Of a stretch of DNA of 64,000 bases, positions 1-64,000 are shown one piece after another. Where the stretch lies: assembly GCF_037201975.1 (NCBI RefSeq), contig NZ_CP147520.1, positions 3,534,001 through 3,598,000 on the forward strand, given 5' to 3'. The translations under genes and the position numbers were made by a program. The notes below the pieces were generated by a model. It was not told the origin of the DNA, did not search any database, and was given only the letters and a program-made list of their open reading frames with translations. This DNA comes from Streptomyces sp. TG1A-60. Its GTDB lineage: Bacteria; Actinomycetota; Actinomycetes; Streptomycetales; Streptomycetaceae. Each line of letters starts with the position of its first letter. The first letter of the stretch is position 1.

Positions 1-2743
1 CCGCGGCCTCCTCGGTGTGCCGACGGCGCGCCGCGCGCTCGATGTCGAGTGCCGCCTCCTCGTCCTCGGCGGCTGCGGTGAGCCGGTCGGCGCCCGCCTG
101 GGCGGCCTCGGTCTGGCGGGCGTGTTCGCGGCGGCGGGCGGTGAGTTCGCGTACCGCCGTCTCGAAGGCCCGGGTGGCGGTCTCGACGGCGTCGACGCGT
201 TCGACCTCGATGGCGTGCTCGGCCGCGGTGCGGCGCAGGGCGCGCTCGGCGACCGAACAGGCGGCCACCGACTCGTCGTACGAGGCCTGGGAGGCGTCGG
301 CGGCGTCGCGGGTGGCGCGCAGCCTCGCCGCGGCCCTGTCGAGTTCGCGCAGGGCCTGCGCGATGCCGGTGGTGCGGGGCAGCGCGGCGCGGGCGGCGGC
401 GTACGCGTCGAGGGTGGCGCCCGCACGGGCCTGTGCGCGCGCCGACTCGTCGAGTCGGTCGGAGAGTTCGGCCAGCAGCGTCTCGCAGGCGGCGATCCGG
501 GCGGCGCGCCGGCGCGCGCGGGCGGTGGCGCCGACGTACTCGGCGTGCTCCTTGGTGTGGGCACCGACCAGGACACCGGCCGCGTACCGGCCGTCGGGGC
601 TGATCTGCGGGATCCCGGTGTCGAGTTCGCCGGTGACGGCGACGGAGCGCAGTACGGCGGTGATCCGCGCGGCCGGGATCGCGGCGTTGGCCCCGGGGCC
701 CCCGGGGTCGTCGGCGGCGCCGGGGTTGTCGGGCCTCAGGAGATCGGCGAGGCTCGGGCCGCTCACCGGGGCGCCGGCACGGAGGTAGCCCTCGCTGTGC
801 CCGGCCGGCACGGGGGTGTCCTCGGCGGTGAGGAGGGCGTCGAGGAGGCCCGATGCCTCCAGGGCCGCTTCCAGGCCCGCCCGCTCACGATCCGTCAACT
901 TGTCGTCGAAGTCGACGAGTTGCCACAGCGGCACGCCGCCGTCGGGTGCCCGGTCGGCGGTGCGGCCGCGCGCGGGGGGCGGGGCGTCGTCGTGTTCGGC
1001 GGCGATCCGGGCGCGTTCGGCTTCCGCCTCGGCGCGGCGGCGCTCGATGTCGGTGCGCCGGGCGCGCAGGGAGGCGAGGGTGTCGCGCAGTTCCTGCACG
1101 GCTGGAGCGGTGGCCTCGGTGAAGGCGTCGGCGAGCGTGACCGCCTCGGCCTCGCCGGTGAGTTCGAGGGCTTCGGCGAGCCGCTCGGCGCCCTCCCCCG
1201 GCCTTCCGCCGGGGGGACCCTCCTCCCGCTCCGTTTCGGCCAGGAGCGCGCCGTGGGCCTCCGTCCACCGGCCGAGCGCCGTACGGGCCTGTTCACGGGC
1301 GGACTCGAGGACTGACTCGGCATCCGTTTCGGCGGTTTCGGCCGCCGCGACGGCCTCCTGCGCGCGGTCGAGCGAGACCCGGGCGAGGTCACGGGTCTGC
1401 TCGGCACCGCGTGCCGCCTGCTGGGCGCCGCGCACGGCCCGTACGCCCTCGTGACGGGCGGCGGCCAGCGCGGTGGAGCGTTCGGCGAGGCGGGCGGGCT
1501 CGGCGTCCGCCGGTGTCCAGGGCAGGCCGGCGGTGTGGGCGTGGTCGGCGACGGTGGTGGCGTCCCGCGAGACGGCGGCGTCGAGTTCGGCGGCGAGCCG
1601 GGCGGCGTGTTCGGCCTCGGCGCGGGCGCGCCCGGTGGCGGCCGTGCGGCGTTCGCGTTCGGCGCTCGCCTGCCGGGCGGTCTGCTCGCAGGTGCGCACC
1701 AGGCGTTCCAGGTCGGCCAGTTGTTCGATGGCCTGGTAGGCGGCGGAGGAGCGCAGCTGGTCCAGGCGGGCACGCTGGGCGGCCAGCGAGGCGTCGGCCG
1801 ACTCTGCGCGCGTCTCGGCGGCGGCCTGCTGTTCGCGGGCCGCCGCCAGGTCCGCGGCGGCGGTGCGCAGTGCGGCGGCGCGCTCGGCGGTTTCGGCGCG
1901 GCGGGCGGTGAGCCGGTCCGCGGCGGTGCGGGCGTGGACCCGCAGATAGGTGGAGTAGCTCGCGAGGAAGGCACGGGTGGCGTCGTCGGCGGCGGCCAGC
2001 CCCTCCAGGGTGCGCTGCACGGACTCCATGTCGTCGAAGGAGCGGGCCGCCTCGGCGATCAGGTCGTCGTCGAGCGGGCGCAGGCCCGCGGTGAGGGTGT
2101 CGGAGAGCTTGGCCGGGTCGAGGTTCTTGGCGAGCTGCGGGCGGCGCAGCGTGAGGATCAGGGTGAGCAGCTGCTCGTACCGCTCCCGGCCGAGGCCGAA
2201 CAGGCGCTGGTCGACGGCGGCGCGGTAGTCGGCCGTGGAGGCGATCAGCTCGCGTCCGAGCTCGGCGGCGAGCTGCTTCTTCGTCATCGGCCGGTCGTCG
2301 TCGGTCAGCAGCGAGAAGTCCTCGCCGACACGGCCTTCGGCGACGAAGTGCCAACGAGCCGGCGTGTCGCGGTGCCGCTGGGCGTGCAGCCCGATGCCAC
2401 AGGTGACGGCCTCGCCCGTCTCCCGGTGGGTGAACTCGATCCAGACGTAGCCGAGCGCGCTGTCCTGCCCGCGGAAGAGCAGGTTGGACTTCATCGTGCG
2501 GTCCTCGGCGGCGAACGGGTTGAGCCGCTTGGGGTCGATGCGGCCGTCGAGGACGAACGGGAAGAGGACTTCCAGGGCCTTGGTCTTGCCGGATCCGTTG
2601 GGGCCGCGCAGCACCAGCCAGCCGCCGGCGAAGGAGAACTCCTCGTCCCGGTAGTCCCACAGGTTGATGATCCCGGCACGGGTGGGGACATAGCGGGCGG
2701 CCGAGGCGGAGGCGGGAGCGGGGGCGGGAGCAGGCGTGCTCAC
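1..2743 (-). CDS. jetC: Wadjet JetC: SMC/SbcC-like ATPase (TIGR02680 family), 3' end cut by window edge
   Basis: This is the SMC-like motor subunit of a Wadjet plasmid-restriction complex, which extrudes DNA loops and delivers small circular DNA to the JetD nuclease (family knowledge). The sequence shows an N-terminal ATPase head with Walker A GPNGSGKTK near residue 47. It is followed by hundreds of residues of Ala/Arg/Glu-rich coiled coil. A hinge-like segment appears around residues 610-720, and a second coil runs off the window, so the Walker B/signature half is missing. About 914 codons are visible; full-length family members are larger, roughly 1,300-1,400 residues. I chose the GTG start at 2743 because it overlaps the jetB stop as GTGA, the typical operon junction, and gives an alanine/proline-rich leader before the conserved head. 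Confidence 0.85.
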   Translation of the reverse strand, partial: MSTPAPAPAPASASAARYVPTRAGIINLWDYRDEEFSFAGGWLVLRGPNGSGKTKALEVLFPFVLDGRIDPKRLNPFAAEDRTMKSNLLFRGQDSALGYVWIEFTHRETGEAVTCGIGLHAQRHRDTPARWHFVAEGRVGEDFSLLTDDDRPMTKKQLAAELGRELIASTADYRAAVDQRLFGLGRERYEQLLTLILTLRRPQLAKNLDPAKLSDTLTAGLRPLDDDLIAEAARSFDDMESVQRTLEGLAAADDATRAFLASYSTYLRVHARTAADRLTARRAETAERAAALRTAAADLAAAREQQAAAETRAESADASLAAQRARLDQLRSSAAYQAIEQLADLERLVRTCEQTARQASAERERRTAATGRARAEAEHAARLAAELDAAVSRDATTVADHAHTAGLPWTPADAEPARLAERSTALAAARHEGVRAVRGAQQAARGAEQTRDLARVSLDRAQEAVAAAETAETDAESVLESAREQARTALGRWTEAHGALLAETEREEGPPGGRPGEGAERLAEALELTGEAEAVTLADAFTEATAPAVQELRDTLASLRARRTDIERRRAEAEAERARIAAEHDDAPPPARGRTADRAPDGGVPLWQLVDFDDKLTDRERAGLEAALEASGLLDALLTAEDTPVPAGHSEGYLRAGAPVSGPSLADLLRPDNPGAADDPGGPGANAAIPAARITAVLRSVAVTGELDTGIPQISPDGRYAAGVLVGAHTKEHAEYVGATARARRRAARIAACETLLAELSDRLDESARAQARAGATLDAYAAARAALPRTTGIAQALRELDRAAARLRATRDAADASQASYDESVAACSVAERALRRTAAEHAIEVERVDAVETATRAFETAVRELTARRREHARQTEAAQAGADRLTAAAEDEEAALDIERAARRRHTEEAA

Positions 2744-4194
2744 GGAGTCGGTTCCTTGGCGGTCTCGTCGGCGAACAGGGCGGTCTGGGCGGCGAACAGG
2801 GCGGTCTGGGCGGGCGGTCGGGCCGCGGTACGGGTCTTCACCCGGGCGGTGACCCCGCGGTAGCGGGCGAGCAGGGGAAGGGCGAGGGCTCCGCCCTCGA
2901 CCCGGGCGATCAGCGACATGGCGGCCAGCAGGTCGAGAGCCTGGTCGAGCAGCCGGTCCGGGTCGCCGCGCAGGTCGGCCGCGAAGCCCGCACCGTACTC
3001 GGCGGTGATCTCCTTGAGCCTGCCTCGGAGCCAGGAGTCCGTGACGAAGGGATACCGGGTCTCCGCTTGTCCCTCTCCCTCCTCGTCGCGCGTCTCATGC
3101 GGCTCGTACCCCTCGTACGCGGCTGCCCCGTCGGGTGCGGCGAACTCGGTGATGACCGAGCGTGTCGGGAGGGCGCCGTCGATACGCCGGGCGCGGGCCG
3201 TGAGGCGTTCGGCGGCGGTGGGCGCGGGCAGCAGTTCGAGGGCGTGCCGTCCGGTGCGCTGCACGGCGGCGCTGATCCGGGCGGCGAGGAGCAGCGCGGC
3301 CTGCGCGACCGTGCCGCCGCCGGGGAAGCGGATGTCGGACAGCCTGCCGGAGGTGTCGATGAGTGCCACGCCCTCGGCCCGCCGCTCCACCGCCAGCCCG
3401 GTCAGGCGCTCCAGGTCCTCGGCGAGGGCGGGTGCCCGCAGCTGTCCCAGAAGTCCGCTGTCGGCGTCGGCGTAGTACGCGACCGGGTTCTCCAGCACCA
3501 GGCGGCGGGCGCGGCGGGCCTGGTCACGGCGCTGGGCGGCGCGGCCGGCGGACATGCCCAGCGCGCCGGCGGAGTCGAGGAGCGCGGTGACGGAGGTCAG
3601 GTGCTGCAGCACGCGGGTCGGGTGGTGGACGGCGAGGAGGATCTCGCGGTCGATGTCGTACAGGGCCTCGGCGCGCTCGGGATCGCCGGCCCAGGCGGTG
3701 GCGGAGCCGTCGGCGAGGGTGAGCGCGCCGCGCTCGGTGAGCCAGGTGACGGCGTCGACGAAGGCGTCCCGGTCGGGCTTGCGCGCGGTGTCGAGCCCGA
3801 GCCCGTCGACGCGTACGGCGTCGGCGGCGACCGCGTCGGCCAGCTCGCCCAGCGCCACCTGCGCGCCGTGGCGGCCCAGGGCCGCGAGGGTGAGGACGAG
3901 GTAGGCGTAGCGGCGGCGGTCGAAGGGGCGTCCCGCGCGGGTGAGGGCCGGACGGGTGGCGTCGAGGCCGTCCTGGGCGCGCTGCAGCCGGGCGGTGTCG
4001 GCGGTGGTGACGAGCCGGTAGCCGAACACCTCCATCAGATCGGTGCGCAGCTGCGCGGCCCAGCGGCGCACGGTCGCCAGCGCCGTCCTGTCCGGGTACC
4101 CGGGCGTGACCAGCGGATGCCGCAGTACGAGCCGTACCGCCTTCTGGTAGTCGGCGAGTTCGAGCGGGGAGACGCCCTCCGCGACGCGGCTCAT
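2740..4194 (-). CDS. jetB: Wadjet JetB (DUF2398 / TIGR02678 family)
   Basis: The 484-residue product matches the DUF2398/TIGR02678 family, the kite/winged-helix partner that bridges the SMC heads in Wadjet complexes. Recognisable features are the N-terminal segment beginning near residue 11 (LADYQKAVRLVL), the FGYRLV strand, and a C-terminal winged-helix region followed by an Ala/Gln-rich tail with a repeated AAQTALF motif. The ATG at 4194 overlaps the stop of a 36-codon ORF as ATGA, and its own stop overlaps the jetC GTG. The open frame extends further upstream, but that part runs antisense-like over a 9-nt tandem repeat and over jetA, so I rejected the longer start. The neighbours make the Wadjet assignment firm. 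The subtype (probably type II) is from memory of family definitions. Confidence 0.85.
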   Translation of the reverse strand: MSRVAEGVSPLELADYQKAVRLVLRHPLVTPGYPDRTALATVRRWAAQLRTDLMEVFGYRLVTTADTARLQRAQDGLDATRPALTRAGRPFDRRRYAYLVLTLAALGRHGAQVALGELADAVAADAVRVDGLGLDTARKPDRDAFVDAVTWLTERGALTLADGSATAWAGDPERAEALYDIDREILLAVHHPTRVLQHLTSVTALLDSAGALGMSAGRAAQRRDQARRARRLVLENPVAYYADADSGLLGQLRAPALAEDLERLTGLAVERRAEGVALIDTSGRLSDIRFPGGGTVAQAALLLAARISAAVQRTGRHALELLPAPTAAERLTARARRIDGALPTRSVITEFAAPDGAAAYEGYEPHETRDEEGEGQAETRYPFVTDSWLRGRLKEITAEYGAGFAADLRGDPDRLLDQALDLLAAMSLIARVEGGALALPLLARYRGVTARVKTRTAARPPAQTALFAAQTALFADETAKEPTP

Positions 4195-4301
4195 ACGGTC
4201 CTGCCCTGCTCGTGGGGCGGCCCCAGGACGTCGGAGCGGGCGGGTAGGACCTTCATGCGGTTCATGTGGTTCATGTGGTTCGTCGGGTTCGTGGGGTTCA
4301 T
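4191..4301 (-). CDS. 36-codon repeat-encoded ORF coupling jetA to jetB
   Basis: This short ORF begins with ATG overlapping the jetA stop (ATGA) and ends with TGA overlapping the jetB ATG (ATGA again). A strong Shine-Dalgarno, GGAGG, lies 7 nt upstream of its ATG, inside the jetA 3' end. jetB itself has a much weaker site. Residues 2-15 are three-residue repeats (NPT, NPT, NHM, NHM, NRM) encoded by a 9-nt tandem repeat. The double overlap suggests ribosomes terminating on jetA pass through this ORF into jetB. It may be a real microprotein, a coupling leader, or the result of repeat expansion in an intergenic spacer. No family is recognised. Confidence 0.4.
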   Translation of the reverse strand: MNPTNPTNHMNHMNRMKVLPARSDVLGPPHEQGRTV

Positions 4302-4305
4302 GCGG
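4252..4305. repeat. Six-unit 9-nt tandem repeat between jetA and jetB
   Basis: Six consecutive 9-nt units of the type TTCATGTGG occur here: units 1 and 6 read TTCATGCGG, 2 and 3 TTCATGTGG, 4 TTCGTCGGG and 5 TTCGTGGGG. The last unit contains the jetA stop codon. Because 9 is a multiple of 3, expansion or contraction keeps the micro-ORF frame open. Confidence 0.85.
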
Positions 4306-5860
4306 TGACCTCCAGGCGCAGACCGTCGAGGTGGAGGCGACCGCGTACGGTGTCGACGGTGGTGGAGCCCTCGGCGGGGGTGAGGGTGAGCCGTACCCCG
4401 TGGGCGGCTCCGGAGGAGGCGGTGACCAGGCGGCTGGCGGGGACACGGGCGGCGAGCGCCACGTCCAGCAGGGCGAGCAGGGCCCGCGTCTCGGGCTCGT
4501 CGAGCGTCCGGCCGTACACGCCGTCCGACGCCAGGGCGTTCGCGGCGCTGCGCCGCTCGGCCTGCTCCTTCACCTGCTCCGCGCGGAGCAGGGCCCGCCG
4601 GTCGTCGTTGCGTTCGATCCGGCCGGGGCCGTGCAGCGCGGGGGTGCGGCCGGACTGGACCAGGGTGCGGGCGAGTTCGACCGGCTCGGCCTCCCACCAG
4701 GACGTACGCCCGGGGATCTGCTCGGGATCGGCGTACGGGACGGCGATGTGGCGGGGCGCGCCGAGCCCGAAGACCGCCTGGAACAGGGCGTGCGCGTCCT
4801 CGTCGCTCTCGCAGGAGGTGAACCACTGTGCGAGGTGGCGCAGTTGGCTCTCCCGGCTCACCCCGCCCCGGCGCGCCTCGGTGACCCGGCGCAGCAGGGC
4901 GAGGACGGAGCGGATCGCGGTGACGGTGGCGTCCTGCAGCCGCTCGGTCTCGCTGTGCTCGCGCTCCGCGAACCAGTGGACGATGCCGTCCCACCGGTGC
5001 CGCCAGTCCGCCAGGCGCTCGGCGGGGCTGCGGAAGAGCCGCTCGTCGGCCTCGGCCGCGTACTCGATCATGCGGTCCACACCGGTGGCCGCCGCCTTCT
5101 CGACGGCCTCCGCGAGCAGCGGGGCGTAGCGCCCGAGTTCGGCGGTGAACTCCCGCATGTGGGCGAGCAGCGTGTCCTTGTGGGCGAGGAACACCTCGGG
5201 CCGGGTGTCGTTGGTGCGCGCCAGGTCGCCCAGCATGAGGTAGAAGCGGGCGGCGCGCTGCGCCATCTCGTTCAGCACGGAGTCGAGACGGCCGAGCTTG
5301 CGGTAGACCTCCTCGGCGTCCCCCGCGGCGTTGGCCTCGGCCAGCGCGTGCAGGTCGCCGAGGATGTCGGGGAAGACGAGACGGGAGAGCTGGGCGTCCT
5401 CCAGGCGCGCGCCGAGTACGTCCTCCACGGCCCGGTACGCCCGGTATCCGGCCTGCGTGAACTGGTACACGTAGTGGCGGTTGCGGTACTCGGCGAGGTT
5501 CGCGGCGCGCGTCCCGTCGTACGACCGGTCCAGGACCTGCCAGTCCGCGAGCGCGTCGAGCAGCGGCTGAACGCCGGCCACTCCGCCGACGGCGCCCGCG
5601 GCGGGATGGTCGGCGGTGAGCCGCTCGAGCAGTCCCACCGCGTCCGAAACGTGCAGCAGCACCTGGTAGTTGGCGCGTCCGCGGTCGAAGGCACGCAGCA
5701 GCCACAGGTATTCGTGGCGCTTCTCGGCGGCGGCGAAGTGGAACAGCCGCAGCCGGTCGTCGAGGGAGAACGCGTCGATACCGAACGCGCCCTCGTCGAC
5801 GGGCTCCGGGACATCCGGCTCCGGGACATCCGGCTCCGGGGCGTCGGGCTCGTCACTCAC
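4298..5860 (-). CDS. jetA: Wadjet JetA (DUF2397 / TIGR02677 family)
   Basis: The 520-residue product matches DUF2397/TIGR02677, the kleisin-like subunit that closes the Wadjet SMC ring. The conserved N-terminal block starts near residue 21 (FGIDAFSLDDRLRLFHF). Helical segments typical of the family follow, and the C-terminal part carries the ALLALLDVALAARV region. I chose the GTG at 5860 (protein start VSDEP) over the more upstream frame start because it follows a GAGGAAG element. The first 18 codons include a 15-nt tandem repeat at 5802-5845 encoding a PDVPE motif, an acidic, disordered leader. It is the first gene of the visible jetA-jetB-jetC operon. jetD is not in the window. Confidence 0.83.
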   Translation of the reverse strand: MSDEPDAPEPDVPEPDVPEPVDEGAFGIDAFSLDDRLRLFHFAAAEKRHEYLWLLRAFDRGRANYQVLLHVSDAVGLLERLTADHPAAGAVGGVAGVQPLLDALADWQVLDRSYDGTRAANLAEYRNRHYVYQFTQAGYRAYRAVEDVLGARLEDAQLSRLVFPDILGDLHALAEANAAGDAEEVYRKLGRLDSVLNEMAQRAARFYLMLGDLARTNDTRPEVFLAHKDTLLAHMREFTAELGRYAPLLAEAVEKAAATGVDRMIEYAAEADERLFRSPAERLADWRHRWDGIVHWFAEREHSETERLQDATVTAIRSVLALLRRVTEARRGGVSRESQLRHLAQWFTSCESDEDAHALFQAVFGLGAPRHIAVPYADPEQIPGRTSWWEAEPVELARTLVQSGRTPALHGPGRIERNDDRRALLRAEQVKEQAERRSAANALASDGVYGRTLDEPETRALLALLDVALAARVPASRLVTASSGAAHGVRLTLTPAEGSTTVDTVRGRLHLDGLRLEVTA

Positions 5861-5878
5861 GGGTCTGGCGGCTTCCTC

Positions 5879-5917
5879 ACTGCGGCTGGTACACGGTGCG
5901 TACTGCGGCTGGCACAC
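5879..5917. promoter_or_regulatory. Pair of 16-nt direct repeats upstream of jetA
   Basis: Two near-identical 16-nt units, ACTGCGGCTGGTACAC (5879-5894) and ACTGCGGCTGGCACAC (5902-5917), lie 23 bp apart and just upstream of the jetA GTG. Spacing of about two helical turns would allow a regulator to bind on one face of the DNA. No regulator gene is adjacent, so function is unproven. Confidence 0.35.
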
Positions 5918-6038
5918 GTTCTCACCCCGGCCGGACAGCCGGGATTCCGCACCAGTCTGCCGCACTCGCACCAGTGCGGGTAACCCGCTCTCCAGCCCAC
6001 ACCCCCTGTGCTACCTTGCGCCCTCCTCACGCCCCGTA

Positions 6039-6066
6039 GGGCGCGGGAGACGGGTCTCCCGCGCCC
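6039..6066. terminator. Strong GC hairpin upstream of jetA
   Basis: A perfect 13-bp stem, GGGCGCGGGAGAC pairing with 6054-6066, has a 2-nt loop and no U-tract. It most likely insulates the jet operon from transcription entering from the right. Confidence 0.5.
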
Positions 6067-6324
6067 TGGTGCCCCGGTTGCGGATCCTGGACGAGGGAGC
6101 GACTGGGACGGCTGACCGTTCCCACCGCGGGCTGCCCCGGCGCCGAGTGTGCGCGCCGGACATCAGGTGTCGAAGTGCGCGTGCGGAGAGAGGGTTCCAC
6201 CGAGGGCGGCGACTGAACGTAACGTCGGGGCGCCGCCCCGACGCATGGTCCGCCTGTGTCGATCACCTGCGCCAACTCGGTCTGACCGGGGCCGACGAGA
6301 GACACGAAAGGGAGCGGACTGCCC

Positions 6325-6447
6325 TCACACCGGCATGACCCGAACGTCATGCTGAGGGGTCCACTTGTCCCGCGTCACCAGGGTCATCCCTTCGATCTGC
6401 GCCTGGGCGACCGGTATCCGGTCGAAGGGGTCCCGGTGATGCGCCGG
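6325..6447 (-). pseudogene. C-terminal remnant of a PIN-domain (VapC-like) toxin
   Basis: About 40 codons encode the typical end of a PIN-domain ribonuclease: an HHRDPFDR block, then VAQAQIEGMTLVTRD, and a terminal strand with VRVMP. The catalytic N-terminal half and any antitoxin partner are missing, and upstream codons do not continue the family. It is therefore a dead fragment. The frame happens to stay open further upstream, but that sequence looks unrelated. Confidence 0.6.
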
Positions 6448-6589
6448 AAGCCGGCCTGACCCACCCCATGCCCGGCGGTGACGGGCAGGCCGGTGAACGG
6501 GCTGTCGCGTACCCGCTAAGGCCAGGCCTTCCGGGCCTTCTTCCGTGCGGGCCGCCACACGGATGGGGAGGCCACGCGCCGTCCCCGTC

Positions 6590-6785
6590 CCGGGGTCGTC
6601 CGGGTCGACGGAGGCGCGGGCGAGGTGCGGACGACGAGCTCGACCGGTGGGTCGCTCGCCAGTAGGGCTTCTGCGTGCGGCTCCTCGACGGCGTGCACGA
6701 GGAGACCGAGCCCCGACCGCGCCACGGCGTCAAAGGGCTGACGCAACCGTGGCCAGCCCGAGGTGGACGGACCCCGCCGTCACAG
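6590..6785 (-). pseudogene. C-terminal remnant of a LacI-family regulator
   Basis: The reverse strand encodes the characteristic LacI/PBP1 C-terminus: LATV then RQPFDAVARSGLGLL, ending with PPVELVVRTSPAPP. One extra base between the LATV and RQPFD parts (near 6745) breaks the frame, and the DNA-binding N-terminus is absent. It stands just upstream of the GH43 gene and would have been transcribed divergently from it, so it may be the decayed regulator of that gene. Confidence 0.55.
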
Positions 6786-6837
6786 GGGCACGTGGGCCGG
6801 GTTTGTGTAACCGTTTGGGGCGACTGTGACGTAAGTG

Positions 6838-6903
6838 TTGACGGGCAGGGGACGGGACCTTACTTTCTGGCCGAAGTTCCGAACCTGGTTCGATAACTCG
6901 AAC
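6838..6903 (+). promoter_or_regulatory. Promoter and palindromic operator of the GH43 gene
   Basis: TTGACG (6838-6843), a 17-bp spacer and TACTTT (6861-6866) form a good sigma-70-type promoter. Just downstream, GTTCGATAACTCGAAC (6888-6903) is a perfect 6+4+6 dyad, and the half-site-like GTTCCGAAC lies a few bases before it. The position after the -10 suits repression, as expected for a LacI-type regulator of a sugar-polymer hydrolase. Confidence 0.5.
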
Positions 6904-6943
6904 AACGGAGACCTTCGGATCGACTGACGAAGGGACGACGACA

Positions 6944-8449
6944 GTGATCCGCACCCGCGCGGGAGTCCGCACACGCAGAGGGGGATGGACGGCGATGGTC
7001 ATCGCCGCACTCACCCTGCTGCTGGGCGCCACCATCCAGCCCGCCTCCGCCGCCGACGGGCGGCCGTTCACCAACCCGGTCAAGTCGCAGAAGGGCGCCG
7101 ATCCCTGGATCGAGTTCCACAACGGCAACTACTACTTGATCAGCACGTCCTGGTCCGACGTGCTGACCATGCGCAAGTCGCCCACCCTCGCCGGGCTCGC
7201 CACGGCGCCCAGCGTGCAGGTGTGGAAGGACACCGACACCTCTCGGGGCTGCAACTTCTGGGCTCCCGAGATGCACTTCTTCAACAACAAGTGGTACGTG
7301 TACTACGTCGGTGGCGCCTGCGTCAGCGACTACCTCGGCACCCAGCGCTCCCACGTGCTGGAAAGCGTGGGCTCCGACCCCATGGGGCCGTACATCTACA
7401 AGAACAAGATCAAGCCCACCGGCTCGGACCCCTGGCTCATCGACGCCAGCGTGCTGGAGGTCGGCAGCAACCTGTACATGGTGGGCAGCGCCAACACCAC
7501 CAACGGCACCCAGAACCTCGTCATCGCCCCGATGAGCAACCCCTACACCGTCAGCGGCACGCTGCGCACCATCTCGCAGCCCACCCTGAGCTGGGAGCGC
7601 CAGGGCGGCACGGTGAACGAGGGCCCGGAGGCGCTGCAACGGAACGGCAAGACGTTCCTGGTCTACTCCGCCAGCGGCTGCTGGACCCCCGACTACAAGC
7701 TGGGCCAACTGGAACTGACCGGCAGTGACCCGCTGCAGGCCTCCTCCTGGACGAAGAAGCAGACCCCCGTATTCCAGCGGAACAGCGCGACCAACGTCCA
7801 CGGCCCCGGCCACAACGGCTTCTTCACCTCGCCGGACGGCACGGAGAACTGGATCGTCTACCACGCCCGCAACGACACCTCGACGGACGGCTGCGACAAC
7901 AACCGCACCACCCGCGCGCAGAAGTTCACCTGGAACGCGGACGGCACACCGAACTTCGGCACCCCGGTCGCCCTCGGCACGACACTGCCCGGCCCCTCCG
8001 GCGAGACGGCGGCCACCCCGACCGCGTACACCCTGGTCAACCGCAACAGCGGCAAGTGCCTGGACGTCGAGGGCGGCAACACCGCCAACGGCACCAACAT
8101 CTTCCAGTGGACCTGTAACGGCAGCAGCGACAACCAGAAGTGGCGGATCGAGGACCTCGCCGACGACACCAGCCGACTGGTGAACGTCAGGACCGGCAAG
8201 GCCATGGACACCACCAACTGCGCGACCGACAACGGCACCGACATCCGCCAGTGGTCCTGGCTGGACAACGACTGCCAGCGGTTCCGCCTCGTCCACACCG
8301 CCACCGGTGACTACGTGCGGATCGTGAACGAGAACAGCGGCAAGGTCGCCGACGTGGCCGACTGCGGCACCGGCAACGGCACCGACGTACGCCTCTGGTC
8401 CTGGCTGAACAACGACTGCCAGCAGTGGCAGCTCAGGCCCGTCAGTTGA
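6944..8449 (+). CDS. Secreted GH43 arabinosidase with C-terminal ricin-B (CBM13) domain
   Basis: The 501-residue product has an N-terminal signal peptide of about 36 residues: an Arg-rich start, a hydrophobic core and a PASA-AD cleavage site. A five-bladed GH43 domain (about 40-340) follows. Candidate catalytic residues are Asp in GADPWIEF, Asp in DPWLIDASVL and Glu in VNEGPEAL. Residues of about 365-501 form a ricin-type beta-trefoil with three QW-like repeats (FQWTCNG, QWSWLDNDCQ, LWSWLNNDCQ), a xylan/arabinan-binding module. It most resembles exo-alpha-1,5-L-arabinofuranosidases of actinomycetes, although a beta-xylosidase-type activity cannot be excluded. It acts outside the cell. The GTG start follows GAAGGGA. 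The gene stands alone between its own promoter and terminator. Confidence 0.85.
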   Translation: MIRTRAGVRTRRGGWTAMVIAALTLLLGATIQPASAADGRPFTNPVKSQKGADPWIEFHNGNYYLISTSWSDVLTMRKSPTLAGLATAPSVQVWKDTDTSRGCNFWAPEMHFFNNKWYVYYVGGACVSDYLGTQRSHVLESVGSDPMGPYIYKNKIKPTGSDPWLIDASVLEVGSNLYMVGSANTTNGTQNLVIAPMSNPYTVSGTLRTISQPTLSWERQGGTVNEGPEALQRNGKTFLVYSASGCWTPDYKLGQLELTGSDPLQASSWTKKQTPVFQRNSATNVHGPGHNGFFTSPDGTENWIVYHARNDTSTDGCDNNRTTRAQKFTWNADGTPNFGTPVALGTTLPGPSGETAATPTAYTLVNRNSGKCLDVEGGNTANGTNIFQWTCNGSSDNQKWRIEDLADDTSRLVNVRTGKAMDTTNCATDNGTDIRQWSWLDNDCQRFRLVHTATGDYVRIVNENSGKVADVADCGTGNGTDVRLWSWLNNDCQQWQLRPVS

Positions 8450-8466
8450 CGGACCGGATGAGCGGA

Positions 8467-8505
8467 CCACGGTCCCGGTACCCGCTGCGGGTCCCGGGAC
8501 CGTGG
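8467..8505 (+). terminator. Hairpin terminator after the GH43 gene
   Basis: A 12-bp stem (8467-8478 with 8494-8505, CCACGGTCCCGG) encloses an inner CCCGC/GCGGG pairing, 17 nt after the stop codon. Confidence 0.75.
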
Positions 8506-8747
8506 TGTGTCGCGCGTACGGCGGGAGTGCCCGGACACTCCCATGGCGGCCGACCGGCCGTTCCACCGGGTCAGCCGGCCGTACGGTGACACTCAGCCGA
8601 CCGCCGAAAGGCTCTTGGCCGCAGGGGCCCACCCGCCCCGTCCCCACCCACGCCGCCGTCCCCGTACCGTCCGGGGGTCCTGCGCGGACGCCCCGGGCCA
8701 ACAGCCCCGGGCCACCATCTCGTGGGCGTCCGGGCTCTGGGGAGCGC

Positions 8748-9058
8748 GGGCTGCTGGACTACGAGATCACCTCGGCCGCCTTCGGGCTGGCCCGCGGCCG
8801 GCGAGGGGGCAAGCCGAAGATCGCGGAAAGGAGGCCCTGAAGGCGATCACCGACTACCAGACCCTCGCTCTCGACCCGCACCCCACGCTGGTCCTATGGC
8901 AGCGCGTACGCGAACTGTCGAACAACCTCTCCGTCTACGACGCGCATTACGTGGCCCTCGCCGAGAGCTTCGGCGTTCCGCTGATCACCAGCGACGCGAG
9001 GATCGAGCGCAGTGGAGCAGCACGCTGCACGATCGAGACCTTCGAGGCTCCAGCACCT
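8748..9058 (+). pseudogene. Frameshifted VapC-type PIN toxin remnant
   Basis: Two reading frames together give a PIN-domain protein. One begins GLLDYEITSAAFGLARG and stops near 8838. The other continues from EALKAITDYQTLAL through YDAHYVALAESFGVPLITSD and ends around CTIETF. The first catalytic Asp region is missing and the frame changes near 8831, so it is inactive. After about 9058 the frame stays open without similarity to the family. Confidence 0.6.
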
Positions 9059-9314
9059 GACCCCAGCACCAGGGCGGTTTCAGAGTCTTTGGGCCCGACA
9101 CGGCGGTCGGCGGCGCCGGTTCCGGCCACTTCGTACGGCATCGTGGCCGGTCAGCGATGGTGCACCGGCTCGGCAGGAAGATCTCTGGGTATAGTGCAGG
9201 CGTTTCGGAGAACCGGCGGCGGCCCGGAGTGGTCGACCTTACGCGCAACCTCGCGCTCATCGACGCCCGCGACCCTGGCGGACCCCCGATGACCACATCA
9301 CTGAGGAGGCCGGC

Positions 9315-10013
9315 ATGGAACCCGTCACGCTGATCACCGGTGGCTCGACCGGAATCGGCGCCGCCACCGCCCGCGCCCTGCTCAAGCAGGGCCAGCGCGT
9401 GGCCGTCACCGGACGTGACGCGGACAAGCTGGCCTCCTTCGCCGCTTCGGCCGGAGCGGACGGACGGCTGCTGACGATCACCGGCGACACCAGCGACGAG
9501 CACGACGTCGCCTCCGCCGTGCGCCACGTGGTGGACGCGTGGGGCCGGCTGGACAACGTCATCGCCAACGCCGGTTTCTCGCTGCCCGGCAACCTGGAGA
9601 GCCACGCCCCCGAGGACATGCGCGCCATGGTCCTCACCAACGTCCTGGGCCCGGCCCTGCTCGTGCGGGAGGCCCTGCCGCACCTCAGGGAGTCCAAGGG
9701 CCGGATCGTGATCATCGGTTCGGTCGCCGGGGTTCGCAACACGCCCGGCAACCTGTACTCGGTCACCAAGTGGGCCGCGCACGCGCTGGCCGAGAACACC
9801 CGGCTGCTGGTCGGCAAGGACGGGGTCGGCGTGACCGTCGTCGCCCCCGGGGTGGTGGACACCCCGTTCTGGGACCAGCGCGGCGGCACCCCCGAGGCGA
9901 CGCCGTCGATGACCGCCGAGCAGATCGCGGACACGATCGTCTTCGCCGTCAACCAGCCCGCGGGCGTGGACATCAACCACATCACCATGCGGCCGGCCGG
10001 GCAGCTCGGCTGA
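9315..10013 (+). CDS. Short-chain dehydrogenase/reductase (classical SDR)
   Basis: The 232-residue product is a classical SDR. It has the cofactor motif TGGSTGIG at residues 8-15, NANAG in the central strand, catalytic Ser in IIGSVAG, and YSVTK as the Tyr-Lys pair. A basic residue pair after the second strand (GRDADK) favours NADP(H). A good ribosome site, GAGGAGG, precedes the ATG. The substrate is not predictable. It is monocistronic and convergent with the hydroxyphenylglycine operon, separated from it by a strong terminator, so it is probably not part of that cluster. Confidence 0.85.
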   Translation: MEPVTLITGGSTGIGAATARALLKQGQRVAVTGRDADKLASFAASAGADGRLLTITGDTSDEHDVASAVRHVVDAWGRLDNVIANAGFSLPGNLESHAPEDMRAMVLTNVLGPALLVREALPHLRESKGRIVIIGSVAGVRNTPGNLYSVTKWAAHALAENTRLLVGKDGVGVTVVAPGVVDTPFWDQRGGTPEATPSMTAEQIADTIVFAVNQPAGVDINHITMRPAGQLG

Positions 10014-10039
10014 CGCCGCGCTCCCGACAACCATACGAA

Positions 10040-10092
10040 AAGGCGCCCTCGGCCCCCGCCGCGTACCACGCGGTGCGGGCCGAGGGCGCCTT
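10040..10092. terminator. Bidirectional terminator between SDR gene and hmo
   Basis: A 16-bp perfect stem, AAGGCGCCCTCGGCCC (10040-10055) with 10077-10092, has a short internal CCGC/GCGG pairing. A-tracts and T-tracts flank the stem on both sides, fitting termination of two convergent units. Confidence 0.85.
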
Positions 10093-10117
10093 CGGGCGTC
10101 CGGGTGGACGCGCGGCG

Positions 10118-11221
10118 TCAGGCGGAGAGGTGGGCACACCCACACCCGGGAAGGACCACCCCGGACCGCTCGAAGCCGGCCACGGTTGGCGCCCCCATCA
10201 AGGCCATGACCTCCTCAAACTCGCCCATGAGCAGCCGCAGGACGTCCGCGACGCCCTCCGCGCCGGAGTGGGCGAGCCCCCACAGGGCCGGGCGTCCGAC
10301 CATCACCGCGTCCGCGCCCAGGCACAGGGCCTTGGCGATGTCGGCGCCGTGCCGGACCCCGCCGTCGAGGACGACCGCGCACCGCCCGGCGACGGCGTCC
10401 ACGATCTCGGCGAGGGCATCGGGGGCGCTGCGGGAGAAGTCCAGCTGGCGCCCGCCGTGGTTGGAGACGACCAGCCCAGAGACGCCGTGCTTGACGGCCA
10501 GTTCGGCGTCCTCACCGGTGAGCACGCCCTTCAGCACCACGGGCAGGGAGGTCACCTCGCGCAGCCAGGCGAGGTCCTCCCAGGTGATCGAGGCGTCGAA
10601 CTGCTCCTTGGAGTGCCGGGCGATGGCCGACTCCCCGTCCCGGCCGCCGTGCGAGGCGGCCATCACGTCGTGCGCCACATTGACCGCCCGGATGCCCGGG
10701 GGCACCGCGAACCCGTTGGCGGCGTCCCGGGGACGGAACGCCACCCTGGGCGCGTCGATGGTGAGGACCAGCGCGCGGAAACCGGCGGCCCCGGCCCGGC
10801 GGATCAGGTCCACCAGGAGGTCGCGGCGCTTGAGCCAATACAGCTGCAGCCACAGCGGGCCGGTGGCCGCGGCGGCGATGTCCTCCAGCGTCCGGCTCGC
10901 GAACATGCTGACCGTGAACAGGGCGCCGGCCTCACCCGCCGCCCGCGCCGTCGCCACCTCACCCTCCGGGTGGGCGAGTTGGTGGTACGCCATGGGGGCG
11001 ATGCCCAGGGGGGCGGCGAGGTCCGCCCCGAGCAGCTCGGTGCGGGGGTCGCAGTGGGAGACGTCGACGAGACAGCGAGGCCGCAGCCGGATCCGGTCCA
11101 GGGCCTCCCGTCCCGCCGCCAGCATCGACTCGGTGCCGCTGCCACCCGCGAAGAAGTCCCACACCGGTCGCGGCAGCCGCTCCTTGGCCGCTGCCTCGTA
11201 CGCGCGCAGCGCCAGCACCAC
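10118..11221 (-). CDS. hmo: 4-hydroxymandelate oxidase (FMN alpha-hydroxy-acid oxidase)
   Basis: This flavoenzyme of the glycolate/lactate oxidase family (about 367 residues) converts 4-hydroxymandelate to 4-hydroxyphenylglyoxylate, the third step to hydroxyphenylglycine. Visible features are the FMN-barrel entry PVWDFFAGGSGTE, APMAYHQLAHPEGE, the catalytic His-Arg block VVSNHGGRQLDF, and the phosphate-binding LDGGVRHGADIAKAL and ADAVMVGRP. The GTG at 11221 follows GGAGAAAAT. An upstream TTG in the same frame is an alternative. It is the last gene of the operon, 47 nt after the aminotransferase and just before the terminator. The assignment as 4-hydroxymandelate-specific rests on the neighbouring hydroxymandelate synthase. 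Confidence 0.83.
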   Translation of the reverse strand: MVLALRAYEAAAKERLPRPVWDFFAGGSGTESMLAAGREALDRIRLRPRCLVDVSHCDPRTELLGADLAAPLGIAPMAYHQLAHPEGEVATARAAGEAGALFTVSMFASRTLEDIAAAATGPLWLQLYWLKRRDLLVDLIRRAGAAGFRALVLTIDAPRVAFRPRDAANGFAVPPGIRAVNVAHDVMAASHGGRDGESAIARHSKEQFDASITWEDLAWLREVTSLPVVLKGVLTGEDAELAVKHGVSGLVVSNHGGRQLDFSRSAPDALAEIVDAVAGRCAVVLDGGVRHGADIAKALCLGADAVMVGRPALWGLAHSGAEGVADVLRLLMGEFEEVMALMGAPTVAGFERSGVVLPGCGCAHLSA

Positions 11222-11268
11222 ATTTTCTCCGTTCGCCGTACTCGACAAGGGGTTCGGGACACCGGCCG

Positions 11269-12603
11269 TCAGGCGGCGGTGCCGGTGCTCTGCGCGGTGA
11301 TGAAGGCGGCCAGCCTGGCCATGCCCTCGGTGATGGCCTCCGGGCTCTGCGCGCTGCACGACAGGCGCAGTTGGTGGGTGCCGCCGCCGTCCAGGTGGAA
11401 GTCGCTCATCGGCGTCCACAGCACGCCGTAGGCGCGCGCGGACAGCTCCAGGGCCTTGTGGTCGGCGGCGAAGGGCACCGTGACGACGGCGAAGAAGCCG
11501 CCGTCCGGACGGTTCCAGGAGATGCCGAGCTCGGCCCGGCGCTCCGCGGGGAAGTGCCGCTCCAGCTCGTCGAGGAGCGTGTCCATGTTCGTGCGGTAGT
11601 ACGCGATGGCTCCGGCGTTCGCCTCGCGCAGCCGGCAGTCGCTCTCGATGAGCAGTCCGCCGATGACGGCCTGGCTGACGGCCGAGGTGTTGACGGTCGT
11701 CATGCTCTTGATCTTGGACAGCTCGTCGGCGAGCAGCGAGCGCCGGCCGCCCGGGCCGATGACCTCCTGGTCGGCGATGACGTAGCCCACCCGGGCCCCG
11801 GGCAGCGCCGTCTTGGCGAAGGAGCCCAGGTGCACCACGCGGCGGCCCGTGTCGAGGGCCTTGAGCGTGGGGCGGGCGGAGCCGGTCCGTACGAAGAAGC
11901 CGTAGGGGTCGTCCTCCAGGACGAGCAGGTCCTCCTCCTCGGCCACCCGCAGCAAGCGCTCGCGGTCCGGGAGGCTCATGCTGGTGCCGGACGGGTTGCC
12001 GAAGTCCGGGACGACGTAGAAGGCCCGGACACGTTCGCCGGCTTCCCTGGCGGCCCGCACGGCCGCCGACACGGCCTCCGGGCCAGGACCGGCGGGGCCC
12101 TCGGGCACGGGCCGCAACCGGATGCCCAGGAGCCGGGCCACGCCGGTGATGCCCACGTAGCACGGCGAGCTGACCAGCAGCGTGTCCTCGGGAGCGGCGA
12201 AGAGCGCCCGCAGGATGAGGAGCATGGCCTCCTGGCAGCCGGTCGTCACCACGACGGCTTCCGGGGAAACCTCGATCCCCTCGTCGTTGGCGACCGTCCG
12301 GGCGATCAGCTCGTGGATGATCCCGTTGGTGCGGCCGTACTGGAACAGCTGGGTGCGCACCTGGTCGCGCGACCAGCCCAGGGTCTCTTCCAGGTGGCTG
12401 GTGTACGTGTGCAGGTGGCGCGCGAGGTCCTCGGGCTCGAAGTCGCCCTCGGTGGGCCGACCGGGCGCGAAGGAGATGGCCTGCGGGAACCGGCCGACGA
12501 CCTCGTTGAGGAAGTTCATGGCGTCGAGGACCGGGTCGCTGAGCGACCCGTGCAGCTCGTCGAGCGCCAGGGCGTGCGGGGACGGCAGGGCGGCTTGTGT
12601 CAC
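11269..12603 (-). CDS. hpgT: 4-hydroxyphenylglycine transaminase (PLP, HpgT-type)
   Basis: This fold-type I aminotransferase of 444 residues should convert 4-hydroxyphenylglyoxylate to 4-hydroxyphenylglycine, commonly using tyrosine as amino donor, which returns 4-hydroxyphenylpyruvate to the cycle. The PLP-binding Lys is in LGSFAKTALPGARVGY. Other family marks are TTGCQEAML, VPDFGNPSGTSMS and LEDDPYGFF. It resembles the MocR-type aminotransferase domain without a DNA-binding head, as seen in known HpgT proteins. It starts 3 nt after the prephenate dehydrogenase stop, so translation is probably coupled. Confidence 0.82.
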   Translation of the reverse strand: MTQAALPSPHALALDELHGSLSDPVLDAMNFLNEVVGRFPQAISFAPGRPTEGDFEPEDLARHLHTYTSHLEETLGWSRDQVRTQLFQYGRTNGIIHELIARTVANDEGIEVSPEAVVVTTGCQEAMLLILRALFAAPEDTLLVSSPCYVGITGVARLLGIRLRPVPEGPAGPGPEAVSAAVRAAREAGERVRAFYVVPDFGNPSGTSMSLPDRERLLRVAEEEDLLVLEDDPYGFFVRTGSARPTLKALDTGRRVVHLGSFAKTALPGARVGYVIADQEVIGPGGRRSLLADELSKIKSMTTVNTSAVSQAVIGGLLIESDCRLREANAGAIAYYRTNMDTLLDELERHFPAERRAELGISWNRPDGGFFAVVTVPFAADHKALELSARAYGVLWTPMSDFHLDGGGTHQLRLSCSAQSPEAITEGMARLAAFITAQSTGTAA

Positions 12604-12606
12604 CGC

Positions 12607-13515
12607 TCAGACTCCTCTCGGCGCGGCCGCGTAGGCCGTGCTCAGGGTGGGGGCCGCGGTGGGTGCGGGGATCCGGGCCCGGCCCTGTACGCCGCGGACC
12701 AGGGCCGTGGTGAGCCGGTCCGTGTGGACACGCTGCTGCTCCGGCTCGTGGGCGGTGCCCAGGCCCCGCAGGGCGTCGACCACCTGGTACAGGTCCTGGG
12801 CGAAACCGGCGAGGACGTCGGCGACGGCCACGGCGTTGGAGCCGAGGATGTCGGTCCACAGGTCGGCGCTGCCCGCGGCGAGGCGGGTGATGTCCTGCAG
12901 TCCCTGTCCGGCGAGCCCCAGCTGGGACGGGTCGCCGTGCAGTAACTGCCCCGCGAGCAGGCTCGACACCAGGTGCGGGGCGTGCGAGGTGAGCGCCACC
13001 GCGCGGTCGTGCTCGGCATGGGCCATCACGACCGGCCGGGCGCGACACAACTCGGCCAGGCGCCTGGCGCGTTCGACGGTCTGCGCCCGGGTGTGCGCGG
13101 AGGGGGTGAGCACCCAGGGCCGACCGTGGAACAGGTCGTCCCGGGCGGCGAGCGGGCCGGACTGCTCCCGGCCGCCCATGGGGTGCCCGCCGACGAAGCG
13201 GGTCAGGTCGCAGCCGGCCTGGTCCGCTTCCCGCTGGGGCAGTTCCTTGATGCTCGCGGCGTCCGTGAAGTCGTGGGCGAGTCGCCGCAGTTGGTGTTCC
13301 TTCAGCGCCGCCGCGACGTGCCGCGGTGGTACCGCGATGACGGCCAGGTCGACCGGGCTACGAGGTGTTCCTGCGATTCCGGCGCCGAGGTCCGCGGCGG
13401 TGCGCGCCGCTTCCGGGTTCGCGTCGATCAGGTAGGTGGTCACGCCCCGGCCCCGAAGGGCCAGGGCGATCGAGGTACCGATCAGGCCGGTTCCGACCAC
13501 TGCGGCACTTCGCAT
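12607..13515 (-). CDS. Prephenate dehydrogenase dedicated to hydroxyphenylglycine supply; contains a TTA codon
   Basis: The 302-residue product has a Rossmann N-terminus (VGTGLIGTSIALAL) and the TyrA helical C-terminal domain, with the conserved FVGGHPMGGRE loop and the ITRLAAGSADLWTDI segment. It oxidises prephenate to 4-hydroxyphenylpyruvate, the substrate of hydroxymandelate synthase. A cluster-borne copy is usual in hydroxyphenylglycine pathways. The ATG at 13515 overlaps the preceding stop by one base. Leu191 (12943-12945) is encoded by TTA, rare in this GC range, so expression of this gene likely depends on the bldA tRNA. No C-terminal ACT domain is seen, which would fit escape from tyrosine feedback. 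Confidence 0.85.
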   Translation of the reverse strand: MRSAAVVGTGLIGTSIALALRGRGVTTYLIDANPEAARTAADLGAGIAGTPRSPVDLAVIAVPPRHVAAALKEHQLRRLAHDFTDAASIKELPQREADQAGCDLTRFVGGHPMGGREQSGPLAARDDLFHGRPWVLTPSAHTRAQTVERARRLAELCRARPVVMAHAEHDRAVALTSHAPHLVSSLLAGQLLHGDPSQLGLAGQGLQDITRLAAGSADLWTDILGSNAVAVADVLAGFAQDLYQVVDALRGLGTAHEPEQQRVHTDRLTTALVRGVQGRARIPAPTAAPTLSTAYAAAPRGV

Positions 13516-14432
13516 CAGTGGTGGCTCCACAGGAGCGGGAGATACTCGGGGTCGCTGTAGTCGGGGGTGCCCTCGGCGGTGCGCCGCACGAGCACGTCGT
13601 GGTTGTAGTTGACCTGGGTGCCGTCCGAGCGGAAGAAGTCGCGGTAGCGGTTCTCGCCGTCCTGCAGGTGGAAGGAGATGGCGCGGCGCGGGCGGTCGCT
13701 GACGTTGGCACCGCTGCCGTGGTAGGTGCGGCAGTGGTGGAAGTTGACGTGGCCCTTGGGGATGAAGACCGGGATCTTGTTGACCTCGACCCCGTTGAAG
13801 GCCGCGTTGTCCTCCAGCATTTGATCCAGCTCGGAGGAGTCGCGCTCGGCGAAGTGCAGGGAGGTGGCGTCGTTGTCGGCCGTCTCCTTCCACAGGTGGC
13901 TGCCGTCGACCATCGTGATGGTGCCCATCTCCTCACCGCAGTCGTGGAAGGGGATGAACGCGGTCAGCATCCGCTCGGAGGTGGAGGTGGACCAGTAGTG
14001 GCGGTCGAAGTGCCAGGGCACGATGTTCGACTGCTCCTGCGCCACCGGGGGCTTGTAGATGAGCGTCGACTGGAACACCCGGATCTGCTCGGCCTCGGCC
14101 AGGCGCGCGGCGACGGCGCCCAGCAGCGGCTTGCGCAGGATGCGGCCTATGGTGTCGTCCTCGTAGTGGATGTAGTCGTTGTGCCGCTGGACGTCGCCCT
14201 TCTCCGGCTCCCAGTAGGCCAGCTTGGGCGGGCGTACCGGCAGGGTGCGGTCGCGGTGGCCGGCGTAGAAGCGCTCGCTGGCGGCCTCCAGCTGCTCGAC
14301 CTCGTCGTCGGTGAACAGCTTCTTCGACAGGTACCAGCCGTGCTCGGCGTAGAAGACGACGTCCTCGTCGGTCGGGAGCAGCGCGCGCTCCTCGTCGGTG
14401 AGGGTGAAGCTCTGGGCGTCCTGGATGGTCAT
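13515..14432 (-). CDS. Fe(II)/2-oxoglutarate dioxygenase of the phytanoyl-CoA hydroxylase family
   Basis: The 305-residue product has the metal motif HxD in PWHFDRHYW, and the distal His and 2OG-binding Arg in the RTYHGSGANVSDRPRRAISF region. SNIVPWHFD and MTAFIPFHDCG-like strands support the double-stranded beta-helix fold. It probably hydroxylates or desaturates the peptide or a side chain. It is not part of the known hydroxyphenylglycine pathway, so it marks tailoring chemistry. An AAGGAAG ribosome site precedes the ATG. The gene lies between hydroxymandelate synthase and prephenate dehydrogenase within the operon. The substrate is unknown. Confidence 0.8.
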   Translation of the reverse strand: MTIQDAQSFTLTDEERALLPTDEDVVFYAEHGWYLSKKLFTDDEVEQLEAASERFYAGHRDRTLPVRPPKLAYWEPEKGDVQRHNDYIHYEDDTIGRILRKPLLGAVAARLAEAEQIRVFQSTLIYKPPVAQEQSNIVPWHFDRHYWSTSTSERMLTAFIPFHDCGEEMGTITMVDGSHLWKETADNDATSLHFAERDSSELDQMLEDNAAFNGVEVNKIPVFIPKGHVNFHHCRTYHGSGANVSDRPRRAISFHLQDGENRYRDFFRSDGTQVNYNHDVLVRRTAEGTPDYSDPEYLPLLWSHH

Positions 14433-14484
14433 GGTCTTCCTTACAGGTGCGTGGATCGGTGCAGGGACGGCGCGCGGAGCCGGG

Positions 14485-15549
14485 TCAGGAGACGGCCTTC
14501 TCGCGGGCGACCGCCTCGTAGAGCGCCTTGATGTTGCCGCTGCCGAAGGTGCGGGCGCCGTGCCGGTCGATGACCTCCCAGAAGTACGTCTTCCGTACGT
14601 GCTGGGACTGGGTGAAGATCTGGAACACCTGGCCCCAGTGGTCCTCGTCGATCAGGACGTTGGTCCGGCGCAGGTCCTCGACCTGGAGGTTCGGGCGCTC
14701 GAAGCGCTCCTGGAGCTGTTCGTAGTACGAGCCCGGTGTCTGCAGGAAGCTGACGCCCCGCTTCTCCAGGGTCTGCACGGTGCCCACGATGTCGTCGCAG
14801 AGCAGTGCCAGGTGCTGCACACCGGCGCCGCCGTGGCGGGCCAGGAAGGTGTCGATCTGGCCGGGCTCACGGTCGGTGACCGGCTCGATCAGAGTGAAGG
14901 TCACCTTGCCGGACGGGCTCTGGACGACCTTGGAGTCCATGGCCTGGGTGCCGACCTCGATGAACTCCTCGAAGATCTGCGAGAAGCCGAAGACCTTCTC
15001 GTAGAACGCGACCGTGGGGCGCAGCCGGCCGGCGGGCAGGCAGATCGCCGCGTGGTCCACGGTGCTGAGCAGCTCCTCGCCCGCCTCGGGATCGGCGGCG
15101 ATGATGTCCATCACGCCGGGCAGGAAGTGCTCGCGGTCGCCGGTGCGCTGGACGAACCGGTGGGCGACGTCGCCGAAGCCCAGGACCGTGGCGGTGACCA
15201 CCTCGGTGCCGTCCTTGCTGTGGACGGTGGGCTGCTCGACGGCGGTGGCGCCCCGCTCGACGGCCACCTCGAAGGCCTTGGCGGCGTCGCTGACCTCGAA
15301 GGCGATGTTGGCGACACCGTCACCGTGCTGCATCACGTAGGACGCGGCCGGGTGGGTGGGGTTGAGGGCGGAGGTGAGGACGACCTCGATGCCGCCCTGG
15401 CGCAGCAGCAGCGAGCGGTAGTCGGTCTGCCCGGTCTCGGGACCGGCCTGGCCGCAAATACGGAAGCCGAAAGCGGTGCAGAGGTAGAACGCGGACTGCT
15501 GGGCATCTCCGACGTAGAACTCGACGTGGTCTACGGCCCCGATATCCAT
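14485..15549 (-). CDS. hmaS: 4-hydroxymandelate synthase
   Basis: This non-haem iron dioxygenase of the HPPD fold (354 residues) converts 4-hydroxyphenylpyruvate to 4-hydroxymandelate. The iron ligands appear as His in STVDHAAICL, His in GVQHLALL and Glu in YFWEVIDR. The segment FTLIEP carries Thr and Ile where true HPPDs usually have Pro and Asn (PxNEP), the known signature of hydroxymandelate synthases. The C-terminal GSGNIKALYEAV helix is also typical. The ATG at 15549 has AGAAGGG upstream. The ATG 21 nt further upstream lacks a ribosome site and was rejected. It anchors the interpretation of this operon as a hydroxyphenylglycine pathway. Confidence 0.9.
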   Translation of the reverse strand: MDIGAVDHVEFYVGDAQQSAFYLCTAFGFRICGQAGPETGQTDYRSLLLRQGGIEVVLTSALNPTHPAASYVMQHGDGVANIAFEVSDAAKAFEVAVERGATAVEQPTVHSKDGTEVVTATVLGFGDVAHRFVQRTGDREHFLPGVMDIIAADPEAGEELLSTVDHAAICLPAGRLRPTVAFYEKVFGFSQIFEEFIEVGTQAMDSKVVQSPSGKVTFTLIEPVTDREPGQIDTFLARHGGAGVQHLALLCDDIVGTVQTLEKRGVSFLQTPGSYYEQLQERFERPNLQVEDLRRTNVLIDEDHWGQVFQIFTQSQHVRKTYFWEVIDRHGARTFGSGNIKALYEAVAREKAVS

Positions 15550-15648
15550 GCAAAACCCTTCTGTTTTCATGTTCGAGCAGGAGAAAGTCGAGATGTTTTC
15601 AGGGAGTGGCGAGCGGGCGAATCGAGAGATTCGGCCCCGAACATCGCT

Positions 15649-16155
15649 CTAGAGAGTGGAGAACTCGTTCAGCGGCGACCAGACACCGTAGTCGCCCCGA
15701 CGGTAGAGAAGTGGCTCACGCGGGAAGACTGCGGCGCCTTCCACCCGGCCTATGACAAGCCAATGATCGCTCGCCTCGATCGCATTTTCAACCCTGCATT
15801 CCGCAAAGCCGAGCGAGACTTCGATAAGCAGCGGCGCGCCTTCGGCAATATCCGAGGGGCGCCATTCGACATGTGCGAACTTATCCGTGGCCTTGCTCGC
15901 GAACACCTGAGAGGCGTCGCGCCCGGACGAGGAGAGGAAGTTCACCGCGAACGCCTGCGACGAAATGATCGCCGGCAGTGTGCGGGACTCCTTGCCGACG
16001 GAGACCAGCAGCGTCGACGTCGTCGCCGACACCGCGCAGACGGCGTTGCTGGTGAAACCGTACGGCTCACCCTTTCCGTCCGTTGCCGTCACGATGGCGA
16101 TCGGGGTCGGGAACGAGCCAAAGAGTTCGCTGAAGCGTACAGAACCGACGTCCAT
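15649..16155 (-). CDS. NAD(P)H:flavin oxidoreductase (HpaC/FRP small-component type)
   Basis: The 168-residue product is a flavin reductase-like split-barrel protein, with marks FGSFPTPIAIVTATD, TSNAVCAVSATTSTLLVSVGK, AVNFLSSS and GRVEGA. It supplies reduced FMN or FAD to a partner monooxygenase. The obvious partner is the luciferase-like enzyme at 20030-21088 in the same operon. The ATG at 16155 follows GGAGGA with a 5-nt spacer and gives the normal family length; a longer frame upstream lacks such a site. It is separated by about 100 nt from the exporter and from hmaS. Confidence 0.85.
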   Translation of the reverse strand: MDVGSVRFSELFGSFPTPIAIVTATDGKGEPYGFTSNAVCAVSATTSTLLVSVGKESRTLPAIISSQAFAVNFLSSSGRDASQVFASKATDKFAHVEWRPSDIAEGAPLLIEVSLGFAECRVENAIEASDHWLVIGRVEGAAVFPREPLLYRRGDYGVWSPLNEFSTL

Positions 16156-16233
16156 CAAGTTCCTCCGCGGAACAGCTCGTGAATCTTTTTCGGGCAGGCC
16201 GAAGAAACCAACGGCCAGTGATGGTGTTTTTGT

Positions 16234-16263
16234 AACCGTCGCCGCCTCTTCGCGGCGGCGGTT
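16234..16263. repeat. Hairpin overlapping the exporter stop codon
   Basis: A 12-bp stem (16234-16245 with 16252-16263, one G-T pair) has a 6-nt loop. On the minus transcript it is followed by A residues, not U, so it is more likely an mRNA-stabilising or attenuating structure between exporter and flavin reductase than a full terminator. Confidence 0.4.
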
Positions 16264-17509
16264 ATTCCGCGGTCGCGCCCGCGAGAGTCGCCTCACGTGC
16301 GGCGATCGCGCGGCCGAAAGCCCGGATCGTCAGCGGCAGCATGAACGCACTGAACGCGGTGAGCGCCACGGCCAGTATCAGGACGAGTTGTTGCGGTCCC
16401 AGATTGGATCCGGAGGCGGCCACCAGAAGTCCCGCGATGGGCATGGCCAACATATTGAGCAGGTAGAACGGCCCCATCACCTTTCCGAGGTGTTCTTGGG
16501 GAAGGACCTTGATGCGCTGCGTCCGGTTGAAGACGTTGAAGTACGTCACTCCGACCATGGCCGCCACGAACGCCGGGGCGTACAGCAGCATGGAGGAGGC
16601 GAAGCCGATGAGCAGCAGACAGGAGCAGAGCAGGGCGAGGCCGAAGATCCCGAGCATCCGCACGTTGACGTACCGGAGCAGGAACGGGATGACCAGGAGG
16701 TTGACGATCCCCAGCACGCCGATACAGATGTTCAGCAGGGCGAACGCCGACTCCGGGGCGCGGAACACACCCGTGACCAGTGCGACGTTGGCGGCGAGCA
16801 CCACGGCGAAGACCAGGTTGATCGAGAAGTTGAGCGAGGCCAGCAGGACCAGCGGCCTGCTGCGGACCAGCAGGGACCAGCCCAGCCGGAGTTCGGCGAC
16901 GATCTCCGCGGCTCCGCCGCCGCTGCTGGGGATGCGCAGCCCGCGCGGCAGGGGCAGCCAGCAGGCGGCGGCGACGGCGAAGACCGCCGCGGCGGCGCCG
17001 AGCAGCCAGACCTTGTCGATGAACGCCACGCCCAGCATCGCCAGGGCGGGACCGACGGCCATCGCCGAGACCTCCATGCTCTGCACCACGCCCTGGATCT
17101 TGGCCAGTTCGGTGCCCTTGGCCAGCTGGGGCACGACCTTCTCCACGGACATGCGCACCGGCGCCATCAGCAGCGAGAGCAGTGGCGCGGCTGTCATCAG
17201 GATGGGCGTCAGCAGTGAGGGCGCGGCCAGACAGCCGACGAGGGCGCCGCCGAGGACGACGGCCCGGCCGGCCGTGACGACGGAGAACAGCCGCGGCCCG
17301 CCGTCACGGTCGGCGAGGAGACCGGCGAAGGGGTACGCGAGGAGGGCCGGGAGCCACTCGATCGCGTAGGCGAGGCCGAGGGCCGACACATCCTTGGTGT
17401 CCTGGAAGATGAGCAGCGGGATGGCGAACATCACCATCTGCTCGGCAACGACCCCGAGAAGGACACCGCAGGCGAAGAGCCGTCGGTGCAGCACGGATCG
17501 CGTGGTCAT
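16262..17509 (-). CDS. MFS exporter
   Basis: The 415-residue membrane protein has about twelve hydrophobic helices and MFS loops (GLLADRDGGPRL after TM2, QVLPQEHLGKVMGPF-like in the second half). It resembles the macrolide/peptide efflux group (DitE/MefA-like). Within the operon it is likely the product exporter and self-resistance determinant. The ATG at 17509 (MTTRSVLHRR) follows AAGGGAG. A longer frame would add an Arg/Ser-rich, non-membrane leader and overlap the preceding gene, so it was rejected. Confidence 0.82.
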   Translation of the reverse strand: MTTRSVLHRRLFACGVLLGVVAEQMVMFAIPLLIFQDTKDVSALGLAYAIEWLPALLAYPFAGLLADRDGGPRLFSVVTAGRAVVLGGALVGCLAAPSLLTPILMTAAPLLSLLMAPVRMSVEKVVPQLAKGTELAKIQGVVQSMEVSAMAVGPALAMLGVAFIDKVWLLGAAAAVFAVAAACWLPLPRGLRIPSSGGGAAEIVAELRLGWSLLVRSRPLVLLASLNFSINLVFAVVLAANVALVTGVFRAPESAFALLNICIGVLGIVNLLVIPFLLRYVNVRMLGIFGLALLCSCLLLIGFASSMLLYAPAFVAAMVGVTYFNVFNRTQRIKVLPQEHLGKVMGPFYLLNMLAMPIAGLLVAASGSNLGPQQLVLILAVALTAFSAFMLPLTIRAFGRAIAAREATLAGATAE

Positions 17510-17561
17510 AAGATCGATCGCTCCCTTGTGCTCGGCCGGGAGCGGCCCGGCCCGAGACTCC

Positions 17562-18806
17562 TCACTGCGACACCGGAACGGTTTCGATGTGGAAATCGGC
17601 GATGATCTTCCGGATGTCCTCCTCGACGGCCGGCTCGTCGCCGGTGAAGATGAACCGCCCGCTGTGCACCGCGTCATAGCTGCCGCCGGGCTCCATCACC
17701 TCGCCCGGGGCCGGCACCAACTCCCGCCAGATCGTGGCGAAGCGGTCCCGCATGGAGGTCGCCGAGACGACCTCGGCCGGCAGTCCGGCGGGCTTCGGGA
17801 TGATCAGCCAGCCGCCGGACGGGTCGCCCGTCTGCGGCGGGACCGTCGCCCGACCCTCGCACAGGGCGTCCAGCCAGAGCTCGAAGAGGTTGACCCCGAA
17901 GAGCTTGTCCGTGAGGTACGGCACCTCGGCCCCGCCGATGCGGCCCGCGATCTCCAGGAACACCAGGTCCCCGTCGGGCGTGACGAAGAGTTCCAGGTGG
18001 AACGGCATGGAGGTCATGCCCAGACCCGACACGCAGCGCCGGGCGAACTCGTGCACACGGGCGCGCAGCGGGGAGTCCTGGACGACGACCGAGCCGAGCG
18101 GCTGCCCGCCGGCCTCGAAGGCCAGGCAGTCGTTGATGTAGCGGGACACCGCCATGAACGGGATCCCGGCGTCCTCGTCCGCGAACCCGTCGACGTGGTA
18201 GATCGCGCCTTCGACGAACTCCTCGAGCTCGTAGTCGCCGAGGTCGACCTCCGACAGCAGCGCGGTGAGCGCGGCCTCGTCCTCGACCCGGTGCACACCC
18301 ATGCTCGCGGCCCCGGACACCGGCTTGAGGATCAGCGGGAACCCGGTTGCCCGGGCGAACTCCAGCGCGGACTCGGCGCTTCCGCAGGCGTCGAAGCGGG
18401 GCACTCGGACGCCCGCCTCGGCGACGAGCTCCTTCATCCGCAGCTTGTCGCGGTAGACCGCGACGTCCTCCGGGCGGGGCCCGGGGATGCCGAGCGCCAC
18501 GCGGACCTCGGCCGCGATGCCGAGGGTGAACTCGGAGACGGCGATCAGCCGGTCGACCGGGCCGGCCTCGTCCGCGACCCGGCGGACCGCGTCGCGCAGC
18601 GCCTCGAAGTCGTTGACGTCCTCGATCTGGACGGTGCTCGCGATCCGCTCGGGATCGGCAAGGATCCCGGTGGCGCCGACCGCGTCGACGACGTAGCTGA
18701 CGCGGTGCCGCTCATGGTCGATGAGCTCCTCGAAGCGGCCCATCGAGAAGTCCCAGCGCGGCCCTTTCGTGAACCGCGGCCAGCGGTTGACGACGACAAT
18801 GTGCAT
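17562..18806 (-). CDS. ATP-grasp ligase 1
   Basis: The 414-residue carboxylate-amine ligase of the ATP-grasp superfamily starts with MHIVVVNRWP. Its pre-ATP-grasp Rossmann-like domain ends near residue 110. The ATP-binding core contains PLILKPVSGAASMGV and LEEFVEGAIYHVDGF, followed by the metal-binding LVFLEIAGRIGG. Such enzymes activate a carboxylate as acyl-phosphate and couple it to an amine, building peptides without NRPS. It starts 3 nt after the next ligase gene ends, with GGAGGAG upstream. Sequence differs clearly from the other two ligases here, so each probably makes a different bond. Substrate unknown. Confidence 0.83.
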   Translation of the reverse strand: MHIVVVNRWPRFTKGPRWDFSMGRFEELIDHERHRVSYVVDAVGATGILADPERIASTVQIEDVNDFEALRDAVRRVADEAGPVDRLIAVSEFTLGIAAEVRVALGIPGPRPEDVAVYRDKLRMKELVAEAGVRVPRFDACGSAESALEFARATGFPLILKPVSGAASMGVHRVEDEAALTALLSEVDLGDYELEEFVEGAIYHVDGFADEDAGIPFMAVSRYINDCLAFEAGGQPLGSVVVQDSPLRARVHEFARRCVSGLGMTSMPFHLELFVTPDGDLVFLEIAGRIGGAEVPYLTDKLFGVNLFELWLDALCEGRATVPPQTGDPSGGWLIIPKPAGLPAEVVSATSMRDRFATIWRELVPAPGEVMEPGGSYDAVHSGRFIFTGDEPAVEEDIRKIIADFHIETVPVSQ

Positions 18807-18809
18807 GGC

Positions 18810-20033
18810 TCACTCCTCCGTCGCCACGGAAACCGTCTTGATCGACAGGGTTCGCCGGACGAACTCGATGGCTTCTTCCAGCTCCTCGCGCGAGTCCGCG
18901 ACGAGCACCGCGTACCCGGTGCGCTGCAGGGAGGAGGAGGTCCGCTGGACGGTGTCGCCGGCCTTCACCTTGGCGGCGGCGTCCACGACGGCGGGGTGCG
19001 CGCGGACCTCGTCGAGGCCGTCGACGGCGATCACCTCGCCGGGGTCGGAGACCACGAAGAGACTGGCCGTGAACTTCACCGGCCCCTCGGGCGGCGGCGG
19101 CAGCTCGTCACCGACGACGAGCCGCAGCACCAGCTCGAACCAGTCCATCCCGTACGCCAGGGAGCACAGCTCCATGATGTAGTCGCCTGGCGTGCGGACC
19201 GCGACCTCCATCACCGAGGGGCCAGAGCTCGTCATCCGGAATTCCAGGTGCACGATGCCGGTGCGCATCCCGATGGCGGCGATGACGGACCGACCCAGTT
19301 CGGCGACCTGCTCGGCCTCGGCGGGCGGCAGGGACACCGCGGCCCGGTGCTCCAGTTCGACGAAGTTGGGCGCGCCCGTGGTGGTCTTGGCGGTCAGGCT
19401 CGCGAACCAGACCTCGCCGTCGCGGACCAGGGCCTCCCAGCTGTACTCGGGGCCCTCGACCGCGGTCTCCACCAGCAGCGGCCGCTCCGAGGCGCGTCGT
19501 GCCGCCGCGGCGTCGAAGGCGGCGGCGTCGGTGACGAGTTCGACGCCGTCGCTGCCGGCCGACGACAGCGGCTTGATCACCACGGGGAGGCGGGCCTTGG
19601 CCCACTCGGCCGCCCCGGCCAAGTCGTTGGTGAGGAGGTAGTCGGGCTGGCCGATCCCGTGGGCGCGGAACCGCCCGCGCTGCAGTGCCTTGTTCCGCGA
19701 GACCACGGCCGCCCTCAGGGACGGTCCGGGCAGCCCGTGGGTCTCCTGGGCCAGGGCGGCGCCCAGGACGTGGCACTCGGTGAACCCGAGGATCCCGGCC
19801 GGGCGGCTGCGCAGGGCGGCGTCGTGGGCGGTCTCCGCCCACAGCTCGTCCAGCGAGCCGTACTGGCCCTGGCTCGGCTCGACGGTGTCGACCAGGCCCT
19901 CGATGCCGACGGCCCAGTCCTGCGACTCGATACCGCGGACCCGCAGGCCGAGCCGGCGGGCGGCTGCCACGTACGGGCGGCCCATGATCCCGACGCCGAC
20001 GAGCAGCACTTCGCGCTCTTCCCGCCCGCTCAT
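18810..20033 (-). CDS. ATP-grasp ligase 2
   Basis: The 407-residue ATP-grasp protein has an N-terminal domain VLLVGVGIMGRPYV, an ATP-binding lysine strand LPVVIKPLSSAGSDGVEL, an acidic loop VEGPEYSWEALV, and the metal-binding end SVMEVAVRTPGDYIMEL. The C-terminal domain (about 300-407) resembles that of L-amino acid ligases of the BacD/biotin-carboxylase-like group. The ATG overlaps the stop of the monooxygenase gene as ATGA. It is probably a peptide bond-forming enzyme; the amino acid pair is not predictable from sequence. Confidence 0.83.
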   Translation of the reverse strand: MSGREEREVLLVGVGIMGRPYVAAARRLGLRVRGIESQDWAVGIEGLVDTVEPSQGQYGSLDELWAETAHDAALRSRPAGILGFTECHVLGAALAQETHGLPGPSLRAAVVSRNKALQRGRFRAHGIGQPDYLLTNDLAGAAEWAKARLPVVIKPLSSAGSDGVELVTDAAAFDAAAARRASERPLLVETAVEGPEYSWEALVRDGEVWFASLTAKTTTGAPNFVELEHRAAVSLPPAEAEQVAELGRSVIAAIGMRTGIVHLEFRMTSSGPSVMEVAVRTPGDYIMELCSLAYGMDWFELVLRLVVGDELPPPPEGPVKFTASLFVVSDPGEVIAVDGLDEVRAHPAVVDAAAKVKAGDTVQRTSSSLQRTGYAVLVADSREELEEAIEFVRRTLSIKTVSVATEE

Positions 20034-21088
20034 GAGCCCTGCTCTTCGAGACGACGGATCAGGGGGGCGACGTGGGTGAAGAAGTTCCGCATCTCGTCGC
20101 GGGTCGGCCAGCCGGAGAAGATGAACTCGCTGATGCCCGCGGCCTTGTAGCTGTGGATGTAGCGGGCGACTTCCTCGTGGCTGCCGACGATGCACAGCGC
20201 CGGGCCGCCGCGGTAGGCCACGGCACCGGTCCAGATGTAGGGCGAGAGCCACTCGTCCTTGGCGCTTTCCGCCAGCTGGTACGAGGACTTGACCGCCTCG
20301 GAGTCGGTGGTGTTCACCCACTGGCGGATCCACGCCGTGTGGTCCTCGTCCGGGTTTCGCATGAGGTTGGCGAGCTCCGCCACCGCCTCCTCGCGCGTGT
20401 CGCGGGACAGCACGTGCATACGGGTGCCCACGCGGCGGCCGGCGTCCAGGAGCGGCTTGCTCGCCTTGGCCATGCCCTCGGGGGTGTCGCCGTAGCGCAG
20501 CCAGCAGTCGCCGGAGGCGATCGCCGTCTGCTGGGCGACGGCGGAGGCGCCGCTGATGTAGATCTCCGGGCGGCCTCCGTCCTTGTGGCCGAGGCCGAGT
20601 GAGGCGTCCTTGAGGGTGTAGTGCTGGCCGTCGTAGCTCATGGGCGACTCGCCCTCCCAGAGGCCGCGGATGACCTCAAGGAACTCGTTGCACCGGGCGT
20701 AGCGCTCGTCGTGGCTGAGGAAGTCGCCGTAACCGGCCTGCTCCGCCGGGGAGATGCCGGAGACGATGTTGAGGGACATGCGCCCGTCGGTCATCCAGGA
20801 CAGGGTGTTGACGACCTGCGCGAACAGGGTCGGCGACATCAGGCCCGGGCGGTAGGCCAGCATGAACTTGACGCGGTCCGTCACCTGCGAGAGGGCGCCG
20901 AGCACCGGCAGCGGGTCGGGCAGATAGTTGGAGATACCGAACAGCAGGCTGTCGACGCCGAGCTCTTCGGCTTCCTGGACGAAGTCCCTGACCTCGCCCA
21001 TGTCCAACTTGCCGATCTTGTACGTGTCCGTGGGCGTCGCCTGTCCCGTGTCGGGCGGCGAGCACCAGTGGAGACGGAGGGGTTCCAT
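20030..21088 (-). CDS. Luciferase-like (LLM class) FMNH2-dependent monooxygenase
   Basis: The 352-residue bacterial luciferase-type TIM barrel is close to the SsuD/alkanesulfonate monooxygenase group. Marks are the start PLRLHWCSPPDTGQ, FMLAYRPGLMSPTLFAQ, the RMSLNIVSG strand and YISGASAVAQQTA. It needs reduced FMN from a separate reductase, which is encoded in the same operon at 15649-16155. It may N-hydroxylate an amine or oxidise a carbon next to nitrogen or sulfur. The ATG at 21088 follows GGAAGAAAG. The stop overlaps the ligase 2 start. Confidence 0.85.
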   Translation of the reverse strand: MEPLRLHWCSPPDTGQATPTDTYKIGKLDMGEVRDFVQEAEELGVDSLLFGISNYLPDPLPVLGALSQVTDRVKFMLAYRPGLMSPTLFAQVVNTLSWMTDGRMSLNIVSGISPAEQAGYGDFLSHDERYARCNEFLEVIRGLWEGESPMSYDGQHYTLKDASLGLGHKDGGRPEIYISGASAVAQQTAIASGDCWLRYGDTPEGMAKASKPLLDAGRRVGTRMHVLSRDTREEAVAELANLMRNPDEDHTAWIRQWVNTTDSEAVKSSYQLAESAKDEWLSPYIWTGAVAYRGGPALCIVGSHEEVARYIHSYKAAGISEFIFSGWPTRDEMRNFFTHVAPLIRRLEEQGS

Positions 21089-21136
21089 CGTGCTTCTTTC
21101 TTCCGTTGCGGGCACCGGGCACGCGTTGACGTTTTT

Positions 21137-22381
21137 TCAGGCGCCGAGCACGCGGACGCGGTCGCCGATCTCGGACCAGCGCTCGTGGGCCTCTTCGGGG
21201 GAGTCGGCGGTGAAGACGACGGCGGCGATCCGGCAGCTGTAGTCGGCCTCGTCCGTCTTGATCCCTGCGCCGGGCTCGACGAGGACGTGGCTCCCCACCA
21301 CCCAGGGCTCGGCGGCGAGTTCGCCCCAGCCTTCGAGCCGCGCGTACGAACCCGTGCCGCCGGCCGTCAGGAAGCGGATTCCGGCCGCCTTGGCGACGGG
21401 CTCGCGGTACGCACCCGAGCGCTCCGGGTCGGCGCCGGTGATGCTCGCGAGGACCTTGCCCGGCAGCATGAGGCCGGTGGCCATTTCCATCAGCTCGGTG
21501 ATCTTGTCGCCGGGCAGTCGCGCGGCCACCTCCATGAGGACCGGGCGGCCCTCGCTGAGGCGCAGTTCGCAGTGGAACGGGCCGGTCGTGATGCCCACGG
21601 CCTCGACGACACGCGTGGCGTACGACGCCAGTTCGTGGCGCGTGGCCTCATCCAGCGGGGCGGGCGTGAGGTGTCCGAGTTCCAGGAACCGGGGCTCGGG
21701 ACCGAGCAGCTTCCGGGTCACCGCGACGACGACCACTTCTCCGTCGCGCACATATCCGTCGGCGCTGTACTCCGTACCGGGCACGTATTGTTCGAGGATC
21801 GCGTCGCGGGTGAGCGTGCGGTCGAATTCGAGCCCTTCCTCGGCGTGCATCGCGGCCAGTGCCGCGCGCGCCTCCTCGATACTGTCGACGCGCGAGACGT
21901 GCACGCTGCCGCCGGAATCGACGGGCTTGATGACCGCGGGGAGCCCGACGTGCGCACAGGCCTCTTCGAGGTCCGCCGGGTCGCTCACGACCATGAACTT
22001 CGGCACTTCCAGGCCGGCCTCGGCCACTGCTTGGCGCATTTTCCCCTTGTGCCGGACCTGGTCGACGGCGGTGGGGGTCAGGGCAGGCAGTCCGAGACGC
22101 GCTGACAATTGCGCGGAACCGGGTACGTAGTATTCACCTCCGGCCACCACGGCATGAATCGCGTTACGCTCATGGGATTCCACGACAGCGGCCTCAAGGG
22201 CAGCGCTGTCATTGGTGTCCACCGTGATTATCTCGGTGGTAAGCGAGCGTACCGCGTCGGCGATTACACGGCCCCCTTTCTCATAGGAGGCCACGACAAC
22301 ATCCCAGCCGATGGAACGGGCGTGCACGATATAGGCGTTCGCCGAGAACGCCGGCTGCACCACTAGGACACGATAAGACAC
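21137..22381 (-). CDS. ATP-grasp ligase 3 (first gene of the operon)
   Basis: The 414-residue ATP-grasp protein starts VLVVQPAFSANAYI. It has the ATP-binding strand LPAVIKPVDSGGSVHV, LEQYVPGTEYSADGYV and metal-binding VLMEVAARLPGDKI. It resembles the carbamoyl-phosphate synthase/L-amino acid ligase-type ATP-grasp found in small peptide clusters. The start is GTG at 22381 with GAGGA 7 nt upstream. It is the promoter-proximal gene. The next gene follows after 48 nt. Three non-identical ligases suggest a tri- or tetrapeptide, or ligation of non-amino-acid units. Confidence 0.83.
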   Translation of the reverse strand: MSYRVLVVQPAFSANAYIVHARSIGWDVVVASYEKGGRVIADAVRSLTTEIITVDTNDSAALEAAVVESHERNAIHAVVAGGEYYVPGSAQLSARLGLPALTPTAVDQVRHKGKMRQAVAEAGLEVPKFMVVSDPADLEEACAHVGLPAVIKPVDSGGSVHVSRVDSIEEARAALAAMHAEEGLEFDRTLTRDAILEQYVPGTEYSADGYVRDGEVVVVAVTRKLLGPEPRFLELGHLTPAPLDEATRHELASYATRVVEAVGITTGPFHCELRLSEGRPVLMEVAARLPGDKITELMEMATGLMLPGKVLASITGADPERSGAYREPVAKAAGIRFLTAGGTGSYARLEGWGELAAEPWVVGSHVLVEPGAGIKTDEADYSCRIAAVVFTADSPEEAHERWSEIGDRVRVLGA

Positions 22382-22700
22382 AGAAGATCCTCGAAATCTC
22401 GCCCTGAGGTCGGCGATGGTTCATTTGGAGAGCACTCGGAATCGCGTCACGGCATGGCGAAGTCAGCCACCGGGCCAGGGCATGAGTGATGCCAAAAGCC
22501 GCGAAACGTCGTGGACGCCGCAGCGATCAGTAGGAGTTGACGGATGAACTTCCGCACGGGATCCGTGGGTCAGTCAGCCGTGGATATTCACCTCGAGCAG
22601 GGCCCACCAGGCGCAGCAAATCCCAAGGTAGAAAGAAGAACACAAGCAGTCGCCCCCCACATCACTGCCAGTCAAAACATTTCCCCGCGTAATGATCAAG

Positions 22701-22730
22701 ATCCTAGGTGATAGCACGGTTCGAGGTCAA
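22701..22730 (-). promoter_or_regulatory. Likely promoter of the hydroxyphenylglycine operon
   Basis: On the minus strand, TTGACC (22725-22730), an 18-bp spacer and TAGGAT (22701-22706) lie about 320 nt before the first gene. A 9-bp inverted repeat (TGCCAGTCA at 22666-22674 and TGACTGGCA at 22759-22767) brackets it. The resulting leader of about 310 nt holds no gene that I can support. Confidence 0.45.
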
Positions 22731-22959
22731 CCATTCCTTGGGTCAAATTCATCTGCGGTGACTGGCACCCCTATGTCCGTTTTGGTGAAACATGGTCATG
22801 ATTTACACGCCCGGCGCGATCCGCGCCATTCCCGCCTTTATCAGGAGGGGGTGAGCGGCACGTGCACCCGGCCGGTCCTCAGCCGGTCGGAAAGCGAAAA
22901 TGGCGCACAGTGTGACGCACGTTACGAGGCGCCCACGCCCCTCCTCTATGCCCAAGGGC

Positions 22960-23384
22960 CGTCGGCGATCAGCCGGTTGACCATCGAGAACGTCGAGGCC
23001 GGCGCCCACGAAATACGTCTCCACCTCGGCGATACACCCGTCCAGTTGCCCGAGCCCGTCGCCGCCCTGGCCCGCGTGGTCGCCGCGAACCGCAAGGGCC
23101 ACGCGACCATCGGGACCCTGGCCCCGTCGCCATGGCTCTTCCCCGGCGGCCAGCCCGGACGGCCGATCAGCACCACGCAGCTGACCCAGCGGCTGACCCA
23201 CCTCGGGATCCGGCCCAACCAGGCCCGCAGCACCGGGCTCTTCCAGCTCGCCACCGAGGTCCCCGCCGCGATCCTCGCCCGCACCCTGGGCATTCACACT
23301 GACGTCGCCGTCGCCTGGCAACGTCTGTCCGGCGGCGACTGGGCCACCTACACCGCCGACGTCAGTGGCCGCAGTCGGCCGTGA
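22960..23384 (+). pseudogene. C-terminal fragment of a tyrosine recombinase/integrase-like protein
   Basis: About 140 codons resemble the end of actinobacterial integrase-like proteins: VQLPEPVAALARVVAANR, then SPWLFPGGQPGRPIS, TTQLTQRLTHLGI and an ILARTLGIHTDVAVAWQRLSGGDW tail. The N-terminal part with the catalytic Arg is missing and no start fits, so it is a remnant. A possible matching N-terminal fragment lies beyond the DUF3626 gene at 24633. Confidence 0.5.
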
Positions 23385-23480
23385 CGTCTCCTGCATCGAG
23401 CAACTTCCCATCCCGTCGGACGCCGGTCCGCCTGGTCAATCCAGGTGCACCAATTGATCGAGTTCGGGCACACTGCGCCG

Positions 23481-24368
23481 ATGAAGCCAGACGCAGCCCG
23501 TTCACCGCAGGAACAGGCCCTACGTCACGTCGCGTCGCTGTCATCCGGGCCCCCCGTCGACCCCGCACTGCGAGTGACCCTGAACTTTCACCCGGACCGC
23601 ATGGTGCGCGATCGGCCAATCCTGCTCGCGCTGGCAGAGGACGGCGTTTACCACTCGCAGTTCGTCACCGGAGCGAGCAACGGGGGTCTGACGGCCCACC
23701 CGGGCGGCGACCGATGGCGCTGGGAGAACCGGATCTTCAACGGTGCGTATGACCTCGCACCTACACACGAGCGACCTGTCTACGGCGCACTGAACTTCCG
23801 GCGCAAGCCCCTCGGGGCCGCACCACGATTCGGCTCCGCGCACTTTCGGCTGACTGCCGAAACTCTCCCACGAGCTACGTTCTGCTACCCGGACAGTTTC
23901 CTCCAGCCATCAGCTTTCGGGGTCGCCACCAGCATGTCTCTCATCGACCTGGCCGAGGCCGACGACCAAGACGCGCTTGACGACTACATCGAGGCACAAA
24001 TCCACGGACCACTCGTGCTGGAGCACCATGCGGAAGCCCTGGTCCTGGATCCGTCTTACAGGGAAACGCCGGTGGAAGCGGCAGCCCGCCGCCTGCCATG
24101 TCCGATCGAATGGCATCCAGGACTCCAACTCACCGTCGAAGAACTGCGTCGCCACCCGGAGTTCCGCGGGCAGGAGTACGTCGACCTGGGAGCCGAGATC
24201 GCCGTTGACGGGGTCCTCAATCCCCGGGTCATCGGAGACGCTGCCCGCACCGGACACTACGACCAGCAGTCCCTCAAGAAGGTGTGGCACTGTCTGGCAC
24301 GGTTCGGCACCGCCGGGATCAGCCGCCACACCGCCTGCCACACCCCGGCAAGGCTGAGGGACACGTGA
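23481..24368 (+). CDS. DUF3626 domain protein
   Basis: The 295-residue protein matches DUF3626: RVTLNFHPDR near the start, then DGVYHSQFVTGASNGGLT, AHPGGDRWRWENRIF and YGALNFRRKPLGAAPRFGS. Family function is unknown. Conserved His, Arg and Asp residues in these blocks suggest an enzyme, perhaps ADP-ribosyltransferase-like, but this is inference. The ATG at 23481 was chosen over one 36 nt upstream because the family similarity begins right after it; neither has a strong ribosome site. Codon use is less GC-biased than in the neighbours, and it sits between recombinase fragments, so it may have been acquired. Confidence 0.75.
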   Translation: MKPDAARSPQEQALRHVASLSSGPPVDPALRVTLNFHPDRMVRDRPILLALAEDGVYHSQFVTGASNGGLTAHPGGDRWRWENRIFNGAYDLAPTHERPVYGALNFRRKPLGAAPRFGSAHFRLTAETLPRATFCYPDSFLQPSAFGVATSMSLIDLAEADDQDALDDYIEAQIHGPLVLEHHAEALVLDPSYRETPVEAAARRLPCPIEWHPGLQLTVEELRRHPEFRGQEYVDLGAEIAVDGVLNPRVIGDAARTGHYDQQSLKKVWHCLARFGTAGISRHTACHTPARLRDT

Positions 24369-24420
24369 TCCACGGCGAGCAGCTGACACCTCGGGGTCCT
24401 ACTGCGGGGACTCGACGACC

Positions 24421-24636
24421 CAGACCACACTCAACAGCCAGGCACTCGGACAGTTCACATACCCGACGTCACCGTTAGCGCCCGTCACCCACCTGCAGTT
24501 GGAGTCGATCCTGGCTGCCGCGGAGACCACCGACGACGGCAAGGACATCGAGAACCTGGACAATGTCTTCGCGCGGCTTGCGAAGCAATCCGAAGGCATC
24601 CAGGACATCGACTCGCTTCTGGAGACGACCGGATGA
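24421..24636 (+). pseudogene. Unidentified coding fragment ending in an ATGA overlap
   Basis: This open frame ends with an acidic helical segment (LESILAAAETTDDGKDIENL, then VFARLAKQSEGIQDIDSLLE). It stops at 24634-24636, overlapping an ATG of the next fragment. It has no plausible start, and one TTA codon. It looks like the tail of a gene cut at its 5' end. The coupled overlap suggests it was once in an operon with the recombinase-like fragment that follows. Confidence 0.35.
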
Positions 24637-24767
24637 GCCGACGGGGACGACGGGCGGTCCTTCCGCCGCCCGATCACCACAGTGAGCCGCCCTTGGCGCG
24701 GGATGGGCTGGTGGTGACGGTGACCAACAAGGCCGGATATCCGAAGGGGGTTCGACTTTGGCTGGAT
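24633..24767 (+). pseudogene. N-terminal recombinase-like fragment
   Basis: About 45 codons begin MSRRGRRAVLPPPDHHSEPP, followed by VVTVTNKAGYPKGVRLWLD. From memory this resembles the beginning of actinobacterial integrase-like proteins. Similarity ends exactly where the convergent salicylate-operon gene begins, so the rest is lost. The identification is tentative. Confidence 0.3.
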
Positions 24768-25481
24768 TCACAACCAGCGCGGAACGCCCGGGAGTTCACC
24801 CGTGACAAGCAGCTCGTCGATGCCGCCCCGGCCGGTGAGCCAGGCGGCGAGGGCGTACGGCGGTCCGGTGACCGTGACACCGGTGGGGGGCGTGCCGAGC
24901 ACGACGGTGCCGTGGCCCTCCGCCGTCAGCTCGGCGCCCGTGTCCGGTTCGACGCGGGCCGACATCCATCCGGCCACATCGCGGACGAGGGCCCACGCCA
25001 GGTCGGGCGGCAGGACGTCCATGCCGACACCGACGTCCAGGTCGACCAGGTGGATCCAGACCTCGCGGACCCGGAGCCAGGGCACTTCCGAGGCCGGGAT
25101 CTCGCGCCCCTGACCGCTGACGACCGTGGCCGACCAGGCGTCGCCGGACAGGGCCTCAGCGGCTTTCCGGAACCGGGCGGCGGACTCCCGTACGTCCGCC
25201 CGCTGTTCGGCCGACGGCCGTCCGGCGCCCGCCTCGATGTCCGTGGCGCGCTGGTCCGGCGAGGCGTACATGGGCGTACGGATCCCCGTCCGGGCCCAGG
25301 TCAGCAGGTTGACCAGGGCGTCGGCGTTGCGGGCGAGGTGGGTGAGCAGGTGGCCGCGGGTCCAGCCGGGCAGGGCGGACGGCTCGGTCACCGCGTCGGC
25401 GGTCAGCGCGTCGACCGCCCGCTGCAGCGCGAGCTGCCCGTCCTCGACCCAGTCCAGCAGTGTGGCGACGGGGACCTTCAC
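24768..25481 (-). CDS. Maleylpyruvate isomerase (mycothiol-dependent, DinB-like fold)
   Basis: The 237-residue protein belongs to the mycothiol-dependent maleylpyruvate isomerase family. The N-terminal DinB-like bundle contains LPGWTRGHLLTHLARNADAL, with the metal-binding His, and LRVREVWIHLVDLDVGVGM. The C-terminal MDMPI domain ends the chain. It isomerises maleylpyruvate to fumarylpyruvate after gentisate ring cleavage. The GTG start at 25481 overlaps the stop of the hydrolase gene (GTGA). It is the last gene of the salicylate operon. Confidence 0.85.
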   Translation of the reverse strand: MKVPVATLLDWVEDGQLALQRAVDALTADAVTEPSALPGWTRGHLLTHLARNADALVNLLTWARTGIRTPMYASPDQRATDIEAGAGRPSAEQRADVRESAARFRKAAEALSGDAWSATVVSGQGREIPASEVPWLRVREVWIHLVDLDVGVGMDVLPPDLAWALVRDVAGWMSARVEPDTGAELTAEGHGTVVLGTPPTGVTVTGPPYALAAWLTGRGGIDELLVTGELPGVPRWL

Positions 25482-26311
25482 GGCTTGTCCTCGACGATCG
25501 TGTTCACGCACTCCCCGACGCCCTCGACCACGGTCCGTACGACCTGGCCGGGCTTCAGGAACACCTTGGGATCGCGGGCCGCGCCGACCCCGCCCGGGGT
25601 GCCGGTGAGGACGAGGTCGCCCGGCTCCAGGGTCGTGAACGTGCTGAGGTAAGCGGCGATGTGGGCAGGGGTGAAGAGCAGGTCGGACGTGCGCGAGCAC
25701 TGCATGACCTCGCCGTCCACCTCAAGGCGGATCTCCAGGTCGGCCGCGTCGCCGACCTCGTCGCCGGTCACCAGCCAGGGCCCGGCCGGGGTACTGGCCT
25801 CCCACGCCTTGCCCTGGAGCCACTGCGGGGTACGCCACTGCCAGTCCCGCATGGAGATGTCGTTGACGACGGTGTAGCCCGCGATCGCGGCCGCCGCCTC
25901 GTCCTCGGTGGCCCGGCGGCGCAGCCGGGAGCCGATGACGAAGCCCAGTTCGGCCTCCCAGTCCAGCTCCTGCGTCTCGCCGGGATGGACGATGTCGTCG
26001 CGCGCGCCGAGCAGGACGTTGGCGAATTTGCCGAAGAGGGCGGGATACGACGGCATCTCGCGGCCCATCTCCGCGATGTGGGTGCGGTAGTTGTGGCCCA
26101 CACAGAAGATCTTGGCCGGGGTCGTGACGACCGGGGCGAGGTCGAGTGTGGCCGTGTCGTGCGCCGGCCCGTCGGCGGCGGCAGCGTACGTACGCCAGTC
26201 GGGGCGGCGCAGCAGGGCGGCGACGTCGGGGGCTCCGGTCTCCACGGCCCGGTCGCCGTCGAGGCGGACGGCCGCCGTCCCGTCGGCAGTGCGGATGGTG
26301 GCGAGCTTCAT
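25478..26311 (-). CDS. Fumarylpyruvate hydrolase (FAH family)
   Basis: The 277-residue FAH-fold hydrolase cleaves fumarylpyruvate to fumarate and pyruvate. Seen: KIFCVGHNYRTHIAEMG, the metal-binding ELDWEAELGFVIG, YTVVNDISMRDWQ, and LTGTPGGVGAARDP near the C-terminus. The context between maleylpyruvate isomerase and gentisate dioxygenase fixes the function. Start and stop both overlap neighbours by ATGA and GTGA. Confidence 0.88.
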   Translation of the reverse strand: MKLATIRTADGTAAVRLDGDRAVETGAPDVAALLRRPDWRTYAAAADGPAHDTATLDLAPVVTTPAKIFCVGHNYRTHIAEMGREMPSYPALFGKFANVLLGARDDIVHPGETQELDWEAELGFVIGSRLRRRATEDEAAAAIAGYTVVNDISMRDWQWRTPQWLQGKAWEASTPAGPWLVTGDEVGDAADLEIRLEVDGEVMQCSRTSDLLFTPAHIAAYLSTFTTLEPGDLVLTGTPGGVGAARDPKVFLKPGQVVRTVVEGVGECVNTIVEDKP

Positions 26312-27396
26312 GCGCGGGTGCTCCCGGTCGTCTCGGTGCGGGCGAGGTTGAGCGCCTCGTAGAGGGGCGCGTCGTTGAAGGTGAACAGGTCGAGCCGGGT
26401 GTGCGCGGCGATGGTCAGCGCGCACCAGGAGGGGACGGCGATCAGGTCGCCGGCGGACACCTCGATCACGCGATCGTCGAGGGTGACGGTCCCGCTTCCG
26501 CGGAAGACCTGCCAGACGGAGGAGCCGACGGTTCGGCGGGTGGCTGTCGTAGCGCCCGCGCGCAGGCGGTGCATCTCGGTGCGCAGGCTGGCCAGGGCGT
26601 CACGGCCGGTGCCGGGGTTGGTGAAGCGGATGCCCGCGTGGCCGGGCTCGATGACCCCCGCGTACCCCTCGTCCTCCAGCTCCAGCTGGGCGGTGAGGGC
26701 GTCGTCGGTGTCGGCCCGACGGTAGGCCATGAGCGGGGAGTCGGGGTTGTCCCCGGCCGCGATCGGGCGCAGCCCGGGGTGGCCCCACAGCCGCTCGTTG
26801 CGCGACCGGGTCGGGGTCGACCGGTCCGACACGCCGTCCTCGCCGAACTCGAAGAACCCGGCGTCGAGGCGGTGCACGAGCGGGATGTCGAGGCCGTCCA
26901 GCCACACCATCGGCGCGTCACCGACGTGGTGGTGGCCGTGCCAGTGCATCGACGGGGTGAGGAGCAGGTCGCCGGGGCGCATCTCGACCGCGTCGCCGTT
27001 GACGACCGTCCAGACGCCCTCGCCCTCCAGGATGAACCGGAAGGCGCCCTGCGAGTGGCGGTGCGCGGGGGCGACCTCGCGGGGGCCGAGGTACTGAACG
27101 GCCGCCCAGAGGTTGGGAGTCGCGTACGGCCGTCCGGGCAGGCCGGGGTTGGCGAGCGCGATCGCGCGGCGTTCACCGCCGCGTCCCACCGGGACCAGGT
27201 CGCCGGACCGGCGGGCGAGCGGCAGCAGGGTGTCCCACTGCCAGACGTGCGGGACGGCCTCGGGCTGCGGGGTGAGCGGCATGAGGTTGCCGATCTCGGT
27301 CCACAGGGGGATGAGTCCGGCCGCCTGGAATCCGTCGTACAGCTCGCGGAGTCCGGGGTCCGTCTCCTCCGGGGCTATGACGGTGTCACTGGTCAT
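26308..27396 (-). CDS. sdgD: Gentisate 1,2-dioxygenase (bicupin)
   Basis: The 362-residue bicupin ring-cleaving enzyme opens gentisate to maleylpyruvate with Fe(II). The N-terminal cupin has HRHSQGAFRFILEGEG and the downstream His block SMHWHGHHHVGD; the second cupin has VWQVFRGSG and ISVPSW-like sequence. Order and operon match the sdg (salicylate degradation via gentisate) system described in Streptomyces sp. WA46. The gene starts 11 nt inside the end of the ligase gene. Confidence 0.88.
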   Translation of the reverse strand: MTSDTVIAPEETDPGLRELYDGFQAAGLIPLWTEIGNLMPLTPQPEAVPHVWQWDTLLPLARRSGDLVPVGRGGERRAIALANPGLPGRPYATPNLWAAVQYLGPREVAPAHRHSQGAFRFILEGEGVWTVVNGDAVEMRPGDLLLTPSMHWHGHHHVGDAPMVWLDGLDIPLVHRLDAGFFEFGEDGVSDRSTPTRSRNERLWGHPGLRPIAAGDNPDSPLMAYRRADTDDALTAQLELEDEGYAGVIEPGHAGIRFTNPGTGRDALASLRTEMHRLRAGATTATRRTVGSSVWQVFRGSGTVTLDDRVIEVSAGDLIAVPSWCALTIAAHTRLDLFTFNDAPLYEALNLARTETTGSTRA

Positions 27397-29059
27397 CGGG
27401 GGTTCCTTCGGCGTCGAGCCGGCGCGTGATGTCGGCGCGCAGCGCTTTCTTGTCGATCTTTCCGACCTTGGTGGCGGCGAGTTCGGGGACCGTCACCAGC
27501 CGGTCCGGGAACTTGAAACGCGCGATACCGGCGCGCTCCATGACGTGGTGGACGTCGTCGAGGGTCACCGTGCGGTCCGGTTCCGGTACGACGTAGAGGC
27601 AGACTCGTTCGCCGAGTTCGGCGTCGGGCATCGCCACGGCGGCGGCGCGGGCGACGCCGGGGGTCTGGTAGGCGAAGTTCTCGATCTCCTCGGCGGAGAT
27701 GTTCTCCCCGCCCCGAATGATCATGTCCTTGTCGCGGCCCTCGACGACGAGGTTGCCGTCGGGCAGCAGCCGCACGATGTCACCGGTGCGGTACCAGCCG
27801 TCCTCGGTGAAGGCGCGGGCGTTCTGCTCCTCTGCGCGGTAGTAGCCGCGCGGGGTGTACGGGCCGCGGGTGAGCAGCACGCCGGGGGCCCCGTCGGGGA
27901 CGGGGCCGCCCAGCTCGTCGACGACGAGGAGTTCGTCGTCCGGGCACATGGGGCGCCCCTGCGTCGTGCAGATGACGTCCTCGGGATCGTCGAGCCGCGT
28001 GTAGTTGAGCAGCCCCTCGGCCATCCCGAACACCTGCTGGAGCGTGCAGCCGAGTTCGGGGCGGACGCGGCGGGCGACGTGGTCGGCGAGCCGGGAGCCG
28101 CCGACCTGGAGCACGCGCAGCGAGCTCAGGTCGGCCTCCGCGTGGTCGCGGTGGTGGTCCAGCCAGCGCTGGGCGATGGCCGGGACCAGGGCCGAAGCGG
28201 TGGCGCCCTCCTGCTCGATCAGCGCGAACGCCTTCTGCGGGTTGGGGGAACCCAGCACCACCCGGCCGCCGTGCAGCAGCGTGCCGAGCAGTCCCGGGCA
28301 GGCGAGCGGGAAGTTGTGGCCGAGGGGCAGTGCGGCGAAGTACACCGTGTCCGCCCCGAATTCACAGACCTCGGCGCTGCGACGGGCGTTGTAGACGTAG
28401 TCGTCGTGCGTGCGGGCGATGAGTTTGGGCAGCCCGGTCGTCCCGCCGGAGAGCAGGAAGACGGCGATCGAGCGGCTGTCGGGACGGTACGCGTCCACGA
28501 CGGCCCGGTCCGCCGACGTGCCGGGCGCGGCGCACAACTCGCGCAGGTCCACGGCGTCGTCGCCGGCCTTGTCGCCGAGCACCAGGACATGCCGGAGGGT
28601 TGACGACTCCTCGGCGATCTCGAACGCCATCGCCCGGTGGTCGTGGTCCTTGAGGGAGTCGGGGACGGCGACGGCGACCGCCTCGCTGTGCTCGACCAGG
28701 TAGCCGACCTCGTGCTTGCGGTGCCCCGGCAGCGCCATCACCGGGATGACCCCGAGGCGCAGACAGGCGTACGTGAGGATCACGAACTCGGCGGTGTTGG
28801 GCAGCTGCACCACGAGCCGGTCGTCGGGGCGGAGCCCGAGCGCTGCCAGGCGCAGTGCGGCGGCGTCCGCGCGCTCGGCGAGCCCGCGGTACGTCAGGCG
28901 GCGGTCGCCGTCCACGAGCGCGACCGCCTCGGGGGTCGCGTCGGCGGCGGCGTGCAGCCGGTCGCCGATGGCGTGGCCCTCCCAGTAACCCTTCGCGGTG
29001 TAGCGCTCGGCGTACTCCGCGGGCCAGGGGACAGCGCCGTTGCTGCTCGGCCTTGGCAT
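27386..29059 (-). CDS. sdgA: Salicylyl-AMP ligase (ANL superfamily)
   Basis: The 557-residue adenylate-forming enzyme of the 2,3-dihydroxybenzoate/salicylate-AMP ligase group has the phosphate loop LLSGGTTGLPKLIARTHDDY, ALPLGHNFPLACPG, the YRTGDIVRLLPDGNLVVEGR hinge and a catalytic Lys in KVGKIDKKALR. It activates salicylate as its adenylate. In the published sdg pathway this is the first step. The ATG at 29059 follows GAGGAGA. It lies 11 nt downstream of sdgB. An ordinary siderophore-type role is unlikely because the neighbours are all catabolic. Confidence 0.83.
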   Translation of the reverse strand: MPRPSSNGAVPWPAEYAERYTAKGYWEGHAIGDRLHAAADATPEAVALVDGDRRLTYRGLAERADAAALRLAALGLRPDDRLVVQLPNTAEFVILTYACLRLGVIPVMALPGHRKHEVGYLVEHSEAVAVAVPDSLKDHDHRAMAFEIAEESSTLRHVLVLGDKAGDDAVDLRELCAAPGTSADRAVVDAYRPDSRSIAVFLLSGGTTGLPKLIARTHDDYVYNARRSAEVCEFGADTVYFAALPLGHNFPLACPGLLGTLLHGGRVVLGSPNPQKAFALIEQEGATASALVPAIAQRWLDHHRDHAEADLSSLRVLQVGGSRLADHVARRVRPELGCTLQQVFGMAEGLLNYTRLDDPEDVICTTQGRPMCPDDELLVVDELGGPVPDGAPGVLLTRGPYTPRGYYRAEEQNARAFTEDGWYRTGDIVRLLPDGNLVVEGRDKDMIIRGGENISAEEIENFAYQTPGVARAAAVAMPDAELGERVCLYVVPEPDRTVTLDDVHHVMERAGIARFKFPDRLVTVPELAATKVGKIDKKALRADITRRLDAEGTPDDQ

Positions 29060-29070
29060 GGTCGTTCTCC

Positions 29071-31112
29071 TCAGGTGCGGTCGGCCGTGCGTACGATCAC
29101 GGCGTCCAGGGCGATCAGTCCGTCGGCAGTGAGCCGCAGCGGGTTGATCTCGATCTCGGCGGTGCCGGGGCTCGCGGCCAGGGCGGCGGCGAGGGCGGAC
29201 GCGACCCGCCCGAACTCGGCACGGTCGAGCACCGGCCCGCCGCGCCAGCCGTCGAGCAGGGTGCGGGCGGCCAGGTCGTCGGGCATCGAGGCGGCCTCGG
29301 CCACCGGGAGCGGAGCGAGCCGGATCGCCACGTCGGCGAGCGCCTCGGCGGCCGTACCGCCCAGTCCCGCCAGCACGACCGGCCCGAACACGGGGTCCCG
29401 TCGCACGCCGAGCACGAGGTCGACACCGGCCGGGGCCATGGCCTCGACCAGACAGCGCCGGTCGCGTCCGATGGCGTCCAGCGCCGCGTCGAGTTCGTCG
29501 GGGGTGCGCACGCCCAGGTGGACCCCGCCGACCTCCGTCTTGTGCAGGATCGCGGCGTCGAGCACCTTGACCGCGACGGGCCCGCCCAGCAGGCGCAGGG
29601 CGTGGTGGGCGTCGGCGGGGGTGTCGCAGGCGACCCGGCGCGGGGTGCGGATGCCGAGGCCGGCGAGGAAGGTCTTGGCGGCGTCCTCGTCCAGGGGGCC
29701 GGGGGAACGGTGGCGATCGGCGGCGGCGAGGCCCCGTCCGTCGGGAGGGCCCGCTGTCGGGCATGGGTCACCAGCGCCCGTACGGCGTTGGCGGCGGACG
29801 CCGGTCCGGTCAGTGCCGGAATCCCCGCCTTGTGCAGCCGCGCCCGCTGCTCGGCCACGTCCTCGGGGAGGCCGCCGACGACCACCACGGCCGGGGAATC
29901 GGCACCGAGGCCGGCGTCCTGGGCGGCCGAGGCGAGGTCGACGCTGTCCGGCTCGGTCAGGGCGTAGACGGACAGCAGGTCCACCTCCGGGTCGGCGGCG
30001 GTGGTGTCGAGCACGCGGGCGAAGGTCTCGCCGGGCCGGCCGGTGTCGACCGGGTTGCGCTGGTAGGTGAGCGGGGGCAGCAGCCTGCCCAGCGTGCGCT
30101 GCGTGGCCTCGGACAGCTCCGGTGTCCGGATGCCGTCCGTGCCTGCCCGGTCCGCCAGCAGCAGCCCCGGCCCGGCCTGAGCGGTCACGATGCCGAGCCC
30201 CGGGTCCGGGTGCGGACGCAGCCGGATCCGGGAGAGCGCGGTGAGCGCGTCCACCAGCTCCCGCTCGTCGTCCACGACCACCGCCCCGGCCTGCCGCAGC
30301 GCGGCCCGTGTCGTACGCCAGCTCGTGGCGAGCGCCCCGGTGTGCGACCGGGCGAAGTCACCGACGTCGCTGCGGCCGACGACCAGCGCCACGACCGGCT
30401 TGACGGCGGCCACCAGCCGTACGGCGGCCACCAGCCGTGGCCCGTCCGGAACCGTCTCCAGGTGCAGGGCCACGGCCGTCGTGCGGCCGTCCCCGGCGAG
30501 GTGCTCCAGTACGTCCGCCGCCGTCACGTCGAGGCCCGCCCCGATGCCGACACCGAGGCTGATGCCGTTCCCGGCGGTCACCAGGTCGAAGGCGAGCGCG
30601 TGGTTGACGCCGCCGCTGGCCGCGACGACCGCGACGTCCCCGGCGGGAAGCTGCCCGGCGGCGGGCACGAAGCTGGCCGTCAGACCGAGATGAGGCGCGA
30701 AGAAGCCGGAGGTGTTGGGGCCGAGCAGCCGGATGCCGGTCTCGTCGGCGACGCGGCGCACCGCCTCCGCGTACTCCTCGCCCTCCGGGCCCGCCTCGCC
30801 GAAGCCGCCCGCGCAGATCAGCGCGGCACGGCAGCCCGCTGCGGCCGCCTCGGCGAGGGCGTCCGCGCAGCCGGCCGCCGGCACGCACAGCACCGCCAGG
30901 TCGAGCCGTCCGCCGACGTGCTCGGCCGCTTCGGCGACCGAGGCGTACACACCCTCACCGGGGTCCGGGCGGCGCGCGTTGACGAGGGCGCGGGCCCCGG
31001 GGAAGGCGGCCAGGGAACGGGCCATGGCGGCGCCGAGCTTGCCGCTCTGTCGCGAGGCGCCGATCACGACCACGCCCTCGGGGGCGAAGAGCGGCGTCAG
31101 GTTCGTGGTCAT
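29071..31112 (-). CDS. sdgB: Salicylyl-CoA synthetase, NDP-forming acyl-CoA synthetase type; apparent frameshift
   Basis: The product should be about 680 residues. It has an N-terminal CoA-binding Rossmann domain (VVVIGASRQSGKLGAAMARS), a middle ligase domain (LLGPNTSGFFAP, VVAASGGVNHALAFD) and a C-terminal ATP-grasp domain (GPVAVKVLDAAILHKTEVGG, AEIEINPLRLTADG). It moves the salicylyl group to CoA. The frame changes near 29694-29706, where two runs of five cytosines (minus strand) sit side by side: the upstream frame continues into nonsense while the ATP-grasp domain resumes one frame over with perfect family spacing. One missing base explains it. An assembly error is as likely as a real mutation. 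Confidence 0.75.
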
Positions 31113-31114
31113 GG

Positions 31115-32668
31115 CTACGCCCGCCCCTCTTCCGTGGAACCGACCAGATCGGCTTCCGTGGAGCCGACCAGATCGGCGCGCCCGGACAGCAGCAGCGTCT
31201 CGGCGCGGTCGTCGTCCATCCCGTCCTCCACGATCAGCGCGGGCACCCCGTGCACCAGCCGGGCCTGCTCCGCGAGCAGTTGCCGGGTGAGGGCGGTCCC
31301 GGCGTGGACGGCGACCAGTTGCGGCGGGGTCGTACCGCTCACGGCACCGGCCAGCTCCTCGTACACCGCGGGCAGTCGCGCCTCGTCCTCCGGCGCGGTC
31401 AGCGACAGGCACGCCACCCCCGCGAGGTCGGCGCCGGTCACCCGCCGCCCCGCGAACTCCTGCCCGCCCACCCGCAACGGCGTCTCCAAGGGGTCCCGCC
31501 CCTCGTGCGCCGCCCGCCAGTCCCCCACGACCTGCTCGACGAACTCCGGGTCGCGGCGCGCGATCCGGTCCTTGCCGATGCTGCGGGAGAGGAAGTGGAA
31601 GACGAACCGGGTCGGCTCGAACGCGTCGTGGTAGCGCCCGAAGTGCTCCCACCAGGACAGGCTCGGCCGGGCGGAGGCCTGTATCTTCTCCACCGAGGGC
31701 CGCGCCGCCGCCTCGTACGCCTCCAGGGCGGCCGGCAGGTCGTCGCGGTGGGCGAGCAGGCTGCCGGCGAGGGCGATGGCGTCCTCCATGGCCATCTTGG
31801 TGCCGGAGCCGACGGAGAAGTGGGCGGTGTGCGCGGCGTCGCCGAGCAGGACGACGTCGCCGCTGTGCCAGCGGCGGGTGCGGCGGGTGCGGAAGTTGCC
31901 CCAGCGCGAGTTGTTGACCAGCAGTTCGTGCCCGTCGATCTGCTCGGCGAAGAGCTTCTCCAGGTACGCCTTGGTCTTCCCGTCGCTCGGGCCGGGCGGC
32001 TGCGAGGTGTCGAACTCGTCGAGCCCCGCCCTGCGCCAGGACTCCTCGTCCGTCTCCACGATGAAGGTGCCGACGCCGTCGCTGATCGGGTAGCCGTGCA
32101 CGGCGAACGTGCCGTGCGGCCCGTGCTCGTGCACGAAGGTCAGGCCGTCGAAGGGATACGTCGTGCCGAACCAGATGAACTTGGCGGTCGCGACCTCCGC
32201 CTCCGGCACGAGCACGTCGGCGAGGCGGTCGCGGAAGCGCGAGTTCGCCCCGTCGGCGGCCACGATCAGGTCGTAGTCGGCCAGCTGCGCCGGATCGGCG
32301 GGGACCTCGTGGCTGAACCTCAGATCGACACCGACCTCCGCCGCCCGCCGGTGCAGCAACTGGAGCAGCGTCCTGCGGGTGATCGCCGCCATGCCGTTGC
32401 CGCCACAGCGGATCCGCTGCCCCTTGAGCCGTACCTCGATGTCGTCCCAGTGACGCCCGTGCTCCGCGAGAGCGGTGCGCAGGACGGGGTCGGCGGCGTG
32501 GATGCCGGCCAGGGTCGCGTCGGAGAAGACCACGCCGAAACCGAAGGTGTCGTCCTGGCGGTTCCGCTCGAAGACCGTCACCTCGACCGACGGATCGGCC
32601 TGCTTGAGGAGCGTTGCGAAGAACAGCCCGCCGGGGCCCCCTCCCACGCACGCGATCCGAGAAACCAT
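31115..32668 (-). CDS. sdgC: Salicylyl-CoA 5-hydroxylase (FAD monooxygenase)
   Basis: The 517-residue flavoprotein hydroxylates salicylyl-CoA to gentisyl-CoA with NADH and O2. Visible are the dinucleotide fold CVGGGPGGLFFATLLK, DLIVAADGANSRFRDRL, and GDVVLLGDAAHTAHFSVGSG. It is close to the oxygenase half of anthraniloyl-CoA monooxygenase. It is the first gene of the salicylate operon. ATG 32668 follows GGAGG. A second in-frame ATG 15 nt upstream overlaps that site and was rejected. The C-terminus ends with an exact 8-residue tandem repeat (ADLVGSTE twice) encoded by a 24-nt duplication. Confidence 0.87.
   Translation of the reverse strand: MVSRIACVGGGPGGLFFATLLKQADPSVEVTVFERNRQDDTFGFGVVFSDATLAGIHAADPVLRTALAEHGRHWDDIEVRLKGQRIRCGGNGMAAITRRTLLQLLHRRAAEVGVDLRFSHEVPADPAQLADYDLIVAADGANSRFRDRLADVLVPEAEVATAKFIWFGTTYPFDGLTFVHEHGPHGTFAVHGYPISDGVGTFIVETDEESWRRAGLDEFDTSQPPGPSDGKTKAYLEKLFAEQIDGHELLVNNSRWGNFRTRRTRRWHSGDVVLLGDAAHTAHFSVGSGTKMAMEDAIALAGSLLAHRDDLPAALEAYEAAARPSVEKIQASARPSLSWWEHFGRYHDAFEPTRFVFHFLSRSIGKDRIARRDPEFVEQVVGDWRAAHEGRDPLETPLRVGGQEFAGRRVTGADLAGVACLSLTAPEDEARLPAVYEELAGAVSGTTPPQLVAVHAGTALTRQLLAEQARLVHGVPALIVEDGMDDDRAETLLLSGRADLVGSTEADLVGSTEEGRA
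31130..31177. repeat. 24-nt tandem duplication at the sdgC 3' end
   Basis: Two adjacent 24-nt units, 31130-31153 and 31154-31177, differ at one position (GGAACC versus GGAGCC). They encode ADLVGSTE twice at the extreme C-terminus of the hydroxylase, where a change in length would be tolerated. Confidence 0.85.
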
Positions 32669-32718
32669 GGCTTGTGCCTCCATGTCCAGTATCGGAGCGA
32701 GCCGCCCCGCACACCAAC

Positions 32719-32749
32719 ATTGTGTGTCACTCACTACACGGACGTCAAT
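32719..32749 (-). promoter_or_regulatory. Promoter with operator for the salicylate operon
   Basis: On the minus strand, TTGACG (32743-32748), an 18-bp spacer and CACAAT (32719-32724) form a promoter 51 nt before sdgC. The spacer holds a dyad with GTGT and ACAC half-sites. The whole 29-bp block 32721-32749 matches 24 of 29 bases of the block at 35797-35825 before the transporter gene. A repressor bound here would block RNA polymerase; the adjacent PaaX-type gene is the candidate. Confidence 0.7.
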
Positions 32750-32843
32750 CATTTGTTACCCAAATAGAGGGCCGTGCCGCCTGACGTTGCAGCTGATGCG
32801 ATGCACCTCCGCAACGGCCGTCCGTATGACATAGTCGGTTTCC

Positions 32844-33659
32844 GTGAAACCTCGATCGATCGTCTTCGACCTGTTCGGCGACTACGTCCGCTACCGCGGA
32901 GGCGCCGCCCGGCTGCGCACCCTCAGCACACTGATGGGCTGCTTCGGCGTCGGCGACAGCACGGTGCGCGTGGTGCTCGCACGCCTGCGCAAGGAGGGCT
33001 GGTTCGACGTCCGGCGCGAGGGCAGGGAGACGCTCTACACGCTCAACACGCGCAGTCTCCAGCTGCTCGACGAGGGCCGCTCACGCATCTTCGACCCGGC
33101 CCCGTCCGACTGGGACCGCCACTGGTACATGGTCATCTACTCGGTCCCCGAGACCGAGCGGGGCGTACGCGACCGCATCCGCAAGGAGCTGGCCTGGCTG
33201 GGCTTCGGCCCCCTGGCCCCCTCCACGTACGTCTCCCCGCACGACCGCATACGGCAGGTGAGGGAGAAGTTCGCCGACGAGCCCGCCGTACGCCTGGACA
33301 CCCTGCGCTGCCAGTCGTCGGGCCTCCCCGTCGACCGCGAGATGGCCGCCCGGTGCTGGGACCTGGCCGCCCTCAACGAGGACTACCGGGAGCTGCTGCG
33401 CACCTACCGCGGCCGGATGCCGTCCTACCGGGCCGGGCATCTCAGCCCCGAGGAGGCGATGGTCGAGCGCATGCAACTGACGTACGACTACCGCAAGTTC
33501 CCCTTCCGCGACCCCGACCTGCCGACCGAACTCCTCCCGGCGGGCTGGGTGGGCCACGAGGCGCACGGGATGTTCCTGGAGGCCCACGAACTGCTGGGTC
33601 CGGCGGCCGAGTCCTTCTACGACGAGGTGGCCGGGTCCCGCCCGCTGCCACAGAAGTAG
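32844..33659 (+). CDS. PaaX-family transcriptional regulator
   Basis: The 271-residue protein has an N-terminal winged helix (residues about 8-75, with GVGDSTVRVVLARLRKEGWF as recognition region), then PaaX-like central and C-terminal domains (WYMVIYSVPETERGVRDRIR, LAWLGFGPLAPSTYVSPH). PaaX proteins repress aromatic-acid catabolism and are released by the aryl-CoA thioester; here salicylyl-CoA or gentisyl-CoA would be the logical effector (inference). It is divergent from sdgC, with the conserved operator in the shared intergenic region. Confidence 0.85.
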   Translation: MKPRSIVFDLFGDYVRYRGGAARLRTLSTLMGCFGVGDSTVRVVLARLRKEGWFDVRREGRETLYTLNTRSLQLLDEGRSRIFDPAPSDWDRHWYMVIYSVPETERGVRDRIRKELAWLGFGPLAPSTYVSPHDRIRQVREKFADEPAVRLDTLRCQSSGLPVDREMAARCWDLAALNEDYRELLRTYRGRMPSYRAGHLSPEEAMVERMQLTYDYRKFPFRDPDLPTELLPAGWVGHEAHGMFLEAHELLGPAAESFYDEVAGSRPLPQK

Positions 33660-33660
33660 G

Positions 33661-33689
33661 GCCGGGCCCGTACGTTGTACGGGCCCGGC
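33661..33689 (+). terminator. Terminator after the PaaX-type gene
   Basis: A 13-bp perfect stem (33661-33673 with 33677-33689, GCCGGGCCCGTAC) has a 3-nt loop, two bases after the stop codon. A short CTTACGG triple repeat follows at 33697-33719. Confidence 0.8.
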
Positions 33690-33713
33690 CTCTCGCCTTA
33701 CGGCCTTACGGCC

Positions 33714-34440
33714 TTACGGAAGCAGGGACCCCAGCAGGGAGCCGACGGCGGTCGTCCCCCGCCGAACGTCCGCGAGCCGCAGCCCGCGAGCGTCACCTTG
33801 ACCGGCACCTCGACCTGGCGCCGCTCCTTGTCGACGGTCACCGGGGCGCTGCCCAGCTCCCGCCCGTCGGCGGCGCCCACGACGTCGGCTGTCGTGCCGT
33901 GCACGGTCACGAAGACCTGGGCCGGCATCACGGTGTTCGCGCCGTGCGGGGCGGGCAGCGGCTGGTCCGAGTCGCCGAGGGCGATGGTGGTGGCCACCAG
34001 GCCCGGGTCGGTCATCGTGTCGTACGTGATGCGGAAGGCGGTCGCGTCGGCAAGGGGCCTGGCCCGCAGCTCGACAGGTCGGCGGCGTTGGAGCGGTAGG
34101 CCGGGTCGGTCGGGTAGGTGCAGGTCCTCAGCAGGGTGTTGACCGGCCACTCGTGGTCGGGACCGGCGCCGTGGTCGTCCCAGAGGCAGCCCTGGTAGAG
34201 GAACTCGCCCTCGCGGTACACGCTGGACAGGCAGACGCGGGTCGGATCGGCCTTCCAGACCCCGGTGTTCTCCAGCTGGGGCGCCTTCGCCTCGGGCTCG
34301 TTGAGAATCCGAGGGCCGGGCCAGGCCCGCGCCTGCGACGTGTCCTCCGCGGCCGTTGCGGCCGGTGCTCCGGCCATCCCGGCCATCGCCGTGGCGAGGG
34401 CCACGGCGGCGACGGTCAGCGACCTCGCGTGCTCACGCGG
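33714..34440 (-). pseudogene. Secreted protein gene broken by frameshifts
   Basis: Three reading frames must be joined to give one protein. It starts with a signal-peptide-like stretch (VAAVALATAMAGMAGAPAAT), then AEDTSQARAWPGPRILNEP and CLSSVYREGEFLYQGCLWDD. After a one-base loss near 34075 it continues ELRARPLADATAFRITYDTM and AQVFVTVHGTTADVVGAADG. After another shift near 33795 it ends LRLADVRRGTTAVGSLLGSL. The start region also seems shifted. I do not recognise the family; the pattern fits the N-terminal region of a larger exported protein. It begins at the end of the transporter gene. Confidence 0.5.
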
Positions 34441-35749
34441 TACGGGCCTCCACCGGGGCCGCCTGTTCGGAGGCCTGCGTGGCCTTGCCCGGCAGCAGGA
34501 GTACGACGGCCGTGGCGAGCGCGGCGGGGATGGCGAAGGCGTAGAAGTTCCACTCGATGCCGACCCCGGAGTCCAGCAGCAGACCACCGAACAGCGGTCC
34601 CGTGATGGCACCGAAGCGCCCGATGCCGAGGGTCCAGCCGAGCGCGGTGGCCCGGACCTCCACCGGGAAGTGCTGAGCGACGTAGCCGAGGACCAGGATC
34701 TGGGCGCCGATGGTGCCGAAACCCGCGATGGCGACGAGGAGATACATCAGCGGCGCCGCGGTGGCGATGCTGAGCAGGGACATCGAGGCGGCGGCCGCCA
34801 GGAAGGACAGCAGGGTGATCGGCTTCATGCCGAACCGGTCACCCAGCGGCGAGAACAGCACCGAGCCGATGACCGCGCCGAGGTTCATCACCAGCAGGAA
34901 CAGCAGGGAGCTGGACAGGGGATAGCCGGCGGACCGCATGATCTGCGGGAGCCAGGTGTTCAGGCCGTACACCAGCAGCAGGCCGAAGAAGCTCACCACC
35001 GCGAACAGCACGGCGGGCAGCGCGTGGCGCCGGGTGAACAGGGCGGCCGGGCCCCGCTTGGGCTGCGGCTCGGCCGTGGCGGGAGGGGCCTCCGGCACGG
35101 GAACGCCCAGGCGCGCCGCGGTCCGCTCGGCCTCCTCAAGACGCCCCTTCGCGACCAGGAACACCAGCGACTCCGGCACGTAGCGCACCAGCAGCGGCAG
35201 GATCAGCAGCGGAACGGCACCGAGCGCGAACAGGAAACGGAAGCCCCACACCGGCAGCAGCGCCATGGCCAGCACCGCGGCGAGGATGCCGCCCACGGAG
35301 TAGCCGGAGAACATCAGCGCGTTGTTGAAGCTGCGGCGGCTCGGGGCGGAGTACTCGGCCGTGAGCGCCACGGCGGTCGGCATCACGCCGCCGAGCCCGA
35401 GCCCGGCGAGCAGCCGGAAGATGCCGAACCAGGTCGCGTCGGGCGCGAGCGCACACCCCATCATCGCGGCCGAGAACCAGCCGACGCCGGTCAGCATGAC
35501 CCGGCGGCGGCCGACCACATCGGTCAGGGCGCCGGCGAGCAGCGCGCCGACCAGCATGCCCACGAGGGCGTAGCTTCCGATGACACCGGCCATCGCCGGG
35601 GTCAGCCCCCAGGGCTCGTACTGCAGCAGCGCCGGCACGCTGGCGCCGTAGACGATCAGGTCGTATCCGTCGAACACGATCACCGCGAAGCACAGGCCGG
35701 TCACCAAGAGCTCCGGGCGCCGGGGGTTGCGGGTGGGTTGGGGTCTCAT
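34433..35749 (-). CDS. Aromatic acid:H+ symporter (AAHS/BenK-PcaK type MFS)
   Basis: The 438-residue transporter has twelve predicted helices. TM1 carries the AAHS signature VIVFDGYDLIVYG, followed by the GALTDVVGRRRVML loop, LGLGGVMPTAVALTAEY and, in the second half, FSPLGDRFGMKP. Members import benzoates, gentisate or protocatechuate; here salicylate or gentisate is expected from the operator shared with the sdg operon. The ATG at 35749 has AAAGGAG with a 6-nt spacer. An ATG 24 nt upstream has none. Confidence 0.87.
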   Translation of the reverse strand: MRPQPTRNPRRPELLVTGLCFAVIVFDGYDLIVYGASVPALLQYEPWGLTPAMAGVIGSYALVGMLVGALLAGALTDVVGRRRVMLTGVGWFSAAMMGCALAPDATWFGIFRLLAGLGLGGVMPTAVALTAEYSAPSRRSFNNALMFSGYSVGGILAAVLAMALLPVWGFRFLFALGAVPLLILPLLVRYVPESLVFLVAKGRLEEAERTAARLGVPVPEAPPATAEPQPKRGPAALFTRRHALPAVLFAVVSFFGLLLVYGLNTWLPQIMRSAGYPLSSSLLFLLVMNLGAVIGSVLFSPLGDRFGMKPITLLSFLAAAASMSLLSIATAAPLMYLLVAIAGFGTIGAQILVLGYVAQHFPVEVRATALGWTLGIGRFGAITGPLFGGLLLDSGVGIEWNFYAFAIPAALATAVVLLLPGKATQASEQAAPVEARTA

Positions 35750-35794
35750 CGCTGGCTCCTTTACGTCCGCCATGAATCGGCTGAGACGCCGAGA

Positions 35795-35825
35795 AGTGTG
35801 TGTCATATTCGACACGGACGTCAAT
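35795..35825 (-). promoter_or_regulatory. Promoter with operator for the aromatic-acid transporter
   Basis: On the minus strand, TTGACG (35819-35824), an 18-bp spacer and CACACT (35795-35800) occur. The spacer contains the perfect dyad GTGTC-ATATTC-GACAC. The 29-bp block 35797-35825 is nearly identical to 32721-32749 before sdgC, including both -35 hexamers, so transporter and catabolic operon are probably co-regulated. Confidence 0.7.
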
Positions 35826-36539
35826 GAGTCGAAACATAAAGAATCGGATTCGGCGCGTACTCTGGACAACAAGCCGAGATCCCAAGATGCAATCTGGTGA
35901 CGACCAAAGTCCAAGTGACCCTCATGTCGGCGGCGGGGTCGGTGACCGCGACAGCCGGAACACCTGAGAGCCCCGGCCGTCCGACCGGACTCCCGATGCA
36001 GGGCGGCCCACGCTGGGCCTCCGAGAAGGGACAGCGGCCGGTTCTCCGGCCCGGGTGAGAACCGGCCGGCCGCGAGTTGGCCGCACCACCGGTGGCACGG
36101 CGGGTACGGCGCGCCAGCCGTATGCCGACGAGGCCGGGAGCGGGGTCAGGCCGGACCAGCGGGACCGGGCACGGAGCCTGGTCGACGACGAAGCGGCCGG
36201 CCGAGCCCGGGGTCTTCGGACCAAGGCGGGGTGCGGTCGCCGTCGCGGTCCAGGATGAGCGACTCCGCACCCTGGGCCGCGGCGACGACCTCCCGTTCAA
36301 CCGCGGTGTGTTCCCCCTCTGCCAAGTTCCTGCACCGTCGCTCGATTGACGCCTGCCTGGAGCCATGCCGCAGGAATGAAGACCTGGGCCCTTCAGCCAT
36401 GTGCCTGCAAAAATGACGACGCCCGCAGAGCCCCGGCAGTTCGCCGACGGGGACGACAAACCAGTCCCCCGAGTTAAAGATCAGCAGTCACTCTCCGTGG
36501 TAGAGACGGTAGAGACGGGGCAGGTCGATCCTGCCCGCC
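35826..36539. other. Gene-poor stretch with one hairpin
   Basis: No gene can be supported over these roughly 700 bases. A hairpin with 11-bp arms (36036-36046 with 36057-36067, GGCCGGTTCTC) and a 10-nt loop is the only clear structure. The open frames seen have no family resemblance and poor codon bias. Confidence 0.6.
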
Positions 36540-37457
36540 CGCAGCGCCGAACCCTACTCCGCGGAAGACGCCTTGACCTGCTGGACCAGGAACGGGCATC
36601 TGCTGCTCGACTTCGTCTACTCAGCCGAGGACGGCGGCGAGTGGGACTTCGAGACCTCCTTCACCCTCGCCCCGTTCACCACACTGCGTACCGAACTCGC
36701 CGCGGGCGACCGGCGCCCCCTCTATCTGGCCTGGCTTTCCGCGCTCACCCGCTGGGAGTTGGAGGAGGACGTCGACGAGGACGAGTACACCTCCACCCTC
36801 GAGCCGCCCGTACCCGCCGGCCTTGCCCACCTCACCGGACCGCAGCAGGCGCTGGCGGACTTCCTGCGCATCGACCCGTACCTGCTCACCGCGGCTGCCC
36901 GCGCCAGCGGCGCCGCCCCTTCCCAGGCAATCGGCAAGGACGCACTCGCCGCCTGGATCCGCGCCCTGCCGCAACACGAGAAGGATGCCCTGCTGCTGGA
37001 CGCCGCCCTGGGCGTCGCCCCACAGCCGGGCCCCGCACTCCTGGCTCGCCACCGCGCCGGGTCCCACAGCGCAGCCGAACCGTCCACCGCCACCCGGCGG
37101 CGCTCAGCCGCAGAGCTCCTCGACGCCGCCCACGAGGTGCGCACCGAGCACACCCGGCAGCAGGAACAGGCCCGCGCTCAGGCCCGCCGGGCCCAGCAGC
37201 TGGCCCGCGAGAGCCACCTGGACCGCCTGGCCGAGAACGCCGAGCAAGCCTGGCAGGACGTCGCCAACCTGATCGGGAAGAAGCAGCCCGGCCCCTATGA
37301 CACCGCTGTCGCCCTCCTGAAGGATCTCCGCGAGATCCACGACCGAGCGGGCACCCCCGGTGAGTTCGCCCGGCGCCTCCATGACCTGCGCGAGCAGCAC
37401 CGTGGCAAGTCCTCACTGATGCGCCGCCTCACCGACGCCGGCCTGACGTCCCGCTGA
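36540..37457 (+). pseudogene. 5'-truncated conserved actinobacterial protein
   Basis: The frame begins without a proper start (AEPYSAEDALTCWTRNGHLL) and continues for about 300 codons with a typical Streptomyces conserved hypothetical: LAAGDRRPLYLAWLSAL, ELEEDVDEDEY, a helical middle (LPQHEKDALLLDAALG) and a long Arg/Glu/Ala coiled coil (about 185-230), ending KSSLMRRLTDAGL. Family members usually have roughly 100 more residues in front, so the N-terminus is lost, although translation from an internal codon is possible. Function unknown. Confidence 0.6.
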
Positions 37458-37547
37458 GATGATTGATTCCGAGGGGTCAGTGATCATAGGCGGCCAGTGA
37501 GCGCAGGACTGGCTGTCCGGTGTGGTCGTCGTGCCAGATCGCGACGG

Positions 37548-38366
37548 TCAGCGCGAGGATGCGCTGCATGACGCAGACGGGCAATAGCCCTCCTCCACCA
37601 GCCAGGCGCGGGCCCGGCCGCGCTGTCGCTCATCGCTGAGCCGGTGGTACCGGCGCCAGGCGCGCTCGTCCCGGGCGAGGACGTCCTTGAAGCGTCGGAA
37701 GGCGCCCCGCCCGGTGATGGCGATCCGCAGCCGGTCGGCGAGGGCGACGTCGCCGAGCCCGTCGATGAACAGCTCCATGTCCCGGTAGCCGGCCCGGGAA
37801 CCCAGAGCCGGCACGTACAGCCATCGCTCGGGATCATCCGCCTCCTCGACCCCGGCCCCAGTCTCCAACTCGTCGGTCAACCTCGGCCAGCACTCCCCGG
37901 TGGACAGATCGATCCGGCCACCCGTCTCAGCCAGGTCGCCCTCCAGCAGCATGGCCAGCATCTCCAGATCGACCGCGAGCGGGCGGAGGAGGGGGATCGC
38001 CGCATCTCCCATGGCCGTTCGCAACTGGTGTGCCAGTTCCTCGTCGCCCCGGAAGCCGCGTTCTTGGAGTTCGCCGATAAACGAGGCCGCCATCTCCGCA
38101 GCCCCCGGCAGGCCCCGCGCCGCGGCCCCGGCCACACAATCGCCGGCCAGCTGCAGCACCTCACGTACGGTTCCACGCTGCAACGCGGCAAGCAGCGCCA
38201 CCCAGTCCTGAATGTGGAGCGCGCCTCGCACGGCTCGCAGCCCGTCCTCGTCCCATCCCTCGGCCACGGCTCCGACCGTAGCGCGCGCCACCGGGGACGT
38301 ACGACGCCGGTCCGGTTTCCCCCGCCCGACGCCGTGGCCGGTGCCGGTCTCACTTGGCGTCTTCAT
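37548..38366 (-). CDS. UPF0158 family protein
   Basis: The 272-residue protein contains the UPF0158 core in its C-terminal half: ERWLYVPALGSRAGYRDME, FIDGLGDVALADRLRIAI, GRGAFRRFKDVL and ERAWRRYHRLSDERQRGRA. The N-terminal part (about 30-150) is helical and less conserved. Function is unknown. The final residues (SASCSASSR) look degraded compared with relatives, so the very end may have been altered. The gene is convergent with the truncated gene to its left. The ATG at 38366 has only a weak ribosome site. Confidence 0.7.
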   Translation of the reverse strand: MKTPSETGTGHGVGRGKPDRRRTSPVARATVGAVAEGWDEDGLRAVRGALHIQDWVALLAALQRGTVREVLQLAGDCVAGAAARGLPGAAEMAASFIGELQERGFRGDEELAHQLRTAMGDAAIPLLRPLAVDLEMLAMLLEGDLAETGGRIDLSTGECWPRLTDELETGAGVEEADDPERWLYVPALGSRAGYRDMELFIDGLGDVALADRLRIAITGRGAFRRFKDVLARDERAWRRYHRLSDERQRGRARAWLVEEGYCPSASCSASSR

Positions 38367-38565
38367 GAGCAGGCGGTCATGCCCTGGTCAGCGGTGCCGC
38401 TTGCGGCCACTCTTGCCGGCGGTGCGCCGACGCTTCCGGGCGCGGCCGACCCGGGCGGCGGGAGTACGCAGTGCCCGGGCCGCGAGCTGCCCGAGCTCTT
38501 CGAGTCCGGCCCGGTCCGGGTGGGCCGATTGGCCAGGATTCCAAGGTCAACGAATGCAAGAAACC

Positions 38566-38587
38566 CCAGGTCAAAGGCCTGACCTGG
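38566..38587. repeat. Perfect 8+6+8 palindrome at the excisionase-like remnant
   Basis: CCAGGTCA (38566-38573), spacer AAGGCC and TGACCTGG (38580-38587) form a perfect dyad. It overlaps the point where the excisionase-like frame loses its family C-terminus. It could be an operator or a recombination scar. Confidence 0.5.
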
Positions 38588-38798
38588 AGGCGTTGCCCAG
38601 ACGCAGAACCGTGCACGGATACCGACCGCGCTTGACAAGGTCGTACCCCGTAGTCCGGCTGAGGGACAACGCGCGGTTCGCCGTCTCCAGGTCCACGGCC
38701 GCAGGCAGCGCGAGCAGTTCCTCCCGCGTCAGCCCACGGGACGCATCGTCACGCCTGGTGATCACGGGGGATCTGAACCCCGTGAGGCAATCCGTCAC
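38571..38798 (-). pseudogene. Excisionase-like helix-turn-helix protein, C-terminally truncated
   Basis: The 75-codon frame has the typical small HTH core of actinobacterial excisionases: LTREELLALPAAVDLETANR, then ALSLSRTTGYDLVKRGRYP and VLRLGN. Relatives continue with about 15 more residues after RLGN; here the frame ends in ASRSGL at a palindrome. No integrase gene is adjacent. It is probably a remnant of an integrative element. Confidence 0.5.
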
Positions 38799-38841
38799 TG
38801 CCTCCAGACAAGCCGCAACGCCGCAGAATCACCCCACTCAA

Positions 38842-38858
38842 TAACAAGAGTTTTGTTA
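38842..38858 (+). promoter_or_regulatory. Operator-like dyad before vapBC
   Basis: TAACAA-GAGTT-TTGTTA is a perfect 6+5+6 dyad ending 10 nt before the antitoxin ATG, in an AT-rich patch. Autoregulation by the antitoxin-toxin complex at such a site is usual for vapBC modules. Confidence 0.5.
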
Positions 38859-38868
38859 AAATGGCTCC

Positions 38869-39147
38869 ATGGCCACCACCCTCGACTCCGCTCCCGGCGA
38901 AGGTCCCGTCCGCCCGGTCTCCGTCTCCCTCCACGAAGGCACCATCGCGGCGCTCAAGGCACGCACCGGCAAGCGCGGCATGTCCGCCTACGTCGAAGCC
39001 CTCATCCAGCGCCAACTGGAGCGCGACCAGCTGCGCGAACTCATCGAGGACGCCGAAGCCGAGCACGGCCCGGTCGACCAGGCTGCGGTCGATGCCAAGC
39101 GAGCGCTCCTGCGCGGCGACGCGGCCGGCTCGGCGGACGCCGCGTGA
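38869..39147 (+). CDS. VapB-type antitoxin
   Basis: The 92-residue protein has an N-terminal ribbon-helix-helix-like segment (RPVSVSLHEGTIAALKAR, then GMSAYVEALIQRQL) for operator binding. The acidic, Ala-rich C-terminus should wrap the toxin. It is immediately followed by a PIN-domain toxin gene with a GTGA overlap. The ATG lies next to the AT-rich operator. Confidence 0.8.
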   Translation: MATTLDSAPGEGPVRPVSVSLHEGTIAALKARTGKRGMSAYVEALIQRQLERDQLRELIEDAEAEHGPVDQAAVDAKRALLRGDAAGSADAA

Positions 39148-39536
39148 GCGGCACCCTCGTCCTGGACTGCGAAGGCCTGTCCAAGCTCGTACGACGCACA
39201 CCCGAACTCACCGAGTGGCTCGCCGCCGCAGAAGCCGAGGACATCCGCGTCATCACCAGCTCCGTCACCCTCGTCGAAGCCCGCGACCCCAAGACCGACC
39301 AGGCCCGCTTCGACTACGCCGTCTCCCGCGTGAACATCATCCCGCCAACCGAAGCCATCGCCCGCCACGCCAGCAAGCTCCTCGCCGCAGCTGGCCTGCA
39401 CGGCCACAAATACGCCCTCGACGCCATCGTCGCCGCCACCGCACTCACCTCACCTGCCCCGGTAACCGTCCTGACGTCAGACCCCGAGGATCTCCTGATG
39501 CTGTGCGGCCCCAGCGCCCGCGTGGTGAAAATCTGA
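39144..39536 (+). CDS. vapC: VapC-type PIN-domain ribonuclease toxin
   Basis: The 130-residue PIN domain starts LVLDCEGLSKLV with the first acidic residue. It has Glu in SSVTLVEARDP, Asp in GHKYALDAIVAATAL and Asp in VLTSDPEDL, so the four acidic active-site positions are intact. It likely cleaves tRNA or other RNA and is neutralised by the upstream antitoxin. The GTG start at 39144 overlaps the antitoxin stop. The stop codon coincides with the left end of an IS3 remnant. Confidence 0.83.
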   Translation: MSGTLVLDCEGLSKLVRRTPELTEWLAAAEAEDIRVITSSVTLVEARDPKTDQARFDYAVSRVNIIPPTEAIARHASKLLAAAGLHGHKYALDAIVAATALTSPAPVTVLTSDPEDLLMLCGPSARVVKI

Positions 39537-39589
39537 ACTGAGGTTTGCCTCGTAGCGTGGAGCCGTGACAGCAGGGGAAGTTGAGTGTC

Positions 39590-39763
39590 ATGGCGGAGAA
39601 GCGTCGGAAGTTCACGGCGGAGTTTCGTGAGGGGTCGGTACGCATCGTGACGGAGACCGGGAAGCCGGCCCCCGAGACCGCGAAGGACCTGGGGATCAAC
39701 GAGACGACCCTGGCGAGCTGGGTCTCGCGGGCGAAACGGGCCGAGAGGGCCAGGCCGGAGGTG
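39590..39763 (+). pseudogene. orfA fragment of the outer IS3 element
   Basis: This is the N-terminal helix-turn-helix part of an IS3 OrfA (KRRKFTAEFREGSVRIVTET, then ETAKDLGINETTLASWVSRA). It is cut at about codon 58 by the inner element; the frame runs on into inner-element sequence to a stop at 39803-39805. Confidence 0.75.
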
Positions 39764-39774
39764 AAGCTTCCCCT

Positions 39775-41033
39775 TGATCGTGGACACCTGGAGACTGGGA
39801 CCTGAGGTTCCAGAGGAAGTAGCACCAGGTGGGAAGCAAGTACACGAAGCGGTACACCGAGGAGTTCAAGCGGGACGCGATCGCGCTCGTCGACTCCTCG
39901 GGCAAGACGGTCACTGCGGTGGCCCGGGAACTCGGCATCAGCTCGGAGTCCCTGCGTGGCTGGTACCGCCGGGCCAAGGCGGACCGGGGCGAGGGCGAGC
40001 CCGGTGAGCTGACCAGCGCCGAGCGCGAGGAACTCAAGCGGCTGCGCAAGGAGGTCCGCGAACAGCAGCAGACGATCGAGATCCTGAAAAAAAGCGACCG
40101 CCTTCTTCGTGAAGGAGAACGACCGGTGAGCGAGCTGTACCGGTTCATCCACGCGGAGAAGGCGAACTACCCGGTCGTTCTGCTGTGCCGGGTGCTGAAG
40201 GTCGCCCGCTCGTCGTACTACGCGTGGTGTGATGGCGAGGCGGCCCGCCGCGCCCGGGAGGCCGCGGACGACGCGCTCGGGCATGAGATCACGGTGCTGC
40301 ACATCGCCTCCCGCCATACCTACGGTGTCCCGCGCATTCACGCTGAACTGCGACGCCTGGGGCAGCGGGTGAACCGCAAGCGTGTCGCCCGCGTGATGCG
40401 CGAGCGCGACATACCCGGCGTCACACGGCGCAAGCGCCGCTCGCTGACCCGGCCGGATGCGAAGGCGAAGCCGGCCCCGGACCTGATCGGCCGTGACTTC
40501 CACGCCGAGCGTCCCGGGATCAAGCTGGTCGGCGACATCACCTACCTGCCCACCGCCGAGGGCTGGCTCTACCTCGCCTGCTGGCTGGACCTGGCCACCC
40601 GCGAGGTCGTCGGCTATGCCATGGCCGATCACCACCGAGCCGACCTCGTCGTCGACGCCCTGGACATGGCCCATGGCCGGGGGAACCTGGAGCCGGGATG
40701 TGTGATCCACAGCGATCGCGGCAGCGAGTACACCTCGTCCCAATTCCGTGACCGAATAGAGGAGTTGAGACTCCGGCAGAGTTGCGGGCGGACTGGGTCA
40801 TGTTTCGACAATGCCGCCGCGGAGGGCTTCTGGGCCCTCCTGAAGGAGGAGATCGGCACCCGGACCTGGCCCGACCGGGCGACCGCCCGCGCCGAGGTCT
40901 TCACCTTCATCGAGACCTTCTACAACCGCCGCCGCCTGCGCAAGCACAAAATCTTCGGCTACCTCACCCCGGCCGAGACCAGGCAACGACACCAGCACGC
41001 CCTTGCGGCGTAACGATCACGTGTCCGAGATCA
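39775..41033 (+). mobile_element. IS3-family insertion sequence (inner)
   Basis: Termini are TGATCGTGGACACCT (39775-39789) and ACGTGTCCGAGATCA (41019-41033), imperfect inverted repeats beginning TG and ending CA. Similarity of the two ends extends outward for about 10 bp (AAGCTTCCCC against AAGTTTCCCC). The element carries one fused transposase gene. No direct target repeat is seen, consistent with a deletion of part of the host element. Confidence 0.7.
39829..41013 (+). CDS. IS3 transposase, OrfA and OrfB fused in one frame
   Basis: The 394-residue protein has an OrfA part (HTH, AIALVDSSGKTVTAVARELG, and a leucine-zipper helix to EQQQTIEILKK at about 86). It then continues directly into OrfB with the rve/DDE domain: Asp in KLVGDITYLPT, Asp in VIHSDRGSEYTS, Glu in NAAAEGFWALLKEE. 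The two parts meet at a run of seven A (40087-40093). Removing one A would restore the normal OrfA ending KKATAFFVKEND followed by a stop, so the usual programmed -1 frameshift is replaced by a permanent fusion. GTG start at 39829. Confidence 0.85.
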   Translation: MGSKYTKRYTEEFKRDAIALVDSSGKTVTAVARELGISSESLRGWYRRAKADRGEGEPGELTSAEREELKRLRKEVREQQQTIEILKKSDRLLREGERPVSELYRFIHAEKANYPVVLLCRVLKVARSSYYAWCDGEAARRAREAADDALGHEITVLHIASRHTYGVPRIHAELRRLGQRVNRKRVARVMRERDIPGVTRRKRRSLTRPDAKAKPAPDLIGRDFHAERPGIKLVGDITYLPTAEGWLYLACWLDLATREVVGYAMADHHRADLVVDALDMAHGRGNLEPGCVIHSDRGSEYTSSQFRDRIEELRLRQSCGRTGSCFDNAAAEGFWALLKEEIGTRTWPDRATARAEVFTFIETFYNRRRLRKHKIFGYLTPAETRQRHQHALAA

Positions 41034-41048
41034 CGGGGAAACTTCAAT

Positions 41049-41690
41049 TCAGTAGTTCTCGCCGAACGCGGCCCGCTGCCGCTTCTCCAGCCAGCCCCGG
41101 AACAATGCCGCCACCGGCGGCGCGGGCACCCCGCCCCGCTCGTAGGGGCCAGCCACGGAGGACAGCCAGGCCGGCATGAACTTCAGGGTCCAGCTCGGGG
41201 CCGTCTTGCGCATGTGCGTCGCGAACCCCTTCCAGATCTGTTTGCCGAGCACCGGAGCCAGTCGTCCGGTCAGCTCACGCTCCTCGTCCCCGGCGTGTTT
41301 GGCGAGCTGTTCGCGTACCCCCTCCGTCAGCTTCGCCAGCTCGGCCTCCACGCCGGGGGCCGTGCCCAGCCTGCGGCTGACGTCGTGCCAGCTGTGCAGC
41401 ACCTTCGACAGTTCGTCGTGCTCGGTAGTCATCAGGGTGAGCGCCTCCTCGTCGGCGCCCAGCTGCCGCAGCCGCGGCCAGAGGAACTCGTCCTCACCCT
41501 CGTGGTGGTGTTCGATCAGCTGGAACAGCTTGTCGACGTACTCCCTGAGCGCAATGGCCTGTTCGGGGTTCGGCGACTTCGCCAGCTGTTCGGCGGTGCG
41601 GGCGACCCGGTCCAGGTCGCGCACCATCGCGCGATGGGCAAGCAGCATCGTCTGATGGGCAGAGTGCAGGGTGGCGAAGGACTGGGCCAT
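41049..41690 (-). CDS. Hemerythrin HHE-domain protein
   Basis: The 213-residue protein has a four-helix HHE bundle with metal-binding residues spread as His in LHSAHQTMLLAH, His/Glu in IEHHHEGEDEFLWPRL, His in TTEHDELSKVL and His in KHAGDEERELTG. The C-terminal tail (about 150-213) is hydrophobic-aromatic and specific to actinobacterial members. Such proteins bind a di-iron centre and respond to oxygen, NO or iron. It lies 45 nt after the acyl-CoA dehydrogenase gene and may be part of the same transcript, but a metabolic link is unproven. Its stop lies in the right end of the IS remnant. Confidence 0.83.
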   Translation of the reverse strand: MAQSFATLHSAHQTMLLAHRAMVRDLDRVARTAEQLAKSPNPEQAIALREYVDKLFQLIEHHHEGEDEFLWPRLRQLGADEEALTLMTTEHDELSKVLHSWHDVSRRLGTAPGVEAELAKLTEGVREQLAKHAGDEERELTGRLAPVLGKQIWKGFATHMRKTAPSWTLKFMPAWLSSVAGPYERGGVPAPPVAALFRGWLEKRQRAAFGENY

Positions 41691-41735
41691 GGCGCTCCTC
41701 GGAGAGTGGGCTTCGCGTTCGGTGAGCGGAAGTGC

Positions 41736-43583
41736 TCACCAAGCGTCTTCGGGGACGGACATGAGGATGGTGTCCAGCCGGTCCGCGATGGAACGTTCGG
41801 CAGTCACCAGCGGAAGCACCTCCTGGGCGAAGAATCTGGCAGTGGCAATCTTGCCCAGACAGAAAGCCTGTCGCGCTCGGATTGCGCCATCGCCGTCGGA
41901 GGGCAGCTGCGCCAGGACCGCCTCGGCGACCAGCGCCTGCCGCAGCAGCAGCCAGCCGATCAGCACGTCACCGGTGGCCATCAGCAGCCGGGTGGTGTTG
42001 CGGCCCACCTGGTACACGGTGGCCGGGTCCGTGAAGGACTCCAGCAGGTGCCCGACCATCGATTCCGCCATGCCCCGCAGGTCCTCCAGAGCCCGGCCGA
42101 GCAGCGCGCGTGCTTCGACGAGCGGGCCGTTCGAGCCGCCCTGCGCGGTATTCTCCACTTCGCTGAGCAGCGCGGCGAACGCCTTCCCTCCGTCGCGGGC
42201 CAGCTTGCGGAAGAAGAAGTCGAGGCCCTGGATCGCGGTGGTGCCCTCGTACAGGGTGTCGATCTTGGTGTCCCGGATGTACTGCTCCAGAGGAAGGTCC
42301 CGGATGTATCCGGCGCCGCCGAAGATCTGCAGGGCGTGGTTGAGTTGCTCGCAGGCGCGCTCGGAGCCATACCCCTTGACGACTGGGAGAAGCAGGTCGT
42401 TGAGGGCCTTCGCCGCGTCGTCGGCGGTGCCGGCGGCCTCCGCGGCGGCGATGCGGTCCTGGATGGTGGCGGTGTAGAGCACCAGGGCGCGCAGCCCCTC
42501 CGCGTAAGCCTTCTGCAGCAGGAGGACGCGGCGCACGTCGGGGTGGCGGATGATCGGCACGCGGGGGGCCTCACGGTCCGCCGCCAGGGCCAGGTCCGCG
42601 CCTTGGACGCGCTCGCGGGCATAGGCGACGGCGCCGAGGTGCGCCGTCGACAGGGTGGCCGCGGACTTGACACCGATGATCATCCGGGCCTGCTCGATGA
42701 CCTGGAACATCTGCCTGATGCCGTTGTGGACGTCGCCCAGCAGCAGGCCGACCGCCGGCTGTTCGGCGCCGAAGGTCAGCTCGCATGTCGCCGACGCTTT
42801 CAGTCCCATCTTGTCCTCGAGGGCGGTGGCGTGAACACCATTGCGGGCGCCGAGCCGGCCGGTCTCATAGTCCTCCACATGGAACTTGGGCACCAGGAAC
42901 AGCGAGAGTCCCTTCGTGCCGGGGCCGTGGCCCTCGGGGCGGGCGAGCACGAAGTGGACGATGTTCTCGGACAGGTCGTGCTCACCGGAGGTGATGAACC
43001 GTTTGACGCCCTCGATGTGCCAGGTGCCGTCGGGCTGCGGGACGGCCCGGGTGCGGCAGGCCCCGACGTCGCTGCCGGCCTCCGGTTCGGTGAGGACCAT
43101 CGTCCCGCCCCATTCCTTCTCCACCATGAGCCGGGCGAGCCGCCGCTGCTGGGGGGTGCCGAGTCGGTCGAGGATCTGTGCGAAGCCCGCCAGCCCCTGG
43201 TGGAGGTAGACGGCCGGATTAGCGCCGAGCGCCAGTTCGGCGACGGCCCAGCGCAGGGACGGCGGCACCGCGGCTCCGCCCAGTGAGGCGGACAGGTCGA
43301 GGAGGTGCCAACCGCCGTCCATCCAGGCGCGGTACGCCCGCTTCAGGGATGCGGGGAGGGTGACGACCTTGGCCACCGGGTCGTAGACGGGCGGGTTGCG
43401 GTCCGCGTCGGTGAACGCGTCGGCCAGTTCACCGACGGCGAGCCGGGCCACCTCAGCCAGTACGGTCCGCGCGGTGCTCACGTCGGTGTCGGCGAAGGCG
43501 CCCTGGCCGTAGGTTTCGGCGCAACCCAGCACCTCGAAGAGGGTGAACTCCAGGTCCACCGGATTCGGCTGGTAATGGCCCAT
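41736..43583 (-). CDS. Acyl-CoA dehydrogenase with C-terminal extension
   Basis: The 615-residue flavoprotein is of the long acyl-CoA dehydrogenase type. Marks are GTMVLTEPEAGSDVGACRTR, IEGVKRFITSGEHDL, the FAD/substrate strand NALQIFGGAGYIRDLPLEQY-like (here ALQIFGGAGYIRDLPLEQYI), and IYEGTTAIQGLDF-like with Glu as probable base (TLYEGTTAIQGLD). It introduces an alpha,beta double bond in acyl-CoA or acyl-ACP. It follows the aminotransferase gene by 43 nt in the lipid operon. Whether it serves the product or general beta-oxidation cannot be told. Confidence 0.85.
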   Translation of the reverse strand: MGHYQPNPVDLEFTLFEVLGCAETYGQGAFADTDVSTARTVLAEVARLAVGELADAFTDADRNPPVYDPVAKVVTLPASLKRAYRAWMDGGWHLLDLSASLGGAAVPPSLRWAVAELALGANPAVYLHQGLAGFAQILDRLGTPQQRRLARLMVEKEWGGTMVLTEPEAGSDVGACRTRAVPQPDGTWHIEGVKRFITSGEHDLSENIVHFVLARPEGHGPGTKGLSLFLVPKFHVEDYETGRLGARNGVHATALEDKMGLKASATCELTFGAEQPAVGLLLGDVHNGIRQMFQVIEQARMIIGVKSAATLSTAHLGAVAYARERVQGADLALAADREAPRVPIIRHPDVRRVLLLQKAYAEGLRALVLYTATIQDRIAAAEAAGTADDAAKALNDLLLPVVKGYGSERACEQLNHALQIFGGAGYIRDLPLEQYIRDTKIDTLYEGTTAIQGLDFFFRKLARDGGKAFAALLSEVENTAQGGSNGPLVEARALLGRALEDLRGMAESMVGHLLESFTDPATVYQVGRNTTRLLMATGDVLIGWLLLRQALVAEAVLAQLPSDGDGAIRARQAFCLGKIATARFFAQEVLPLVTAERSIADRLDTILMSVPEDAW

Positions 43584-43626
43584 GGTCGGTGATCTCGCTC
43601 CCTGTCTGTGTAGGCGGCGCCGACTC

Positions 43627-44727
43627 TCAGCCAGCGGTGGCCGCGGGGCCGTCAAGCATGGTTCGCAGGGCGGTGGCGAGGCGTTCCACGTCGGGCTCCG
43701 TGCCCACGGTGATGCGGAGCCGGCCGGGCATGTCGAGCGCGTCGAGCGCGCGGACGAAGATGCGGTGCTCGGCGGCGAGGCGTGCGGCGAAGGCGGTGCT
43801 GTCGCACGGCGGCGGTACCTCCACCATCACGAAGTTGCTCGCGGACGGCGCGTGCGTGAGCCCCAGCGCGTCCAGCGACTTGCAGAGCAACTCGCGCACC
43901 CTGGCGTTCTCGGCGCGCACGCGCTCGAGGTGCTCCGGCTGCTCCAGCGCCCGCAAGACGGCCCGCTGGGCCTGCCGGTTGACGTTGAACGGCAGCGCGC
44001 CGGCGGTGGCGGACACCCGGGCGACGAGGTCGGCGGGGCCGATGACGACGCCCATGCGTACGGAGGCGAGGCCCCACGCCTTGGAGAACGTCCGCATCAC
44101 CAGCGCCCGTCGGCCCTCGCGCACCGCCTGGAGGGCGAACTCATGGGCGGGTCCGGCGAAGTCGATGTAGGCCTCGTCGAAGACGACGACGACGCCGGCG
44201 TGTTCGGCGCGGTCGATGAGGTGCCGGACGGACGCACGGTCGAGGAGCGCGCCGGTCGGGTTGAGAGGGTTACAGACGAAGGTGAGGTCGGCGCCCGCGC
44301 CGATCCGGTCACCGAGTTCCCCGACGGGGAGATCGGCGCCGTCCAACGGGACGGTTACAGGGGTGCGGCCCACGGACGCGGCGGACACCACGTATCCAGG
44401 GAAGGTGGTCGCGGTGGTCACGACGGACGTGCCAGGTTCGCGCAGGAAGGTCAGTGAGGTGAGCAGCACCAGTTCGTCGGTGCCGTTGCCGACGGCGACC
44501 ATGTCGGGGGCGACCCCGAAGTGGGCGGCCAGTGCCTCGCGAAGCTTCAGGCAGTCGGCGTCCGGGTAGCGGTTGAGGTGGCATGCGGACTCGTCGTGCA
44601 CCGCGTCGACGGTGCCGGGCGGCGGGCCGTAGGGGTTTTCGTTGAGATGGAGCCGGAGGTGGTCTCCGCCGTCGACGATCCCGGTGTCGGCGAAGAAGCC
44701 CGGTGGCAGGACCTGCCCCTGGGACAT
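43627..44727 (-). CDS. HisC-like PLP aminotransferase
   Basis: The 366-residue fold-type I aminotransferase is similar to histidinol-phosphate aminotransferase: LHLNENPYGPPPGT, NRYPDADCLKLREALA, VGNGTDELVLL, FVCNPLNPTGALL, FDEAYIDFAGP and PLP-Lys in MRTFSKAWGLASVRMG. There is no histidine operon around it, so it is more likely a dedicated enzyme for a pathway aldehyde or keto acid in the lipid cluster. The ATG at 44727 follows GAGGAAGG. It lies 58 nt after the acyl-AMP ligase gene. Confidence 0.82.
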   Translation of the reverse strand: MSQGQVLPPGFFADTGIVDGGDHLRLHLNENPYGPPPGTVDAVHDESACHLNRYPDADCLKLREALAAHFGVAPDMVAVGNGTDELVLLTSLTFLREPGTSVVTTATTFPGYVVSAASVGRTPVTVPLDGADLPVGELGDRIGAGADLTFVCNPLNPTGALLDRASVRHLIDRAEHAGVVVVFDEAYIDFAGPAHEFALQAVREGRRALVMRTFSKAWGLASVRMGVVIGPADLVARVSATAGALPFNVNRQAQRAVLRALEQPEHLERVRAENARVRELLCKSLDALGLTHAPSASNFVMVEVPPPCDSTAFAARLAAEHRIFVRALDALDMPGRLRITVGTEPDVERLATALRTMLDGPAATAG

Positions 44728-44785
44728 GGAAATCCTTCCTCTCACGGGCCGGCCGGGCGGTGTGCGGTCCGGCCGACCGTCCGGC

Positions 44786-46438
44786 TCAGTCGAGCCAGAC
44801 GCGGGCGATGGTCTTCAGCCGGTTCTCGTCCCGGCCGAGCAGGTTCCGGCAGCGAAACCGCTGGATCTTGCCGCTGGGTGTCCGGGGCAGGTGTCCGCGC
44901 TCCACGAAGACGCACTCGGAGAGCGCGATGCCGGCCTTCTCCAGGGCGACCCTGGCGGCGCGGTCGGCGATCGAGTGGAAGTCGTCGCTGCGGCGCGCCG
45001 GTTCGAGGAGCAGGACGAGCCGGGAGACGGGTGTGCCGGGCACCTCGACCAGCGCCGAGCAGCCCTTGCGGACCGGGCCGGTGTCCTCGATCGCCGACTC
45101 GATCTCACCGGTGTAGATGTTGCGGCCGCCGACCGAGATGAGGTCGTCGGCGCGGCCCACGAAGAACACCTCGCCGTCGTGGACGAACCCCACGTCGCCG
45201 GTGCGCAGTTCGCCGTCGCGGAAGCGTTCGGCGGTGCGCTGCGGATCCCCGTGGTAGCCGGTGGCCAGGCTGGGCGTGGCGACCAGCAGTTCGGAGACCT
45301 GGCCGGGCCGGTCGGTGCGGACCAGGACGCCGGGCAGGGGCGGGCCGTTGGACACCAGCCGGGTGGCGCCCGGGGCGTCCTCGGGGACCTCCACGACCCT
45401 GCCGTCGAGCAGGGCCGCCTCGTCGAAGCCGCGTACCGACGGCCGCTCGCCCAGCGGTGTGCTGGCGATGGCGAGCGTCGCCTCGGCCATGCCGTAGGCG
45501 GGCATGAACGCCTCCGGGGTCAGCCCGGAGGACCGGAACGTCTCGGCGGCGGCGTTCAGGGTGCCCCAGTCGACCCGTTCGGCGCCCACCACGAACACCT
45601 TCAGCCTGAGCGGCTTGGGCAGGACGCCCCGGCCCTGGGCCCGGGTGGCCAGGTGGAGGGCGGTGTTGGTGCCGGCCGTCATGGTCGCGCCGAACTCGGA
45701 CATGTCACGGAACCATGTGCGTGGCGCCATGCCGAACCGCTCGGGCGTCGACAGTACGAAGTCGTGGTCGAACGCCCAGGCATGCAGCATCGTGCCGAAC
45801 ACGCCCATGTCATGCGAGAGCGGTAGCCAGGAGGCGATCGTCTCCTGGCCCGGGCGGCCGTCCGACATCTGTCTCAGCATGTGCAGTTGGGTGCTGATGG
45901 CGCGGACGCTGAGCTCGCAGCCCTTGGGCAGACTGGTGCTGCCGGATGAGTACTGGATGAACGCGGTGTCTTCGGTGCCGGGCGGCTCCGGGTCGATGCG
46001 CCCGTCGCGGTACAAGGACGTCCAGGTGAGCACCGGAAGTTGCGCGGCCAGCCCCTCCGGGACGAGGGGGCGCAGCCGCTCGTCGACGAGCAGGGCGGCC
46101 GGGTCGAGCCGCTCGCTGAGCACGCTCAGCTGGTGCCCGTACTCCTCGGGGGCCTGCCCGCGGGCCGGCAGCGGGAAGGAGGCGACGGCGCCGCCCGCCA
46201 GCCAGATGGCGAGCAGCCCGCGGACGGTGTGCGCGGAGTTGGTGAGCACGGTCGCGACCCGGGTACCGGGCCGCACCCCGGCGGCGCGCAGGGCGAGCGC
46301 CATGCCGTGCGCGTCCGCGACCACCTCGCTCCACGGCAGGTGCCCGAAGCCGTTCTCCTCCCAGTGGTGGAGGGTGCCATGCGACTCCCTCCTGAGCAGC
46401 AGGTCCCAGAGTCCGTCGTTCCTGGCCGCCACGGTCAC
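44786..46438 (-). CDS. Fatty acyl-AMP ligase (FAAL)
   Basis: The 550-residue ANL enzyme is of the FAAL group: FIQYSSGSTSLPKGCELSVR, SWLPLSHDMGVFGTML, a short VVGAERVDWGTL motif, MPAYGMAEATLAIAS, and LRTGDVGFVHDGEVFFVGR, with Lys in LPRTPSGKIQRFR. FAALs activate free fatty acids and pass them to an ACP rather than to CoA. The acceptor is probably the ACP encoded at the start of this operon. The GTG start at 46438 overlaps the desaturase stop. The desaturase neighbour indicates an unsaturated acyl chain. Confidence 0.85.
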   Translation of the reverse strand: MTVAARNDGLWDLLLRRESHGTLHHWEENGFGHLPWSEVVADAHGMALALRAAGVRPGTRVATVLTNSAHTVRGLLAIWLAGGAVASFPLPARGQAPEEYGHQLSVLSERLDPAALLVDERLRPLVPEGLAAQLPVLTWTSLYRDGRIDPEPPGTEDTAFIQYSSGSTSLPKGCELSVRAISTQLHMLRQMSDGRPGQETIASWLPLSHDMGVFGTMLHAWAFDHDFVLSTPERFGMAPRTWFRDMSEFGATMTAGTNTALHLATRAQGRGVLPKPLRLKVFVVGAERVDWGTLNAAAETFRSSGLTPEAFMPAYGMAEATLAIASTPLGERPSVRGFDEAALLDGRVVEVPEDAPGATRLVSNGPPLPGVLVRTDRPGQVSELLVATPSLATGYHGDPQRTAERFRDGELRTGDVGFVHDGEVFFVGRADDLISVGGRNIYTGEIESAIEDTGPVRKGCSALVEVPGTPVSRLVLLLEPARRSDDFHSIADRAARVALEKAGIALSECVFVERGHLPRTPSGKIQRFRCRNLLGRDENRLKTIARVWLD

Positions 46439-47445
46439 TCCACGTCCACGAGCGAGATGTCGGAGCCGTCGCGGGAGCGCTCCGCCATCGGGACGATCTT
46501 CTGCTGGCCGTCCAAGAGTTCCTGCTTGCTGAGCGTGCTGCCGCTGACCCGGCTGATGCCGGCCTCGCGCATGGTCATGCGCTCGGGGTCGATGCGGATG
46601 ACCTTCCAGGCCAGCCGGGTCTTCTCCAGCGTCCAGATGAAGATCGCAGAGATGTCCACCTCGTACCACTTCATCCCGTGCCGGGCGGAGCGAGGGAACG
46701 CGTGGTGGTTGTTGTGCCAGGCCTCACCGAAGGACGGAATGGCCAACCAGGCGACGTTGCGGGACTCGTCCGTGGTGGTGAAGCGGCGCCGGCCGAAGTA
46801 GTGGCCGATCGAGTTGACCGCGTACGTCATGTGGTTGATCAGGAAGATCCTGACCAGTCCGCCCCACAGGACGCCGGTGAGCATGGCCTGTACGGAGCCG
46901 CCGGTCACCGCGAAGGCGATCAGGCCGGGCAGCAGGACACCGGCGGCGGCGACGAGCAGGAAGTTCTCGCTCAGCCAGCGCATGGACTTCTCCCGGACCA
47001 GGTCCGGGCAGTAGCGAATCGGGTCCGAGCTGAGCTTCACGTTGAACAGCCAGCCGAGGTGGGCGTGCCACATGCCGGCGAGCGCGCCCTTGAAACCGGG
47101 CTCGAAGCCCAGGTGCGGGCTGTGCGGGTCGCCCTCCTTGTCGGCGACCCGGTGGTGCTTGCGGTGGTGGGCCGCCCAGATGATCGGCGGGCCCTGGCCC
47201 GCCGTCACACCGGCCGCGGCGAGCGCCACCCGTATCGGCTTGTAGGTCTCGAACGCGCGGTGCGTCAGCAGCCGGTGGTAGCCGGTCGAGATGCCGATGC
47301 CCGAGATCACGTACATGATCGCCGTGACCAGGACGTCGGTCCAGCCGAAGATGTGGTTCCACGCGAGCACCATGGCGGCGCCGAGCGCGAGCAGCGGTAC
47401 CACGGAGACCACGAGCATGTACCAGCGATGTTCCCTGCCGTCCAT
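46435..47445 (-). CDS. Membrane acyl desaturase (delta-9/acyl-lipid type)
   Basis: The 336-residue membrane di-iron desaturase has the three His boxes HRLLTHRAF, HHRKHHRVAD and HNNHHAFP, with four hydrophobic segments around them. It inserts a cis double bond in an acyl chain. It begins 61 nt after the exporter gene and overlaps the FAAL start, so it is probably a dedicated cluster enzyme, not the housekeeping desaturase. Confidence 0.88.
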   Translation of the reverse strand: MDGREHRWYMLVVSVVPLLALGAAMVLAWNHIFGWTDVLVTAIMYVISGIGISTGYHRLLTHRAFETYKPIRVALAAAGVTAGQGPPIIWAAHHRKHHRVADKEGDPHSPHLGFEPGFKGALAGMWHAHLGWLFNVKLSSDPIRYCPDLVREKSMRWLSENFLLVAAAGVLLPGLIAFAVTGGSVQAMLTGVLWGGLVRIFLINHMTYAVNSIGHYFGRRRFTTTDESRNVAWLAIPSFGEAWHNNHHAFPRSARHGMKWYEVDISAIFIWTLEKTRLAWKVIRIDPERMTMREAGISRVSGSTLSKQELLDGQQKIVPMAERSRDGSDISLVDVE

Positions 47446-47506
47446 ATCCCCCTCTATCCCTCATTCTCTTGGTCCTGTGTGGTGCACTCGGCGCCGCCGG
47501 GGTGGG

Positions 47507-48994
47507 TCAGGCGCCCGAGGTCGTCTCCGGGTCGAACTCGGTGCGCAGCGCGGGCAGCACCAGTGCCAGCGCGGCGGCGCAGGCGCTGAGCACCGTGCCG
47601 ACGAGGAAGGCCGAGTGGAAGCTCGCCAGCAGGGCGTCGGGCATCGCCGTGCCCGAGGCCACCTCGTCGTCGAGGGTGCTGCTGGCGAGTGCCGCCAGCA
47701 CCGCGAGGCCGGTGGCGCCGCCGATCTGCTGGCCGGTGTTGAGGACGCCGGAGGCCGCTCCGGAGTCCGCCTTCGCCACGCCGCTCACCGCGGCAACCAC
47801 CAGGGGCACCATCGCCAGGCCGTATCCGGCGGCGCACAGCAGCAGCGTGGGCAGGACGTCGGACACGTACGAGGCCTTGACGGGGGCGCCTGTCAGCAGT
47901 CCGAGGCCGACGGTGGCGGTGCCGAGCCCGACCAGGCACAGGATGCGGCTGCCGAGCCTCGGCATCAGTTGGATGGCGATGCCGGAGAACACCGCCATGG
48001 TCACGCCGAACGGCGCCCAGGACAGGCCGGCGCGCAGGGGCGACCACTCCTGGAGCACCTGCATGTACTGGGTCAGGAAGAAGAAGATCCCGTACAGGCC
48101 GGAGGCCGCGAGCAGCATCATCACGTTCGCCGCGGCGATCTGCCGACTGGCGAAGATGCCGAGCCGGATCAGCGGCTGGGAGGCGCGCAGTTCCCTGATG
48201 ACGAAGCCGGCCAGCAGCAGGCCGGCGCCGATGAGTCCGGCCACGGTGGCGGTGGAGCCCCACGGCCGGTGGCTGGTGCTGATCACGGTGTAGACGAGAA
48301 GCAGCAGCGCGGAGGTGATGAGCAGGGCGCCGGTGGTGTCCGTCGACGTGCCCTTGGCCGGCGGCTCACGGTCGGCGAGCGCGGGCCGCAGGGCGAGTGC
48401 GAACAGCAGGATGCCGACCGGGATGTTGACAAAGAACACCCAGCGCCAGTCGATGATGTCGGTGATGACACCTCCGAGGAGCACGCCGGAGACCCCGGAT
48501 ATACCGGTGAGTCCGCCCCACACCCCGAGGGCCTTGCGGCGCTCCTTCGCCTCGGTGAAGAACGTGATCAGGATGGACAGGGCGGCCGGGCTGAGCAGTG
48601 CCGCGCCGAAACCCTGGGCGCCGCGCGACACGATCAGCATCTCGGGCGTGGTGGCAAGACCGCAGGCGAGCGAGGCCGCGGTGAAGACACCGAGACCGGC
48701 GAGAAACACCTTGCGCCGGCCGAAGAGGTCCGCGCACCGGCCGCCGAGCACGAGGAAGCCGCCGAACAGCAGCATGTACGCGTCGATGACCCAGGCCAGC
48801 GAGGCCTGTTCGAAGTCCAGCGCGGTGCGAATCGTCGGCAGCGCCATCGCGACGACGGTGTCGTCGATGATGACCATGAACTGCGCACCGCAGGTCACCG
48901 CGAGGACGAGGCCTGCCGCCTTGCCCGCCGATCCGGCCGTCGCGTTGTCCTTGGCCGTGGACGGGGCCGTTCCCCTGCCCATGCTTTCTCCCAT
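47507..48994 (-). CDS. MFS exporter, DHA2 (EmrB/QacA) family
   Basis: The 495-residue protein has fourteen predicted helices and the DHA2 signature: IIDDTVVAMALPTIRTAL in TM1, GRCADLFGRRKVFLAG loop and SRGAQGFGAALLSPAAL (motif C-like). It probably exports the product of the lipid cluster and gives self-resistance. The ATG at 48994 follows GGGAGA. It is within the operon, 71 nt after the SDR gene. Confidence 0.85.
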   Translation of the reverse strand: MGESMGRGTAPSTAKDNATAGSAGKAAGLVLAVTCGAQFMVIIDDTVVAMALPTIRTALDFEQASLAWVIDAYMLLFGGFLVLGGRCADLFGRRKVFLAGLGVFTAASLACGLATTPEMLIVSRGAQGFGAALLSPAALSILITFFTEAKERRKALGVWGGLTGISGVSGVLLGGVITDIIDWRWVFFVNIPVGILLFALALRPALADREPPAKGTSTDTTGALLITSALLLLVYTVISTSHRPWGSTATVAGLIGAGLLLAGFVIRELRASQPLIRLGIFASRQIAAANVMMLLAASGLYGIFFFLTQYMQVLQEWSPLRAGLSWAPFGVTMAVFSGIAIQLMPRLGSRILCLVGLGTATVGLGLLTGAPVKASYVSDVLPTLLLCAAGYGLAMVPLVVAAVSGVAKADSGAASGVLNTGQQIGGATGLAVLAALASSTLDDEVASGTAMPDALLASFHSAFLVGTVLSACAAALALVLPALRTEFDPETTSGA

Positions 48995-49065
48995 TCGACG
49001 ATCTCCCAGTGGGTGGTGGTTGGTGCTTGTGGGGGGATGCCACGCGGCCCACCGGACCGCGTGGG

Positions 49066-49980
49066 TCAGGAGGGGGTCGTCCGTGCCACGACCCGGTTGA
49101 GCCGGTCCATGCGGGTGGCGAGGCTCATCCGGCCCTCCAGTCGGAAGGCGGGCAGCCGTCGGCCGTCGACGTCGGTGAAGCCGTACTCGCCAGCGAGGTC
49201 GCCGACGGCGAGAACCTGGCCCGACCGCTCCCCCACGGCGGGGTCGGCTGCCAGGTGGGCGATGGCGCGGCCCACGTACTCCGGGGAGTGCACGACCGCG
49301 GCCGGGCCGTCGCCCAGCGCCTCCCAGGCCGCCTCCACCCGCTCGGTGCGCACGAACCCGGGGTGCAGGGAGAGTGCGGTGACGCGCTTCTTGCGCAGGT
49401 CGGCGGCGAAGGCCCTGCCGAGCCGGTCGTTGGCGGCCTTGAACACGTCGTACGCCGCCTGCCCGAGGTAGGTGTCGCCGTCGGTGAAGCCGATGCCGAC
49501 GATCAGGCCGTTCAGGCGTTCGAACATCAGCGGGGTCAGCAGCCGGGTGATGTCGTACTGGGCGCGGAGCGACCCCTCGCACAGTTCGTACCGCCACATG
49601 GGCTGGTCCCAGTACGGGGCGTCGAAGCGGACGTCGGCGGAGCGCTCGTAGCCCGCCCAGGCGTTGTTCACCAGCAGGTCGAGGCCGCCGTGTTCGGCGC
49701 GGACACGGTCGGCGAGGGCCTGGTTGTCGTCGGTCGAGCGGTGATCGCAGCGCACCGCGACGCCGGTGCCGCCGCGGGCGGTGATTTCCTCGGCGGTATC
49801 GTCCACCGTGCCCGGCAGACCCTCGGTGCGGCCCTCTCCGCGGGTGCTGCGCCCGGTGACGTACACCGTGGCTCCCGCGTCGCCGAGGGCCAGGGCGATG
49901 CCGCGCCCCACGCCGCGGCTGGCGCCCGTGACCACCGCGACGGCGCCGGCCAGCCTGGGCGGCTTCCAATCCTCGTTCAC
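49066..49980 (-). CDS. SDR-family oxidoreductase
   Basis: The 304-residue SDR has the cofactor loop VVTGASRGVGRGIALALGD, GRSTRGEGR (NADPH-type basic residues), LLVNNAWAGYER, and the Tyr-Lys pair in AAYDVFKAANDRLG. It resembles DHRS1-like SDRs with an inserted loop after the second strand. In the lipid operon it probably reduces a keto group. The GTG start at 49980 follows GAGAGGA. Confidence 0.82.
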   Translation of the reverse strand: MNEDWKPPRLAGAVAVVTGASRGVGRGIALALGDAGATVYVTGRSTRGEGRTEGLPGTVDDTAEEITARGGTGVAVRCDHRSTDDNQALADRVRAEHGGLDLLVNNAWAGYERSADVRFDAPYWDQPMWRYELCEGSLRAQYDITRLLTPLMFERLNGLIVGIGFTDGDTYLGQAAYDVFKAANDRLGRAFAADLRKKRVTALSLHPGFVRTERVEAAWEALGDGPAAVVHSPEYVGRAIAHLAADPAVGERSGQVLAVGDLAGEYGFTDVDGRRLPAFRLEGRMSLATRMDRLNRVVARTTPS

Positions 49981-50009
49981 GTGTGCGTCCTCTCTGGCTG
50001 AGCGGCCGG

Positions 50010-51029
50010 CTAACTGAGGTGGGCGGAGGCGTACTCGAGCGTCCGCAGGTAGGCGTCGGTGTCCTGGACGTGCGGAATGCCGTACCGCTCGCGCAGTTCG
50101 CGCAGGGACGTCGGCAGGATGCCTCCGCTGCACCGGGTCACCTCGCTGACGTCCCGCAGCACCGACAGGTAGGAGCGGGCTGGCGGCGGCAGTCGGCGCA
50201 GTTCCTCGGGGTCGAGGCGGTCGGGGTCGGTGACCGGGATCGGGCCAAGGGTGCGGCCGAGGCCGGCCGCGTGTTTGGCGCACACCTCGATGGCACGTTC
50301 CATGGTCATGGCCTCGTCGCCGTAGGTGACCCAGAACGCTCCCTCGTCGTCACCCAGTTCGACCGCGCGCAGCACGGCCTTGGCGAGCAGGTCCTGCGGC
50401 ACGATGTCGATCCGGTTGCCCTGGTGGACCGGGATGAACGGAGCCCGGCCGCGGCAGATCCAATCGGACATCAGCTGCACGATCTGGCCGCGCGACGTCC
50501 AGCCGGTGGCCGAGTCGCCGATCAGATTGGTGGGGCGGAACACGGTGTGCTGGATGCCGCTGTCGCGCAGCAGCTGTTCGGAGCGCAGCTTGGAACGAAC
50601 GTAGTTGGTGGTGACGTTGGTGTCGCTGAGCCGGTGCGGGGCGTCTTTGAAGAGCGCGGCCACGAAGGCGGTGCTCATGAAGTGGACGGTGGCGCCTGCG
50701 CGTTCGGCGAATTCGATCACTCGGCGGGTGCCGTCGATGTTGACTGGTTTGTACCGCTCGTCGGCCAGTCCCCACTCGGTCAGCCCGGCCGAGTGGATGA
50801 CGGTGTCGACGTCGCGGGCCAGAGCCCGATAACTGTCCTCGTCGAGTCCGAAGCGCTCCTGTGCCAGATCAGCGCCGAGGATCTCGTCGGTGCCGGGCGG
50901 CAGGGCCGCGCCGCCGGGCCGGGCCATGGAGATGACCCGCAGCGGGCGGCCTGGCACCTCGCGCAGAACGGCCTGGCCGACGACGCCTGAGGCGCCGGTC
51001 AGCAGCACGGTGCGGCGCTGTCCGGTCAT
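50010..51029 (-). CDS. Extended SDR (male-sterility/thioester-reductase-like NAD-binding protein)
   Basis: The 339-residue extended SDR has LLTGASGVVGQAVLREV, IHSAGLTEWGL, the Tyr-Lys pair in TNYVRSKLRSEQLL, and HTVFRPTNLIGDSATG. This resembles the NAD(P)-binding reductase domain of fatty acyl reductases and NRPS terminal reductases. It could release an acyl-ACP as aldehyde or act as an epimerase; the aminotransferase in the operon makes an aldehyde substrate plausible. The ATG overlaps the FAD oxidase stop. Confidence 0.8.
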   Translation of the reverse strand: MTGQRRTVLLTGASGVVGQAVLREVPGRPLRVISMARPGGAALPPGTDEILGADLAQERFGLDEDSYRALARDVDTVIHSAGLTEWGLADERYKPVNIDGTRRVIEFAERAGATVHFMSTAFVAALFKDAPHRLSDTNVTTNYVRSKLRSEQLLRDSGIQHTVFRPTNLIGDSATGWTSRGQIVQLMSDWICRGRAPFIPVHQGNRIDIVPQDLLAKAVLRAVELGDDEGAFWVTYGDEAMTMERAIEVCAKHAAGLGRTLGPIPVTDPDRLDPEELRRLPPPARSYLSVLRDVSEVTRCSGGILPTSLRELRERYGIPHVQDTDAYLRTLEYASAHLS

Positions 51030-52351
51030 GGCCGGGACTCCTTCCACTCCATCAGGCGTGTAGTAGCGCGAGCGCCGATGTAGAGGAGCGGCTCCGGCGG
51101 AAAGCTGCGCTGCTTGCGGTGCTGGTCGTCGACGTACAGCAGCCGTGAGTACTCCGAGTCCTTGCCGAGGACAAGGTCGCGGAGCACTTTTCCGCCAGTG
51201 TGGGTGGCGGCGATGCCGTTGCCGTTGAAGCCGTAGCCGTAGAAGACGTTGGTGCCGGGGAGCCGGCCGAAGTGCGGGGCGTAGTCCCGGGTGACGTCGA
51301 TCGTGCCGCCGTAGGCGTAGGTGAACTCCACGTCGCCCCACATGGGGAAGAACCGCTGGAACTCCTCGTGCAGCGCCCGGTAGGCACGCTGGTCGTTCAT
51401 CCGCCGCCGGCGCATGTCGCGGCCCATGAAGTACAGGGCGGGCCCCCCCGCGAACATCAGCCGGTTGTCGGCGGTGAAACGCGCGCAGGTCAGGAACGTC
51501 TTGGCCTCTACCATGCCCTCGCGGCCGGCCCACTCGACCCGCCCGAGCTGCGCGTCGGTGAGGGGTTCGCTCACCATCGCGTAGCTCCAGATCGGCACGG
51601 TCCTGTTGCGGAACGGCGCGAACGTGAACTGGTGCGCGTTGGCCGCGATGATCACCTTGTCGGCCGTGATGCGGCCGCCGGGTGCGACGACGGTGGGTCG
51701 CGCCCCGGGCAGCACCTGCAGGACGGGCGTGTTCTCGTAGACGGTGACGCCGCGTTCCTTGACGACCCGCGCCAGACCCCGGACCAGCTTGAAGGGGTTG
51801 ACCAGCGCGCCGCCGGTCCGCATGGCGCCCAGCACGGCGGGCGAGCTGATGACGGACTGGGCCTGCGCAGCGGAGAGGATGTCGGGCTGTTCCCGGCCGG
51901 CGATCCGAGAGGCCAGCTCCCGGTCTTCGCGCAGCCGGCGCAGCTGTGCCGCGTCGGTGGCGACCATCAGGTAGTCGTTGGCCTCGTACTCGGCGTCGAT
52001 CTTGTTGCGGCGCAGGAACCTGCCGATCTCGAGGATGGACCGGCCGACGGCCTGCGAGGCCTCCAGGGCGCGGCGGGTGCCGAACTCCTGGACCAGGGCC
52101 TGGATGTCCTTTCCGATGGTCGGTGTGACGAACCCGTCGGCGCGGCCGGACGCCCCGTACCCGGAGTACTGGGACTCGACGACCCGGATGTCGAGCGCGG
52201 GCGCGGCCTCCTTGAGGAAGTGGGCGGCCCACAGTCCGGTGTATCCGCCGCCGACGACGGCGACATCGCAGTCCACGTTGGAGCGCAGCGCCGGTTCGGG
52301 GGTGACACCCTCGGTGTCGTGCCAGTAGACGACGTGCTTGCGTGTACCCAC
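51026..52351 (-). CDS. FAD-dependent amine/amino-acid oxidase (DAO family)
   Basis: The 441-residue flavoprotein has the nucleotide-binding motif VAVVGGGYTGLWAAHFLKE, SGYGASGRADGFVTP, and the C-terminal YGYGFNGNGIAATHTGGKVL typical of glycine oxidase/gamma-glutamylputrescine oxidase relatives. It would oxidise a C-N bond of an amine or amino acid. The GTG start at 52351 shares a base with the preceding stop. Its presence beside an aminotransferase suggests nitrogen is part of the product. Confidence 0.82.
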   Translation of the reverse strand: MGTRKHVVYWHDTEGVTPEPALRSNVDCDVAVVGGGYTGLWAAHFLKEAAPALDIRVVESQYSGYGASGRADGFVTPTIGKDIQALVQEFGTRRALEASQAVGRSILEIGRFLRRNKIDAEYEANDYLMVATDAAQLRRLREDRELASRIAGREQPDILSAAQAQSVISSPAVLGAMRTGGALVNPFKLVRGLARVVKERGVTVYENTPVLQVLPGARPTVVAPGGRITADKVIIAANAHQFTFAPFRNRTVPIWSYAMVSEPLTDAQLGRVEWAGREGMVEAKTFLTCARFTADNRLMFAGGPALYFMGRDMRRRRMNDQRAYRALHEEFQRFFPMWGDVEFTYAYGGTIDVTRDYAPHFGRLPGTNVFYGYGFNGNGIAATHTGGKVLRDLVLGKDSEYSRLLYVDDQHRKQRSFPPEPLLYIGARATTRLMEWKESRP

Positions 52352-53244
52352 TAGCGCCCCTTTTCGAGCATGATCCTCGACAAGCCCAGGTGCCGGTTCT
52401 CGAAGTGCCGCACGCTCGCACCCAGGTACTTCTCGTAGTTGAGGACGTTCTGCTCGCCCGCGACCCGCACGGCGGACTCGCGGTTCTCGCGCAGCCGGCG
52501 CAACCACTCGGCGCAGGTGCGCGCGTAGTGGTCCGGGTCGTTGCGCAGCGACACCACGTCGAAGAGCTTCTCGGACGACTCGACGACCTCGGAGAGCGCA
52601 GGGATCTCCGACTCGGGGAAGATCGTCTCGATGATGAACATCAGCTCACGCACGGTGGCCTTGTCCATCACGGTGTTGTTGCCCTTGACGTTGGTCTGCA
52701 TGGCGATCCGGCCGCGCGGCGGGAGCCAGGCGTAGCAGCGCTCGAAGAACTCCCGGTACGCGGCGATCCGTTCGGAGCGGGACAGCCCCGGGGCGGCGAA
52801 GTGCTCGAAGGCGCCGATGGAGATGACGGCGTCGTACCCCTCGTCGGGCTGGTGGTCCCGCCAGTTCTCGACCCGGATCTCGGTACCCGGCAGCGCCGCC
52901 GCGCACACCAGCTCGGCCTGGCTGTCGCTGAGGGTGAGGCCGACGGCGCGTTCGACGCCGTAGATCCCGGTCAGTCGCTTCAGCAGGCTTCCCCAGCCGC
53001 ATCCGACGTCCAGCACCCGTCGGGCACCGGCCGCCCTGGCCCCCTCGATGAGGTAGTCCAGCTTGCGGGCCTGGGCGCTCTCCAGGGTCTCCGGGACGCC
53101 GGGCAGGGCGGCCGCGGAGTCGTCCCACAGGGCGCAGGTGTAGGTGAGGGAGGCGTCCAGCCACAGGGCGTAGAAGTCGTTGGACACGTCGTAGTGGTGT
53201 CTGATCGCCTCGGCGGTGGCCCCTCGGTAGGAGGTGGCGGTCAT
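52351..53244 (-). CDS. CFA-synthase-like SAM methyltransferase
   Basis: The 297-residue SAM-dependent enzyme is of the cyclopropane-fatty-acid synthase/mycolic acid methyltransferase family: IRHHYDVSNDFYALWLD, YTCALW, RVLDVGCGWGSLLKRL, GLTLSDSQAE, ISIGAFEHFA, and FPESEIPALSEVV. It adds a methyl or methylene to the double bond of an acyl chain, which fits the desaturase in the operon. It lacks the N-terminal extension of housekeeping Cfa, like the mycolate-type enzymes. The ATG overlaps the ACP stop. Confidence 0.85.
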   Translation of the reverse strand: MTATSYRGATAEAIRHHYDVSNDFYALWLDASLTYTCALWDDSAAALPGVPETLESAQARKLDYLIEGARAAGARRVLDVGCGWGSLLKRLTGIYGVERAVGLTLSDSQAELVCAAALPGTEIRVENWRDHQPDEGYDAVISIGAFEHFAAPGLSRSERIAAYREFFERCYAWLPPRGRIAMQTNVKGNNTVMDKATVRELMFIIETIFPESEIPALSEVVESSEKLFDVVSLRNDPDHYARTCAEWLRRLRENRESAVRVAGEQNVLNYEKYLGASVRHFENRHLGLSRIMLEKGR

Positions 53245-53492
53245 GCTGGGGTACCGGCGGACTTGGTGGTCCCCACGAGCTTGACCAGGTCCCCGACGGT
53301 CTTGACGTTGGCCGCCTGGCTCGGGTCGAGCTCGATCTCCGCGTCGTCCTCGATGGTGTAGACGATGTCGGCGATCTGGAGGCTCGACAGGCCGACGGAG
53401 TCGAAGGCCGTGTTCTCGTCCAGGGTCAGGCCCGCGGCCTTGCTGCCGAGCTTCTTCTCGATGAGGGAGCAGACAGTGGCAACGGTGATCAC
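53241..53492 (-). CDS. Acyl carrier protein
   Basis: The 83-residue ACP has phosphopantetheine attachment Ser37 in SVGLSSLQIADIV; the usual Asp before the Ser is Ser here. The acidic helix IVYTIEDDAEIEL and the C-terminal TVGDLVKLV are typical. GTG start at 53492 after AAAGGAAAC. It is the first gene of the minus operon, probably loaded by the FAAL and activated by the PPTase at 58987-59733. Confidence 0.87.
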   Translation of the reverse strand: MITVATVCSLIEKKLGSKAAGLTLDENTAFDSVGLSSLQIADIVYTIEDDAEIELDPSQAANVKTVGDLVKLVGTTKSAGTPA

Positions 53493-53550
53493 GGCGTTTC
53501 CTTTCGTTCGTCCATATGCCGGGAACCTAAGGTCGCGACCCGGCCGAACA

Positions 53551-53583
53551 CATGGCAGCCGGACATGACAGATCCCTGCCATG
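53551..53583. promoter_or_regulatory. Dyad in the divergent promoter region of the lipid cluster
   Basis: CATGGCAG (53551-53558) and CTGCCATG (53576-53583) form a perfect 8-bp inverted repeat with a 17-bp spacer. It sits midway between the ACP gene and the divergent ThDP-enzyme gene, the natural place for an activator such as the LAL regulator to act on both operons. Confidence 0.45.
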
Positions 53584-53677
53584 CCGGCCGTGGGGGCCCT
53601 GGCAGATCCACGTCACTTGTCCCGGGCGGGCGCTCCTTTTTGAATGACGGCACCACCGTCTGACGAAGGGCGGCCTC

Positions 53678-55402
53678 ATGAGAAATTCACCGCGCCTAGT
53701 AGATTTCATCGTTGACTTTCTGCACCGGCAGGGAGTCAGCCATGTGTTCGGAGTCGGCGGCGCGAATATCGAGGACCTGTATGACGCGCTGCACCATGCG
53801 CAGGTCGGCCCGCTCGGTGTGGTGGCCAAACACGAGTACTCCGCCGCCACCATGGCGGACGGATATCACCGGGCCTCGCAGCGCGTACCGGTGATCGCCT
53901 CCACCTCGGGCGCCGGCGCGATGAATCTGGTGCCCGGGATCGCCGAACTCAGGGCGTCCTACGTACCGGCCCTCGTCCTGATCGGGCAGCCGCCGGCCAG
54001 GCTGGACGGCCACGGTTCGTTCCAGGAGACCAGCGGTCTGGCCGGATCGATCGACGCCACACGGATGTTCACCGAGCTGGCCGTGCACTGCGTACGCGTG
54101 CGGGAACCGGAGCGGATCGTCCACGAGTTGCCGAGGGCCCTCGCGGCGGCGACGGACCCGGCGGCACCCGGACCGGCAGTGCTCCTGCTGCCCAAGGACG
54201 TGCAGCAGGCCGTGCTCTCGTCCGGTGCGTCGCCGAGCGTGGCCCGGGAGCCGGTCGGGCTGCCGCTCTCCGAGACCGCCGACCGTGCCCGGGCGGCGGG
54301 GCTGCTGCGGGCGGCGCGCGGAAAGGGCGGTGTGGTGGTGATCGCCGGTGAGGCGGTCGCCCGGTCCGACGCCAGGCCCCAACTGGCCCGGCTGGTCCGG
54401 GCGCTGGACGCGCGGGTCGCCGTCGCCCCGGACGCCAAAGACGTCTTCGACCCGCGCGACCCGCGTCACCTGGGCGTGACCGGGGTGATGGGCATGGACG
54501 AGGTGGAGGAGGAGCTGGAGCGGGCGTCCGCCGTGCTGCTGGCGGGGACGCGGCTGCCCCAGATGGCCGGGGTCGGCCTGCACGAGCACCTCAAGGGCGT
54601 ACCAGTGGTCTGCGTCGACCCCCGGGAGCCGTTCCTCGACACGCGGGAGGAGCTCGTCAGGCTCACCGGCCCCGTGGCCGCCGAACTGGACCTGCTGCGC
54701 CGCGCCCTGTCCGGTGCGGAACCCGGCCCCGGCCCCGGCCTGGGGCGGGCAGCAACCGCCGACCCCCTACCGTCGGCGTCCACCCCGCTGGACATGCGGA
54801 CATCCGTCCTGACCGTCGCGGCGGCGCTCCCCGAGGGGGCGAACGTCGCGGCCGACGCGGGCAACGCGGGCGCCAGCGCCATCCACCACGTCGACGTGCC
54901 CGTCGACGGCCGGTTCATCGCCGCCCTCGGCATGGGCGGCATGGGGCACAGCTTCGGGGCGGGGATCGGCGCGGCGTTCGCGACCGGCCGGCGCACTTGT
55001 GTCATCGCCGGCGACGGGGCGTTCTTCATGCACGGCATGGAGCTGCACACCGCCGTCGAGCACGGGCTGCCCGTCACCTTCGTCGTGCTCAACAACAACG
55101 CGCACGCGATGTGCGCCACCCGGGAGCAGTTGTTCTTCTCCGGGGACTACACGTTCAACGTCTTCCGCCCGGCCCGGATCGGCGACGGTGTTGCCGCCAT
55201 GTTCCCCGGCCTGGCCGCGACGACGGTCCGCACCGTCGGAGAGCTGACAGCGGCCCTGGACCGCGCCCACGCCACCACGTCGCCCGCGCTGATCTGCGTG
55301 GACCTCGACCCCACCGAAATGCCGCCGTTCCGGCCCTTCCACCAGCAGGCGCTGGCCACCGGCCGCGGACGGCCCGTCTCAGAAGGAGCAGTACCAGGAT
55401 GA
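53678..55402 (+). CDS. ThDP-dependent enzyme, acetolactate synthase-like
   Basis: The 574-residue enzyme has the three ThDP-family domains. The catalytic Glu is in VAKHEYSAATMADGYHRAS, the central domain is degenerate, and the cofactor motif is CVIAGDGAFFMHGMELH ending in VVLNNNAHAM. It is near the AlsS/benzoylformate decarboxylase-like group. It probably decarboxylates a 2-keto acid and transfers the acyl unit to an aldehyde, a keto acid or another acceptor. It is the first gene of the plus operon and is coupled to an SRPBCC gene by ATGA. The absence of branched-chain amino acid genes argues against a housekeeping role. Confidence 0.83.
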   Translation: MRNSPRLVDFIVDFLHRQGVSHVFGVGGANIEDLYDALHHAQVGPLGVVAKHEYSAATMADGYHRASQRVPVIASTSGAGAMNLVPGIAELRASYVPALVLIGQPPARLDGHGSFQETSGLAGSIDATRMFTELAVHCVRVREPERIVHELPRALAAATDPAAPGPAVLLLPKDVQQAVLSSGASPSVAREPVGLPLSETADRARAAGLLRAARGKGGVVVIAGEAVARSDARPQLARLVRALDARVAVAPDAKDVFDPRDPRHLGVTGVMGMDEVEEELERASAVLLAGTRLPQMAGVGLHEHLKGVPVVCVDPREPFLDTREELVRLTGPVAAELDLLRRALSGAEPGPGPGLGRAATADPLPSASTPLDMRTSVLTVAAALPEGANVAADAGNAGASAIHHVDVPVDGRFIAALGMGGMGHSFGAGIGAAFATGRRTCVIAGDGAFFMHGMELHTAVEHGLPVTFVVLNNNAHAMCATREQLFFSGDYTFNVFRPARIGDGVAAMFPGLAATTVRTVGELTAALDRAHATTSPALICVDLDPTEMPPFRPFHQQALATGRGRPVSEGAVPG

Positions 55403-56070
55403 CCACCTCCATCAGCCAGCCGACCCCCCTGCCCGGCTATGTCGCCCCCGACCCCATCCCGGCCGGCGTCAAAGACGTCCCCGGCCTGTTGCGCTGGGAG
55501 ACCACGCCGCGCGAGGAGGCCATGGCCCTCGCCGGACAGCTGACGAGGGAGAGCTTCACTTACGACGAGGTGTACGGGCAGTTCGTCACCGTCCACCAGT
55601 ACATCGACGCGCCGCCGCAGGCGGTCTACGAGTACCTCACCGACGTCCGCAACCTGAACGAGTACACGTACAGCACCCGGGACTTCGCGCCGACCGACGT
55701 TCCCGGCGTCTACCAGGGCCGGGACGTCCTCCTCGACGACCAGACCAAGATATTCATGCGGATCGACGGCGACCCGAACGCCCTGACCGTGGACATGCGG
55801 TGCGCCTGGGACCAGGGCCAGGAACTGTGGATGAACTACCTCCACCGGATCGTCCCGGCAGAGATCGTCCTCAACAAGCCCGGCTCGGTCGTCATCTGGA
55901 CCAACTGCCGCCACCCCTACTACGACAAGAACCCGCACCCGGAGCTGGCGTCCACCCCCGAGCGCCCCTGGGTCGGCGACATGTGGCCGCTGTTCTACGC
56001 GGGCCACCAGGTGGAAATCGACAACCTGAAGAAGATCCTCGAGCACCGGCACGGAAGCCCCTCCGCATGA
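55399..56070 (+). CDS. SRPBCC (START-like) cyclase/aromatase family protein
   Basis: The 223-residue protein has a START-like core from about residue 55 (VTVHQYIDAPPQAVYEYL, DVRNLNEYTYS, VDMRCAWDQGQELWMNYL) and ends with a helix at EIDNLKKILEHR. Such folds bind hydrophobic molecules; in polyketide clusters they guide cyclisation or aromatisation. The gene overlaps the ThDP-enzyme stop and the KASIII start, so the three proteins probably act together. AAGGAG precedes the ATG. Confidence 0.75.
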   Translation: MTTSISQPTPLPGYVAPDPIPAGVKDVPGLLRWETTPREEAMALAGQLTRESFTYDEVYGQFVTVHQYIDAPPQAVYEYLTDVRNLNEYTYSTRDFAPTDVPGVYQGRDVLLDDQTKIFMRIDGDPNALTVDMRCAWDQGQELWMNYLHRIVPAEIVLNKPGSVVIWTNCRHPYYDKNPHPELASTPERPWVGDMWPLFYAGHQVEIDNLKKILEHRHGSPSA

Positions 56071-57092
56071 GGCCGGTCAGCCTGCTCGAACTCGCCTCCT
56101 ACCTGCCGGGCGAGCCCGTCGGCACCGAGTACTTCCTGCGGTACCAGGAGCAGGACGCCGCGCTCACCGACCACACCATGTTCAAGGCGCCGAACTCCCG
56201 CCATCAGGTCTCCCGAGACGAGACGCCCACCGACATGATGGAGAAGGCGGCGCACACCCTGGCCGAGCGCATCGGCCAGGACGCGCTGCGCGGCGTGGAC
56301 GTGGTGATCACCAACTCGCTGCTGCCGGAGGTGCCGTTCACCGGCGCCGGCGCCGAGGTCGCCCACCGGCTCGGCATCCGGGCCGACTGGGTTCTCGACG
56401 CGCACAACGGCGGCTGTGCCTCCTTCGTTCACCTGCTGCGGCTGGCACGGGTCCTCATCGGCACCGGCCAGGCAACGTCCGCCCTGCTGTTCAACGTGCA
56501 GAACTGCGCGGGCCCCGTGATGACCCAGCCCGACGTGCGCCGACTCCCCGAGGCGGTGATCCCCGGGGACGGCTGCGCAGCCGCGTTCGTGGCCGCGTCC
56601 GACGAGTCGCCGGTGCTGGGCGTGCAGGTCGCCAACCGCGGCGAGTACACCCGGGACTGCGGTCTCACCCTCAGCGACGGCCGCAAGTACTGGGAGGCGG
56701 GCACCAGCCAGATGCACGTCGGGTTCACCCCCGGCAAGGTCAAGGACATCGTCGAGCGCGGCAACCAGCTGGTGCCCGAGGTGGTCCTGGGCCTGTGCGA
56801 ACAACTGGGCCTCAAGACCGACGACCTCGACGCGCTGATCACCAACCAGCCCAACCGGATGTTCCTGGAGCAGTGGCGGCAGCGCCTGTCCATCGGTCCC
56901 GACCGGCACCTGGACACCTTCGACCGCTTCGGGAACCTCTTCGGCGCGGCCGTCCCCATCACCCTGGACCACGGCATCCGCGAGGGCCGGATCAAGGACG
57001 GCAACCTGCTGATGCTGGCGGGCTTCGCCCACGCGGGCGACTTCGCGGGGGCGGCGGCGGTGCGCTGGCGGGCCGGGAGTGCCCGGGCGTGA
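56067..57092 (+). CDS. KASIII-like condensing enzyme with His to Asn change
   Basis: The 341-residue thiolase-fold protein of the FabH family has the active Cys in DAHNGGCASFVHLLRL, and Asn in FGNLFGAAVPITLDH. The position of the catalytic His (HQAN in FabH) reads NQPN in LITNQPNRMF. Loss of this His is seen in KASIII-like acyltransferases that form esters or amides, so decarboxylative condensation is doubtful. The ATG overlaps the SRPBCC stop. It is likely to join acyl units in this cluster. Confidence 0.82.
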   Translation: MRPVSLLELASYLPGEPVGTEYFLRYQEQDAALTDHTMFKAPNSRHQVSRDETPTDMMEKAAHTLAERIGQDALRGVDVVITNSLLPEVPFTGAGAEVAHRLGIRADWVLDAHNGGCASFVHLLRLARVLIGTGQATSALLFNVQNCAGPVMTQPDVRRLPEAVIPGDGCAAAFVAASDESPVLGVQVANRGEYTRDCGLTLSDGRKYWEAGTSQMHVGFTPGKVKDIVERGNQLVPEVVLGLCEQLGLKTDDLDALITNQPNRMFLEQWRQRLSIGPDRHLDTFDRFGNLFGAAVPITLDHGIREGRIKDGNLLMLAGFAHAGDFAGAAAVRWRAGSARA

Positions 57093-57204
57093 CGGCCCGC
57101 CCCGGCGGCCTGCCGCGGGCACCTGCGGACCACGGCGGCGGGACCGGGCCCCCGGCCGGTGCCGTCGTCGAAGCACGCAACTCACCTGCGAGAGAGGAGA
57201 GTTC

Positions 57205-58388
57205 ATGCCCCACCCCCGAGCTGTCGTGATCGGTGCGGGAATCGGTGGTCTGACGGCCGCGCTGGGACTGCACAGACGCGGCTGGCACGTCACGGTCCTG
57301 GAGCGCGCCCCCGCCCTCGCCCCCGTCGGCGCCGCGCTCACCCTGGCACCCAACGCACAGCGCGCGCTGGCGGCGCTCGCGCTCGGCGAGGAGATCAGCC
57401 GGCTCTCCGCCTGGGAGGGCGACGGTCTGCTACGCGATCCCCAGGGCCGGCCACTGGCCAGGACGACCAGTGCGTCCGTCGTCGCCCGGTTCGGCGGACC
57501 GCTGGTCGTCCTGCGCCGCAGCGACCTGGTCGGCCTCATCGTCGGCCGCCTGCCCCACGGCAGCGTCCGTACCGGCGAGGCCGCGACCCTCACCGGCGCC
57601 GGAGGCAGCGGGCACCCGGCCACCGTGTCCACGGCGGAGCAGCAGTACGAGGCGGACCTTGTCGTCTGTGCCGACGGCGTCAACTCGGCGTGCCGTCGCT
57701 TCCTCTTCCCCAGCACCCGGGCCCGACGTACGGCGGCTGGACGGTATGGCGGTTCCTCGCCCCTACGCCGCCCCGCTTCGTCCCGCACGAGACCTGGGGC
57801 CCCGGCCAGGTGTGGGGCACCCTGATCCGCGACCCGGAGAGCGTCTTCATCTACGCCTGCGCCTTCACCGAGCGCGGCGGACGCTCACCGGACGGGGAGA
57901 AGAACGAGCTGCGGCGCCGGTTCGGCCAATGGCACCACCCCGTGCCCGCCGTGCTCGACTCGATCGAGGCGAAGGACGTCCTGCGCCACGACGTGTTCCA
58001 TATGGCCCAGCCCCTGGAGCACTTCCAGCGCGGCCGGGCCGTCCTCCTCGGCGACGCGGCGCACGCCATGGTGCCGACCCTCGGCCAGGGCGCCAACATG
58101 GCGATCGAGGACAGCGTCGTCCTCGCCCACCACGCGGCGCCGAGCACCGACCCGACGGCCGCGCTCGCCCGCTACGACGAGCAGCGCCGCCCCCGTACGA
58201 CGGCCCTCATCCGCCGTGCGGAGCGCGCCTCCCGGCTGATGGCCCTGCGTTCCCCGGCCGCGCTGGCCCTGCGTGACGGCGCGATCCAGGCCATGTCGAA
58301 GATCGTCCCCGCGCTGCTGCTGCGCGGCTTCGACGGCGTCGCGGACTGGCATCCCCCGGCCGTTCCCCAAGGCTCCCCGGCCGCGTGA
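57205..58388 (+). CDS. FAD-dependent aromatic-type monooxygenase, apparent frameshift
   Basis: The product should be about 394 residues of the PHBH/salicylate hydroxylase-type family. The first frame gives VVIGAGIGGLTAALGLHRRG, TLAPNAQRALAAL and ADLVVCADGVNSACRRF. The second frame, from about 57715, gives PGPTYGGWTVWRFL, then GRAVLLGDAAHAMVPTLGQG and ANMAIEDSVVLAHH. One base is missing near a run of four C (57708-57711); adding one C restores the family sequence. It may be an assembly error. AGAGAGGAGAG precedes the ATG. It lies 112 nt after the KASIII gene. Confidence 0.75.
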
Positions 58389-58474
58389 CACCCACGCCGC
58401 CGGGTGACACCGGGCGGCGCATCCGCCGCCCGGCTGTTCCCCCCACCGACCTTCGAGGGAAGAAACCTTTGTCC

Positions 58475-58972
58475 ATGCGTCAGAACTTCACGACCATCGC
58501 CGCCACCGCCTGTCTCCTGCTGGGCGGCGTGGCGGCCGCCACGGCGCCGGCCGCCGCTGTGGAAGCGGCCGCCGCGCAGACGGTCACGGCCACCTACGAC
58601 TGCGGAGCGTTCGGCGTCACCGACCTGACGATCGAGGCGGAAGCCGACAACGGTGTCGGCTCGGTCCGGATCTCCACCAGCGGCGGCCTCGCCCCTGTAG
58701 ACCTCCCCGCCGACTCCATCACGGCCACGCTCAGCCTCGAGCGCGCGACCGGCGGCACCGTCGCCTTCAGCGGCACCGCCAACGAGGCCGCCGGGGCGGG
58801 CGAGCCGGTCGTCATCGGCCCGCTGACCGGTGCCGTGTCGGCGGGCGAAAGCTTCGACTCGTACATCCCGGCCGCCGGGTCGGGCGAGGTCTCCCTCAGT
58901 CTGAACGTGCTCGGCATGTCCAACACCTGCAACGCCGTGACGAAGCAGAACCCGGGCCCGATCGTCTTCTGA
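58475..58972 (+). CDS. Small secreted protein
   Basis: The 165-residue protein has a typical signal peptide (residues 1-35, IAATACLLLGGVAAATAPAAA) and a beta-rich mature part with two Cys (TYDCGAFGV and SNTCNAV), suggesting one disulfide. Similar proteins are common in Streptomyces and of unknown function. The start may be this ATG or a TTG 6 nt upstream, which is better spaced from GAGGGAAG. It is the last plus-strand gene of this side, and its link to the biosynthetic genes is unclear. Confidence 0.7.
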   Translation: MRQNFTTIAATACLLLGGVAAATAPAAAVEAAAAQTVTATYDCGAFGVTDLTIEAEADNGVGSVRISTSGGLAPVDLPADSITATLSLERATGGTVAFSGTANEAAGAGEPVVIGPLTGAVSAGESFDSYIPAAGSGEVSLSLNVLGMSNTCNAVTKQNPGPIVF

Positions 58973-58986
58973 CCCCGGACCGCTTG

Positions 58987-59733
58987 TCATCCACGGGCCC
59001 GGCCGCCGTGCCGGGCGGCCGGGCCCGTGGAGCCATGGACCGTGACCGGCAGGGCGCACGCGGCCGGCCGGGCCAGCGCCGCCAGGCACGCCGCACCCGC
59101 GGCGACGTCCGACACCTCCCAGGGCTCGGGCCCCCGCAGGGTACGGCGCACCACGACCGCGCGCTCCAGGCCGGGCCGAACCTCGACCTCCGCCAGGTCG
59201 GTGCCGAGCCCCACGCCCCAGCCCTTGACCACGGCCTCCTTGCGCACCCAGCAGCGCGTCAGCCTGTCGTCCCGCTCCCCGCCCTCCGGAGCGGCGGCCA
59301 CCTCGGCGCGCTCCGCGGGGCTCAGACAGCGCCGCACCACCGCCGGCACCTCGTGCGGGCCGCGCACCTCGATGTCGACGCCCACCGGCACACCGGGCGA
59401 GAGCGCGAGCATCCACCACCGGCCCGACCGGGACACCCCGACCCGCCACTCGGTGGCGGGACGCCGCACGCGCGGCGGCCCGTGCCCGGCGTCACCGCAG
59501 CCCGGGCACGCCTCGTTGCCCCAGACGACGTCGCTCGGCACCACCTTCAGCCACGCCGCGACGGTCCGCCGGATCGCGGCCCGCGCGCCCGCGTAGCGTG
59601 CGCCCACGACCGGGTCCCGGAACGCCGCCAGGCGCCGCAGCTCCCCCTCGTCCAGCACGGCGAGGTCCGGGGCCGCCGCAATGTCCGGCACCTCGCCGGT
59701 CCAGACGTGGATGCCCCGCCGACGCCCGCTCAC
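58987..59733 (-). CDS. Sfp-type 4'-phosphopantetheinyl transferase
   Basis: The 248-residue PPTase has the two motifs VGVDIEVRGP (Mg-binding Asp/Glu) and WVRKEAVVKGWGVGLGTDL. It transfers phosphopantetheine from CoA to carrier proteins, here most likely the ACP at 53241. The central insert has four Cys/His (ACPGCGDAGH), possibly a zinc site. The GTG start at 59733 overlaps the stop of the regulator gene (GTGA). Confidence 0.87.
   Translation of the reverse strand: MSGRRRGIHVWTGEVPDIAAAPDLAVLDEGELRRLAAFRDPVVGARYAGARAAIRRTVAAWLKVVPSDVVWGNEACPGCGDAGHGPPRVRRPATEWRVGVSRSGRWWMLALSPGVPVGVDIEVRGPHEVPAVVRRCLSPAERAEVAAAPEGGERDDRLTRCWVRKEAVVKGWGVGLGTDLAEVEVRPGLERAVVVRRTLRGPEPWEVSDVAAGAACLAALARPAACALPVTVHGSTGPAARHGGRARG
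58991..59030. terminator. Bidirectional hairpin between the secreted-protein and PPTase genes
   Basis: A perfect 16-bp stem (58991-59006 with 59015-59030, CCACGGGCCCGGCCGC) with an 8-nt loop lies 18 nt after the plus-strand stop. It also lies within the last codons of the PPTase gene, so it can end both convergent transcripts. Confidence 0.75.
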
Positions 59734-62081
59734 GGGGTGTTCCTCTGCACGGCGCGGACGACGTGCACCCGCGAGGCGCAGTCGAGCTTCTGCATCACGA
59801 CACGCAGGTGGTTGGTCACTGTCCACTCCGAGATACCCAGACGCCGGGCGATCTGCCGGTTGGTGAGCCCCTCGGCCACCAGCAAGGCGATCTCGTACTG
59901 CCGCGGTGTCAACTCGTACGGCAGGGCCTGTGCACCCGTGCGGGCCGGTGGCTCCGCGGCGGGCGGCGGCGCGAGGAGGGCGGCTGCCAACGCGTCGCAC
60001 AGCGAGATCTGCTCGGCGTCGCTGCGCAGCCGGCGTAGCAGGGCGGCATCTACGTTCCGCACGAGCCGCTCGGTGAGTACGTCCACGGTGGCCCTGTCGT
60101 CCGTGACGGTGCCGTACCGCAGCCGGATCGCCTCCGCGTAGGCCAGTAACCGCACCGCCGTGTAGCGCCGCTCCTCGTCGCCGCCCCCGCCGAGGGAGGT
60201 GACGGCCATGCTCTCCAGTGCCTCGGCCACCTGCTCCGGGTCCCCTGTTCCCATGAGCAGCCGCACCGCCTCCCGGGCGCTCTCGTACGCGTCCTGGTGC
60301 CGCCCGAGCACCCGCCGCACCCGGGCGAGCGCGGTGAGGAGGGAGGCCCGGAGGGCGGCGGGGGCCCCTCCGTTGGGGACATGCGCGTTGTCGGCCAGGT
60401 CCTGCAGGGCCTTCAACAGCGGCTGCTCGGCGTCCGGGTCGCCGTGGTCGGCCGCGAGGAGGGACTGGGCACGGCGGGCCACCGCGGCGGAATGACGGTC
60501 CACCCAGGTGCCGGGGCGCCGGACGGCCGAGTCGAGCAGGACGGCCGCGGCAGCCGACTCGCCGCGGCGGCGCAACAGTTCCCCGGTGAAGGCCGCTACC
60601 CGGACCTGCGCCGCGGAGGACTCTCCCGCGGCGGCGGCCGCCAGGTCGAGCACCCGCTCCGCCCGCCGGTGGTCCCCGTGCCCGAGCGCCCACCGCACCA
60701 CTGCGACCAGTGCCTCGACGGCGACCGGACGCTGCGCCTCGACGGCGTCGGCGGCATCCGCCGCGGCCCCCGTTCCGGCGTCGTCGGCCGTCCAGGCGAG
60801 GGCGGTCCGCTCGATCGTGTCCGCGGCCTCCGGGGCGAGCCGGTGTCGCAGAAGGGGCCCCTCCAGCGCGGTCAGCAGCCGCAGTACGCCGATGTGGTCT
60901 TCGCGCGTGGACAGGTGGCGGGTGGCCTTGAGGATGTCGGGCAGGCGGGGCGCGACGAGTTGGAGCACCTGGTCGACGGGGCGGCCCGCGTGCAGGGCGG
61001 TCGCCATGGTGTCGGCGAACGCGGCCCAGTGGGCGGCGTGCCGGTCCAGGACACCGCCCAGCTCCCGGGTGTCCCGGGCCAGTTCCGCGCGGTAGTGGCA
61101 GCGAGCCATGTGCGTGAGCCGGAACTCGGGGCCGCCGACTCTGCCGGGCGTGCTCAGCAGCAGGCTCTTGTGCACCAGTGACTCGATCCCGGCGACCGCG
61201 TCGGCGTGGTCGCGGCCGGTCATCCCCCGCACCGCCGCCAGGTCGACGTACGTCTCGAACACGGACAGGTCCCGCAGGAGCGCCCGGTCGCTGTCGCTCA
61301 GCACGTCGGCGGCCCACGTCAGCGCGCTGGAGAGGCTCCGGTGCCGCTCGGGTGTGTCGCGCGGCCGGTTCCTTCCGGGCAACTCGCCGCGGGTCAGGCG
61401 CTCCAGCAGGGCGCGGGGGCCCTCCATGCCGACGGCCTCCGCGACCATCTCGATGGCGAGGGGAATCCCGTCCAGCATCCGGCAGATGTCCGCCACGGCG
61501 AGGCCCGTCAGCCGGTTCTCGGCCGGGGCACCGTAGTACGGGCGCACACTGTCGGCGTAGATCGCTTCGGCGGGTGAGCCCTCGCCGGTCGGCAGGGGGC
61601 CGACGGGCAGGATCCGCTCGGCCCGGATGTCCAGCGGGACACGGCTGGTCAGCAGTATCCGTAACAGCGGGCAGGCTCGGAGCAGCTCGGAGACGTCCAG
61701 GGCGATGTCCGTAACCGCCCGGTCGCCGTTGTCCAGGACCAGCAACAGCCGCGTCACCCCCACGCGTTCGGCGGCCTCGCGCGCGGTACGGACGCCGAGC
61801 TGGGCCCAGACCGCCCCGCCGTCCTCCGCGTCGGCGAGGTCCGCCCACACCAGGGCCAGGTCGTGGGTGCGGGCCCGAGTACTCACGGCGGCGTGCGCCA
61901 AGTGGCTCTTGCCCACGCCCGCTGGTCCGGTGAGGGTGAGTTCGCGGGCCTGCCCGTGGTCCAGCCACCTCTGAATCAGGACCAGTTCGCGCTCACGGCC
62001 GCGCAGCTCACCGAAGCCGAGGTCTTCGGGCTCGTGCGTACGGGGCAGGGCGGCGAGGGCCTGCCGTTCAGTGACAAGCAT
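59730..62081 (-). CDS. LAL/LuxR-type regulator with AAA ATPase domain; two TTA codons
   Basis: The 783-residue protein has an N-terminal ATPase with Walker A GPAGVGKS (52-59) and RLLLVLDNGD as Walker B (111-120). Helical TPR-like repeats fill about 300-650. A C-terminal LuxR helix-turn-helix begins ELTPRQYEIALLVAEG, with GLTNRQIARRLGISEWTVTN. It probably activates the lipid cluster. Leu140 (61662-61664) and Leu645 (60147-60149) are TTA codons, so its translation should need the bldA tRNA and be late in growth. It is coupled to the PPTase gene and follows the thioesterase gene by 65 nt. Confidence 0.87.
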   Translation of the reverse strand: MLVTERQALAALPRTHEPEDLGFGELRGRERELVLIQRWLDHGQARELTLTGPAGVGKSHLAHAAVSTRARTHDLALVWADLADAEDGGAVWAQLGVRTAREAAERVGVTRLLLVLDNGDRAVTDIALDVSELLRACPLLRILLTSRVPLDIRAERILPVGPLPTGEGSPAEAIYADSVRPYYGAPAENRLTGLAVADICRMLDGIPLAIEMVAEAVGMEGPRALLERLTRGELPGRNRPRDTPERHRSLSSALTWAADVLSDSDRALLRDLSVFETYVDLAAVRGMTGRDHADAVAGIESLVHKSLLLSTPGRVGGPEFRLTHMARCHYRAELARDTRELGGVLDRHAAHWAAFADTMATALHAGRPVDQVLQLVAPRLPDILKATRHLSTREDHIGVLRLLTALEGPLLRHRLAPEAADTIERTALAWTADDAGTGAAADAADAVEAQRPVAVEALVAVVRWALGHGDHRRAERVLDLAAAAAGESSAAQVRVAAFTGELLRRRGESAAAAVLLDSAVRRPGTWVDRHSAAVARRAQSLLAADHGDPDAEQPLLKALQDLADNAHVPNGGAPAALRASLLTALARVRRVLGRHQDAYESAREAVRLLMGTGDPEQVAEALESMAVTSLGGGGDEERRYTAVRLLAYAEAIRLRYGTVTDDRATVDVLTERLVRNVDAALLRRLRSDAEQISLCDALAAALLAPPPAAEPPARTGAQALPYELTPRQYEIALLVAEGLTNRQIARRLGISEWTVTNHLRVVMQKLDCASRVHVVRAVQRNTP

Positions 62082-62146
62082 GCGGGTATGCCTCCCTGAT
62101 CACGATCCGGCTTCTTCTCTGGCATTTTCGTGAGGCCGTGCCACCA

Positions 62147-62956
62147 CTAGGACGGTACGGCGATGACGTACCGGGCCACGACCGCAGCCAACTGGCGCAG
62201 CAGCTCATCCGCGTGGGAGCGGATGAAGAAGTGCCCGCCGGGCATCGTCCGCAGCTCGCTGCCTCTGCCGCCGTGGGCCCGCCACGCGGCCATCTTGGGT
62301 AAGGGCACGAGATCGTCGTCCACACCGGTGAACAGGTGGAGCGGCACTCTCAGCGGCTCGACGTCCGCCGGGTCGGTCCAGCCCGAGCAGAGCCGGAGAT
62401 CGTCACGTACGAGCGGCATGTAGGCCGCGCGGAACCGGGGCCGCCGGGCCAATTCCCAGGAGATGCCGCCCAGTTCGGCCAGACGGGTGGCGAGCGTCTC
62501 GTCGTCGGCGTCCGGGTCCATGATCCGGTTCGGCGGGACGTGCGGCGCGCGGTGCGAGCTCAGCACGAGCGCGCGCGGCAGCGGAGCGCCCCGCCGTTGC
62601 CGGGCCAGTGTGAGGGCGTGCGCGATGAACGCGCCCATGCTGTGCCCGTAGAGGACGTACGGCTGGCAGAACGCGTCGTCCAGTTGCTCGTCCAGGTCGG
62701 CGACGAGGGCGTCGAGGTCAGTGAACCTCGGTTCGTGGGCCCGCTCCTCACGGCCGGGCAACCGGATCGGCAGGACCCGCACCCCGGCGTCGAGGGTGTC
62801 GAGCCGCTCCTGCCAGGAGGCGTAGAGGGAGGCCCCGCCGCCGGCACAGGGCAGACAGAAGAGGTCCAGCCCTGCTCCCGCGCGGGGTTCCGGTGACGTG
62901 GGCAGCGATTCCGGCGGCTGCGTCCGGTGCGGCGTGCTCGGCAGATACAGCGTCAT
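62147..62956 (-). CDS. Type II thioesterase; contains a TTA codon
   Basis: The 269-residue alpha/beta hydrolase of the TEII family has LFCLPCAGGGASLYASW (oxyanion region), the nucleophile Ser in YVLYGHSMGAFIAH, Asp in LFTGVDDDLVPL and His in MPGGHFFIRSH. It removes wrong or stalled acyl groups from carrier proteins, or could release the product. Leu219 is TTA (62300-62302). No PKS or NRPS is in the window, so its client is probably the ACP. The ATG at 62956 was chosen; a GTG one codon upstream is possible. Confidence 0.85.
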   Translation of the reverse strand: MTLYLPSTPHRTQPPESLPTSPEPRAGAGLDLFCLPCAGGGASLYASWQERLDTLDAGVRVLPIRLPGREERAHEPRFTDLDALVADLDEQLDDAFCQPYVLYGHSMGAFIAHALTLARQRRGAPLPRALVLSSHRAPHVPPNRIMDPDADDETLATRLAELGGISWELARRPRFRAAYMPLVRDDLRLCSGWTDPADVEPLRVPLHLFTGVDDDLVPLPKMAAWRAHGGRGSELRTMPGGHFFIRSHADELLRQLAAVVARYVIAVPS

Positions 62957-62977
62957 CACTGACGTGACCCGCGCGCC

Positions 62978-63394
62978 TCAGACCAACTGCCGGGCGGCGG
63001 CCGCGAGGTCGTAGTACAGCGTCGCGCCGACCAGCAACTCGCCGTCGAACTGCGAGAGCACCGCCACGGGCAGTTCCATCCGCTTGCCCTGGTTGGGGAT
63101 GTCCTGCCAGTCGGCGGCCTGGGTACCGCTGAAGCGGCCCTCCACGATGACCGCGTCGGCCGTGTGGTGGATCGACCTCAGCTCGTGCGCCAGGTCAGGG
63201 AAGGCGGCGAGCATGCCGTCGAAGTGACGGCGGATCACGTCGTCGCCGACCAGGGGCTGTCCCTCGAAGGGGACGATGCGACTCACACTCGTGCCGGGCC
63301 CGCCCCCCGACACCATACCGACGGCGTACCTGATGACCACGTCCTCGCGCCGCTTCCGCAGGCCGACGCAGGTCCCCCGCTGATCGATTTTCAT
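62978..63394 (-). CDS. SnoaL/NTF2-like protein
   Basis: The 138-residue protein is of the SnoaL-like polyketide cyclase/ketosteroid isomerase fold: RREDVVIRYAVGMVS, GDDVIRRHFDGMLAAFPDL, LRSIHHTADAVIVEGRFSG and GKRMELPVAVLSQF. It could cyclise or isomerise an intermediate. It is the most upstream gene of the TEII-LAL-PPTase group, 21 nt before the thioesterase gene. The ATG at 63394 has GGGGGAG 10 nt upstream. The longer upstream frame lacks family features. Confidence 0.75.
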   Translation of the reverse strand: MKIDQRGTCVGLRKRREDVVIRYAVGMVSGGGPGTSVSRIVPFEGQPLVGDDVIRRHFDGMLAAFPDLAHELRSIHHTADAVIVEGRFSGTQAADWQDIPNQGKRMELPVAVLSQFDGELLVGATLYYDLAAAARQLV

Positions 63395-63829
63395 CCCCGT
63401 GTGTCTCCCCCGTCGAGGCTGGAATGGAACCCAGCCGTGCACGCAACAATCCAAACCGTCCTCAGGTAGGGGCGTCCCTCCAGGGGGACGGCCGAATGTG
63501 CTGCCCCAGCGCCATCTGAAGCTGTCCCCCGGGAGCGCCGTGGACCGGAGCCCACCGTCTCGCCGTTCTGCGCACGATTGAACGCGGGGGCCTCCATTCA
63601 AGCAACAGCATTCTTGACCTTGGCTTGAAATACTCAATGCCCGCGAGGCTCGAAATGTCTGCCGGACGGCCACGGCCGGGATTCCGGATGCCCTCACAGT
63701 ACGTACCATTGGACCTTTGTCTGCGGACACAACGCGTCTCAGCATGCGTTCCGCTTGTATCGATCTACCAGCGGGCCCGTACACGACTACACCTCACCCC
63801 GCCGCCTTTTTGACCAGATCCGAACAGAC
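63395..63829. other. Upstream region of the SnoaL-TEII-LAL group; no gene supported
   Basis: About 435 bases of lower GC content with no convincing coding region. It must hold the promoter of the minus-strand group. I could not single out -35/-10 boxes with confidence. Confidence 0.5.
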
Positions 63830-64000
63830 ATGAACAGTAAGGACCACCAGGGACTACACCCTCCGCCCAAAACGGTCGTGTCCCAGGACGTGGTGTATGG
63901 GATCAAGCACTACGCGTTCCGGTTCGAGGCCCGTGCCGAACTGTGCGGAGGGCGGCAGCCCACGAAGCGTGCCGGTAGGGCGCGTTGGACACCCGATCGG
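63830..64000 (+). CDS. Possible gene start running off the right edge
   Basis: An ATG at 63830 opens 57 codons to the window end without a stop (beginning MNSKDHQGLHPPPKTVV). There is no clear ribosome site and no family was recognised. The last codons are Arg-rich. It may be a real partial gene or chance. Confidence 0.25.
   Translation, partial: MNSKDHQGLHPPPKTVVSQDVVYGIKHYAFRFEARAELCGGRQPTKRAGRARWTPDR

Follow-up and report, generated by a model that had tools for sequence, protein, structure and literature searches.

Among the building blocks of NRPS antibiotics, 4-hydroxyphenylglycine (Hpg) is a hallmark, and it is giant assembly-line enzymes that normally use it. The Hpg operons of such clusters (glycopeptides, nocardicin, CDA) encode prephenate dehydrogenase, hydroxymandelate synthase (HmaS), hydroxymandelate oxidase (Hmo) and an aminotransferase. 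In the pheganomycin and resorcinomycin clusters, an ATP-grasp ligase is found with a phenylglycine-type unit, and pheganomycin uses a ribosomal precursor. A third kind of system is the mangotoxin cluster, mboABCDEF, in which two ATP-grasp ligases build the tripeptide Leu-Ala-Arg without an NRPS and an oxidase then modifies it; its enzymes include the HDO oxidase MboA, the reductase MboB and the deiminase MboE (accessible part of PMC13185094). The hvr (pantaphos) cluster is a phosphonate pathway with an NtaA-type monooxygenase (accessible part of PMC7858074).

Here we describe a compact island of 12 genes in Streptomyces sp. TG1A-60 (positions 9315–22381 of a 64,000-nt window, NZ_CP147520.1, 3,534,001–3,598,000, forward strand; coordinates below are those of the window). 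The island has the same four Hpg gene types as the operons of NRPS clusters, yet none of its 12 genes encodes an NRPS, and a PhyH gene lies inside its Hpg cassette. Like the pheganomycin and resorcinomycin clusters, it combines ATP-grasp ligation with a phenylglycine-type unit. However, those systems use other phenylglycine chemistry in place of HmaS and Hmo, and the ribosomal precursor gene of a pheganomycin-type cluster was not found in the unit. With the mangotoxin system, as far as the accessible part of PMC13185094 describes it, the island shares ATP-grasp amino acid ligases, the lack of an NRPS and, as proposed below, a short peptide that is modified oxidatively. It differs in its SsuD-like monooxygenase and flavin reductase, its PhyH, a third ligase and the Hpg pathway. 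As the MboA, MboB and MboE families are all absent from the 12 genes, it is not a mangotoxin (mbo) cluster; by analogy, the best reading is that it works like mangotoxin's two-ligase tripeptide system. The hvr cluster resembles it in uniting a flavin-dependent monooxygenase, a flavin reductase, ATP-grasp proteins and an MFS exporter, but differs in its phosphonate pathway, its NtaA-type monooxygenase and, in the accessible part of PMC7858074, the lack of Hpg genes. A preliminary description had not recognized the cluster, and we likewise found no description of this gene set in the open-licence literature, including the accessible parts of PMC13338154, PMC7794033, PMC13185094 and PMC7858074.

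Organization of the island

Eleven of the genes lie on the minus strand, adjacent operon genes overlapping by 1–4 nt or being separated by at most 109 nt. These are the eleven named in the preliminary description, all of which are present. The extent given there was too small, since a plus-strand short-chain dehydrogenase gene (SDR, 9315–10013; Pfam adh_short) is the twelfth member of the unit, present in 5/5 relatives.

The Hpg cassette encodes Hmo (10118–11221; start uncertain, at 11221, 11218 or 11248), a class I/II aminotransferase (11269–12603; Pfam Aminotran_1_2), prephenate dehydrogenase (12607–13515; Pfam PDH_N and PDH_C), a PhyH-type Fe/2OG oxygenase (13515–14432; Pfam PhyH) and HmaS (14485–15549; NCBIfam 4HPPD superfamily model). 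The best PDB match of HmaS was 2r5v, which we take to be hydroxymandelate synthase (345 bits, versus 252 bits for the HPPD 1t47). By sequence score, then, this protein is assigned as hydroxymandelate synthase rather than HPPD. A separate paralogue elsewhere in the genome, 43% identical to HmaS, is the presumed HPPD. Hmo matched the solved 4-hydroxymandelate oxidase 5zzp (1.9e-89), with glycolate oxidases scoring slightly higher. The aminotransferase matched generic PLP aminotransferases only, so its label, HpgT, rests on context. It lies inside the Hpg cassette in 5/5 cluster relatives, S. monashensis included, at 87–99% identity. The full Hpg gene set claimed earlier is thus upheld for HmaS by score and for prephenate dehydrogenase by Pfam and NCBIfam (score above the cut-off); the oxidase and the transaminase are assigned partly from context, and close alternatives to both exist.

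The three ATP-grasp ligases, LigA (21137–22381), LigB (18810–20033) and LigC (17562–18806), were recognized by family matches, LigA and LigB also carrying a LAL_C2 domain. They are as dissimilar as first reported, with pairwise identities of 28–32%. In LigC, K161, E272, E285 and R289 are invariant in 17/17 sequences; their catalytic roles are presumably those of their BacD counterparts. Judged by sequence, the ligases are ATP-grasp proteins of the L-amino-acid-ligase type with catalytic residues retained.

The remaining genes encode a predicted MFS exporter (16262–17509; Pfam MFS_1), a flavin reductase (15649–16155; Pfam Flavin_Reduct) and a luciferase-like, SsuD-like FMNH2-dependent monooxygenase (LLM; 20030–21088, alternative start 21115), the reductase being the presumed FMNH2 supplier of LLM. 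A fold search with the predicted LLM model (mean pLDDT 79.0, moderate confidence) returned MsuD/SsuD as neighbors, which do not indicate the substrate. We take the active-site set of SsuD/MsuD to be Cys54, Arg226, His228, Arg297 and Tyr331. The equivalents of Arg226 and Arg297 are kept in 15/15 LLM sequences, and the His228 position is His or Gln. LLM does not have the complete set of an alkanesulfonate monooxygenase (SsuD/MsuD), as Tyr331 is replaced by Trp in 15/15 and Cys54 is absent from the window protein.

Relatives of the unit

The preliminary description had called for a genome search for the operon. Among 392 genomes drawn from the genus Streptomyces, four others have the complete 12-gene set, and their flanking regions are unrelated. 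An orthologue is present in S. djakartensis. Every computable intact orthologue gave dN/dS < 1 (0.04–0.55; two genes of locus L003 were left out because of N). Recurrence of the operon together with dN/dS < 1 is more than chance association. The SDR is the only gene outside the operon common to the relatives, and in L003 and L024 it lies on the opposite side of the operon. S. monashensis has a mosaic copy: LigB is missing from the whole genome, only a fragment of MFS persists at the locus, and the Hpg half, which is retained, has a different history from the ligase half. The island appears to be mobile.

LLM and PhyH in other loci

We then compared loci carrying relatives of LLM or PhyH. As controls, we used ten loci (L027–L036), larger multi-ligase clusters without LLM that came from the LigB search and were chosen for their ATP-grasp gene. 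In 13/13 other LLM loci examined there was an ATP-grasp gene with LigC as its best match; this count denotes an ATP-grasp partner, not LigC itself, because identity to LigC is only 32–43% in eight of them (58–64%, a clear orthologue, in the other five) and 7/10 control loci also pass the loose LigC threshold. An MFS relative (54–69%) was found in 9/13; both LigC and MFS were checked by direct tblastn. The flavin reductase was scored in 11/13 loci, but in 5/13 under a stricter rule. LLM and LigC distances correlate, with rho 0.89 for the 13 loci and 0.81 for nine non-redundant loci, values reached in 0/2000 and 3/2000 permutations, respectively. None of the 13 loci holds Hpg genes. One genome carries both a copy of the island (L024) and a small LigC–MFS–LLM locus (L053). 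Several hold different amino-acid supply genes: methylaspartate-mutase and semialdehyde genes, OCD with HDO genes, or a prephenate-dehydratase set. In a phylum-wide draw, LLM was found in 1/396 genomes, its own; family members listed by protein search come from Nocardia, Micromonospora, Burkholderia and Pseudomonas.

PhyH shows a different distribution. An HmaS-like gene was present in 19/20 PhyH loci examined versus 0/10 control loci, although in seven of the 19 the protein is 42–49% identical to HmaS, about as distant as the presumed HPPD of the genome. HpgT reached threshold in only 8/20. Neither LLM nor island-type ligases were found in the 20 loci, and the idea of PhyH as a ligase partner was dropped. 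PhyH goes with Hpg genes, not with ligases. Its residues H141, D143, H238 and R249 are invariant in 15/15 sequences, and a fold search with its predicted model (mean pLDDT 79.6, moderate confidence) gave SnoK/SnoN, a proline hydroxylase, EctD and GriE as neighbors, which do not indicate substrates. These data show that the island combines two separately travelling parts, an LLM/ATP-grasp part and an Hpg cassette with PhyH.

Alternative explanations

ATP-grasp ligases can also couple acids other than amino acids. In one alternative, the ligases link an amino acid with 4-hydroxymandelate or with 4-hydroxyphenylglyoxylate, the aminotransferase serves another residue, and the product is an acylated amino acid. 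At many PhyH/HmaS loci there are genes for ketosynthases and acyl-activating AMP-ligases, which suggests that 4-hydroxyphenyl units may serve as acyl groups there; the generic relatives of the aminotransferase and the scarcity of HpgT in PhyH loci point the same way. Yet the aminotransferase stays within the cassette in all five relatives, highly conserved, and the ligases resemble L-amino acid ligases, so we regard an acylated product as unlikely.

It is less likely still that the cassette feeds an NRPS elsewhere while the adjacent ligase and LLM genes make something unrelated. The genome does contain two large NRPS genes elsewhere, which qualifies the earlier picture of a cluster without an NRPS, and S. 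monashensis illustrates that inheritance of the Hpg genes can be separate from that of the ligase half. But an Hpg-like code, judged against what we take to be the Hpg code, was found in 0/6 adenylation domains read in these two NRPSs (minor C-domain matches and stand-alone adenylation domains were left out), and in four other species the halves stay joined between unrelated flanks. The preliminary description had named, as grounds for abandoning its reading, an NRPS using all the Hpg together with ligases that form no amide bonds; the six domains gave no sign of such an NRPS. We give the least credence, very little, to a scheme in which the ligases act on a ribosomal peptide, encoded outside the island, and extend it with an Hpg-derived unit. 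There is a precedent in pheganomycin, where ATP-grasp ligases work with a precursor peptide (accessible part of PMC7794033). Against this, the island has three ligases, of the amino-acid-ligase type, and the gaps of the unit hold no conserved precursor ORF; at 109 nt or less, they leave no room for one.

Proposed pathway and implications

We conclude that the island is probably a self-contained, apparently mobile route to a short, NRPS-independent, Hpg-containing peptide. Going by family assignments, prephenate dehydrogenase, HmaS, Hmo and the aminotransferase would yield L-Hpg, and with three ligases as many as three amide bonds could link Hpg and other amino acids. Because LLM accompanies ATP-grasp ligases in clusters without Hpg genes, LLM and the flavin reductase would carry out an FMNH2/O2 oxidation of an Hpg-independent part. 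PhyH, which travels with Hpg genes rather than with ligases, would oxidize the Hpg-derived unit. The SDR may adjust redox state, and MFS would export the product. Of the small oxidized Hpg oligopeptide envisaged originally, what stands is an ATP-grasp cluster that lacks an NRPS, brings its own supply of Hpg and is kept as a unit in several species; the product itself is putative.

More tentatively, and at somewhat less than even chances, the island may exemplify an undescribed class of modular NRPS-free pathways. A chassis of SsuD-like FMNH2 monooxygenase, LigC-kind ligase, exporter and flavin reductase would make a constant oxidized moiety, and interchangeable amino-acid cassettes, here Hpg plus PhyH, would supply the variable residue. 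If so, Hpg would be used in ligase-assembled form, and PhyH would be an unrecognized Hpg-tailoring enzyme. The occurrence of this unassigned oxygenase beside HmaS-like genes in nearly all sampled loci makes its function directly testable. Expression and engineering would be easy for so compact a route to Hpg peptides, with its three ligases, and the plug-in layout yields a set of related clusters that have the monooxygenase in common but differ in amino-acid supply.

Gene content of the operon

The preliminary description had placed eleven named genes in one operon, and this was confirmed, ten by ORF calling together with Pfam and NCBIfam searches and the eleventh, Hmo, through PDB sequence matches. 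The genes form a single minus-strand run (10118–22381) in the order LigA, LLM, LigB, LigC, MFS, FRed, HmaS, PhyH, PDH, HpgT and Hmo, with neighbours overlapping by 1–4 nt or separated by ≤109 nt. The three ATP-grasp ligases (LigA, LigB and LigC) are indeed dissimilar, with pairwise identities of 28–32%. All three match solved L-amino acid ligases and retain the Glu/Glu/Arg pattern; residues K161, E272, E285 and R289 of LigC, whose roles we presume, are invariant in 17/17 aligned proteins. LLM, a luciferase-like monooxygenase, is SsuD-like and retains only part of what we take to be the SsuD active-site residue set.

The operon had also been credited with the genes for 4-hydroxyphenylglycine (Hpg) supply. 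For HmaS this holds by score, with 2r5v (345 bits) ahead of the HPPD 1t47 (252 bits); the genome has one further full-length relative (43% identity), presumably its HPPD. Hmo matches a solved 4-hydroxymandelate oxidase (1.9e-89), with glycolate oxidases scoring slightly higher, and the PDB relatives of the aminotransferase are only generic, so its HpgT role is assigned by context.

An NRPS elsewhere in the genome had been raised as a possible consumer of Hpg. Elsewhere the genome does encode two large NRPSs (6331 and 2854 aa), and six adenylation domains in them (four plus two) were read from motifs. By the Ser, Thr and Hpg codes that we assume, two of these six domains are Ser-like, one is Thr-like, one is of acyl-ligase type and two are not assignable; none is Hpg-like. 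The operon gaps yielded no conserved small ORF; the sole operon-strand candidate, between FRed and HmaS, is not conserved.

Borders and conservation

A LigB search (E ≤ 1e-100) of 392 Streptomyces genomes returned 17, of which five, our own included, carry the full operon. The ligase check in other genomes thus yielded four relatives: a S. djakartensis contig (G026; loci L001/L022), the uw30 contig (G063; L003/L023), G285 (L021) and G207 (L024). Among window ORFs called by a simple ORF picker, an SDR gene (9315–10013, plus strand) was the only one outside the operon also present in the fetched flanks, besides one 33% partial match. It was found in 5/5 relatives, including the mosaic copy of S. 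monashensis (L002), and sits on the far side of Hmo in three of them (L001, L002 and L021) and upstream of LigA in the other two (L003 and L024). Because the SDR is kept in all five, on either side of the operon, the twelve genes seem to travel together as a unit. Every intact orthologue computed had dN/dS <1 (range 0.04–0.55; two L003 genes containing N were excluded).

Elsewhere in the window are the type II Wadjet proteins JetB2 (2740–4446, minus strand; PADLOC E 1.5e-182) and JetA2 (4298–5971, minus strand; E 1.3e-169). Adjacent genes for an FAA hydrolase, a cupin protein and an AMP-binding enzyme (25478–29764, minus strand) look like an aromatic-acid (gentisate-type) breakdown operon.

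A mosaic copy in S. monashensis

S. monashensis is 95.3% identical over 7391 bp, from window position 16425 down to 9089, covering the MFS end, flavin reductase, Hpg cassette and SDR, versus 82.9% for the LigA/LLM stretch and 86.0% for the LigC stretch. Synonymous divergence is 0.22–0.77 in LigA, LLM and LigC and 0.20 in the flavin reductase, against 0.04–0.09 in the six genes running from HmaS through SDR. No such contrast between halves was seen in L003 (85.1% throughout) or L024 (84.6% and 85.9%). LigB is missing from the S. monashensis genome (best match 31%), and just a 55-residue match to MFS is left at the locus. Since the halves diverge differently, with LigB gone and MFS a remnant, the Hpg half can have a history separate from that of the ligase half.

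LLM and LigC outside the cluster

LLM was detected (E ≤ 1e-80) at 15 places in 13/394 Streptomycetaceae genomes; a phylum-wide draw gave 1/396, our own. Twelve places outside clusters of this type, plus L025 (found via LigB), made up a set of 13 loci. All 13 have an ATP-grasp gene with LigC as best match, at 58–64% identity in five (L025, L052, L053, L054 and L058) and 32–43% in the other eight. The loose LigC threshold was also passed by 7/10 control loci (multi-ligase loci lacking LLM, chosen for an ATP-grasp gene), so the eight weaker loci are evidence for an ATP-grasp partner, not for LigC specifically. MFS relatives (54–69%) occur in 9/13 LLM loci versus 0/10 controls, and a flavin reductase in 11/13 by a loose count and 5/13 by a strict one (controls 0/10 strict). 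Distances of LLM and LigC correlate (rho 0.89, 13 loci; rho 0.81 for nine non-redundant loci, with 3/2000 permutations as high).

Hpg genes were found in 0/13 LLM loci, and the supply genes differ among them. Methylaspartate mutase E occurs in both L052 and L054, and L052 further encodes an amino-acid kinase, a semialdehyde dehydrogenase and a class III aminotransferase. An ornithine-cyclodeaminase-like protein and a Haem_oxygenas_2 oxidase are common to L025 and L058, and a DUF1611 protein is common to L055, L056, L057 and L059. In L053, LigC, MFS and LLM are adjacent, with a thioesterase. Locus L109, from Pseudoalteromonas, combines LLM and two ATP-grasp genes with an FMN reductase, a DAHP synthase/chorismate mutase and a marginal match to prephenate dehydratase.

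The Streptomyces control loci (L027–L036) lack LLM and have as many as six ATP-grasp matches; the one scanned, L034, also encodes a PALP enzyme, an MFS protein and a mycothiol-dependent nitroreductase-like protein. Paraburkholderia phymatum has an HDO gene and two ATP-grasp genes between the nif and nod genes of its symbiotic plasmid (L111, 7043–10293); this HDO shares 53% identity with the one in LLM locus L061. In Apilactobacillus kunkeei from honeybees, a 33-kb plasmid encodes an ATP-grasp protein 28% identical to LigC (L112, 12001–13179) along with ketosynthase genes; 13 plasmid records match.

PhyH and the Hpg cassette outside the cluster

PhyH relatives (E ≤ 1e-40) occur in 32/391 genomes of the order, at 39 places of which four are the present cluster. 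We fetched 20 of the 35 places outside it. All but one (L108) have an HmaS-like gene (19/20 versus 0/10 controls); Hmo is present in 16/20, HpgT in 8/20 and PDH in 8/20. In seven of the 19, the HmaS-like protein is only 42–49% identical and, judged from sequence alone, could be HPPD-like. LLM and the three ligases were found in 0/20 at the thresholds used, C-domain matches were weak and limited to 3/20, and several loci have ketosynthase and AMP-ligase genes. PhyH therefore accompanies Hpg genes irrespective of the assembly machinery. Its Fe/2OG residues H141, D143, H238 and R249, which we take as such from their spacing relative to human PhyH, are invariant in 15/15, and the fold predicted for PhyH comes closest to SnoK/SnoN and amino-acid hydroxylases.

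At L089–L107, Hpg cassettes with the same PhyH have ketosynthase, AMP-ligase, desaturase or E1-type genes as neighbours (families taken from L092, L099, L101 and L107 plus a gene-sharing comparison), apparently representing several non-NRPS uses of Hpg-type genes.

Proposed pathway

Ligase-plus-oxidase clusters are a known kind, since one study reports at least 25 unique clusters pairing an HDO with an ATP-grasp ligase (PMC13185094). The nearest experimental precedent found is mangotoxin, in which a tripeptide assembled by MboC and MboD is then modified by the oxidase MboA (PMC13185094). In the open-licence literature searched, neither the LLM family nor a cluster of this kind with an Hpg cassette was found described.

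The analysis established the gene content, unit borders and residue conservation, and that LLM with its ligase partner and the Hpg cassette with PhyH travel separately. In the pathway we propose, the cluster's own cassette would supply L-Hpg, and LigA, LigB and LigC would form up to three amide bonds. PhyH may oxidise the Hpg unit, LLM may oxidise a part common to LLM clusters, and MFS would export the product. As a hypothesis with predicted chemistry, an Hpg peptide built by ligases, free of any NRPS, is well supported.
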